Shown here: in pieces, positions 1 to 42,474 of the stretch | Position numbering within the stretch: position 1 is the first letter of the stretch | Layout: each line of letters begins with the position of its first letter | Source of the DNA: an uncultured Hyphomicrobiales bacterium | GTDB taxonomy: Bacteria > Pseudomonadota > Alphaproteobacteria > Rhizobiales > Beijerinckiaceae | Direction: 5' to 3' | Assembly: GCA_903884435.1 (NCBI GenBank) | Contig: CAISEY010000129.1 | Coordinates: 1-42,474 of the forward strand | DNA: 42,474 nt | Made by a program: the position numbers and the translations under genes | Notes under the pieces: model-generated | Database searches by the model: none | What the model saw: the letters and a program-made list of their open reading frames with translations, nothing else | What the model was told of the DNA's origin: nothing

Positions 1-417
1 CTCGCGCCGCCAGGCGAACGCCAGCAGCGCCGCGCCGGCGGCGAGCCCCGCGGTCAGCATCCAGGCGATTTTCGGAAAGGCGGAAAACAGGAAGGCGGTC
101 TGCGCCGGCGTGACGAAGAACAACACGTCGTAGACGTGCAGGTTCATCGCGACGAGGGCGAACTTTCCGGTCGAGGCGGCCCAGATCGCCGCGAAGACCG
201 CCAGGCTCGCGAGAATCGAGAACCGCGGGCGGCGGCTCGCCGCGAAAAACAGCAGCGATCCGCAGACGAAGGCGGCGAGCACCGGGAGGATGAAATACCA
301 GTCGTGTTCGACGCTGGCGACGAACAGGCAAAAGGCCGCGCTCGCGAGCGCGACGACCGCGTTGCCGGCGAGGGGCGCGAAGGCTCGCCCCTGATTTGAC
401 GTGGATTGACTCGACAC
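1..417 (-). CDS. Integral membrane protein, N-terminal part only (runs off the left edge); possibly the N-terminal TM region of a sulfatase/LTA-synthase-like protein
   Basis: Manual reverse-strand translation gives an open hydrophobic frame (VSSQSTSNQGRAFAPLAGNAVVALASAAFCLFVASVEHDWYFILPVLAAFVCGSLLFFAA...MNLHVYDVLFFVTPAQTAFLFSAFPKIAWMLTAGLAAGAALLAFAWRRE) with a putative GTG start at 417. The frame is open to base 1, so it is absent from the ORF track. Confidence 0.55.
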   Translation of the reverse strand, partial: MSSQSTSNQGRAFAPLAGNAVVALASAAFCLFVASVEHDWYFILPVLAAFVCGSLLFFAASRRPRFSILASLAVFAAIWAASTGKFALVAMNLHVYDVLFFVTPAQTAFLFSAFPKIAWMLTAGLAAGAALLAFAWRRE

Positions 418-548
418 ATCCGGTTCCAGCGTGACACTTTCATGACTAACTGGCATGAAAGACGGGACTTCACAACAATTTGAATCCGGTGGACTCAAGG
501 CTCGCCGTCGCGCCGTCCGGCGCGGCGGGGCATCGACAGGGGGACGGA

Positions 549-1043
549 ATGGCGGACGCGCAGGACAAGGCATTTCCCGTGTCGTGGGACCAGTTTCACC
601 GCGATTGCCGCGCGCTCGCGTGGCGGCTGAACGGCGTGGGGCCTTTCCGCGCCATGGTGACGATCACGCGCGGCGGCCTCGTGCCGGCGGCGATCGTCGC
701 GCGCGAACTCGGCGTGCGGATCATCGAGACCGTGTGCATCTCGAGCTACGACGCCGAGAACCGCAAGGGCGAGCTGAAGCTGCTGAAGCCGATCCGCCCC
801 GACGTGATTGGCGATGGCGGCGAGGGCGTGCTCGTCGTCGACGATCTCGTGGATTCCGGCGCCACGGCCCGGATGGTGCGGGAAATCCTGCCGAAGGCGC
901 ATTTCGCGACGGTCTACGCCAAGCCGGCGGGCCGGCCCATGGTCGATACTTTCGTCACCGAGGTTTCGCAGGACACCTGGATTTATTTCCCCTGGGACAC
1001 CGGCCTCGCCTTCCAGCCGCCGATCAGCAGGAGCGGGCTCTAG
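549..1043 (+). CDS. gpt: Xanthine phosphoribosyltransferase
   Basis: [27 protein letters not shown]...; PRPP-binding loop [22 protein letters not shown]-like. The ATG at 549 is preferred to the ORF-track start at 480. Confidence 0.88.
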
Positions 1044-1054
1044 CCGCGACGAAT

Positions 1055-1074
1055 GGCCCGCGCCGGCGCGGGCC
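1055..1074. terminator. GC-rich perfect inverted repeat downstream of gpt (possible attenuating hairpin, no U-tract)
   Basis: GGCCCGCGCC/GGCGCGGGCC, perfect 20-nt palindrome 12 bp after the gpt stop. Confidence 0.35.
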
Positions 1075-1115
1075 GATCCGGAGTATAAAAGGGTTTGCGT
1101 TCCGGAGGGCTCGCC

Positions 1116-1568
1116 ATGACCAACTCCACTGTTCCGCGCGTCGTTCATCGCCCGCCGCCGCCCGGCGTCGAGGCGGGCGTCGACGAGGCCATGATCCACG
1201 CGGTCGTTCACGCGTTTTACGCGAAAATCCGCGCCGACGGCGTGCTCGGCCCGATTTTCTCGGCGGCGATCGCGGACTGGGAGCCGCATCTGGCGAAAAT
1301 GTGCGATTTCTGGTCGTCGATGCTGCTGATGACGAAACGGTACGATGGCCGTCCCGTGCCGCCGCACATGAAGATCGAGGGGCTCGACCGCCCGCATTTC
1401 GAGCGCTGGCTCGCGCTGTTCGGTGAAACGGCGCGCGCGCTTTGCCCGCCCGCGGCCGCGGACCTGTTCATCGACCGGGCCGGGCGCGTCGCGCAATCGC
1501 TGCAACTGGCGCTCGATTTCCAGCGCGGCGTTTTGCCTCCGCTGAAACTCCCGATCCGCGCCGGCTAG
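1116..1568 (+). CDS. Group III truncated hemoglobin-like protein
   Basis: HAFYAKIRADGVLGPIFSAAI..WEPHLAKMCDFWSSMLLMTKRYDGRPVPPHMKI......HFERWLALF pattern typical of trHbIII. Confidence 0.85.
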   Translation: MTNSTVPRVVHRPPPPGVEAGVDEAMIHAVVHAFYAKIRADGVLGPIFSAAIADWEPHLAKMCDFWSSMLLMTKRYDGRPVPPHMKIEGLDRPHFERWLALFGETARALCPPAAADLFIDRAGRVAQSLQLALDFQRGVLPPLKLPIRAG

Positions 1569-2440
1569 CCGCGCGCCTCCGCCGCCTTTTTGTTCGAATC
1601 TTCCTCGCCGAGGCCGCGCGAGGCCGCTTGCGCGAGGTCCGGCCATGCGACGGGCATGCAGCCGGGCGCCGAAAGCGGCGCGTCCGGTTTGAAATATTGC
1701 GCGACGAAACGCTTGCCGTTGACGCCATCGGACGCCGGCGAGGCGAGAAAGACGACGGGCGCCGCCATGGCGCCGGCGGGCACGAGCTTGCCCCGGTCGG
1801 GCATCACCTCCAGCGGGATCATCGTCGTGTCCGCCGCGCCTCCGGGGATCAGCACGTTGCAGGTGACGCCGGTGTTTTCCATGTCGCCCGCCCAGCTCGC
1901 GGTCGCCGCCTCGAGCGAGGCCTTGGTCTGGCCATAGGGCATGTTGCCGCCGCGGATCATCGTCGAGAAACTCGTGGTGATGTTGACGACGCGGCCCCAT
2001 TTGCGCGCCAGCATTTTCGGCGCGGCGGCGCGGGCCAGCAGGAAGGGACCGCGAATGTTGACCTCGAGCATCCGCTGCCAGCGCGCGGGATCGGCGTCCC
2101 AGAAGCGCAGGGGATTGGCGACGAAATCCCGGCGCATGTAGACCGGTCCAAGACCGGCGCAATTGACGAGCACGTCGAGCTGGCCGAACTCGCTCTCGGC
2201 GCGGGCGACGGCGGCGTCGCATTGCGCCATGTCCGACACGTCGACGCGGTGCGCCACGACGCGGCCCGGCGCGCCCGCGGCTTTCGCCAGGTCCAGCGTG
2301 CCGGCGAGGCCCTGTTCGTCGATGTCGCAGGCCAGTACGTGCGCGCCCGCCCGCGCGAGGCCCAGCGTCATGGCGCGCGCGAGGCCGGTGCCGGCGCCGG
2401 TGACGAGACAGATTTTGCCGGATGGATCGTGGCTGGTCAT
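1565..2440 (-). CDS. SDR-family NAD(P)-dependent oxidoreductase
   Basis: TGAGTGLARAM nucleotide-binding motif, NCAG motif, Y-x3-K (YGQTK). Confidence 0.9.
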   Translation of the reverse strand: MTSHDPSGKICLVTGAGTGLARAMTLGLARAGAHVLACDIDEQGLAGTLDLAKAAGAPGRVVAHRVDVSDMAQCDAAVARAESEFGQLDVLVNCAGLGPVYMRRDFVANPLRFWDADPARWQRMLEVNIRGPFLLARAAAPKMLARKWGRVVNITTSFSTMIRGGNMPYGQTKASLEAATASWAGDMENTGVTCNVLIPGGAADTTMIPLEVMPDRGKLVPAGAMAAPVVFLASPASDGVNGKRFVAQYFKPDAPLSAPGCMPVAWPDLAQAASRGLGEEDSNKKAAEARG

Positions 2441-2534
2441 GCGTTTCTCCCTTTGCGCAGAGGATAGGGGCGCGACCGCGGGCGGGCAAGCCGCGCTTGT
2501 GCGGAAGCGGCGGCGCCGCTAATCCTGAGAACGG

Positions 2535-2619
2535 GCGGACGTGGCGGAACTGGTAGACGCAAGGGACTTAAAATCCCTCGGGGCTTCCCGTGCGGGTTCG
2601 ATTCCCGCCGTCCGCACCA
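2535..2619 (+). tRNA. tRNA-Leu (anticodon UAA), CCA encoded
   Basis: GCGGACG acceptor pairing with CGTCCGC before encoded ACCA; anticodon loop CTTAAAA; TpsiC arm GGTTCGATTCC. Confidence 0.95.
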
Positions 2620-2621
2620 GC

Positions 2622-3000
2622 GGAGCGCCGGTCGCCGCGATCGTTCTCTGTTCCAGCATTTTTCGGGCCTCGGCGACGGAGCGGTGGAAGCCGTGCGTTT
2701 CGTAAAACGTCCTCGCGGATTCCGGGATCGCGTGGACCAGGATCGCGCGCACGCCCGCGAATTCGGCGGCGGCGTTCACGCGCATCACGGCGTCGCGCAG
2801 CATGTCCGAGCCAAGGCCCCGGTTCTGAAATTTCCGTCGACCGCGAGGCGCCCGGGCGGCATGACGGGCACGGGGTCGGGCATGTCGCGCCGAACGCGGC
2901 GGCTGAGCCACTCGTCGAGGCCAGGCTCGCCCGAATGGAAATCGTCAAGCCGGCGCGTGTCCGCGAGCGGCGCGGGCGCGCGGGGCGTCGAGGCCCATGT
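2622..3000 (-). pseudogene. Degenerate TacT-like GNAT-family toxin
   Basis: Reverse-strand frames read ...APLADTRRLDDFHSGEPGLDEWLSRR|VRRDMPDPVPVMPPGRLAVDG, then shift frame to KFQNRGLGSDMLRDAVMRVNAAAEFAGVRAILVHAIPESARTFYETHGFHR. N-terminal and acetyl-CoA-binding GNAT segments are both present, but the middle is missing and a frameshift lies at about 2825-2835. Confidence 0.7.
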
Positions 3001-3121
3001 CGGGCAGGAACCGGGTCAGGGTCTTGCTGGTCGCCGGCGCGGCGCGCTGCAAGGTCTGCCTGGGGGCGGGCGTCATGCGCAAATCGACGCGCCCGGGTCC
3101 GGTTTCGGGTATGTCTCCCAT
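2946..3121 (-). pseudogene. Probable remnant of a DUF1778 (TacA-like) antitoxin upstream of the GNAT remnant
   Basis: MGDIPETGPGRVDLRMTPAPRQTLQRAAPATSKTLTRFLPDMG...; R-[VIL]-DLR-x-TP-x(5)-[LI]-x-RAA resembles the DUF1778 N-terminus; the C-terminal half is missing or fused into the GNAT start. Confidence 0.5.
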
Positions 3122-3206
3122 GGTCGGCTCCCGGAGACAGGTTTTGCCCCGATGATCGAACTCTGGCGGACCTTACAACGTGTGTACGGATGGCGCTCCC
3201 GCCCGC

Positions 3207-4226
3207 CTATCTGAACAGCGTTCTGAACACGTCCGCCCATTTTGGCAATCCGTCGAGCAATTGCTCGGGCGTCAGGTAGATCGCGCGGAAGCCGCCGGTT
3301 TCGGGTTTCAGCCCGGGGTCTCGGGCGGGGATCGCGGGATCGACGGGGATGTAGTCGCTGTCGCGGAAAAGTTGCTGGCCCTCCGCCGAGACGAGAAATT
3401 CGGTGAAGAGACGGGCGGCGTTGGGGTGCGGCGCGTCCTTCGTCACGGAAATCACGGAGAGCACGGCCATCGCGGGCTCGAAGGGAATCCATTCCACCGG
3501 GGCGCCCTGGGCGGCGCTGATGACGGCGTGATGGTGAAAGGCCTGGAGGGTCAGTGGATATTCGCCGGCCATCACCTGATCCACCACCTGCCGGGCGGCG
3601 AAATTCACCGGCGTGATGTTCTGCGCGGCCAGTTTGCGCAGATAGTCCATGCCCTTCGCTTCGCCCATGTGGGTGAGCACGATGCCGATGAAGCCCGGCG
3701 CGCTGGAGCTCGAGACCAGCGAGGACCAGCTCATCCTCCCCTTCCACCGGGGGTCGAGCAGGTCCTCGTATTTGCGTGGTTCGGTCCCGCGCCTGACGAG
3801 GTCGGTGTTGTAGACGGGCTCGTGCACGTAGAAGTTTCCCGCGACCCATTCGCCCCCGGCGTCGAGGAATTGCGCCGGAAAGCGCCGCGCGTTGTCCGGG
3901 ATGAACTTCGCCGTGAGCCCCTCGCGTTTCATCGCCGGCACGCTCGACGTGCCGTCGACCACGTCCGCCTGCATCCGCCCGGCCTTCGACTCGTTCATCA
4001 CGCGCAGCACCATCTCGCCGGTGTCGGAGCGCGCGTAGCTCACCTTGACGCCGTATTTTTTCTCGAAGAGTTCGGCGGCGGGGCGGGCGAACTGGTTGAT
4101 GATCTGCGTCGTGTACCAGGTCAGCGCGCCTTCCTTTTTCGCCGCCGCGATCAGCGCCTCGTCCGCGGCACGGGCGCCGGGCGCGGCGAGACTCGCGAGC
4201 GTCAGGGCCAACCGAAACAGGGACAT
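3207..4226 (-). CDS. Extracellular substrate-binding protein, Fe(III)/AfuA-type ABC family
   Basis: Signal peptide MSLFRLALTLASLAAPGARA; ADEALIAAAKKEGALTWYTTQIINQFARPAAELFEKKYGVKV. The ORF track's 587-aa version is an upstream over-extension. Confidence 0.85.
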   Translation of the reverse strand: MSLFRLALTLASLAAPGARAADEALIAAAKKEGALTWYTTQIINQFARPAAELFEKKYGVKVSYARSDTGEMVLRVMNESKAGRMQADVVDGTSSVPAMKREGLTAKFIPDNARRFPAQFLDAGGEWVAGNFYVHEPVYNTDLVRRGTEPRKYEDLLDPRWKGRMSWSSLVSSSSAPGFIGIVLTHMGEAKGMDYLRKLAAQNITPVNFAARQVVDQVMAGEYPLTLQAFHHHAVISAAQGAPVEWIPFEPAMAVLSVISVTKDAPHPNAARLFTEFLVSAEGQQLFRDSDYIPVDPAIPARDPGLKPETGGFRAIYLTPEQLLDGLPKWADVFRTLFR

Positions 4227-4237
4227 GACAGTCTCCC

Positions 4238-4645
4238 TCAGACGCGATCCCAGTAGATATGGCTCACGGAACCGTCCGGCCCCGGCTCGGTGACGAAGGT
4301 CATGCGCCGGCCCTCGATGGAGGCGTGGCGCACGCGCGTCTTGCCGGTCCAGGCGGGAAACAGCGCGGCCTCGACATGGTGAAAGACCACGCCGTCCTTC
4401 ACCTCGAACTTGCCCGTGTAGGCGGTGCAACCGTCGGCCGCTTTCGCCTTTTCCGCGTCGGTCATGTTCGCGGGATCGGCGGCGGACACGCCATCGGGGT
4501 CGGTGGAGACGACCATCATGTAGCCGTCGGCGGAATACTGGATGAATCCCGGCGTCGGGCCGCGCGCGGATTTCAGCGATCCGTTCTTGTTGAAAACCTT
4601 CTGCCCGCCGCCGCGCCAGGTTCCGACGATGTCCTTCGCGTTCAT
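4238..4645 (-). CDS. Lipocalin-like domain protein
   Basis: MNAKDIVGTWR...GFIQYSADGYMMVV...YTGKFEVKDGVVFHHVEAALFPAWTGKTRVR matches the lipocalin-like domain family pattern. Confidence 0.75.
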   Translation of the reverse strand: MNAKDIVGTWRGGGQKVFNKNGSLKSARGPTPGFIQYSADGYMMVVSTDPDGVSAADPANMTDAEKAKAADGCTAYTGKFEVKDGVVFHHVEAALFPAWTGKTRVRHASIEGRRMTFVTEPGPDGSVSHIYWDRV

Positions 4646-4755
4646 GGAGTCCTCCCGTTTCCGGGAAGACTAGCGCGGCGGCGCGCGGCTGGCCACCGTC
4701 GGCTTGCCCGCTTCCTCCGCCTCGCCTATGCAGGCGCGTCACACGAGGAGCCGCC

Positions 4756-5883
4756 ATGTCAGCGCCGCACAATCCGCCGTTTCGAGCCGAAATCGTCGGC
4801 AGTTTCCTGCGTCCGCCGGCGGTCAAGGAGACGCGCGCCGCGCTCGCCGACGGTAAATTGACAAAAGCGGAAATGCGTGGCGTCGAGGACGCGCAAATTC
4901 GCGAGATCGTGGCCTTGCAGGAAAGCCTTGGCCTGCGCGTCGCCACCGACGGCGAATTTCGTCGCTCCACCTATTCGGAGAATTTCACGACGTCGGGATT
5001 GACCGGCGTCAGCGCGCAATATGTCGGCGGCGGCGACTGGTCCTATTCCGACGGCAAGGGCGGCGTGCGCACGGCGCGCGTTCCCGTGGTGAGCGATAAA
5101 ATCCGCCACGCGGGTTCGACCAACGCCGCGGATTTCGCGTTCCTGAAAAGCGTGGTGAAAACGGCCATGCCGAAGATCACGTTGCCGGGGCCCTGTTACA
5201 TTCACTATCGCTCGGGCCGCGCCAACATCAGCCGCGACGCCTATCCCGATCTCGCCGATTTCTGGAACGATCTCGCCGCCGCCTATCACGCCGAGTTTCG
5301 CGCGCTGCACGAGGCGGGTTGCCGCTACGTGCAACTCGACGAGACCTCGATCGTCAAGCTCGGCGATCCCAGGATCCAGCGCGCGCTCGCCGCGCGCGGC
5401 GACGACTGGAAGGAATTGCTGGAAGTTTACACCGACGCGATGAACGCCATCGTCGATGGCGCGCCGAAAGACATGCACGTCGCCATGCATCTGTGCCGCG
5501 GCAACCAGGCCGGCCACTGGCAGGCGGAGGGCGGCTACGATCCCGTCGCCGAACGCCTGTTCCGCAAGGTGCGCGTCAACACGTATTTCCTCGAATACGA
5601 TTCGCCGCGCGCCGGCTCGTTCGAGCCGCTGAAGGCGCTGGCGGACGACAAGATCGTCGTGCTCGGCGTCGTCTCGACCAAGGTCGCCGATCTCGAAAGC
5701 CCCGGCTTCGTGCGCAACCGCCTCGCGGAAGCCGCGAAATTCGTGCCGCTGGAGCGCCTGTGCCTGTCGCCGCAATGCGGTTTCGCGAGTTCGGTGACGG
5801 GCAATCCGCTCACCATGGACGACCAGAAGGCGAAGCTCGCGCGGGTCGTCGAAATCGCCCGCGAAACATGGGCGGACGCGTGA
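4756..5883 (+). CDS. MetE C-terminal-domain-like (cobalamin-independent methionine synthase-like) methyltransferase, YxjG/YxjH type
   Basis: PPFRAEIVGSFLRPPAVKE; HLCRGNQAGHW; LSPQCGFASS; 375 aa, catalytic-domain only. Confidence 0.85.
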   Translation: MSAPHNPPFRAEIVGSFLRPPAVKETRAALADGKLTKAEMRGVEDAQIREIVALQESLGLRVATDGEFRRSTYSENFTTSGLTGVSAQYVGGGDWSYSDGKGGVRTARVPVVSDKIRHAGSTNAADFAFLKSVVKTAMPKITLPGPCYIHYRSGRANISRDAYPDLADFWNDLAAAYHAEFRALHEAGCRYVQLDETSIVKLGDPRIQRALAARGDDWKELLEVYTDAMNAIVDGAPKDMHVAMHLCRGNQAGHWQAEGGYDPVAERLFRKVRVNTYFLEYDSPRAGSFEPLKALADDKIVVLGVVSTKVADLESPGFVRNRLAEAAKFVPLERLCLSPQCGFASSVTGNPLTMDDQKAKLARVVEIARETWADA

Positions 5884-5893
5884 TCTCCCCGCC

Positions 5894-7825
5894 GTGAGCG
5901 ACGCCGCGCCGCGCGAGGCCGCGGGCGACTGGCGCCCGGACATCGACGGTCTGCGCGCGCTCGCCATCGGCGCGGTGCTGCTGTTTCACTTCGATCTGCT
6001 CGGCGCCGAAGGCGGCTTCGCCGGCGTCGATGTGTTCTTTGTCATCTCCGGCTATCTGATGACCTCGATGCTGGCGCGCGCCGGGGGCGCGCCGGGCACG
6101 CTCGCGCAATTCTACCGGCGCCGGTTCTGGCGGATCGCGCCGGCGCTGTTCGTCACGATCGCGGCCACGTTGCTCGCGGGGGCGGTCATCCTGTTGCCCG
6201 TCGACGTCGAACGGCTGGGGATGTCGGCGCTCGCGTCCGTCCTGTTCGCGTCGAATTTCTTTTTCGCCAACGATGGCGGCTATTTCAGCGCGGCCGCGAT
6301 CTACAAGCCGTTGCTGCACGTTTGGTCGCTCGCGGTCGAGGCGCAATTCTACCTCGTCTGGCCCTTCGCGATCATGGGCGTCTCGCGCGCGCCGGCGCGC
6401 TGGCGCGGGCCGGTTCTCTGGCTGATCTTCGTCGCGTCACTCGTCGCGAGCCAGGTTCTCGCCATCGCCGACGCGAAGACCGCGTTTTTCGCGCTGCCGC
6501 CGCGCTTGTGGGAATTCGCGCTGGGCGCGCTCGCGGCCACGGGCGTGGCGAAAACGCTTCCGCGCGCCGCGCACTGGCTGGCGCTCGCGGTGATTTGCGT
6601 CACGCCATGGATCGTCCGCGAGGGCGATCTCTGGCCGGCGCCCTGGGCCTTGCCTGCCTGCGCGGCGACGGCGCTGCTGATCCGGCATGGCGCGAACGGG
6701 CCATGCGCGCGGCTGCTCGGCTCGGCGCCCATGACGTTCGTCGGGCGTATTTCCTATTCGCTCTATCTCGTGCACTGGCCGGTCGTCGTCTTCGCGAGCT
6801 ACGCGAGTTTTCCCCGGGCGCCGCTCTGGTCCCGTCTCGCGGCGCTCGCGGCCTGCCTGCCGCTGGCGATGGCGCTCAACGCCTTCGTCGAGACGCCGTT
6901 GCGACGGCCCGGGCGGGGCTCGTGGCGCGCGGCCCTGGCCAGCGTCGCCCTGATCGCCGTGGCCGGTTACGCCGCGCACCTTTATCCGCGCGCCGCGAGC
7001 CTGCGCGACATGCCCGCCGGCGCGGATGCGCGGCTCGACGCCTTCGTTTGCGTGGCGCGCGTGACGCCGGGGCCGGGCGCGGGCTTTTGCCAGATCGGCG
7101 ACGCCGGCGCGCGCGCGTCGGCGGTCCTGTGGGGCGACTCGCACGGGATGCATTTCGCCCAGGGTTTCTCCGCGCGCCTCGCGCGCTCCGGCGGGGCGAT
7201 GCTGACGGCGCTGAAGGATTCCTGCCCGCCGGTCGCGGGCGTCTGGCGGGTGTCGAACGCGCTGGCGCGGCGCGAGGATTGTCCGCGCGACAACGAAGCG
7301 ACGCTCGCTGCGATCCTCGCCAGTCCCGCCATCGAAACGGTCGTTCTCGCGGCGCGCTGGGCGATCTACGCGGAAACGACGCGGTTCGGGGCGGAGAAGG
7401 GCGGGCGCATGTTCGTTGTCTCCGACACGGAGACCGAACGCAGCGTCGCCTCGTCGCGGCGCGCGCTCGAAGCCGCGCTCGACGCGCAGACCGCGGCGCT
7501 GACGCGCGCGGGCAAGCGCGTCGTGTTGCTGGCGCAGGCGCCGGAACTCGGCTTCGACGGGTTGCGTTGCGCGCTGATGTCGGATGGCGGCTGCGATGTC
7601 GCGCGGGCGCGCGTCGATGAACGCCAGGCCTTCGCGGACGCGATGCTGGCGCGCGTCGCGGCGCGATACCCCGGGGCGCGCGTCGCCGACCCCAAGAAAG
7701 TTCTCTGCGACGACGTTTTGTGCCGCGGGCGGCTCGACGGGCGCGCGGCCTATCGCGACGACAATCACCTCGCCGCCGCCGCCGCCGAACGCGTGATCGA
7801 CGCGCTGTTTCCGGTCGCGCCCTGA
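5894..7825 (+). CDS. Acyltransferase 3 (OafA/YrhL-like) with C-terminal SGNH domain
   Basis: WRPDIDGLRALAIGAVLLFHFDLLGAEGGFAGVDVFFVISGYLMTSM; multiple TM segments; GDSHG motif (VLWGDSHGMHF); GTG start. Confidence 0.92.
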   Translation: MSDAAPREAAGDWRPDIDGLRALAIGAVLLFHFDLLGAEGGFAGVDVFFVISGYLMTSMLARAGGAPGTLAQFYRRRFWRIAPALFVTIAATLLAGAVILLPVDVERLGMSALASVLFASNFFFANDGGYFSAAAIYKPLLHVWSLAVEAQFYLVWPFAIMGVSRAPARWRGPVLWLIFVASLVASQVLAIADAKTAFFALPPRLWEFALGALAATGVAKTLPRAAHWLALAVICVTPWIVREGDLWPAPWALPACAATALLIRHGANGPCARLLGSAPMTFVGRISYSLYLVHWPVVVFASYASFPRAPLWSRLAALAACLPLAMALNAFVETPLRRPGRGSWRAALASVALIAVAGYAAHLYPRAASLRDMPAGADARLDAFVCVARVTPGPGAGFCQIGDAGARASAVLWGDSHGMHFAQGFSARLARSGGAMLTALKDSCPPVAGVWRVSNALARREDCPRDNEATLAAILASPAIETVVLAARWAIYAETTRFGAEKGGRMFVVSDTETERSVASSRRALEAALDAQTAALTRAGKRVVLLAQAPELGFDGLRCALMSDGGCDVARARVDERQAFADAMLARVAARYPGARVADPKKVLCDDVLCRGRLDGRAAYRDDNHLAAAAAERVIDALFPVAP

Positions 7826-7896
7826 GGCGTTTGGCGCCCGGCGCCGGCTTCTGTAGTGTCGCGCGCGACCATCGCCACACTCACGGGAGACGCCGC

Positions 7897-8970
7897 GTGA
7901 CGCTCATTCTATCGAACGCCGATGTCGGCAATCTCCTGACCATGCCGGAATGTCTCGCGGCGCTGGAGGAGGCCTACGAGGAACTGGCGCACGGACGCGG
8001 CGTGTCGCGGCAGCGGTCGGACTCCATCGTGCGCACGACGCGCGAGGACGCGCTCTATTCGCTGAAATCCATGGATGGCGTGATTGGCAAGCTCGGCGTC
8101 GGCGCGGTGCGAATCAATTCGGACATCGTCACCTGGCCGAAATTCGGCAACAACATGCGGCGCGTGAAGGTGCCGGCGGCGCCAAACCAGCGCTACACCG
8201 GCCTCGTGCTGCTGTTCTCCAGCGAGACGGGAGAGCCGCTGGCGATCATGCCGGACGGCGTGATGCAGCGCATCCGCGTCGGCGCGGCGAACGGGCTTGG
8301 CGTCAAGTACATGGCGCGCGCCAACGCGAAATCCATCGGCATCCTCGGCTCCGGCTGGCAGGCCGGCACGCAACTCACGGCGGCCTGCGCGGTGCGGACC
8401 ATCGAGACGATCCGCTGTTTCAGTCCCAACAAGGAAAACCGCGAGAAATTCAGCGCGGAGATGACGGAAATTCTCGGGATCGAGGTCGTCCCCGTCGACT
8501 CGCCGGAGGCGGCGGTCCGGGGCGCGGACATCGCCATGTGCGCGTCGAACACCGTGGACAACATTTTCTTCGAACATTATCTCGAGCCGGGCATGATGGT
8601 CTCGTCGATCAAGCGGCCGGAGATCGCGGCCCCGGTCATCCGGCGCGCCGACCGCGTCGTCGTGCACACGCAGCAGGGCAAGCCCATGCTCGTCGCCAGC
8701 GAGGGCCTCGACGTGCCCGAACATGGCGAGGACAAGGGCTGGGGCTCGATGGCGGAAATCGACTTCACCAAAATGCCGACGCTGCCCGAGATGATCGTCG
8801 GCAAATGCACGGGCCGCGGCTCCGACGAGGAGATCACCGTCTTCCTCAACAATCTCGGGCTTGGCTACCAGTTCGCGGCGGCTGGCGCGGTGGTTTACCG
8901 GAAGGCGAAGGAGCAGGGCGTCGGGCATGAATTGCCGACGGACTGGTTCACCGAGGACGTTCATCCCTGA
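7897..8970 (+). CDS. Ornithine cyclodeaminase family protein
   Basis: MTLILSNADVGNLLTMPECLAALEEAYEELAHG...; GILGSGWQAGTQL Rossmann motif. GTG 7897 is preferred to the upstream ORF-track start. Confidence 0.88.
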   Translation: MTLILSNADVGNLLTMPECLAALEEAYEELAHGRGVSRQRSDSIVRTTREDALYSLKSMDGVIGKLGVGAVRINSDIVTWPKFGNNMRRVKVPAAPNQRYTGLVLLFSSETGEPLAIMPDGVMQRIRVGAANGLGVKYMARANAKSIGILGSGWQAGTQLTAACAVRTIETIRCFSPNKENREKFSAEMTEILGIEVVPVDSPEAAVRGADIAMCASNTVDNIFFEHYLEPGMMVSSIKRPEIAAPVIRRADRVVVHTQQGKPMLVASEGLDVPEHGEDKGWGSMAEIDFTKMPTLPEMIVGKCTGRGSDEEITVFLNNLGLGYQFAAAGAVVYRKAKEQGVGHELPTDWFTEDVHP

Positions 8971-9083
8971 ACGTTTTCGCGTCGCGCCGGCGTGGTTTTC
9001 GATGATTGACATCGCCGCGTCGCCTATCTACCCCTGACGCTTGAAATGGCGCGTTTTCGACGCCATGCAATCAGGAGGAAACG

Positions 9084-10322
9084 ATGCCGCACGATGGCGA
9101 GGAACACTGGCACGAACCGAAAGACTGGACGCAAAAGGCGGGCAAGGGCGCGTTTCCGCGCCCGATCATGCCCTATGACCGGTTCATGAACGAACAGGGC
9201 ATTCCGATCGTGCGCGACTATGGCGTGCGCCGGGTGCAGGATCTGCCGCTGAAGCCCTGGAAGCGGATGGGCGGACAGGGGACGTTCATCCAGCTTTACG
9301 GCACGGAAGGCCTGTGGGGCTGCTACGTCGTGGAAGTCCCGGGAAGCGGCGCGCTCAACGCCGAAAAGCACATGTACGAAGAGCAGTTTCTCGTCGTCGA
9401 TGGCCGCGGATCGACCGAGGTCTGGCAGGATGGCGACACGAAGAAACACGTCTTCGAATGGCAGGCGGGCTCGATGTTCTCGGTGCCGATGAACGCCATG
9501 CATCGCATCGTCAACGCCTCGTCGACGCCCGCGCTGCTGCTGGCGGGCACGTCGGCGCCGAACGTGATGAACCTGATGGACAACGACGAACTCATGTTCA
9601 ACTGTCCGTTCGTGTTCAGGGACCGTTTCGACGGACGCGAGGATTATTTCAAGGCCGCGGACGGCGTCACGCGCGATCCGGTGCGCGGTCTCGCCATGCG
9701 CCGCAGCAACATCATTCCGGACGTGGTGAATTGCGACCTGCCGCTGGACAACCGGCGTTCGCCGGGCTCCCGCCGCCTGCAATTGCAGATGACCGGAAAC
9801 CGCTTTCACGTCTGGCTCGCGCAGCACCAGACGGGCCGCTATTCCAAGGCGCACGCGCACGGATCGGCCGCGGTTCTGCTTTGTCTGAAGGGCTCGGGCT
9901 ACAGCTATTGCTGGCCGAAGGACATCGGCACGCGTCCCTTCGAGGAAGGCAAGCGCGACAAGGTCGTGCGAGTCGATTACGAGCCCGTTGGCATGGTGAG
10001 CGCCGCGCCGGGCGGCGGCGACTGGTTCCACCAGCATTTCGGCATCGCGAAGGGCCCGTTGCGTCTCTCCGCCTGGTTCGGGCCGAACAACGCGCGCGGA
10101 CACGGCGCCGGCATTCCCGGCGCGTCGGTCAAGGACGCGGGCGCCATCGACATCCGCGACGGCGGCTCGGCGAGTCCCTATGACGAGGAAGATCCCTATC
10201 TGCGCAAGGAATACGAGGCGACGCTCGCGACCGTGGGCGCGACCTCGAGCATGGAAGACTGGCTCTACACGAAGCCGAAGGAGGGCGAAGTGCGCCCGAT
10301 GGCGGATTTCGTGGGGATGTAA
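9084..10322 (+). CDS. Bicupin (cupin domain-containing) protein
   Basis: Two cupin regions: EKHMYEEQFLVVDGRGSTEVW...PMNAMHRIVN and SKAHAHGSAAVLLCLKGSGYSYCW...DWFHQHFG; RBS aggagg upstream. Confidence 0.82.
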   Translation: MPHDGEEHWHEPKDWTQKAGKGAFPRPIMPYDRFMNEQGIPIVRDYGVRRVQDLPLKPWKRMGGQGTFIQLYGTEGLWGCYVVEVPGSGALNAEKHMYEEQFLVVDGRGSTEVWQDGDTKKHVFEWQAGSMFSVPMNAMHRIVNASSTPALLLAGTSAPNVMNLMDNDELMFNCPFVFRDRFDGREDYFKAADGVTRDPVRGLAMRRSNIIPDVVNCDLPLDNRRSPGSRRLQLQMTGNRFHVWLAQHQTGRYSKAHAHGSAAVLLCLKGSGYSYCWPKDIGTRPFEEGKRDKVVRVDYEPVGMVSAAPGGGDWFHQHFGIAKGPLRLSAWFGPNNARGHGAGIPGASVKDAGAIDIRDGGSASPYDEEDPYLRKEYEATLATVGATSSMEDWLYTKPKEGEVRPMADFVGM

Positions 10323-10330
10323 TCGGGACT

Positions 10331-10364
10331 TTCCGCGCCCGCCTCCGCGGGCGCGGAACGTTTT
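10331..10364 (+). terminator. Intrinsic terminator downstream of bicupin gene
   Basis: TTCCGCGCCCGC-CTCC-GCGGGCGCGGAA-CGTTTT: perfect 12-bp stem, 4-nt loop, short T tract, between convergent genes. Confidence 0.85.
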
Positions 10365-10366
10365 CA

Positions 10367-11380
10367 TTACTTCGTCAGGGACAGCACGCGTTCGACGGTG
10401 GCCTTCGGCGTCGCCATGAGTCGCCGGGCGATCTCCTGCAAGTCCTCGCCCTTGCGAAGGGTCAGCCTGAAATTCAGCTTCGCCGCGTCGGCCCTGAATT
10501 CCGGGTCGGCCAACATGGCGTCGAACGAGCGGCGCAGCGCCTCGACGCGCTCGGGCGGCACGCCGGGCGGGGCGACGATGGGCCGTCCGAATTCGAGACT
10601 GGTCATGTAGAGGTCGATGATCTCGCGCTGTTCCCCGTTCGTCGTGAATTCATAGATCGTGGGCGCTTTCAGGTCCGGTTCGGGATCGTGCAGCATCGAG
10701 AACAGAACCTTGAGGCGCCCCTGTTCGATCCAGCCGGGACGCACGGCGCGAAAGCCCGACAGGGAATTGCACAGGCCCTGGATTTCGCCCTTTTCCATGG
10801 CGAGCATGGCGGCGTCGGCGCCGCTGTAGCCCTCGATCAGCCTGAACTTCATGCCGAGCAATTTCGACAGCAGCATCGGCGTGTTGCTGAAGCCGGAGCC
10901 CGCGCCGGCGCCGCCGACGATGAGTTCGCGGTCGAAGAGATCGCCCGCCGTTTGCACGGGAGCGCCGTCCATCGCCGCGCAGACGCGGTTCGTCTGTTCG
11001 CCGCTGCCGATCCAGTTGAATTTCGACGGATCGAACTTGATGTTGGCCTCGCCGAGCAAGGCGTACCAGGGCAGGGACCGCTCGAACATCAGGATCGTCG
11101 CGCCCTGCCTGTCGGACATGTTGTAAAGATAGTTGGCGGCGATGACCTGTCCCGCGCCGGGCATGAATTCCACGAGGAATGTCGGTCGCCCCGGAATGAA
11201 CCGGCCCCAGTGGCGCGCGAAGAGGCGCGCCCAGAAGTCATAATCCGTTCCCGCGGGATAGCCGGAGATGAAGCGGATTTGCTTGCCCTTGTAAAAATCC
11301 TCGACGGGATCGGCGGCGGCGCGCGCCATGCCGGCGATCGAGGCCAGCAACATTGTCAGGATACCCAGCAACCGGACCAC
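10367..11380 (-). CDS. Tripartite tricarboxylate transporter (TctC/Bug-family) substrate-binding protein
   Basis: Signal peptide then DPVEDFYKGKQIRFISGYPAGTDYDFWARLFARHWGRFIPGRPTFLVEFMPGAGQVIAANYLYN. Confidence 0.88.
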   Translation of the reverse strand: MVRLLGILTMLLASIAGMARAAADPVEDFYKGKQIRFISGYPAGTDYDFWARLFARHWGRFIPGRPTFLVEFMPGAGQVIAANYLYNMSDRQGATILMFERSLPWYALLGEANIKFDPSKFNWIGSGEQTNRVCAAMDGAPVQTAGDLFDRELIVGGAGAGSGFSNTPMLLSKLLGMKFRLIEGYSGADAAMLAMEKGEIQGLCNSLSGFRAVRPGWIEQGRLKVLFSMLHDPEPDLKAPTIYEFTTNGEQREIIDLYMTSLEFGRPIVAPPGVPPERVEALRRSFDAMLADPEFRADAAKLNFRLTLRKGEDLQEIARRLMATPKATVERVLSLTK

Positions 11381-11415
11381 GGACGTCCTCCCTGTTGTCG
11401 CGTCGCGCGTCGTCG

Positions 11416-12432
11416 CTACCGTCTGACCGGCGTGTCGACGCCCGGAGACACAAGCTCCGAACGCGCCTTGCCAAGCGTCAGATCGACCTCGCGTCCGAGG
11501 CCTTTCGCGCGCGCGAGTTCGTAGACGGCCGCGGAGACGGCCACGTCCTCGATGGCGATCCCGTGAGATTCGAAGAGGATCGTGTGCTTGTCGGGATCGG
11601 GTAATGGCGTGGCGCCGGCCACGACATCGCCGAGTTCGCGCACGCGGTCCCAGTTCAAAACGCCATGCGCGGCGGCCCAGAGCAGATCGCCGCTCTCGAT
11701 TTTCGCCTGGCCCTTGTTGTCGACGACGACGAGTCCGGCCGTCCTGATGAGTTCCTCGTCGACCTCGCGCTCGAACCACTGGTTCGCGCCGATTCCGAGA
11801 ACGAGGCCCGGACGCGTCATCCATTTGCCGAACACGACGGGCGCGTGGGAATTGGTGATGGTGAGGACGATGTCGACGTCGCGCGCGGCGTCCTCGGGCG
11901 CGCTCGCGGGCGAGACATCGACGCCGAGGGATTTCGAGGCCTCGACGCAGAAGGCCTCGCGCGATTTCGCGGTGCGGCTCCAGGCCTTCACCTTCCTGAT
12001 CGGACGCACGGCGGCGACCGCGCGCAACTGGGATTCGGCGAGGCGGCCCGTGCCGTAGAGGCCGATGCTGCTCGCGCCGGACCGCGCCAGATATTTCGCG
12101 GCCACCGCGGTCGTCGCGCTGGTGCGGAAACGGCCGAGCGAATAGGCGTGGAGGATGGCGAGGAGCTCGCCGGTCTCGAGGCTGAACAGATAATTCCAGC
12201 TATGGGAGGGGCCGGAGCCAAAGTTGGCCCAGAGCTTGAAACCCATCACCTTTTTGTCGTGGATGGCCGCCGCGCCCATGCGCATGAAGCCTTCTTCCAG
12301 GGGCATGACGAAGCGCGGCGGATTGTTTGTCGCGCCTTGTCCCGCCATGCGAAACGTGTCCTCGATGACGGGGATCGCCTGTTCGACGGAATAAAGCTGT
12401 TCGATGATGTCCTGGCTGATCAGCAGAGTCAT
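11416..12432 (-). CDS. Ornithine cyclodeaminase family protein (second copy)
   Basis: MTLLISQDIIEQLYSVEQAIPVIEDTFRMAGQG...IGLYGTGRLAESQLRAV...HTILFESHGIAIEDVAVS. Confidence 0.88.
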   Translation of the reverse strand: MTLLISQDIIEQLYSVEQAIPVIEDTFRMAGQGATNNPPRFVMPLEEGFMRMGAAAIHDKKVMGFKLWANFGSGPSHSWNYLFSLETGELLAILHAYSLGRFRTSATTAVAAKYLARSGASSIGLYGTGRLAESQLRAVAAVRPIRKVKAWSRTAKSREAFCVEASKSLGVDVSPASAPEDAARDVDIVLTITNSHAPVVFGKWMTRPGLVLGIGANQWFEREVDEELIRTAGLVVVDNKGQAKIESGDLLWAAAHGVLNWDRVRELGDVVAGATPLPDPDKHTILFESHGIAIEDVAVSAAVYELARAKGLGREVDLTLGKARSELVSPGVDTPVRR

Positions 12433-12461
12433 TTTTTCGATCCTGTCGGACGGCGGCGCGA

Positions 12462-13496
12462 TTATTTCGGCGAGACGGCGGCTTTCGCCGCTTTCAGAAC
12501 GTCGGGCGGGCTGGCGTAGACGGTTTTCAGGAGATTCTGGATGGTCTCGCCGGGCGCGGGCTCGATTTCGAGTTTCATCTTGCCGGCTTCCCGCATCAGG
12601 TCGGGATCGTTCCATGTCTCCATGAAAGCCCGGCGCAGGGCCGCGACACGATCGGCGGGAACGTCCGACGCGACGAAATAGGGACGCGCGAAAAGCTGCT
12701 GCGAATACACGATGGCGAGCACGCGGCGGCTCAACGCGTCGCGCGTGTAGGAAACCGTCAGCGGCAGTCCCATGGCGTTGAGTTCGGGATGGCCCCGTTC
12801 GCTCAGTTGCGCGACGGGCACGAGCTCCCTGCTGGCGAGAAGCGCGCCGTATTGCGATTTCATGGCGCGCCAGCCGAGTCCGCACTGGCCGTCGATCTCG
12901 CGCTTGAGAATGGCCGTCGTGATGTTCGCGGCGCCGGGATAGCCCAGCACGACCTTGAACTTCGTGCCGACGAGATTGTTTAGGATGGTTGGATGATAGC
13001 CGCTCGCGGTATTGGCCGCGGCGCCGCCCATCACGACTTCCGTCCTGAACATTTCCTCGAATTTCGTCGTTGGCGCCCCGGCGCGCACGAGGCAGACGGA
13101 GACCTCGTTCACGGCGCTGCCGAGGTAATGCAGCTTCGCGGGATCGTAGCCGGGGGCGGTCTCGCCAAGCACGGGATCGAGCGGCTGGCTGGCGAAGGTC
13201 GCGGCGACGATCGTGCCATCCTTCGGCCCGACCCGCGCGGCCCAGGTCGCGGCCGTCTCGCTGCCGGCGCCGGGCATGTTGTTGACGATGACGGTCGGCT
13301 CGCCGGGGACGTGCTTGCCGAGAAACCGCGCGAACAGGCGTGCGTAGGTGTCATAGGGGCCGCCGGCTTCGGTGCCGACGAGAACCGTCATGGTCTTGCC
13401 GCGGTAAAATTGCGCGACGGCGTCCTGCGCCGCCGCCCGCGGGGCGGACGAGCAGGCCAATAGCGCCATCGCGGAGGCGAGAGCCTTCCCCGGCAT
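12462..13496 (-). CDS. TctC/Bug-family substrate-binding protein (second copy)
   Basis: QFYRGKTMTVLVGTEAGGPYDTYARLFARFLGKHVPGEPTVIVNNMPGAGSETAATW. Confidence 0.88.
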   Translation of the reverse strand: MPGKALASAMALLACSSAPRAAAQDAVAQFYRGKTMTVLVGTEAGGPYDTYARLFARFLGKHVPGEPTVIVNNMPGAGSETAATWAARVGPKDGTIVAATFASQPLDPVLGETAPGYDPAKLHYLGSAVNEVSVCLVRAGAPTTKFEEMFRTEVVMGGAAANTASGYHPTILNNLVGTKFKVVLGYPGAANITTAILKREIDGQCGLGWRAMKSQYGALLASRELVPVAQLSERGHPELNAMGLPLTVSYTRDALSRRVLAIVYSQQLFARPYFVASDVPADRVAALRRAFMETWNDPDLMREAGKMKLEIEPAPGETIQNLLKTVYASPPDVLKAAKAAVSPK

Positions 13497-13580
13497 GTCG
13501 TTTCCTTCCCGATCCGGCGGGATCGAACGTCCCGTCCGGCGCCCGGTGTCGCGACTCCCCCGGAGTCACGCCCGAACTTG

Positions 13581-13592
13581 CTTGTCGACAAG
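13581..13592. promoter_or_regulatory. Candidate GntR/FCD-type operator palindrome upstream of TctC gene
   Basis: CTTGTCGACAAG, perfect 12-bp palindrome of the TTGT-N2-ACAA class, about 85 bp upstream of the 13496 start. Confidence 0.3.
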
Positions 13593-13647
13593 AACAAACA
13601 GCATGCGGATCGCGTCCGTCAAGCGGCCACGGCGCGGTTTCGCGCCC

Positions 13648-14856
13648 TCACGCGCGCGGCGTGTGACTATACAGCCAGTCCAGCCGGTTCATCATGCGGT
13701 TGGCGCCGAGCCTTTGCATCACCTGATCGCGCGCGAAGGCCATGGGGCCGCGCATGTGATAGATCGCGCCCTGTTTGCGCGAGGCGACGACGACCGCGCC
13801 GGCCCGGCGCGCGCGCGCCGTTTCATAGGCCGAGAGCGCCGCGTTGACGTCGCCGGAGCCTTTGGCGAAGGCCTCGCCGAGGGCGGCGGCGTCCTCGACG
13901 GCCTGCGCCGCGCCCTGCGCGAAAAATGGCAACATGGGATGGGCGGCGTCGCCGAGCACCGCGACGCGGTCGACGCGCCAGCGCCGGGAGGGATTGCGGT
14001 CGAACAGCGGCCAGCGCCGCCATTCGCGCGCCGAGGCGACGATGGCGCGAGCCTCGTCCGCCCAGGACGAGAAGCAGGGCGAAATCTCCGCCGGGCCGGA
14101 CGGGATGTTCCAGAGATCGTCGGCGTCCTCGGCCCGCCAGGGATCCTCGGAGATGGCGACGATGTTGAGGAACTCGCCATGGCGGACGGGATAGTGGACG
14201 AGATGGGCTCTCGGACCCAGCCAGAGTCCCGTTTCCAGCAGCATGGCGGCCGGCGGAGCCGCGGCAGCGGGCACGAGGGCCCGCCAGGCGGTGCGCCCGG
14301 ACCAGACCGGGGAGTCGGCGAGGCCGAGGCCCAGCCTCTCGCGGACAACGGATCTCAGTCCGTCCGCTCCAACGAGAAAATCCCCGTCGAAACGGATCAT
14401 CGTCTCCCCTTCGAGCGCGCCGATCTCGACGCGGCTTCCGGTCACGGCGAAACCGGTGACGCGGACGCCGGCGCGGATGGAAATCGCGCTTTCGCCGGCG
14501 CAGGCTTCCATCAGCGCGCGTTGCAGATCGGCGCGGTGGATCACCGTGTAGGGCGCGCCCCAGCGGAACTCCGCGATGGGGCCAAGCGGCAGGCGCGCCA
14601 GCTCCCTGCCGTCGCGGGCGCGGCGGATGCGCAGGGCCTCGGGCGTCGAGGCGAATTTCATCACGCGGTCGAGCAGGCCGAGATCGCGCAGCCGGCCGGT
14701 GGCGTTGGGCGCGAGTTGCAGCCCGGCCCCGGCCTCCTCGATCACCGGCGCCCGTTCGAGCACGGTGACGCGCAGACCGGCGCGCGCGAGCGCGAAGGCA
14801 GCCGAGAGGCCGCCGACGCCGGCGCCGGCGATCACCGCGTGGAGTTGCTGGGTCAA
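13648..14856 (-). CDS. FAD-dependent aromatic monooxygenase (salicylate/3-hydroxybenzoate hydroxylase-like)
   Basis: HAVIAGAGVGGLSAAFALARAGLRVTVLERA; GADGLRSVVR; LGDAAHPMLPFFAQGAAQAVEDAAALGEA. TTG start at about 14856 assumed, which avoids overlap with 14885-15133. Confidence 0.88.
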   Translation of the reverse strand: MTQQLHAVIAGAGVGGLSAAFALARAGLRVTVLERAPVIEEAGAGLQLAPNATGRLRDLGLLDRVMKFASTPEALRIRRARDGRELARLPLGPIAEFRWGAPYTVIHRADLQRALMEACAGESAISIRAGVRVTGFAVTGSRVEIGALEGETMIRFDGDFLVGADGLRSVVRERLGLGLADSPVWSGRTAWRALVPAAAAPPAAMLLETGLWLGPRAHLVHYPVRHGEFLNIVAISEDPWRAEDADDLWNIPSGPAEISPCFSSWADEARAIVASAREWRRWPLFDRNPSRRWRVDRVAVLGDAAHPMLPFFAQGAAQAVEDAAALGEAFAKGSGDVNAALSAYETARARRAGAVVVASRKQGAIYHMRGPMAFARDQVMQRLGANRMMNRLDWLYSHTPRA

Positions 14857-14884
14857 TCGGCTGGTCCGGTGAGGGCGCGCCGCG

Positions 14885-15133
14885 TCAGGCGGCGGCTTCG
14901 GTCGTCCATTCGCATTCGGCGGGGTCCGAATGGCCATGGAGACTGGCGTCGAACGTGTAGTGCGTCGAGCAATAGGGGCAAATCGCCTCGTTGTCGCCGC
15001 CCATGTCGATGTAGATGTGGGGATGGTCGAGCGGCGGCAGTGCCCCGATGCACATGAATTCCTTCGCGCCGACGCGCACGGCGCGCAGGCCGGGCTGGTT
15101 GTGGAAGTGCGGCGTCGAATGATCGGATGCCAT
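14885..15133 (-). CDS. Zinc-finger (CHCC-type, NDUFS6-like) domain protein
   Basis: EFMCIGALPPLDHPHIYIDMGGDNEAICPYCSTHYTF; Cys/His/Cys/Cys pattern. Confidence 0.88.
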   Translation of the reverse strand: MASDHSTPHFHNQPGLRAVRVGAKEFMCIGALPPLDHPHIYIDMGGDNEAICPYCSTHYTFDASLHGHSDPAECEWTTEAAA

Positions 15134-15221
15134 GGGGGCCTCTGACGGACAGGGTCTATTCGCGGCGCAACATAGAGAAGCCAGGGCGGCTTGGGTAGGG
15201 GAAAGAAACGCCGCGCGGGTT

Positions 15222-15908
15222 TCAGTCCGGCGTCAGGCCCCTTGACCGGTAGACGGCCTTCGCTTCCGGCGATGTCAGGAATGTCAGCAGCGCTCGCGCC
15301 GCGTCCGCCTGTTTCGCGCCGGTCGAGACGACGCCGGCGAAGCCGACGTAGCTTTTTGGGTTGCCCGTCTCGAGCGGCACGGATTGCACCGCTTTTTCAG
15401 CGACGATTTCGCTGACGAGGCCGACGCCCGCTTCCGTCTCGCCAGCGGCGACGGGTTTGGCGAATTCGCCGGGCGGCGAGAATTTCGTTTTGGGGCGCGT
15501 CTGGTCGGCGACGCCGAGGCGCACGACCAGATTGTCGAAATAGACCGAGCCGAACCCGCCGGCGGCGGGGTTGCCGCTGGAAATGGTCTTCAGCGATAGC
15601 AGCCAGGCCTTCAATTTGTCGTCGGTGGAGAGGTCGGGGCGGGGCGCGTCGGGCCGGATGGCGAAGCCCATGCCGGCGCGGGCGATGGACGCGCGCGTCT
15701 CCGCGACCCCCTTGCCCGCCCTGACGATGTCGTCGATCTGCGGCGGATTGAGGATCGCGAGATCGAAGGCTTCGCCCGCGTCGATCTTGCCTTTCATCTG
15801 CACGGCGGTGCCGAAGAGAATTTCGACCTCGTGGCCGCTGGCCTTTTCGAATTGCGGAATGAGTTCCTCGATGGCCGGACGAACGCCGACGGAAGAGACG
15901 AGTTTCAT
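15222..15908 (-). CDS. ModA-like molybdate/extracellular substrate-binding protein
   Basis: MKLVSSVGVRPAIEELIPQFEKASGHEVEILFGTAVQMKGKIDAGEAFDLAILNPPQIDDI; C-terminal AARALLTFLTSPEAKAVYRSRGLTPD. Confidence 0.8.
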   Translation of the reverse strand: MKLVSSVGVRPAIEELIPQFEKASGHEVEILFGTAVQMKGKIDAGEAFDLAILNPPQIDDIVRAGKGVAETRASIARAGMGFAIRPDAPRPDLSTDDKLKAWLLSLKTISSGNPAAGGFGSVYFDNLVVRLGVADQTRPKTKFSPPGEFAKPVAAGETEAGVGLVSEIVAEKAVQSVPLETGNPKSYVGFAGVVSTGAKQADAARALLTFLTSPEAKAVYRSRGLTPD

Positions 15909-16071
15909 GACGGCGGCCCTTGCTGTTGCACCGGTGGACAGGGATGCCGCGGCGAGGATCGCGGTCGCGATCCCTCGCGAGTTTCGACTCCCCGGTTCCT
16001 GTTTTCCGCAGTCTAGACGCCCGGTCCGGCGGAGTCTCGCGCTCCGGACGGAAATCTGGCCACGCCGGGGG

Positions 16072-16500
16072 CTATTTCGGGTTGTTGATGGTGACGATCA
16101 GATAGCGGGTCCTGTCGCCTTCGCCGGTCAGGCGCGCCCAGACGTTGGCGTCGCCGGCGCCGATCATGACGCCCTGCCAGTTTTCGAAGACGTCCACCGG
16201 GTCTTGCGCGAGAATCGCCGCGCGGAGTTTCGGCCCGACGAGCCAGGCGTAGTTCTTCATGAAAAAGACGGGCGAGCGGATCAGTCCGCCAGCTTTCCCG
16301 GCGCCATGGCGCGCGGGATATTTCAAACGGGCCGCGATCCATTTCGCGTCGCTGGCGCGTATGGCTTTTTGCAGATCCATGACGAACGTCTCGCGGGCGT
16401 CCGGCGCGTCGCGCGGGTCCGCCCGCGCCGGGCCGGCGATCGCGAGCGCGGCGCAAAACGCGCCAAACAGCGCGAGCGCGTCGCGCCGCCCGGCCCTCAT
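16072..16500 (-). CDS. Hypothetical secreted protein
   Basis: MRAGRRDALALFGAFCAALAIAGPARADPRDAPDARETFVMDLQKAIRASDAKWIAARLKYPAR...; signal peptide; ATG overlaps the stop of the upstream monooxygenase gene. Confidence 0.7.
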   Translation of the reverse strand: MRAGRRDALALFGAFCAALAIAGPARADPRDAPDARETFVMDLQKAIRASDAKWIAARLKYPARHGAGKAGGLIRSPVFFMKNYAWLVGPKLRAAILAQDPVDVFENWQGVMIGAGDANVWARLTGEGDRTRYLIVTINNPK

Positions 16501-17711
16501 GGCGTCCCGGCTCGCGGGGTCGCCAGGCCCGTGGCGACATCGACCCCGTCGTAGATCCACGCGAGGCATTTGTAGACGTCGTCGCGCGAGCGGCCCTTGC
16601 ATTCGTCGTTGCGCACGTCGCGCGCGACGCCGCCGAGATGGTAAAACTCCCAGAGGGCGCGGGATTCCAGCACGACGCGGGCGGCGCGCAGATAACGGAC
16701 GTTTTCGTAATTCCTGAAAGCCGTTTCGAAATCGCCTTTCGCGGCATCGACGCTGCTCGCCAGCACCACGGCGTCCTCGATCGCCATGCAGGCGCCCTGC
16801 GCGTAGCTCTGCAACGTCGGGTGCGCCGCGTCGCCAAGCATGGTCACGCGTCCCTTGCTCCAGTGGCGAACCGGATCGCGGTCGGCGAGAACCCAGCGGC
16901 GTTCCACGTCCATCATCGCGAGCATTTCGAGCATCGAGGGATGCGCGTTCGCGTAGGTCTCCATGAGAACCTTGCGATAGGTCTCCGCGTCGGCGCGCTG
17001 GTGAATGTCCGGCGTTTTGAACACGGCGACGATGTTGAACAGCGTCTTGTCGCGCAGCGGATATTGCACGATGTGAAAACCCGGGCCGCCCCACAGGATC
17101 ACCTCGTCGCGCCGCACGCTCGCCGGCGCCTTGTCCCAGGGCACGATGGTGCGATGGGCGACATAGCCGATCGGGCGCGGCGGCTCTTCCTTCACGAGCT
17201 TCGCCCGCACCGTGGACCCGAGCCCGTCCGCGCCAATCAGCGCCGCTCCCTCGATGACGCGTCCATCCTTCGAGGTCGCGCGCACGCGATCGCCCAGATC
17301 CTCGAAGGAGGCGAGCTCCGTCGAGGGCATGATCTCCACGTTGTCGAGTCCCTTGCAGGCGTCGAGCAGGCACCCGTGCAGATCGACGCGATGAATCGCG
17401 ACATAGGGGTCGCCAAAGCGCTCGCGGAAGGGCGCGCGGGCGTCGACTTTCATCACCTCCTCGCCGCTCAGCGCGTCGAGCATCATCACGTCGGGCGGAA
17501 AGTGCGAGTGTTTCAGCACGGCTTCCTCGACGCCGAGCTCGCGGAACATGCGAAACACGTTGGGGCCAAGCTGGATGCCATAGCCAATCACGCCGAGTTC
17601 GGCGGTCGCCTCGAGGATGCGGACGCGACGCCCCTTGCGCGCGAGACCGAGCGCGGCCGCGACGCCGCCGAGGCCGGCGCCGACGACGAGAATGGGAAGA
17701 TCGCGTGTCAT
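16497..17711 (-). CDS. FAD-dependent monooxygenase (3-hydroxybenzoate 6-hydroxylase / NahG-like)
   Basis: LPILVVGAGLGGVAAALGLARKGRRVRILE; GADGLGSTVRAKL; MLGDAAHPTLQSYAQGACMAIEDAVVLA. Confidence 0.9.
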   Translation of the reverse strand: MTRDLPILVVGAGLGGVAAALGLARKGRRVRILEATAELGVIGYGIQLGPNVFRMFRELGVEEAVLKHSHFPPDVMMLDALSGEEVMKVDARAPFRERFGDPYVAIHRVDLHGCLLDACKGLDNVEIMPSTELASFEDLGDRVRATSKDGRVIEGAALIGADGLGSTVRAKLVKEEPPRPIGYVAHRTIVPWDKAPASVRRDEVILWGGPGFHIVQYPLRDKTLFNIVAVFKTPDIHQRADAETYRKVLMETYANAHPSMLEMLAMMDVERRWVLADRDPVRHWSKGRVTMLGDAAHPTLQSYAQGACMAIEDAVVLASSVDAAKGDFETAFRNYENVRYLRAARVVLESRALWEFYHLGGVARDVRNDECKGRSRDDVYKCLAWIYDGVDVATGLATPRAGTP

Positions 17712-17727
17712 GCTCGATGTCTCCGGT

Positions 17728-18543
17728 TCAGCGGTCGGCGCCGGCGAGCTGGGTCGCGAAGCGCGCGATGGTGCGCGAGTAAACGTCGGACTTGTTCCAC
17801 TCGCGGATGGCGGCGAAGTTCGGCTGGCCAGGCTCCCAGCCCGCGCCGCGCGACCAGCCGTAGCCCTTCAGGAAATTCGCGGTGGAGGCGAGCGCGTCCG
17901 GCACGGAGCGCACGAGATCGCGGCGGCCGTCGCCATCGAAATCGACGGCGAATTTCAGATAGGACGATGGCATGAACTGCGTCTGGCCGATCTCGCCCGC
18001 CCAGGCGCCGCGCATGGCCGCGGGCGCCATGTCGCCGCGGTCGACGATTTTCAGCGCGTCGAAAAGCTCGGCGCGGAACTTTTCCGCGCGGCGGCAGTCA
18101 TAGGCGAGCGTCGCCAGCGCCTGGATGGTCGGGAAATTGCCGTTGACGGCCCCGTAACTCGTCTCGAGCCCCCAGATGGCGACGAGGATCGGCGCGGAGA
18201 CGCCAAAGCCCGTTTCGATCCGCTGGAAGAGGCCCGCCTGGGCGCGCAGTCTGTTGAGGCCGCCGGGCAGGCGCGGATTGATCATGCGCGGCGCGAATTG
18301 CTCGAAGGTTTGCCGGAAGACGCCCTGGCTGCGATCGGCCTTGAGCACGGCGGCGCTGGGCGCGATTCCGTCGAGCGCCGCGACGCCACGCGGGCCGACG
18401 CCCTGACTCGCCGCCTCGCGTTTCGCGTCGGCGAGCCATCCCGCGAAATCGCCGCTGTTGCATGTCGCGGCGAAGGCGGGGCCAGCGAGCAGACCCGCGG
18501 CCGTCGCGAGGACGGCGGCGAGCGATTTCAGATTGACCAGCAT
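17728..18543 (-). CDS. Lytic murein transglycosylase (MltB family)
   Basis: Signal peptide; IWGLETSYGAVNGNFPTIQALATLAYDCRR; GEIGQTQFMPSSYLKFAVDFDGDGRRDL. Confidence 0.92.
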   Translation of the reverse strand: MLVNLKSLAAVLATAAGLLAGPAFAATCNSGDFAGWLADAKREAASQGVGPRGVAALDGIAPSAAVLKADRSQGVFRQTFEQFAPRMINPRLPGGLNRLRAQAGLFQRIETGFGVSAPILVAIWGLETSYGAVNGNFPTIQALATLAYDCRRAEKFRAELFDALKIVDRGDMAPAAMRGAWAGEIGQTQFMPSSYLKFAVDFDGDGRRDLVRSVPDALASTANFLKGYGWSRGAGWEPGQPNFAAIREWNKSDVYSRTIARFATQLAGADR

Positions 18544-18636
18544 GGCGCGGCTCCAGTGTCGCGAACGCGAGAGGAATGGTATTCCGCCGGGCATGAGTCG
18601 CGCAACACGCGCGGCGCGCGCACATGGACGCGGGGC

Positions 18637-19404
18637 ATGGACTTTTTCTCGTCGGACGGCGTCGACATCGCTTATCTGGACCTCGCGCCGACGGCGCCGG
18701 GTTCGGGCGAACCCATCGTGCTCGTGCATGGCTTCGCCTCGAACCACGCGGTCAACTGGGTCAACACGCTCTGGGTCAGGACGCTGACGCACGCGGGGCG
18801 GCGCGTCGTGCTGTTCGACAATCGCGGCCACGGGCAAAGCGGCAAGCTTTACGATCCCGCCGCCTACGCGACTCCCGTCATGGCGGAGGACGCGCGGCGG
18901 TTGATGGACCATCTCGGCATCGATCGCGCGGACGTGATGGGCTATTCCATGGGCGCCCGGATCACCGCGTTTCTGGCGCTGGCGCATCCGGATCGCGTGC
19001 GCTCGATCGTGCTCGGCGGGCTCGGGCATCACCTCGTCGCCGGGGTCGGCCTGCCCATGGGAATCGCCGACGCCATGGACGCGCCCGCGCTGGAAAGCCT
19101 CTCCGACCCGATGCAGCGCATGTTCCGCGCCTTCGCGGAGTCCACGAAGAGCGACCTGCGGGCGCTGGCGGCCTGCATCCGCGGTTCGCGGCAAGTGCTG
19201 AGCGAAGCGCAATGCGCCGCCATCGCGTGTCCGGCGCTGGTCGCCGTGGGCACGAAGGACGCGGTGGCGGGCGATGGCCATCGCCTCGCGGCCATGCTGG
19301 GGCGGGGGACGGCCCTTGATATTCCCGGACGCGATCACAATCTCGCCGTGGGCGACAAGGTTTACAAACAGGGCGTGCTCGACTTTCTCGCCGCGCGGGG
19401 TTGA
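18637..19404 (+). CDS. Alpha/beta hydrolase
   Basis: IVLVHGFASNHAVNW; FDNRGHGQSGK; VMGYSMGARITAFLALAHPDRVRS nucleophile elbow. Confidence 0.9.
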   Translation: MDFFSSDGVDIAYLDLAPTAPGSGEPIVLVHGFASNHAVNWVNTLWVRTLTHAGRRVVLFDNRGHGQSGKLYDPAAYATPVMAEDARRLMDHLGIDRADVMGYSMGARITAFLALAHPDRVRSIVLGGLGHHLVAGVGLPMGIADAMDAPALESLSDPMQRMFRAFAESTKSDLRALAACIRGSRQVLSEAQCAAIACPALVAVGTKDAVAGDGHRLAAMLGRGTALDIPGRDHNLAVGDKVYKQGVLDFLAARG

Positions 19405-19464
19405 GGTTTAGCGTCCGGAACCTTTTCGTGGTACAAGCGTCGCCCGGTCGGGGGAGTATCGAGT

Positions 19465-20283
19465 ATGGCCCAGGTTCAGTACGTGGAATTCGGCAAGGGC
19501 GACGCGATGTTCTCGCGGGTTCGTCACGAGGCCGAGGAGATCGTGCGTCGCGAGCCCGGCCTCGCCGGTTTCGTCATGGCGACGGTGCTGAATCACGACA
19601 CGCTGGAAAGCGCCATCGTTCACAGGGTCGCCGCGCGGCTCGACCATCAGGACGCGACGGGCGATCTGATCCGCCATTCCTTTCTCGAGGCGATCGGCCG
19701 CGACGAGGCCATTGGTCAGGCGTTTCGCGCCGACATCATCGCCGTCGCCGACCGCGATCCCGCGTGCATGCGGCTGATCGAGCCGTTGCTGTACTTCAAG
19801 GGGTTCCACGCCATTCAGGCGCATCGCCTCGCGCACGCCATGTGGAAGGCGGGACGCCGGGACTTCGCGCTCTGGCTGCAAAGCCGCTCGTCGGAAGTGT
19901 TCCAGACGGACATTCATCCCGCCGCGCGATTCGGCAAGGGCATTTTCCTCGATCACGCGACCGGGCTCGTCGTCGGATCGACCGCGGTCATCGAGGACGA
20001 CGTCTCGATGTTGCAGGACGTGACGCTCGGCGGCACGGGCAAGGAGCGCGGCGACCGGCATCCGAAAATCCGCCATGGCGTGCTGATTGGCGCGGGCGCG
20101 AAAATCCTCGGCAACATCGAGGTCGGCCATTGCGCGCGCGTCGCCTCCGGCTCGGTCGTGCTGTCGCCGGTGCCGCACAACAAGACGGTGGCCGGCGTGC
20201 CCGCGCGCGTCGTGGGCGAGGCTGGCTGCGCCGAGCCCGCGCGCGGCATGGACCAGATTCTCGCCGACAAGTTCGAGCCCTGA
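19465..20283 (+). CDS. cysE: Serine O-acetyltransferase
   Basis: VEIHPAARFGKGIFLDHATGLVVGSTAVIEDDVSMLQDVTLGGTGKERGDRHPKIRHGVLIGAGAKILGNIEVG-type left-handed beta helix characteristic of CysE. Confidence 0.95.
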   Translation: MAQVQYVEFGKGDAMFSRVRHEAEEIVRREPGLAGFVMATVLNHDTLESAIVHRVAARLDHQDATGDLIRHSFLEAIGRDEAIGQAFRADIIAVADRDPACMRLIEPLLYFKGFHAIQAHRLAHAMWKAGRRDFALWLQSRSSEVFQTDIHPAARFGKGIFLDHATGLVVGSTAVIEDDVSMLQDVTLGGTGKERGDRHPKIRHGVLIGAGAKILGNIEVGHCARVASGSVVLSPVPHNKTVAGVPARVVGEAGCAEPARGMDQILADKFEP

Positions 20284-20358
20284 GCGCCGCCTTGCGGCTG
20301 CCCGGCTTTTCTGGCAATCAGCGCCGACTTCGGGGCCGGGCTGGCGCGGGATTTTTTC

Positions 20359-20754
20359 ATGGACAAGACTGAACTGCGAAAGTTGCAGGCCTTCGTGCGG
20401 CACGCCTTCACGAACGACGACATTCGCGTCTCGCTCGATCCAAAGAACGTCGAAGCCGCCGCCGTGCATCTCGGCGAGCGCAAGATCGCCTCGATCGTCG
20501 TCGACGACGAGGATGGAGATCGCTCGTTCTCCTTCGAGATGAAGGTTCCCGTGGGCCGCGAGGTCTTGCAGGAATACCTGCGCCGCCTGTTCGAGACCGA
20601 CACTCTGAAAATCGTCGCGCGCACGCGCAAGGCGGATTCCGTCGAACTCAACAATGGCGACGAGTTTCTCGGCACGATCTCCGCCGACGACGCGAAGGGA
20701 AGTTCGTGGACGTTGCAAATCGCGATCCTCGATTTCGATCTGGAGGAATACTAG
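20359..20754 (+). CDS. DUF3126 family protein
   Basis: MDKTELRKLQAFVRHAFTNDDIRVSLDPKNVEAAAVHLGERKIASIVVDDEDGDRSFSFEMKV; recognised as the alphaproteobacterial family adjacent to cysE. Confidence 0.8.
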   Translation: MDKTELRKLQAFVRHAFTNDDIRVSLDPKNVEAAAVHLGERKIASIVVDDEDGDRSFSFEMKVPVGREVLQEYLRRLFETDTLKIVARTRKADSVELNNGDEFLGTISADDAKGSSWTLQIAILDFDLEEY

Positions 20755-20814
20755 GCGCGGACCCGCGAAGCGCCGGGTTCACGCCGCGTCCGGCGCAACG
20801 CGTCTCGCGCGCGC

Positions 20815-21426
20815 CTATCGCGCCATGCTCTCCACGAGTCCCCGCGCGCCCGCGACGAGAGTCTCCCATTCCGGCAGCAGGTCAGGGCCGAAGCGGATCT
20901 GCACGTCGAGCCCGTGCATCCGGATCTCGCTGACGCAGGTGTTCGGCAAACCATCGGGCGGCTGGGTCGGGCGCATGCAGCGCGCCGAAAACAGCCGGCC
21001 CTCGGGCGGAGCGATATAAAGTTCCTCCCGTTCGTAAGGGCTGCCCGCCTCGAAACGGCGCATCAGCAGACCGCCCGGATGGTTCCACTGGTCGCGTTCG
21101 AGAAAGCGCGCGTAGAGACGCGCGACCCGCTCGCCGGGCTCCAGCGCCGAATCCTCGGGTTGCAGGCGCAGGAACACGACCTCCTCGATGTCGGGGCGCC
21201 GGGCGGCTGAAGACAGAGGACGGAAATCGGGAAATCGCGCGGCGAGATCGAGCTGGACGAGCGGCGCCGTTCCGGGCGTGTCGCCATCCCGCAAATAGGC
21301 CTGATTGAGGCGAAGGCGCACGGAGCCGACGGCGGTTTCGGCGAAACCTGGCCGCGAGGCCGGCGCGCCAGGGCGCCAGGCGGCGAGGCCGAGGCCCAGC
21401 ACCGCGATGATCGTGAACTTCGCCAT
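20815..21426 (-). CDS. Conserved hypothetical secreted/membrane-anchored protein
   Basis: 203-aa ORF, N-terminal hydrophobic segment MAKFTIIAVLGLGLAAW; coherent composition versus overlapping frames. Confidence 0.65.
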   Translation of the reverse strand: MAKFTIIAVLGLGLAAWRPGAPASRPGFAETAVGSVRLRLNQAYLRDGDTPGTAPLVQLDLAARFPDFRPLSSAARRPDIEEVVFLRLQPEDSALEPGERVARLYARFLERDQWNHPGGLLMRRFEAGSPYEREELYIAPPEGRLFSARCMRPTQPPDGLPNTCVSEIRMHGLDVQIRFGPDLLPEWETLVAGARGLVESMAR

Positions 21427-21512
21427 GGTCAGGCTTTACCGCCGCGCCGATTCGCCGCCTATGATAGCGCATGTCGCGGCGGTCCCGCGCCACGTTTCCA
21501 CGGAGAGACCGA

Positions 21513-22046
21513 ATGCCAATCTACGCGCTCGACGGGCACAGGCCGGATTTGCCGCCGCCTGGCAAATACTGGATCGCGCCGACGGCGGACCTGATCGGAA
21601 AAGTGCGCCTCGGCGAGGACGCGAGCGTCTGGTTCGGCTGCGCCCTGCGCGGCGACAATGAATGGATCTCCATCGGCGCGCGATCCAACGTGCAGGAAGG
21701 CACGGTGATGCACACGGACATGGGATTCCCCCTCGACATCGGCGAGGATTGCACCATTGGCCATGGCGTCATCCTGCATGGCTGCACGATTGGCGCGGGA
21801 TCGCTGGTCGGCATGGGCGCGACCATTCTCAACGGCGCCAAAATCGGGCGCAATTGCCTGGTCGGCGCGAACGCGCTCGTCACCGAAGGCAAGGAATTTC
21901 CCGATGGATCGCTGATCGTCGGCGGCCCGGCCCGCGCGGTCCGGCAACTCGACGCCGACCAGCAGGCGGGCGTCGCGCGGGCGGCGGCGGGCTACGTGCG
22001 CAACTGGCGCAGGTTCGCCGCCGGGCTGGTCCGGCTCGACGGGTGA
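21513..22046 (+). CDS. Gamma-class carbonic anhydrase family protein
   Basis: [33 protein letters not shown]...[33 protein letters not shown] hexapeptide repeats with conserved His. Confidence 0.92.
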
Positions 22047-22058
22047 GGCGTTCGCCGG

Positions 22059-22709
22059 CTACAGGACGATGTTTTCGTCGAAACTCTCGACCGGCAGAAG
22101 CCGCAGGAATTCGACCGCGACGCCGGCGTCGAAGACGCGGACGACGCGGCCCTGCGTGCGCCCGATGGTGACAATGGTGCCCATGGGCGGCCGCGCATCG
22201 ACCTGGACGGCGGCGCCCGACAGGGAAATGTCGATGATCTTGACGAGATATTCGCGCCCGTCCGGCATTCTGAGGGTCGAACGGATGTTGCGCGGGGTGA
22301 CGCGTTCATGCCGGCGATCTTCCGCCATGCCGAGCGCGCTGCGATTGGCGAGCCAGGTCAACTGGTCCGCGAGCTTTTCGCGCTTCATCACGGGAACGCT
22401 GATCGAAAGCGCAAATCCGTTTTCAACGTGGCGGGCGACGAGGCCCTCGACGCGGCCGATCTGGTCGAGATAGACGACGACCCGTTCGCCGACCTCCGCC
22501 TTCACGGGCGCGAACAGCAATACGCCACCAGGCGACATGTCTATGGTTTGACAGGGAAATTCGCGACGGTCCCGCAGCATGTAGCGCCCGAGCAGCGTCA
22601 CCTTGACGCGCTGGTGCCGTCGGCGGTCGCGCGCTTTCCCGGGAACGGGTTTCCCGGTCAGAAGCGAAATCGCCAATCCGTCACGCATCACAACACCCGC
22701 CTTCACCAA
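22059..22709 (-). CDS. Tandem PilZ-domain protein
   Basis: Two PilZ-like c-di-GMP signatures: RRRHQR...DMSPGG and DRRHERVTPR...DISLSG. Confidence 0.82.
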   Translation of the reverse strand: MVKAGVVMRDGLAISLLTGKPVPGKARDRRRHQRVKVTLLGRYMLRDRREFPCQTIDMSPGGVLLFAPVKAEVGERVVVYLDQIGRVEGLVARHVENGFALSISVPVMKREKLADQLTWLANRSALGMAEDRRHERVTPRNIRSTLRMPDGREYLVKIIDISLSGAAVQVDARPPMGTIVTIGRTQGRVVRVFDAGVAVEFLRLLPVESFDENIVL

Positions 22710-22775
22710 CCGCGTTCACGATAAGGCGCGGGAAGTTAAGGGCGTATTACGGGCGACCGCGAAGCTGAATATTAG

Positions 22776-23393
22776 TCACCCGTTATAAAGAGTCAGATTG
22801 GCTCTTCCCGCCGGCAGCTTTCGCGCGTTGCGTCCATCGGCGAGCGGCAGCGTCGCCCACAGCGCCGGGTCGAAGGGATAACGGCCCGAGGGGGCGACGG
22901 TGGCCGGGTGCAAAATACGCAGGGAGGTCAGGCGGGCGGGTTCGCAGGCCAGCAGCCCGAACCAGCTCGACCGGGTCGCGGGCGTGAGGGAACCGAGAAC
23001 ACGGGCGTCGGGCATTCCGAGCGGTCCGAGCGGCAACAGGAGGAGTTCGAGGTCCATGGGGGCGCGTCCCGGCGGCGCGGCGCGGACGCCGGCGACGATC
23101 GGGCCGGGGTCGTCGGTGACGGCCTCGAGCAGGGAGTGGACGGAATCGGCGTCCTCCGGACTGAACAACCCGAGGAAGTTGGCGCCGCGCATTTCCGCGA
23201 GGAACAGCTCGCCGATCCGCGCGCCGCAAAGGCGAAAGGCGAAAGGCTGCCGCGGGCCGCGCTCGAGGATGAACGTGTCATTGAGCAGGCCGCGGATCGA
23301 CGCGGGTTCGATTTCTTCGCGATCGGGCGCCGCCCTGTCTCCGCGCAGGTCGTTCCAGTGATTGTACAGTTCGCGAGTGGCAGCCTGTTTCAT
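22776..23393 (-). CDS. PAS-domain-containing protein (PAS_5-like)
   Basis: LYNHWNDLRGDRAAPDREEIEPASIRGLLNDTFILERG...FRLCGARIGELFLAEMRGANFLGLF typical of the alphaproteobacterial PAS_5 family. Confidence 0.8.
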   Translation of the reverse strand: MKQAATRELYNHWNDLRGDRAAPDREEIEPASIRGLLNDTFILERGPRQPFAFRLCGARIGELFLAEMRGANFLGLFSPEDADSVHSLLEAVTDDPGPIVAGVRAAPPGRAPMDLELLLLPLGPLGMPDARVLGSLTPATRSSWFGLLACEPARLTSLRILHPATVAPSGRYPFDPALWATLPLADGRNARKLPAGRANLTLYNG

Positions 23394-23827
23394 TTTGTCC
23401 GTCCTGTCGCGCCCGCGGCCCGGAGTGTTTCGATTTGACGCTATTTTCGGGGCGTGGCGCTTCGTCGTGACGGGGGGAGCGAACTCCGTGCCACACATGG
23501 AAAACGAAGTCGCTCCGATTTGGCCGCCCGCGTTAACCCCAAATTTGGGATTCGATTGCGCGGGGAAACGATCGATGACACATTGGCGTCACTCCAGACG
23601 ACGGCGCGAGAAGCCCGCTGCTCCCGGGCTGACCGGCGCCAATCGATCGAAGGCCACCACGCGACGCCGGGATTGCTCCTCCCGGCTCGCGGGCCGGGAT
23701 GGACGGCAAGACTATCGTTCGCACATGACAGGCGAATTCAGGGGAGGGCCGAGGCTCTCCCCTTCGTTTGCGTGCTTGCGCCTTGCCTCGGGATTCTCCA
23801 TGGGAAGCGGATCGGGCGGTCCGGTTC

Positions 23828-24694
23828 GTGCCTCCCTGGCCCCGGAGCATCTCCGCCGCCGATGGTTTTACGAGGGTCGAAGCCTTGCAGCGCGAGCGGA
23901 TTTTCAATGTTCCAGGCGTCATTCTCGGGCTTGTCGCCGTCATGGCCGCGGTCCACGCCCTGCGCGAATACGGTCTCGACGAGGCGATGGACGCGGAGTT
24001 GCTGCGGCGTTTCGCCTTCGTGCCCGGCCGGTTCGCCCTCATGTTCGATCCCGCCGGCGTCGCCGATTCCATCGACGCGGGCGGAGGGGCGATGGTCGAG
24101 GAGGCGCGTTTCTTTCTCGGCGACGGCGGCGCGCAATGGTGGACGCCGGTCAGCTATGCCTTCCTGCACGCGGACTGGATGCATTTCGGCGTGAACTCCA
24201 TCTGGCTCGCCGCCTTCGGAACGCCGGTGGCGCGGCGCTTCGGCGCCTCGTTGTTCCTGGCTTTCATGGCGCTCACGGCGGTCGCCGGCGCGATGACTCA
24301 TTTCGCCTTTCACGTTTTCGATTTCGAACCCGTTGTCGGGGCCTCCGCGGCCGTGTCCGGCGCCATGGCCGGCGCGATCCGCTTCATCTTCCAGCCGCAT
24401 GGCCCGCTCGGGGAAGGGGCCGGCTTCGGGTCGCTCGCCACGTCGACCTATCGCCAGCCGGCGCTTTCGGTGACGCAGACATTGGTGAACAGCCGCACGA
24501 TGCCATTCATCCTGTTGTGGTTCGTCGTCAATTACGTGTTTGGCGCCTTCGCCACGCCGCTCGGCCTCAGCGACGCTCCCGTCGCCTGGGAAGCGCACGC
24601 CGGGGGGTTCCTCGCGGGTTTGTTGCTGTTTTCGCTGTTCGACCCCGTCGCGCGCGCGGCGGCGCTCCGGCGCCGCGATGACCGGGGGCCGTGA
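23828..24694 (+). CDS. Rhomboid-family intramembrane serine protease
   Basis: WWTPVSYAFLHADWMHFGVNSIWLAAFG; VVGASAAVSGAMAG catalytic GASxAVSG; WEAHAGGFLAG. Start (GTG 23828) tentative. Confidence 0.88.
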   Translation: MPPWPRSISAADGFTRVEALQRERIFNVPGVILGLVAVMAAVHALREYGLDEAMDAELLRRFAFVPGRFALMFDPAGVADSIDAGGGAMVEEARFFLGDGGAQWWTPVSYAFLHADWMHFGVNSIWLAAFGTPVARRFGASLFLAFMALTAVAGAMTHFAFHVFDFEPVVGASAAVSGAMAGAIRFIFQPHGPLGEGAGFGSLATSTYRQPALSVTQTLVNSRTMPFILLWFVVNYVFGAFATPLGLSDAPVAWEAHAGGFLAGLLLFSLFDPVARAAALRRRDDRGP

Positions 24695-24831
24695 GTTTGG
24701 CGGAAAAGCGCGCGTTTTCGCGGCGCCGCGGCGACGAATTTCCCGCGACGCCAATTGCGCGCCCCGGGAATCAGGATCAATCTCGCGACGCGTCCGACGG
24801 GTTTCCGTCTCTCGCGGAAGAGGAGATCGAC

Positions 24832-25263
24832 ATGAACATGGCTTTCATTCTTTCCGTCAAAGGCAGCGACGTTGTTTCCACGCAGCCGCACAGAACTCTC
24901 GCGGAAGCGGCGGCCTTGCTGGCGAGCAGGGGTATCGGCGCCGTGATCGTTTCCGGCGGCGACGGCGAGATTCTCGGCATTCTCTCGGAACGCGACATCG
25001 TGCGCGCCATCGGGCGCGATGGCGCCGCGGCGCTCGGCGAACCCGTGTCCCGGCACATGACCGCCAGGGTCGTGACCGCGCGGCCGGAGTCCACGGTCGA
25101 GCAGGTGATGGATCAGATGACGGCGCTTCGATTCCGTCACATGCCCGTCATCGACAATGGCCGGCTGGCCGGGATCGTGTCGATCGGCGACGTGGTGAAA
25201 TGGCGCGTCGAGGACATCGAAACGGAACACAGGGCCATGCGCGAGTATATCGCGCACGCCTGA
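24832..25263 (+). CDS. CBS-domain pair protein
   Basis: Two CBS repeats: LSERDIVRAIG... and MPVIDNGRLAGIVSIGDVVKWRVEDIE. Confidence 0.9.
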   Translation: MNMAFILSVKGSDVVSTQPHRTLAEAAALLASRGIGAVIVSGGDGEILGILSERDIVRAIGRDGAAALGEPVSRHMTARVVTARPESTVEQVMDQMTALRFRHMPVIDNGRLAGIVSIGDVVKWRVEDIETEHRAMREYIAHA

Positions 25264-25281
25264 AATGCTCACGGGTCGTCG

Positions 25282-25695
25282 TCAGAGGCCATCGACGACG
25301 AGGCGGATCGCCCCCTTGTCGTTCTCGACCTTCCTGTAAAAACAGGAGCGCCGGCCGGTGTGGCACGCCTTGCCGTCGCCGCCGGCCTCCACTTTCAGCA
25401 GGATGGCGTCCTGATCGCAGTCGGTGCGCATCTCGACGACGGTCTGCGTCTGGCCCGATGTGTCCCCCTTGCGCCAGAGCGACCGGCGCGAGCGGGACCA
25501 GTAATGGGCGACGCCGGTTTCCAGCGTGAGCGCGAGGCTCTCCGCGTTCATGTAGGCGACCATCAGGATGTCGCCGGTGGCGACCTCGGTCGTGACGCAG
25601 ACAACCAGCCCGTCCGCGTCGAATTTCGGCGCGAAGGCGGTCCCTTCCTCGATGGCGTGTTTGTCGCCGCGCGTGGCGAAAGCAATATGACTCAT
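25282..25695 (-). CDS. hisI: Phosphoribosyl-AMP cyclohydrolase
   Basis: [77 protein letters not shown]. Confidence 0.97.
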
Positions 25696-25842
25696 TCCGG
25701 GTCCGGTCTCGTTGGCGGGGTAAACATTCGATCAACGCCCGCGGTTGCGCCGGGACGGGTTTCGCCGGCGGGCGTGAGCCCCTATATAGTATCCACGAAC
25801 ACAGTCCCGCGGCGAATGAATCCGCGAGGCAGGGTCCCGATC

Positions 25843-26289
25843 ATGCTCAACGACGTTTACAACAAGCGTATTCTCGAACTGGCGGCTGATATTCCCCGCC
25901 AGGGCCGGCTGCCGGCTCCCGACGCCAGCGCGACGGCGCATTCGAAGCTGTGCGGCTCGACCGTGACCGTCGATCTTGTCCGGCGCGATGGCAAGGTCGC
26001 TGAATTCGCCCACGACGTGAAAGCCTGCGCCCTGGGGCAGGCTTCGTCTTCGATCATGGCGCGCAACATCGTCGGTTCGACGCCGGACGAATTGCGGCAC
26101 GTTCGCGAGACGGTGCGGCGGATGCTGAAGGAAAATGGCGCGCCGCCGGATGGGAAATGGGCCGACATCGCCGTGCTCGAGCCGGTGCGAGACTACAAGG
26201 CCCGTCACGCCTCGACCCTGCTGACCTTCGACGCCGTGGTCGACGCCGTCGGTCAGATCGAGGCGAAATCCGCGCAGCCGGCGGCCTGA
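25843..26289 (+). CDS. Iron-sulfur cluster assembly scaffold protein (IscU/NifU-like)
   Basis: MLNDVYNKRILELAADIPRQGRLPAPDASATAHSKLCGSTVTVDL...DVKACALGQASSSIMA; conserved Cys. Confidence 0.85.
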   Translation: MLNDVYNKRILELAADIPRQGRLPAPDASATAHSKLCGSTVTVDLVRRDGKVAEFAHDVKACALGQASSSIMARNIVGSTPDELRHVRETVRRMLKENGAPPDGKWADIAVLEPVRDYKARHASTLLTFDAVVDAVGQIEAKSAQPAA

Positions 26290-26295
26290 CGCCCG

Positions 26296-26616
26296 GTGGG
26301 CGCGCCGGACCGGGTTTCGCTGGCGGGCGGGGCGGCGCGGCTGCTCATCCGTTTTTACCAGCTGACGTTTTCGGCGTTCGCGGGGCGCTGGTGCCGGCAT
26401 CTGCCGACGTGTTCCCATTACGCGGACGACGCCATCCGCCTGCACGGGCTCTGGGCGGGAGGATGGATGGGTCTCGCGCGAATTTGCCGGTGTCGCCCGG
26501 GCGGCACGTCGGGTTATGATCCGGTCCCGCCCCGATTGCCCGCGGGCGCCAGTCCGCTGACGCCCTGGCGCTATGGCGCGTGGCGCGCGCGGTCCGGCGA
26601 GCGGGGGGATTTATAG
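26296..26616 (+). CDS. yidD: Membrane protein insertion efficiency factor YidD
   Basis: LLIRFYQLTFSAFAGRWCRHLPTCSHYADDAIRLHGLWAGGWMGLARICRCRPGGTSGYDPVP. Confidence 0.93.
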   Translation: MGAPDRVSLAGGAARLLIRFYQLTFSAFAGRWCRHLPTCSHYADDAIRLHGLWAGGWMGLARICRCRPGGTSGYDPVPPRLPAGASPLTPWRYGAWRARSGERGDL

Positions 26617-27477
26617 TTTCGCCATGAGCTCGACCGCGAAGGCGTAGAGGCGCAGGCGGGGCTCCTCCGGAAGCGTGCGCAGAACCTTCAGATAGGTCAG
26701 ACCCGCGGCGCAGAGCCGGTCGTCCGCCAGCGGCGGGTCCGGATAGCGGCCATCGAGCAGGGCGTCGATTTCCGGCTTGCCGAGACCGTTGGCGACGAGC
26801 GCCTGTTCGAGCAGATCGAAATCCGCGTCGCCCGGCGCCGTCCGCGCGACCCGGTTTTCCTGCCCGTCGAGAATGGCGTCGATCGCGGCTTCGGCCATGC
26901 CCGCGATGAGCGCGCGATGGCTGGCGGAAAAATCAAGGAAGGCCCGGTTCTGCAAGCCAAGCAGGAAATCGACGCACTGACGATTATCGACCGCGGAGAG
27001 GGCGGCGAGGGTGGCCGCCTGCGTTTCGAAGATGCGCGTGAGCGCGGGGCCGTTCGCCTTCGACGCGAGAACGCCGCGGGTGCGGCGAAGCTCCCGCAAC
27101 GCCTGCGCGAAGAGCGCGTCCGACGTTTCCGGCGGCGTCCCGGCGATCTGTCGCTGGGCGACGCCGTCGATGAGCGTCGACCAGTCGAGCGGCCAGGCGT
27201 GGGCGAATTTCCGCACGAAGCTCTCGTATTCTCCGGCGTCGGCGAGACGCCGGGCGATAGAGTCGCGTTCGAGCTGGAGCCGTTCGGCGGAGGGCGGCGC
27301 GATCGAGACGTTTTCCGGACGGGGCGCGGCGCGCCTCGCTGGCTGGCGCAGGGCGCCCCAGGCCAGAGCCGCGGCGAGCGCCGCCGCCAGCCCGAGGAAG
27401 CCGAGCCGAAGATGGCGCAAATTCGTCATCGGGCCTGTCGTTTGCACGTTCCGAGCCATCATGATGGTGTGGCACAA
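26611..27477 (-). CDS. Hypothetical protein with N-terminal membrane anchor
   Basis: 288-aa ORF with hydrophobic N-terminus (LRLGFLGLAAALAAALAWGAL); convergent 6-bp overlap with yidD. Confidence 0.7.
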   Translation of the reverse strand: MCHTIMMARNVQTTGPMTNLRHLRLGFLGLAAALAAALAWGALRQPARRAAPRPENVSIAPPSAERLQLERDSIARRLADAGEYESFVRKFAHAWPLDWSTLIDGVAQRQIAGTPPETSDALFAQALRELRRTRGVLASKANGPALTRIFETQAATLAALSAVDNRQCVDFLLGLQNRAFLDFSASHRALIAGMAEAAIDAILDGQENRVARTAPGDADFDLLEQALVANGLGKPEIDALLDGRYPDPPLADDRLCAAGLTYLKVLRTLPEEPRLRLYAFAVELMAKL

Positions 27478-27527
27478 GAATGGCCGGACGCCAAGCCGCG
27501 AGTCCCGCGCCGGTTAACGCCGGAGCG

Positions 27528-28421
27528 TCAGGGAGTCTGGCGCATGTGGGAGGGCGCCGGCGGAGTGCCCCAGCCCGACGCCCAGACGTGAGGCTCCCAG
27601 ACCTTCGGGCGCTGCGGGCGATCGACGTGCCAGGGACGCGGCTCGAAATAGCCGAGTTCCTCGTTCTTCATCTGGTCGAGTTCGCAATAATATTCGACGA
27701 CATGGTCGTCGGGATTGCGATGGTAGGTCGCGAGATTGTGGCCTGGGCCGTGCCGCATCGGTCCCCATCCCAGGGGAATGCGGCGCATCGACAGAGCCTC
27801 GCAGCTTTGCTGCATGTGCGCGAAATCCTTCAGTTCGAAGGCGAGGTGGTGGAGCTTCGGCTTCGAACCGCGGAAGAAATTCACGGTGTGATGATCCGGG
27901 TTGCAGCGCATGAAGACGAAGAAGTCGCCGAGCCAGTCGGACACCCGGAACCCGAGAATACGTTCGTAGAAACTCACGAGGCCCTGCACGTCCGGCGTGA
28001 AAAAGGCGATGTGACCGACCTTCAGCGGACCAATTCCGGCGACGTTCTGGTTGCCGGCGACGAAATCCCATTTCCGGAACAGATCGATGGCGGTGCCCTT
28101 GGCGTCCATGAACGTCAAAACCTCCGGCGTGCCGGGAAACGGATCCTTGCGGATTTCGCTCGGGATGCCTTCCGAGGCCAGAAATCTCCCCATGGCGGCG
28201 AAATCGGAGGCCGGCGCCACCTCGAAGGAGAGGCGCGTGCAGTCGGCCCTGTCGCCCTTGACGAGCGAGAGCGTGAGTTGCCCGATTTTGGTGGCGAGGT
28301 GCGCGCCTCCGGCGTCCCGGTGGGTTATGACGAAGCCATTGAGATCGACGAAATAGTCCAGAGATTTTTGCAAATCGGGCGTCTCGATGGTCGCGTGTCC
28401 CATGCGTTGCGCTTTGATCAT
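27528..28421 (-). CDS. VOC-family extradiol dioxygenase-like protein
   Basis: Two VOC modules; VGHIAFFTPDVQGLVSFYERILGFRVSDW, LHHLAFELKDFAHM, HVVEYYCELD (putative 2-His-1-Glu). Confidence 0.88.
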   Translation of the reverse strand: MIKAQRMGHATIETPDLQKSLDYFVDLNGFVITHRDAGGAHLATKIGQLTLSLVKGDRADCTRLSFEVAPASDFAAMGRFLASEGIPSEIRKDPFPGTPEVLTFMDAKGTAIDLFRKWDFVAGNQNVAGIGPLKVGHIAFFTPDVQGLVSFYERILGFRVSDWLGDFFVFMRCNPDHHTVNFFRGSKPKLHHLAFELKDFAHMQQSCEALSMRRIPLGWGPMRHGPGHNLATYHRNPDDHVVEYYCELDQMKNEELGYFEPRPWHVDRPQRPKVWEPHVWASGWGTPPAPSHMRQTP

Positions 28422-28493
28422 GGCTTGTCCTCCCGGAGATCGGGGCACATTAGCCCGCGCCGCCCGCGTGGCAAGGGGTTCGCCTTCGGCGCG

Positions 28494-28521
28494 TTGGCAA
28501 AATCTCCGCCTGTGCTAGGCT
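28494..28521 (+). promoter_or_regulatory. Candidate sigma70-like promoter for the ThDP enzyme/cytochrome pair
   Basis: TTGGCA-N16-TAGGCT located about 43 bp upstream of the 28564 ATG. Confidence 0.4.
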
Positions 28522-28563
28522 CCGGTCCGGAGCGGTCAGCAGAACCGCCCGGGAGGACGCGCC

Positions 28564-30459
28564 ATGAAGGAACTCATCAGGCAATATATCGACAAGGGCA
28601 TCTCGCGCCGCGATCTGACGAAAGGCCTGACCGCCGCGGGACTGACCGCCGGCGCCGCCAAAACCATCGCGCAATCCCTGGCGCCGCCCGCAGCCGCGCA
28701 GACCGCGGCGCCGGCCGCGCAGCCGAAAATCCGCGACATGAAGGGCACGGGCGGCGCGATGTTCACGCAGCAGCTGAAGGCCGCCGGCGTTGAATTCATC
28801 TTCTTCAATCCCTCGACGGCGGATTCGCCGATCTTCGATTCCCTCGTCAACGAGCCGGGCATTCAGCTCATCAAGGGCGTGCAGGAAGGCGCGTGCGTCG
28901 CCATGGCCGACGGTTACGCGCGCGCCTCGGGCAAGCTTGGCGTCGTCATCGTCGCCAACGTCGGCCTGCCGAACGCGGTCACGCAAATGGTCAACGCCTT
29001 CAAGGACCAGACGCCGATCCTCGTCGCGGCGGCCTCGGTCGCGCAGGAGAGCGTGGGCCGCGAGGCGTATCAGGAATACGAAAACATCGAGCGCGTCACG
29101 CAGCCCATCACCAAGTGGCACTGGGTGGCGACCTCCACCGCCGGCATCGCGGAGACGACGCGGCGCGCGGTGAAGTTCGCGACGACGCAACCCTCGGCGC
29201 CCGTTTACCTTTCGATTCCCGAAAACCTGCTGCGCACCGAGGGACAGACGCAGATTTACGACAAGTCGCTGTTCGAAGTGACCATGCGGGTGCGGCCCGA
29301 CAAGCAGGACGTCGAGGCAGCCGCGCGCATGATCATCGAGGCGAAAAATCCGCTGTTGTCGATCGGCGACGAAATCTTCCAGTGCAACGCGGAAAACGAG
29401 GTTCTAGAACTCGCGGAATTGCTGGGCCTGCCGACGGCGGGGCAGGGCGGTTCGCTCGGCTTCTGGACAAAGCCGTTCCCGTCGAAACATCCGCTTTATC
29501 TTGGCACGCTGTTGCGGCAGATGCGTTTTCCCGGCGACGTCGACGTGCATCTCAACATCGGCTCGAAGTTCGGCGAGCAATACATGCCGGGCGCGAAACA
29601 GATTTCGATGCGCCGCGACCCGACCTCGCTGGCGCGCGGCGCGCCGGTCGATCTCGGCATGATCTCCGACATCAAAATCGGGACGCGCGATCTCGTCGAC
29701 GCCGTCAGGAGCCTCGCGACCGAGGCGCGGCTGAAAGAGATCGCCGGCGAGCGTCTCGCGCGCGCCGCCGCGTTCACGACGAAGCTGCGCAAGATGCTCG
29801 ACAAGGTGATCAGGGAAACGCCCTACGACGGCGAGATCACCATGGAGCGGCTTGGCATCGAACTCGAGGCGTCGCTCGAGCGCGACACGATCTGGGTGAA
29901 CGACGTCGACAGCGGCAAGCGCATGGACGCTTTCATGAGCTGGGGCCCGAGGGACAAGCAATATCTGGGGACCGGACCCAACGTGCTCGGCTGGGGCATG
30001 GCCGCGGGGCTTGGCGTGAAGCTCGCCAAACCCGACCGGCCCGTGGTTTCGGTCGTCGGCGACGGAAGTTTCCTGTTCAGCGGGCCGCAGCCGCTGTGGT
30101 CGATTTCACGCTACCAGGCGCCAATCACGGTGCTGGTGCTCAACAACCGCAGCTACAACAACGAGCGCAACCGCATCTGGATGAGCGGCGGCGCGCAGTT
30201 CCAGGCCGGGCGCGACATGACCTGCTACCTCGGCTCGCCCGACGTCGATTACGCGAAAACCTCCCAGGCCTTCGGCGTCGACGCGGAAATCGTGAAAGAC
30301 CCGCGGAAGATTCAGGAAGCGGTGCTGCGCGCGAAAAAGGCCAACGCGGACGGGCGTCCCTATCTCCTCGACATCAACCTCGCCCGCAACGGCATCGGCA
30401 ACACATCCACCTGGCATCCCGCCTATTCCCTCGCCTCCAAGCGCACGCGGAAGGTCTGA
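28564..30459 (+). CDS. ThDP-dependent acetolactate-synthase-like enzyme with Tat-like N-terminus
   Basis: N-terminal GISRRDLTKGLTAAGLTAGAAKTIAQSLAPPAAAQ; catalytic-Glu region IKGVQEGACVAMADGYARASGK; ThDP motif GDGSFLFSGPQPLWSISRYQAPITVLVLNNRSYNN. Confidence 0.9.
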   Translation: MKELIRQYIDKGISRRDLTKGLTAAGLTAGAAKTIAQSLAPPAAAQTAAPAAQPKIRDMKGTGGAMFTQQLKAAGVEFIFFNPSTADSPIFDSLVNEPGIQLIKGVQEGACVAMADGYARASGKLGVVIVANVGLPNAVTQMVNAFKDQTPILVAAASVAQESVGREAYQEYENIERVTQPITKWHWVATSTAGIAETTRRAVKFATTQPSAPVYLSIPENLLRTEGQTQIYDKSLFEVTMRVRPDKQDVEAAARMIIEAKNPLLSIGDEIFQCNAENEVLELAELLGLPTAGQGGSLGFWTKPFPSKHPLYLGTLLRQMRFPGDVDVHLNIGSKFGEQYMPGAKQISMRRDPTSLARGAPVDLGMISDIKIGTRDLVDAVRSLATEARLKEIAGERLARAAAFTTKLRKMLDKVIRETPYDGEITMERLGIELEASLERDTIWVNDVDSGKRMDAFMSWGPRDKQYLGTGPNVLGWGMAAGLGVKLAKPDRPVVSVVGDGSFLFSGPQPLWSISRYQAPITVLVLNNRSYNNERNRIWMSGGAQFQAGRDMTCYLGSPDVDYAKTSQAFGVDAEIVKDPRKIQEAVLRAKKANADGRPYLLDINLARNGIGNTSTWHPAYSLASKRTRKV

Positions 30460-30461
30460 CC

Positions 30462-30971
30462 ATGAAAACCCCACTTTCCGCCGCCGTTTTCGCGACGTTC
30501 CTGACGGCCGGCGCGGCGCTCGCGCAGGCGCCCGTGCAGTTTCCGCCGGGCGAGGGCCGCGACATCGTCGCGGTCGCCTGTTCGCAATGCCACGCGCCGA
30601 ACATCATCACCTTCATGCGCAAGAACGCCGCGGGCTGGCGCACGCATGTCTACGACATGTTCATCCGCGGGGCGCAGGTCACGGACACGGAAATGGACGT
30701 GGTCGTGGATTATCTCGCGACGAATTTCGGGCCCGGCGTCAACGTGCCGAAATTCGAGGCGGTCGCGTTGCCCGACGGCGCGGGCAAGGACTTGCTGCAA
30801 CAGCGCTGCGGCACGGCCTGTCACGATCTCACGCGCGTGACCGTGGCCCGTCACGGGCGCAACGACTGGGACGGGGTCGTCGCGCAAATGATGGAGTTCG
30901 GCGCGCCGGTCACTCTCGACGAGGGCAAGACCATCGCCGCCTACCTGAAAGACAGGTTCGGCGAGAAATAG
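30462..30971 (+). CDS. Diheme c-type cytochrome (secreted)
   Basis: Signal peptide MKTPLSAAVFATFLTAGAALAQ; CSQCH and non-canonical CGTACH; ATG 2 bp after the preceding stop. Confidence 0.85.
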   Translation: MKTPLSAAVFATFLTAGAALAQAPVQFPPGEGRDIVAVACSQCHAPNIITFMRKNAAGWRTHVYDMFIRGAQVTDTEMDVVVDYLATNFGPGVNVPKFEAVALPDGAGKDLLQQRCGTACHDLTRVTVARHGRNDWDGVVAQMMEFGAPVTLDEGKTIAAYLKDRFGEK

Positions 30972-30975
30972 AGGA

Positions 30976-31293
30976 TCACCTCGCGGGAACGCAGGGGCCG
31001 AGGTCCTTCACCGCCGACGCGACGAAACGCGCGTCGACGGCGCCCTCGACCGTCACGTTTCCCTCGATCAGTCCGGAGCGCTTGAAAAAGTCGAAGTCCT
31101 CGCGCAGCGACGGCAAATTGATCGCGCCATCGGGATCGCAGGCGGCCGCGATCATCGTCCTGTAGAGGTCGTTGTTCCGGATCGGGATGAATTCGCGCAG
31201 GATGGCGAGGACTTCCTCGCCCTTCGGGCCAGCGAGGCGCGCGCCGGCGATGGCGTCGTTGGAGAATCGCGCCGCCCGCAGACAGGCGCGCAT
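30976..31293 (-). pseudogene. Truncated NMT1/ABC-type substrate-binding protein (C-terminal third only)
   Basis: MRACLRAARFSNDAIAG...LPSLREDFDFFKRSGLIEGNVTVEGAVDARFVASAVKDLGP aligns with the C-terminus of the 31295-32323 protein (MRAYLRGVRAYADAIVD...LPSLREDLGIFRKQGLIEGEVTVEQAVDASFAEAAAKDLGP). Confidence 0.75.
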
Positions 31294-31294
31294 G

Positions 31295-32323
31295 CTATTT
31301 CGCCGATGGATGTTTGTAGGGGCCGAGGTCTTTCGCGGCGGCTTCGGCGAAGGAGGCGTCGACGGCCTGTTCGACCGTCACCTCGCCCTCGATCAGTCCC
31401 TGCTTGCGGAAAATTCCGAGATCCTCGCGCAGGCTCGGCAGGTGGAGCGTTCCATCGGGATGCAGGGCCGCCGGCGTGATCGAGCGGATGAGATCCGCGT
31501 CCTTGATGTGGGAATATTCCGCGATGATCGAGACGATCTCGTCGCCCGCGGGTCCGACGAATTTATTGTCGACGATGGCGTCGGCGTAGGCGCGCACGCC
31601 GCGCAGATAGGCGCGCATGAAGCGCCGGGCGACATCGGTCTTTCTGGCGAATTGTCCGGAGTATAGAACCACGGCGACCTGATGGTCGGGATAGACGGCG
31701 TCGTCGGCCAGCACGCGCGCGCCGACGCCGAGCTTCACGACCTCGGACACCATGGGCTCGGCCATCAAGGCGGCGTCCACCGCCTTGTTGGCGAGGGCCG
31801 GAACCTGTTGCGGCAGCGGCATGAACACGCGCTCGACGTCGTTGACGGTGATGCCTGCCTTTTCGAACACCTTGTCGAGCGTCGTGGTGGAAGAACCGCC
31901 GGGCGCGGGCGAGACGATCTTCATCCCCCGGAGATCCGCGAGGGTCCGGTATCGCCCGCTCTCGACGAGATCCTTCCTCACGACGACGAATTGCGCGCCG
32001 CGGCCGGGCACGGTCTGGTTCTTGTCGGCGACGATGCGAATGTCGACGCCGCGCGCCACGGCGTTGTAGAGGCCCGCCGAGGGGCCGCCGCCGCCGACGT
32101 CGAGCGCGCCGGACGCGAAGAGCGTGATCATGCGCGCGGCGGAATCGAAAATGCTCAACTTCACGTCGAGCCCCTCGGCGCGAAAGAAGCCCTTCTTGTC
32201 CGCGACGTAGAGGCCCACGTCCGTCGTCGTGCCGGTCATGCCGGCGTTGACGGGCGTCAGCGGTTGCGCGCAGGCGCCGCCGAGCGTGAAGACAAGGCAG
32301 AAGGCCTTCAGCAATCGCGACAT
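31295..32323 (-). CDS. NMT1/ABC nitrate-sulfonate-type substrate-binding protein (paralog 1)
   Basis: Signal peptide; GLYVADKKGFFRAEGLDVKLSIFDSAARMITLFASGALDVGGGGPSAGLYNAVARGVDIRIVADK. Confidence 0.88.
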   Translation of the reverse strand: MSRLLKAFCLVFTLGGACAQPLTPVNAGMTGTTTDVGLYVADKKGFFRAEGLDVKLSIFDSAARMITLFASGALDVGGGGPSAGLYNAVARGVDIRIVADKNQTVPGRGAQFVVVRKDLVESGRYRTLADLRGMKIVSPAPGGSSTTTLDKVFEKAGITVNDVERVFMPLPQQVPALANKAVDAALMAEPMVSEVVKLGVGARVLADDAVYPDHQVAVVLYSGQFARKTDVARRFMRAYLRGVRAYADAIVDNKFVGPAGDEIVSIIAEYSHIKDADLIRSITPAALHPDGTLHLPSLREDLGIFRKQGLIEGEVTVEQAVDASFAEAAAKDLGPYKHPSAK

Positions 32324-32342
32324 GTCGGGGCTCCGCGGTGGT

Positions 32343-33377
32343 TTACTGCTTTTTCCAGGGGCCGAGTTCCTTCACCGCCCAGTCGACGAAGCTCGTGTCG
32401 ATGACCTGTTCGATCTCGATCTGGCCCTCGATGTATTTCTGCTTCTTGAAGAGATCGAGGTCTTCCTTCAGGCTCGCGACGTGCAGCGTCCCGTCCGGAT
32501 TGCAATAGCTGAGGATGAACGAGCGCCAGACGGCGGCGTCCTTGAACGGTCCGTATTCGAGCGCGATGGCGACGATTTCATCGCCCCGGGCGCCGACGAA
32601 TTCGCCGTTCGGGCCGAGCGAGTCGTTGTGGTAACGCACGCCGCGCAGGAAGGCGCGCATGAAGCGGCGGGCGAGATCGACGTCGGTTTTGGCGAACTTG
32701 CCCGAATACATGATCTCCGAGACTTCATGGACGGGATAGACGTCGTAGTCGTTGGCGACGGCGACGACGCCGCCCATGCGCAGGGCCTGCGTCACCGAGG
32801 GTTCCGCCGGCAACGCCGCGTCGATGGCGCCGTTTTGCAGCGCGATCGTCATTTGCGGGAAGCTCATGTAGACGCGCTCGATGTCGTTGTAGGTCAGGCC
32901 GCCCTTCTCGAGCATTTTCACGATCACGGGGAACGCCGATCCGCCTGGCGCCGCCTCCGCGACCTTGAGGCCCTTGAGGTCGGCGAAGGTTTTGTACCTG
33001 CCGGAATCGACGAGCTCCTTGCGCACCAGCAGCTTGATGCTGGAGCGGCCCACGACGTTCTGGCTCTTGTCGGAGACGATGCGGATGTCGATGCCGCGCG
33101 CCACGGCGTTGAACAGGCCCGCCGAATGGCCGCCGGCGGACACATCGAGTTCGCCGGTGCCGAGCGCCGCGATCATGCGCGCGGCGGAATCGAAGGTGAT
33201 GAATTCAGCGTCGATGCCCTCGTCGCGGAAATAACCCTTCTTGTGGGCGACCCAGAGGCCGATGTCGGTCGCCGACAGGGTGCCGCCGATGGTCACTTTT
33301 TTCATCGGCGTTTGCGCCGGCGCCGGAGAGACGGCGGCGAGCGCGACGAGGGCCAGCGCGGCGAGAAATTTCATCAT
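32343..33377 (-). CDS. NMT1/ABC-type substrate-binding protein (paralog 2)
   Basis: GLWVAHKKGYFRDEGIDAEFITFDSAARMIAALGTGELDVSAGGHSAGLFNAVARGIDIRIVSDK. Confidence 0.88.
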   Translation of the reverse strand: MMKFLAALALVALAAVSPAPAQTPMKKVTIGGTLSATDIGLWVAHKKGYFRDEGIDAEFITFDSAARMIAALGTGELDVSAGGHSAGLFNAVARGIDIRIVSDKSQNVVGRSSIKLLVRKELVDSGRYKTFADLKGLKVAEAAPGGSAFPVIVKMLEKGGLTYNDIERVYMSFPQMTIALQNGAIDAALPAEPSVTQALRMGGVVAVANDYDVYPVHEVSEIMYSGKFAKTDVDLARRFMRAFLRGVRYHNDSLGPNGEFVGARGDEIVAIALEYGPFKDAAVWRSFILSYCNPDGTLHVASLKEDLDLFKKQKYIEGQIEIEQVIDTSFVDWAVKELGPWKKQ

Positions 33378-33403
33378 CTTGCACTCCCGTGTGAATGGGC
33401 CGT

Positions 33404-34432
33404 TTATCTCGCCGCCGGCCGGTAGGGGCCGAGTTGCCGGACCGCGGCGTCGAGGAAGCTCGTGTCGACCGCCTTTTCAACCGTCACGTCGCCCTGGATC
33501 AAGCCGATTTCGCGAAAAATGTCGAAATCGCTCTTCATGCTGACGGGATCGAGCCTGCCGTCGGGGTGAATGGCGCTCTGCACGAAGGAGCGATGCACGG
33601 CGGGATCCTTGATCAGCGAATATTCCGTCAGGATCGCCACCACCTCGTCGCCGCGCGGGCCGGCGAAAACCCCCTTCTCGATGGCGTCGTTGAAATCGCG
33701 CACGCCGCGGAGATAGGCCTTGATGAAGCGCGTCGCGAGATCTGTTTTCCGCGCGAAATGGCCGGGATAGATCACCGCGGAAATCGTGTGGTTCGGGTAG
33801 ATTTCATCGTCGCCCATCACGCGCACCGCGCCATTGCGGATGGCGTCGCTGGCTTGCGGCTCCGCCGGCAGGGCGAGGTCGATGGCCTTGTTTTGCAAGG
33901 CGACGACCTGTTGCGAGAAGGACATGAAGACTTCCTCCACGTCGCCCCACTTGAGGCCGGCGCGGTCGAGCAGCTTCTTCAGGGTGCCATCGCCGGAGCC
34001 GCCAGGGGCGGAATTGGCGAGTTTGAGGCCCTTGATGTCGGGCAGGCTTTTGTATCGCCCGCTGTCGATCAGATCCTTGCGGATGAGCAGCTTGGTGCTG
34101 GCCCTGCCCGGCGGCGTCGAGTTTTTGTCGGCGACCATGCGGATGTCGATGCCGCGGGCCACGGCGTTGTAGAGGCCCGCCGAGATGCCGCCCGCCGCGA
34201 CATCGAGGTCGCCGGAGGCGAGCGGCGCGATCATTTTCGCGGCGGAATCGAAGACGATGAATTGCGCGTCGATGCCCTCGTCGCGGTAATAGTTCTTCTT
34301 GTGGGCGATGAAGAAGCCGACGTCGGTCGCGGAATTGGTGAGGCCGACGTTGACTTTCACGAACGGCTGGGCGCGGGCCGGCGCGAGGGTCGCCGCCAGC
34401 AGGGCGAAAGCGATGAAAATACGCGGCGCCAT
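33404..34432 (-). CDS. NMT1/ABC-type substrate-binding protein (paralog 3)
   Basis: GFFIAHKKNYYRDEGIDAQFIVFDSAAKMIAPLASGDLDVAAGGISAGLYNAVARGIDIRMVADK. Confidence 0.88.
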   Translation of the reverse strand: MAPRIFIAFALLAATLAPARAQPFVKVNVGLTNSATDVGFFIAHKKNYYRDEGIDAQFIVFDSAAKMIAPLASGDLDVAAGGISAGLYNAVARGIDIRMVADKNSTPPGRASTKLLIRKDLIDSGRYKSLPDIKGLKLANSAPGGSGDGTLKKLLDRAGLKWGDVEEVFMSFSQQVVALQNKAIDLALPAEPQASDAIRNGAVRVMGDDEIYPNHTISAVIYPGHFARKTDLATRFIKAYLRGVRDFNDAIEKGVFAGPRGDEVVAILTEYSLIKDPAVHRSFVQSAIHPDGRLDPVSMKSDFDIFREIGLIQGDVTVEKAVDTSFLDAAVRQLGPYRPAAR

Positions 34433-34637
34433 GGTTGCCTCCCGGGAGCGTGGCCCCGACTATCGCCGGAATGGCGGAGGCTGTCACCCCGCGGGCGGCG
34501 ATCATTTCGAACGGGGCGAGGGCGATTGTCGAGGAGCCGGAACCGGTCAGGTCACGAAAGGGGGATTACAAATTCCCGCGCGAGAGGGCATGATACGTTT
34601 CAACAGCGCCGGACGGGCGCGTTTCGCGGAGGGTCTC

Positions 34638-35516
34638 ATGGACAAGTTCGTCGTCGCGCCGCATTTTCGCCTGCACGAATGGGTCGCGGAGGAAAAGGGC
34701 TATTTCGCCGCGGAGGGACTTGATTACGAGTTCCGCGAAACCATGGATTCGCAGGCCTCCCAGGGGCATCACATCGGCAACAAGGTTGGCGCCTACCAGA
34801 CCTTCGAGAAAGGGCGCGAGTGCAACGTCAGCGGCGCCTGCCACTGGACGGTGAACGTCGCGGCCTCCAACGGGCATGGCAAGCTCTATTCCGAATGCTA
34901 TTCGGTATCGCCCGCCGGCGTCTTCGTGCCCGCCGATTCAAAAATCAAAACGCCCGCCGATCTCAGGGGCGTGCCGATCTCCGTCGGTTTCCAGTCCGGC
35001 AGCCATTACGCGACCATCCAGGCGCTGGAGCAGTACATGCCGATCACGGACATGGAAATGTCCTTCAACGACGGCCTGCTGTTCGCGCGCATGGAGGCGC
35101 TTGTCGATGGCAGGACGCCGGCCTGTTCGGCGTTCAGCGGGCCCTATTATTTTCTCGAGCAACTCGGTTTTCGCAAGGTCATCGACACGACCTTCATGAT
35201 GGCCTCGATGATCACCGGCGAACCCGACCCCGCCGACGTGCGAAAATATTTTCGCGCGTTGCGCCGCGCCCAGCACGACATCGACCTGCGGCCGGAGCTT
35301 TACACGCGCTATTACAAAAAGGAATTCCCGGCGCGGTTCCACGGCGTGATGGACACGCGCCGCTGGGGCCCCGGCGAGCGTATCGTCTTCGAGCCCTATT
35401 CAAAGGAGATTTTCGAGGACACGTTCAAATGGGTCGGCGAGCGCGAGATTTTCGGCAACGCCAGCATGGGCCACGGGCGCTACGAGGACGCGATTTTCAG
35501 CGTTGCGGCGGAGTAA
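34638..35516 (+). CDS. NMT1-like substrate-binding-fold protein without signal peptide
   Basis: MDKFVVAPHFRLHEWVAEEKGYFAAEGLDYEFRETMDSQ...PADLRGVPISVGFQSGSHYATIQALEQYM; no hydrophobic N-terminus at the ATG with local context. Confidence 0.75.
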   Translation: MDKFVVAPHFRLHEWVAEEKGYFAAEGLDYEFRETMDSQASQGHHIGNKVGAYQTFEKGRECNVSGACHWTVNVAASNGHGKLYSECYSVSPAGVFVPADSKIKTPADLRGVPISVGFQSGSHYATIQALEQYMPITDMEMSFNDGLLFARMEALVDGRTPACSAFSGPYYFLEQLGFRKVIDTTFMMASMITGEPDPADVRKYFRALRRAQHDIDLRPELYTRYYKKEFPARFHGVMDTRRWGPGERIVFEPYSKEIFEDTFKWVGEREIFGNASMGHGRYEDAIFSVAAE

Positions 35517-35523
35517 CCGCCGC

Positions 35524-36165
35524 TCACCCCTGCTTCGCGAATTGCGCCAGTTTTTCCTTCTCGAAGGCGAGCACGGCGGCGACGCTCGGGCGTTGTCGCA
35601 TCCGCTGGAAATGCGCGTGGCAATGGACGTGGACCGCCAGCGGCAATTCGAATTGCGTCGCGCGGCGGCAGCACCAGAAGAAATGCGCGTCCGCCGCCGT
35701 GAAATGATCGAAGAAGAAGTCGCGCCCGGCCAGCAGCCCGTCGGCGATGGCGAAGGCCTCCCGCAAAAATTCGGCGGCGTGTGTTTTCACCGATGCTTCC
35801 GCGCCTTCCGCCGCGTATTTCCCGGGCGAATTGATGCGCGCCAGATGCGGGTGGACGCCCGAGGAGCACCATGACATCAGCGAAATCGCCTCGAGCTTGC
35901 GCCACGGATCGGCGGGCAGGAGTTTCGCGGCGGGAAACGTCTCCGCGATCCAGATCTGGATGGCGACGCTTTCGGTGAGTTTCCGGCCATCGACAACCAG
36001 CAGGGGAACCTTGTGCTTCGGATTGATCGCGAGATAGTCGGGCGTCATGTGCTCCGACTTGCGAAAGTTCATGGCGACGGTCTCGAATGGCGCGCCTGTC
36101 TCGGTGAGCGTCACCCACGGCGCGAGCGCGCAGGTGGTGGGGGCGTAGTAAAGCTGGATATTCAT
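35524..36165 (-). CDS. Glutathione S-transferase family protein
   Basis: MNIQLYYAPTTCALAPWVTLTETGAPFETVAMNFRKSEHMTPDYLAINPKHKVPLLVVDGRKLTESVAIQIWIAE. Confidence 0.9.
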   Translation of the reverse strand: MNIQLYYAPTTCALAPWVTLTETGAPFETVAMNFRKSEHMTPDYLAINPKHKVPLLVVDGRKLTESVAIQIWIAETFPAAKLLPADPWRKLEAISLMSWCSSGVHPHLARINSPGKYAAEGAEASVKTHAAEFLREAFAIADGLLAGRDFFFDHFTAADAHFFWCCRRATQFELPLAVHVHCHAHFQRMRQRPSVAAVLAFEKEKLAQFAKQG

Positions 36166-36212
36166 GACGTTTCCCTCCCGCCGTCGCGCCCGCGGGCGCG
36201 AGGACATTCGCC

Positions 36213-36968
36213 TCACATGTTCGGCAATTCCGCCGCGCGCGGATCGTCGCGAAAATTGAACGCCCGGTCGAAGGCGGGACGCGCGCGCAACGCGGCCTCC
36301 CATGCCGTCAGCCGCGGATAATCCCGCGCCGGCATGAATTCCGGCCGCAGGTTGCGAATGCGATCGATGAATGGAATCATGGCGATGTCGGCGAGCGAAT
36401 AGGTCCCGCCCGCGAGCCACGGACCATGCGCCAGCGTCGCCTCGATCCGGTCGAGGCACTTGTGCATCTTGTCGAAGGCGTCCTGCATTTCGGCGTCGGT
36501 GAAACCGTGGCGCGCCACGGTTTCCCAGCGGTCGCGCCGCTCCTTCGTCGGGATGCGCGCCAGCACGCTCCGCAACTTGTCTTCCTCGAACGACGCCGAG
36601 GCGCGCTTGCTCAGGATCGTCCAGGTCGGCGCGTAAACCGCCTTGTAGGCGACCTCGTCGGAAAACTTCGTCCACAGGCGCATTTGCGCGCGTTCCCACG
36701 TGTCCCCGGGCTTCAGCGGCGTCCCGGGAAAGGTATCGTCGATATACTCGATGATAACGGAGGATTCGACGACGGGCCGTCCGGCGTCGACCAGCGTCGG
36801 CACGACGCCGTCGGGATTGAGCTTCACATAGGCGGGATCGTGCTGTTCGAATTTTTGCAGATCGAGCAGGCGGCTTTCGAAGGACAATCCTTTTTCGTAC
36901 AACGCGAGGCGGACCTTCTTCGAGCAGGTCGAGGCCATTCCATGATAGAGGACGAGACGTGAAGACAT
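36213..36968 (-). CDS. Glutathione S-transferase family protein (second copy)
   Basis: LVLYHGMASTCSKKVRLALYEKGLSFESRLLDLQKFEQHDPAYVKLNPDGVVPTLVDAGRPVVESSVIIEYID. Confidence 0.9.
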   Translation of the reverse strand: MSSRLVLYHGMASTCSKKVRLALYEKGLSFESRLLDLQKFEQHDPAYVKLNPDGVVPTLVDAGRPVVESSVIIEYIDDTFPGTPLKPGDTWERAQMRLWTKFSDEVAYKAVYAPTWTILSKRASASFEEDKLRSVLARIPTKERRDRWETVARHGFTDAEMQDAFDKMHKCLDRIEATLAHGPWLAGGTYSLADIAMIPFIDRIRNLRPEFMPARDYPRLTAWEAALRARPAFDRAFNFRDDPRAAELPNM

Positions 36969-37072
36969 GTCCGCTCCGCCTGTTGCGGGAGAAACCATAA
37001 TCCCTTCCAATCGATTCGCCTCGGCGAAATTCCGGGATATTCGCGACTCCCCCGTTCGCCGCCTTTGGGTAT

Positions 37073-38031
<959 letters not shown>

Positions 38032-38035
<4 letters not shown>

Positions 38036-38793
38036 ACATTCACGCGGTCCGCGCCATCTTCATGTTCGAGATCAACCGCAGCCTGCGAACGCTCTTCCAG
38101 AGCCTCGCCGCCCCGGTGATTTCGACGTCGCTGTATTTCATCGTCTTCGGCGGCGCCATCGGCGGTCGCATGACCGCGGTCGATGGCGTTTCCTGTGGCG
38201 CCTTCATCGTGCCGGGCCTCCTCATGCTGACGATTTTGACCGAGAGCGTCTCCAATTCCTCGTTCGGGATTTATCTCCCCCGTTTCACGGGCACGATCTA
38301 CGAATTGCTCTCGGCGCCGGTTTCGGCGTTCGAGGCCGTGCTTGGCTACGTCGGGGCCGCCGCCACGAAATCCGTCGTGCTCGGGATCGTGATTTTGGCG
38401 ACGGCGCGGCTGTTCGTGCCTTTCAGCATCGCCCATCCCGCGCTGATGATCGTCTTTCTGGCGCTGATTTCCGTCACTTTCAGCCTGTTCGGCTTCATTC
38501 TTGGCGTCTGGGCGGACGGTTTCGAGAAGTTGCAGATCGTGCCCCTGCTGATCATCTCGCCGCTGACGTTTCTCGGCGGGACGTTTTATTCAATCGACAT
38601 GCTGCCGCCGGTCTGGCGCGCCGCCGCGCTGTTCAATCCAGTGGTCTATCTGGTCAACGGATTTCGCTGGGCGTTTTTTGACAGGGCGGAAGTGGACGTC
38701 TGGATCAGCGTCGGCATGACGCTCGTTTTTCTGGCGGCTTGCCTTGTCCTGACTGGATGGATTTTCCGGACTGGATACCGCTTGCGGACGTGA
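38032..38793 (+). CDS. ABC-2 type transporter permease
   Basis: Multi-TM protein translationally coupled (ATGA overlap) to the ATPase; [45 protein letters not shown]-2 signature. Confidence 0.92.
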
Positions 38794-38894
38794 GGCGGGC
38801 CTCGCCGCGGACGAAGGAGAGCCCCGGGGCCTGTGGATAGCGGGTCTAACCCGACACCGTTGTTTCTATTCTGTTCCCGCGGCGCCCTGTCGGT

Positions 38895-38900
38895 TATACT
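38895..38900 (+). promoter_or_regulatory. Possible -10 element (TATACT) just upstream of dnaG
   Basis: GGTTATACTGACC about 10 bp before the dnaG ATG; -35 region (TGTTCC) weak. Confidence 0.25.
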
Positions 38901-38909
38901 GACCTGCCC

Positions 38910-40868
38910 ATGCGATTCACCCCCTCCTTTCTCGACGAGATCAAGGCGCGGCTTCCGGTTTCGGAAGTCGTGCGCCGGCGTGTCCAGATCAAGAAGGCGG
39001 GGCGCGAGTGGAAGGGCCTTTCTCCCTTCAGCAGCGAGAAGTCGCCGTCCTTCTTCGTCAACGACCAGAAACAGGCCTGGTTCGATTTTTCCTCGGGGCA
39101 GAACGGCAATATTTTCGATTTCGTGATGCGCACCGAGGGCCTGTCCTTCCCGGAGGCCGTCGAGCGGCTGGCGGCGGACGCCGGGCTCGCCCTGCCCGTC
39201 GAATCGCCCGAGAGCCGGCAGCGCGAGCAGGCGCGCGCCTCGCTTCAGGAGGTCATGGAGTTCGCCGCGAAATTCTTCGAGGCGGAGCTTCAGTCGCCGC
39301 GCGGGGCCCGGGCGCGCGGCTATCTCGCCGACCGGGGCCAGTCCCCCGGCGTCCAGCGGCAATTCCGGCTTGGCTACTCGCCCAACGAGAAATTCGCGCT
39401 GCGGGATTTTCTCGCCGGCAAGGGCGCGACCGTCGAGACCATGTGCGAGGCGGGGCTGCTGGTCCACGGCGAGGACATCGCCGTGCCCTACGACCGGTTC
39501 CGCGACCGGGTGATGTTCCCGATTTGCGACCGTTCGGGCAAGGTGATCGCTTTCGGCGGGCGCGCCATGGAAAAGGACGTTCCAGCCAAATATCTGAATT
39601 CGCCGGAAACTCCGCTCTTTCACAAGGGCTCGGTGCTCTACAACCACCACAACGCCCGCAAGCCCGCCCACGACAGGGGAACGGTGATCGCCGTCGAGGG
39701 CTATGTCGACGTGATCTCCATGAGTTCGGCGGGATTTCCGAACGTCGTCGCGCCGCTCGGCACGGCGTTGACGGCGGATCAGTGCGACCTCCTCTGGAAA
39801 ATGGCCGAGGAGCCGGTGCTCTGCTTCGACGGAGACAAGGCCGGGCGCAAGGCCGCGTATCGCGCCATCGACACGGCGCTGCCGCTGATCGGGCCGGGTC
39901 GGAGCCTGCGGTTCGCCTTCATGCCGGACGGGCAGGATCCGGACGATCTGGCGCGCGGAGGCGGGCAGGCGGCGATCGCCGGGGTGCTGGACGCGGCAAG
40001 ACCGCTCGTCGAGGTGATCTGGGCCAGGGAGGTCGAGGCGGGACCATTTGACACACCCGAGCGCCGCGCCGCCTTGCAGCGGCGACTCGCGGAGGTGGCG
40101 CGGGGAATCGGCGACGAGACCCTGAGGGGCTTTTACCAGCAGGATTTCGCGCAAAGACTCGCGGGGCTGTTCGGGCTCGCGCCTGGCGCCGGGGCGCGTT
40201 CGCGCGGCGCTCCCTGGAGGCCCGGCGCGCAAAGGCCCGGCGCGTGGCGGCCGCAGCCGGGGCGCGCGCCGTTTGGCAAGGACCAGCCGCGCGCCGGCTA
40301 CACGGGCGCTCCGGCCTTCGCCAGCGCGAGCCTGACCCGATCCGCCCTGTTCGCGCCCGGGCGCGTGACGTTTTCGCCTCGCGAAGGGCTGATTTTCCTC
40401 GTTTGCCTCAATCATCCAGAACTCGCGGCGATGCACGCCGAGGAAATCGCCGGGCTGGATCTCTCGGGCAAGGACATGGAGCGGCTGCGCGATCTCGTCA
40501 TCGCGGAGCTTGGCGATCCCGGGATCGACGGGGGCGCCTTGCGGGCGGCGATCGACGGGGCGGGGCTTGGCCCCCTGCGGGAACGGATCGAAACGACAGC
40601 GGGGCTGTCGCGGCAGTGGTGCGTGCGGCCCGACGCCCAGGAAAGCGACGCCGGAGAGATGCTTCGGCAGGCTCTGGCCTTGCATCGGCGGTCGAGGGCG
40701 CTACATAAGGAGCTGAAATCCGTTGAAATAGCTCTTGGCGAAGACGCCAGCGACGAGAACTTGATCCGACTGCGGGAAATTCAGGCCGAACTCGCCACGC
40801 TCGACGGGCGGGAAGCGGTCGTGGACGGTTTCGGGGCCTCGGCTGGGAGACTTGACGGGGGAATATGA
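38910..40868 (+). CDS. dnaG: DNA primase
   Basis: MRFTPSFLDEIKARLPVSEVVRRRVQIKKAGREWKGLSPFSSEKSPSFFVNDQKQAWFDFSSGQNGNIFDFVMRTEGLSFPEAVERLA; TOPRIM domain VIAVEGYVDVI. Confidence 0.97.
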   Translation: MRFTPSFLDEIKARLPVSEVVRRRVQIKKAGREWKGLSPFSSEKSPSFFVNDQKQAWFDFSSGQNGNIFDFVMRTEGLSFPEAVERLAADAGLALPVESPESRQREQARASLQEVMEFAAKFFEAELQSPRGARARGYLADRGQSPGVQRQFRLGYSPNEKFALRDFLAGKGATVETMCEAGLLVHGEDIAVPYDRFRDRVMFPICDRSGKVIAFGGRAMEKDVPAKYLNSPETPLFHKGSVLYNHHNARKPAHDRGTVIAVEGYVDVISMSSAGFPNVVAPLGTALTADQCDLLWKMAEEPVLCFDGDKAGRKAAYRAIDTALPLIGPGRSLRFAFMPDGQDPDDLARGGGQAAIAGVLDAARPLVEVIWAREVEAGPFDTPERRAALQRRLAEVARGIGDETLRGFYQQDFAQRLAGLFGLAPGAGARSRGAPWRPGAQRPGAWRPQPGRAPFGKDQPRAGYTGAPAFASASLTRSALFAPGRVTFSPREGLIFLVCLNHPELAAMHAEEIAGLDLSGKDMERLRDLVIAELGDPGIDGGALRAAIDGAGLGPLRERIETTAGLSRQWCVRPDAQESDAGEMLRQALALHRRSRALHKELKSVEIALGEDASDENLIRLREIQAELATLDGREAVVDGFGASAGRLDGGI

Positions 40869-40993
40869 AATGAAGCCGCCCGGGCGGATGGTTAAGCCGA
40901 GCTTAATCCCGACGGGCCCATACTGCGGCGATTCAAGGGCGGACCCGACGGGGACCGTCCCGTTTCGCGTGGCCGCCTGACCGGAGCACTGAC

Positions 40994-42474
40994 ATGGCGA
41001 AGAAAGACGAAGAAAAGGCCGAGGGCGCGGGCGCCGCCGTCGAGACTCTCGACGGGCCCTTGCTCGACCTGTCCGACGCCGCCGTCAAGCGGATGATCAA
41101 GCTCGCGAAGAAACGCGGCTTCGTGACGCACGACGAACTCAACGCCGTTCTGCCGTCCGAGGAAGTGACCTCGGACCAGATCGAGGACATTTACGCGATG
41201 CTCAACGAAATGGGCATCAACGTCATCGACAGCGAGGACGGCGAAGAACGCGGCGAGGGTGGAGAGGAAGAGGAAGCCGAGGGTGGCGACCTCGTGGAGG
41301 CCGCGCGCCCGACGGCGGTGGTCGCGACAACGACGACCCGCGAGCCGACCGACCGCACCGACGATCCCGTGCGCATGTATCTGCGCGAGATGGGCTCGGT
41401 GGAGCTTCTGTCGCGCGAGGGCGAAATCGCCATCGCCAAGCGCATCGAGGCGGGCCGCGAGGCGATGATCGCCGGGCTCTGCGAGAGCCCGCTGACCTTC
41501 CAGGCCATCATCATCTGGCGCGACGAGCTCAACGACGGCAAGGTTCTGCTGCGCGACATCATCGACCTCGAGGCGACCTACGCGGGGCCCGACGGCAAGA
41601 ACATTCCGAAAATCGACATGACGGCTCCCGGCGCCCAGGAAGCCCTGCTGGCCCAGCAGCAGGCCCCCCCGCCGCCGCGCGGCCCCGCGCCGGGGCATGA
41701 CGGCGATTCCGAGGCGCCGCCGCCCGACGGATTTTCCGACGACGACGAAGAGGACATGGAAAATTCCGTGTCGCTCTCGGCGATGGAGGCCGAACTCAAG
41801 CCGAAGGTGCTCGACACGTTCGATCGCATCGCCGACGCCTACAAGAAGCTGCGCCGGCTGCAGGACCAGAACGTCGAGAACAAGCTGAAGAACGAGTCGC
41901 TGACGCCCGCCCAGGAGCGCAAGTACAAGACGCTTAAGCGCGAGATCGTCGTCGACGTCAAGTCGCTGTCGCTCAACCAGAACCGCATCGACGCGCTGGT
42001 CGAGCAGCTCTACGACATCAACAAGCGGCTGATCGCGCTCGAGACGAAGCTGATGCGCCTCGCCGAGAGCTTCGGCGTCGCGCGCGACGACTTCCTGCGC
42101 AATTACCAGGGCTCGGAACTCGATCCCAAGTGGATTCTGCGCGTCTCCAAGCTCGGTTCTCGCGGCTGGAAGGATCTCATCGCCAAGCGCAAGGATCCGG
42201 TGAAGGACATCCGCACCGACATTCACGCCCTGGCGACGGAAACCGGCCTCGAAATCCAGGAATTCCGCCGCATCGTCCACATGGTGCAGAAGGGCGAGCG
42301 CGAGGCCAGGCAGGCGAAGAAGGAAATGGTCGAGGCCAACCTGCGCCTCGTGATTTCCATCGCCAAGAAATACACCAACCGCGGCCTGCAATTCCTCGAC
42401 CTCATCCAGGAAGGCAACATCGGCCTGATGAAGGCGGTCGACAAGTTCGAGTACCGTCGCGGCTACAAGTTCTC
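40994..42474 (+). CDS. rpoD: RNA polymerase primary sigma factor RpoD (3' end outside window)
   Basis: Manual translation [77 protein letters not shown]...[31 protein letters not shown]...[46 protein letters not shown]. Confidence 0.98.

Follow-up and report, generated by a model that had tools for sequence, protein, structure and literature searches.

A ThDP-dependent enzyme with a twin-arginine N-terminus and a c-type cytochrome encoded directly behind it form a gene pair in the DNA analysed here (the window, a stretch of 42,474 nucleotides; contig C129 of a draft genome of 5.3 Mb in 461 contigs). The pairing of exported-type ThDP enzymes with cytochromes is real, conserved and repeated, and the pair on balance probably constitutes a periplasmic, ThDP-dependent system that oxidises a 2-oxoacid (or an aldehyde) and feeds the electrons to cytochrome c. 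Coordinates and motifs given for both genes in the initial annotation proved correct, save for the second haem motif of the cytochrome, which is CX3CH. The gap of 2 bp between the genes was confirmed as well, the TGA of the enzyme gene ending at 30459 and the ATG of the cytochrome lying at 30462. The pair comprises the following features.

28564 to 30459, forward strand: ThDP-dependent enzyme of 631 aa from exported-type clade I (window type A), with the fold of benzoylformate decarboxylase and acetolactate synthase
28564 to 28701, forward strand: N-terminal twin-arginine segment, ISRRDL...PPAAAQ (residues 1-46)
28885 to 28887, forward strand: catalytic Glu108 (QEGA), which activates ThDP N1' and is aligned with Glu47 of benzoylformate decarboxylase (BFDC)
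30058 to 30147, forward strand: ThDP/Mg2+ motif GDG(499-501)-x25-NN(527-528), residues 499-528
30462 to 30971, forward strand: secreted diheme cytochrome c of 169 aa with two SorB/QHNDH-like haem modules

The enzyme begins with MKELIRQYIDKGISRRDLTKGLTAAGLTAGAAKTIAQSLAPPAAAQ and carries TPP_enzyme_N, M and C domains in this order (93.8, 49.9 and 92.4 bits, each above its cut-off). Among aligned clade I members, E108, G499, D500, G501 and N528 are present in 57 of 57 and N527 in 56 of 57, so the catalytic-Glu region and the GDGx(n)NN motif are as had been claimed from the sequence; the equivalent of Glu108 is also found in all six outgroup proteins. Codon scoring, trained partly on the two ORFs themselves, retains both as genes. 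The AlphaFold model of the enzyme (pLDDT 91) matched BFDC, glyoxylate carboligase (GCL), AHAS and HKA synthase in Foldseek. A profile built from 63 homologues placed BFDC and BbmA structures at the top (~1e-97) and acetolactate synthases after them; it ranks BFDC, which has no FAD, above the FAD-dependent AHAS, as a profile comparison only.

With BFDC of Pseudomonas putida (PDB 1bfd) the enzyme shares a ThDP fold of three domains at 23-25% identity; the Foldseek TM is ~0.71 by query and 0.85 by target, and in neither protein is a FAD site obvious. Glu47, Ser26 and His281 of BFDC align with E108, T85 (S/T) and H309. In a test of the active site, equivalents of Ser26 (Ser/Thr) and His281 were kept while that of His70 was not, and the score against the BFDC equivalog NF005485 was 205.3 bits, below the cut-off of 493. 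BFDC is cytoplasmic and is not known to have a cytochrome partner. The best NCBIfam model by E-value is the acetolactate synthase large subunit (TIGR00118), with domain order and ThDP motif in common; the score of 218.7 bits is below the cut-off of 538, no small subunit gene was seen adjoining, and the window enzyme is of the exported type. Every named-family (equivalog) cut-off in NCBIfam was missed by wide margins, so homology does not give the specific reaction.

Among enzymes of solved structure, those closest to the window protein are benzoylformate decarboxylases, which are free of FAD, and BbmA (HKA synthase) is just as close. This would suit an exported non-oxidative decarboxylase or carboligase of the BFDC kind, whose aldehyde product is oxidised by a separate periplasmic dehydrogenase served by the cytochromes. 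The lack of conservation at the His70 position argues against it, and with the gene neighbourhood described below we consider it rather unlikely.

The cytochrome ORF is preceded by a Shine-Dalgarno-like GGAAGG and has a Sec-type leader, MKTPLSAAVFATFLTAGAALAQA. With this leader and a CSQCH site the protein qualifies as a secreted c-type cytochrome, as initially proposed; its assignment as diheme has to accommodate a second motif, CGTACH, that is CX3CH and not canonical CX2CH. The CX3CH form occurs only in the window cytochrome and its two closest relatives (L020, L021), all other aligned diheme homologues having CX2CH at the second site, and altered haem attachment in the window lineage is possible. 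PF09098 (Dehyd-heme_bind) is matched above its cut-off. The haem modules resemble in sequence those of SorB and quinohemoprotein amine dehydrogenase, but the window cytochrome is a tandem diheme, its partner is a ThDP enzyme instead of SorA or QHNDH, and it falls below both the SorB and the QH_alpha cut-offs (60.3 bits against 93 for the SorB model NF052246, with no sorA seen nearby). Type A loci have a single diheme cytochrome downstream of the ThDP gene. In type B loci the upstream cytochrome is SorB-like and monohaem, and another monohaem cytochrome often follows downstream.

The sub-threshold SorB match could also indicate a sulfonate route, in which the ThDP enzyme acts on a sulfo-2-oxoacid or sulfo-aldehyde, by desulfonation or decarboxylation, and the SorB-like cytochrome takes electrons from sulfite. 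A sub-threshold match of a neighbouring binding protein to the SsuA family, sub-threshold Xsc matches and a TauE sulfite-exporter gene in locus L061 point the same way. However, each of these matches is below its cut-off or confined to single loci, Xsc scores are lower than those of acetolactate-synthase models, and a sulfite dehydrogenase is absent nearby, making this route extremely improbable.

The N-terminal segment of the enzyme is strongly conserved. In 51 aligned N-termini, M1, S14, R15, R16, G26 and A32 are invariant, and SRR is kept in 55-56 of 57 rows, homologues from other genomes being alignable from residue 1; the twin-arginine segment is thus retained by homologues. A scan of a genome collection gave ~66 of them (MAGs or single cells) in Alphaproteobacteria, Betaproteobacteria and Acidobacteriota, most aligning from residue 1, while alignment with remoter ThDP enzymes begins only at residue 47-74. 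Compared with the Tat consensus (S/T)RRxFLK, the window's SRRDL has SRR and the hydrophobic residue at +4 and lacks F and K. SRRxFL is present in most relatives of the window protein. Type B proteins (37% identical) closely keep the (S/T)RRxFL consensus, and in many of them the segment ends with an A-x-A-Q site, whereas many type A members have no AxA site.

The window N-terminus gave 11.4 bits against NCBIfam TIGR01409, below the cut-off of 16.7 bits (converted to E ~0.0084), which was about reached or bettered by 9 of the 51 clade I N-termini, the window protein not among them. Pfam TAT_signal matched one of five tested N-termini, below threshold. The window segment is amphipathic and charged at positions 20 and 33 (K20, K33), a point absent from the initial annotation, and its maximum 13-residue KD mean is 1.00, compared with 1.37-1.95 in six known Tat signals. 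AlphaFold modelled residues 1-40 as three short helices (pLDDT 83-90), and such a confident three-helix N-terminus would be unusual for a cleaved signal. As a control, a clade II protein whose Tat signal is classical was modelled from nine sequences, with a pLDDT of 54 that is too poor for comparing N-termini.

The confidently modelled helices, the charged, amphipathic and strongly conserved sequence, and the missing AxA site of many type A members could be explained if the segment in the window's clade were a folded helical module docking onto the membrane or a partner, and not a cleaved Tat signal. The enzyme would then be cytoplasmic or bound at the inner face, and the cytochrome linkage would mean something else. 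This explanation is unlikely in view of the invariant SRR, the consensus kept by type B, the A-x-A(Q) site closing the segment in many type B members, the nine N-termini at about the NCBIfam Tat cut-off, the exported cytochromes that adjoin nearly all members, and the unmistakable Tat signals of a second clade. The Tat-like signal initially ascribed to the window protein stands as a twin-arginine motif kept across homologues; it does not stand as a profile-level Tat match, and it looks in part like a folded helix. Judged from these sequences, export of the window-clade protein is likely, and TatC is encoded in the same genome.

Association of twin-arginine N-termini with cytochromes was assessed in 134 ThDP loci (homologues, outgroups and paralogues from the window's own genome) by scoring same-strand CxxCH ORFs within 600 bp. 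Both features were present in 84 loci and both absent in 29, eight had the N-terminus only, and none had the cytochrome only; the remaining loci were unscorable (contig ends or uncertain N-terminus). A CxxCH ORF is consequently linked in 84 of 92 scorable exported loci and in 0 of 29 scorable non-exported ones, compared with 3 of 134 in the opposite-strand control. Many homologues come from related lineages, and the 84 linked loci do not represent 84 independent events. The linkage spans two clades and several classes, with spacing usually tight and operonic. Conservation of the cytochrome neighbour across genomes, one of the initial expectations, is borne out by these counts and by the cytochrome family that adjoins the ThDP gene at 48 of the 67 loci of clade I. 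Since both the SRR and the adjacent cytochrome are conserved in other genomes, the observation is not due to chance. The cytochrome might still be a passive neighbour associated through shared regulation only, the window being a catabolic island rich in substrate-binding proteins, but the specificity of the linkage, over two clades and several classes, leaves very little room for this.

The eight exported-type loci with no adjacent cytochrome belong to Acidobacteriota and others. Loci L099-L102, from another alphaproteobacterial family, have twin-arginine N-termini and no cytochrome within 600 bp. The twin-arginine label was rejected for own-genome paralogues L119 and L123, in which the motif lies upstream of the true start, and an apparent enzyme-cytochrome read-through in L038 was rejected as an out-of-frame artefact. 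Two loci (L053, L054) come from metagenome bins titled Bordetella parapertussis, a name that looks wrong for their content.

The second clade surfaced in a search of the same genome for ThDP paralogues beside haem ORFs. In a tree of 100 thinned proteins (a quick method with no bootstrap), the twin-arginine label changes only twice, giving two separate exported clades with SH-aLRT of 100 and 99. Because this provides only two independent contrasts, too few for a significance test, a formal test of linkage is weak; the strength of the linkage lies instead in its consistency inside deep, diverse clades. Clade II has textbook Tat signals, for example LDRRGFLKGAVVAGGATMAAEAHAQ, MTARRTFLKEAIAAGASTALM...AQ and DRRGFLKGAVVAGGATMAAEAHAQ, and a secreted cytochrome c ~10 bp or less after the ThDP gene. 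Export of its enzymes appears very likely, and its unambiguous Tat signals together with the same cytochrome linkage strengthen the case for an exported system. As an illustration, plasmid p3 of Caballeronia zhejiangensis carries a clade II enzyme followed 8 bp on by a diheme cytochrome. The Caballeronia protein has the accession WP_244808613.1. Cultured members also include Burkholderia sp. SFA1, with a Tat-type enzyme and cytochrome, and Novosphingobium sp. KACC 22771, with an enzyme and two cytochromes. Where the signal is missing, in relatives from Thalassospira, Sinorhizobium, Phyllobacterium and Salipiger, the locus has no cytochrome either.

About five such genes are present in the window's genome, on C129 (the window), C217, C331, C80 and C233, those on the last three contigs (L114, L116 and L109) belonging to clade II; signal regions on C331 and C80 are wholly or partly lost to contig ends. 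Clade II occurs in 26 of 61 relatives, and clade I in 10 of the 61 genomes of the relatives set, all within the window's genus group. Sampling across the class gave clade I in 3 of 387 genomes, the window's own included; for the phylum, close clade II members turned up in 1 of 399 sampled genomes, which is the window's own. Dozens of bacteria from soil and fresh water have the pairing. Its distribution is patchy, with enrichment in the window's lineage and in environmental MAGs.

The immediate surroundings of the gene pair in the window comprise the following features.

27528 to 28448, reverse strand: extradiol-dioxygenase/glyoxalase-family protein, a divergent neighbour (Pfam Glyoxalase; HpaD-like below cut-off)
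31295 to 34432, reverse strand: three tandem NMT1/SsuA-like periplasmic substrate-binding proteins (PF09084/PF13379)

Binding proteins of this kind adjoin the gene pair in the closest relatives too (L020-L023), where they are conserved. In the window, a fourth one is encoded at 34638-35516 on the forward strand, and an ABC-type ATPase/permease-like pair lies no nearer than 37073-38793. Positions 3207-17711 form a catabolic island with two FAD monooxygenases, weak TctC-like and other substrate-binding proteins, and cobalamin-independent methionine synthase-like, ornithine cyclodeaminase family and cupin dioxygenase-like proteins. Neighbours vary by locus (TctC, NMT1 binding proteins, BKACE, extradiol dioxygenase, TonB receptor, pyrogallol-hydroxytransferase-like). 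They point to the catabolism of carboxylates or aromatics but to no single substrate. The substrate would probably be a catabolic, perhaps aromatic, 2-oxoacid.

Within 5 kb on the same strand, only two cytochrome families are consistently conserved at clade I loci (48/67 and 27/67). A TctC-type carboxylate-binding protein is next (23/67, median distance ~2 kb), and among the 67 loci the cluster has no further conserved oxidoreductase. This bears on the non-oxidative alternative: SorB/QHNDH-like cytochromes usually pair with other dehydrogenases, and some loci do contain catabolic oxidoreductases, such as a molybdopterin protein (L044) or a FAD monooxygenase (L060), but the cytochromes are the only consistent same-strand partners and a second oxidoreductase is not conserved. 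No other electron donor is thus evident, and parsimony favours the ThDP enzyme as the putative donor.

For the periplasmic oxidising system, we suggest that the enzyme acquires its fold and its ThDP/Mg2+ in the cytoplasm, likely followed by export through Tat. In the periplasm it would attack a 2-oxoacid or aldehyde, which is probably a catabolic carboxylate, aromatic or otherwise, to give an enamine/carbanion ThDP adduct, a step proposed from family chemistry and the conserved residues. The adjacent c-type cytochrome(s) would oxidise this adduct in two one-electron steps, yielding an acid and not just releasing an aldehyde, and would pass the electrons on to the respiratory chain. This putative transfer of electrons from ThDP to cytochrome is the mechanism that suits the pair best, and we know of no precedent for direct transfer from ThDP to haem. 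The periplasmic system initially envisaged is partly supported. It gains from the conserved twin arginines and cytochrome and from the Tat signals of clade II, and loses from the sub-cut-off N-terminus of the window protein. More tentatively, the two clades may be flavin-free periplasmic ThDP oxidases with at least two origins from cytoplasmic decarboxylase-type ancestors, in which the c-type haem of a dedicated cytochrome directly oxidises the enamine.

ThDP enzymes are typically cytoplasmic, and their electron acceptors are FAD, lipoate, Fe-S clusters and NAD-linked partners. Electrons from a 2-oxoacid also reach the respiratory chain through the ThDP enzyme PoxB (pyruvate:quinone oxidoreductase, formerly "pyruvate dehydrogenase (cytochrome)"), which uses FAD and quinone at the cytoplasmic face. 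In contrast, the window enzyme is of the exported type, comes with a c-type cytochrome and has no recognised flavin-binding family match. No description of a periplasmic or Tat-exported ThDP enzyme with cytochrome c was found in the open-access literature searched, and the pairing seems to be undescribed. With members on plasmids of cultured Caballeronia and Burkholderia, the system is directly testable. If the proposal is true, periplasmic oxidation of 2-oxoacids or aldehydes would be wired straight into respiration, a further class would be added to the cofactor-loaded cargo of Tat, and ThDP chemistry may have a new route of electron transfer.
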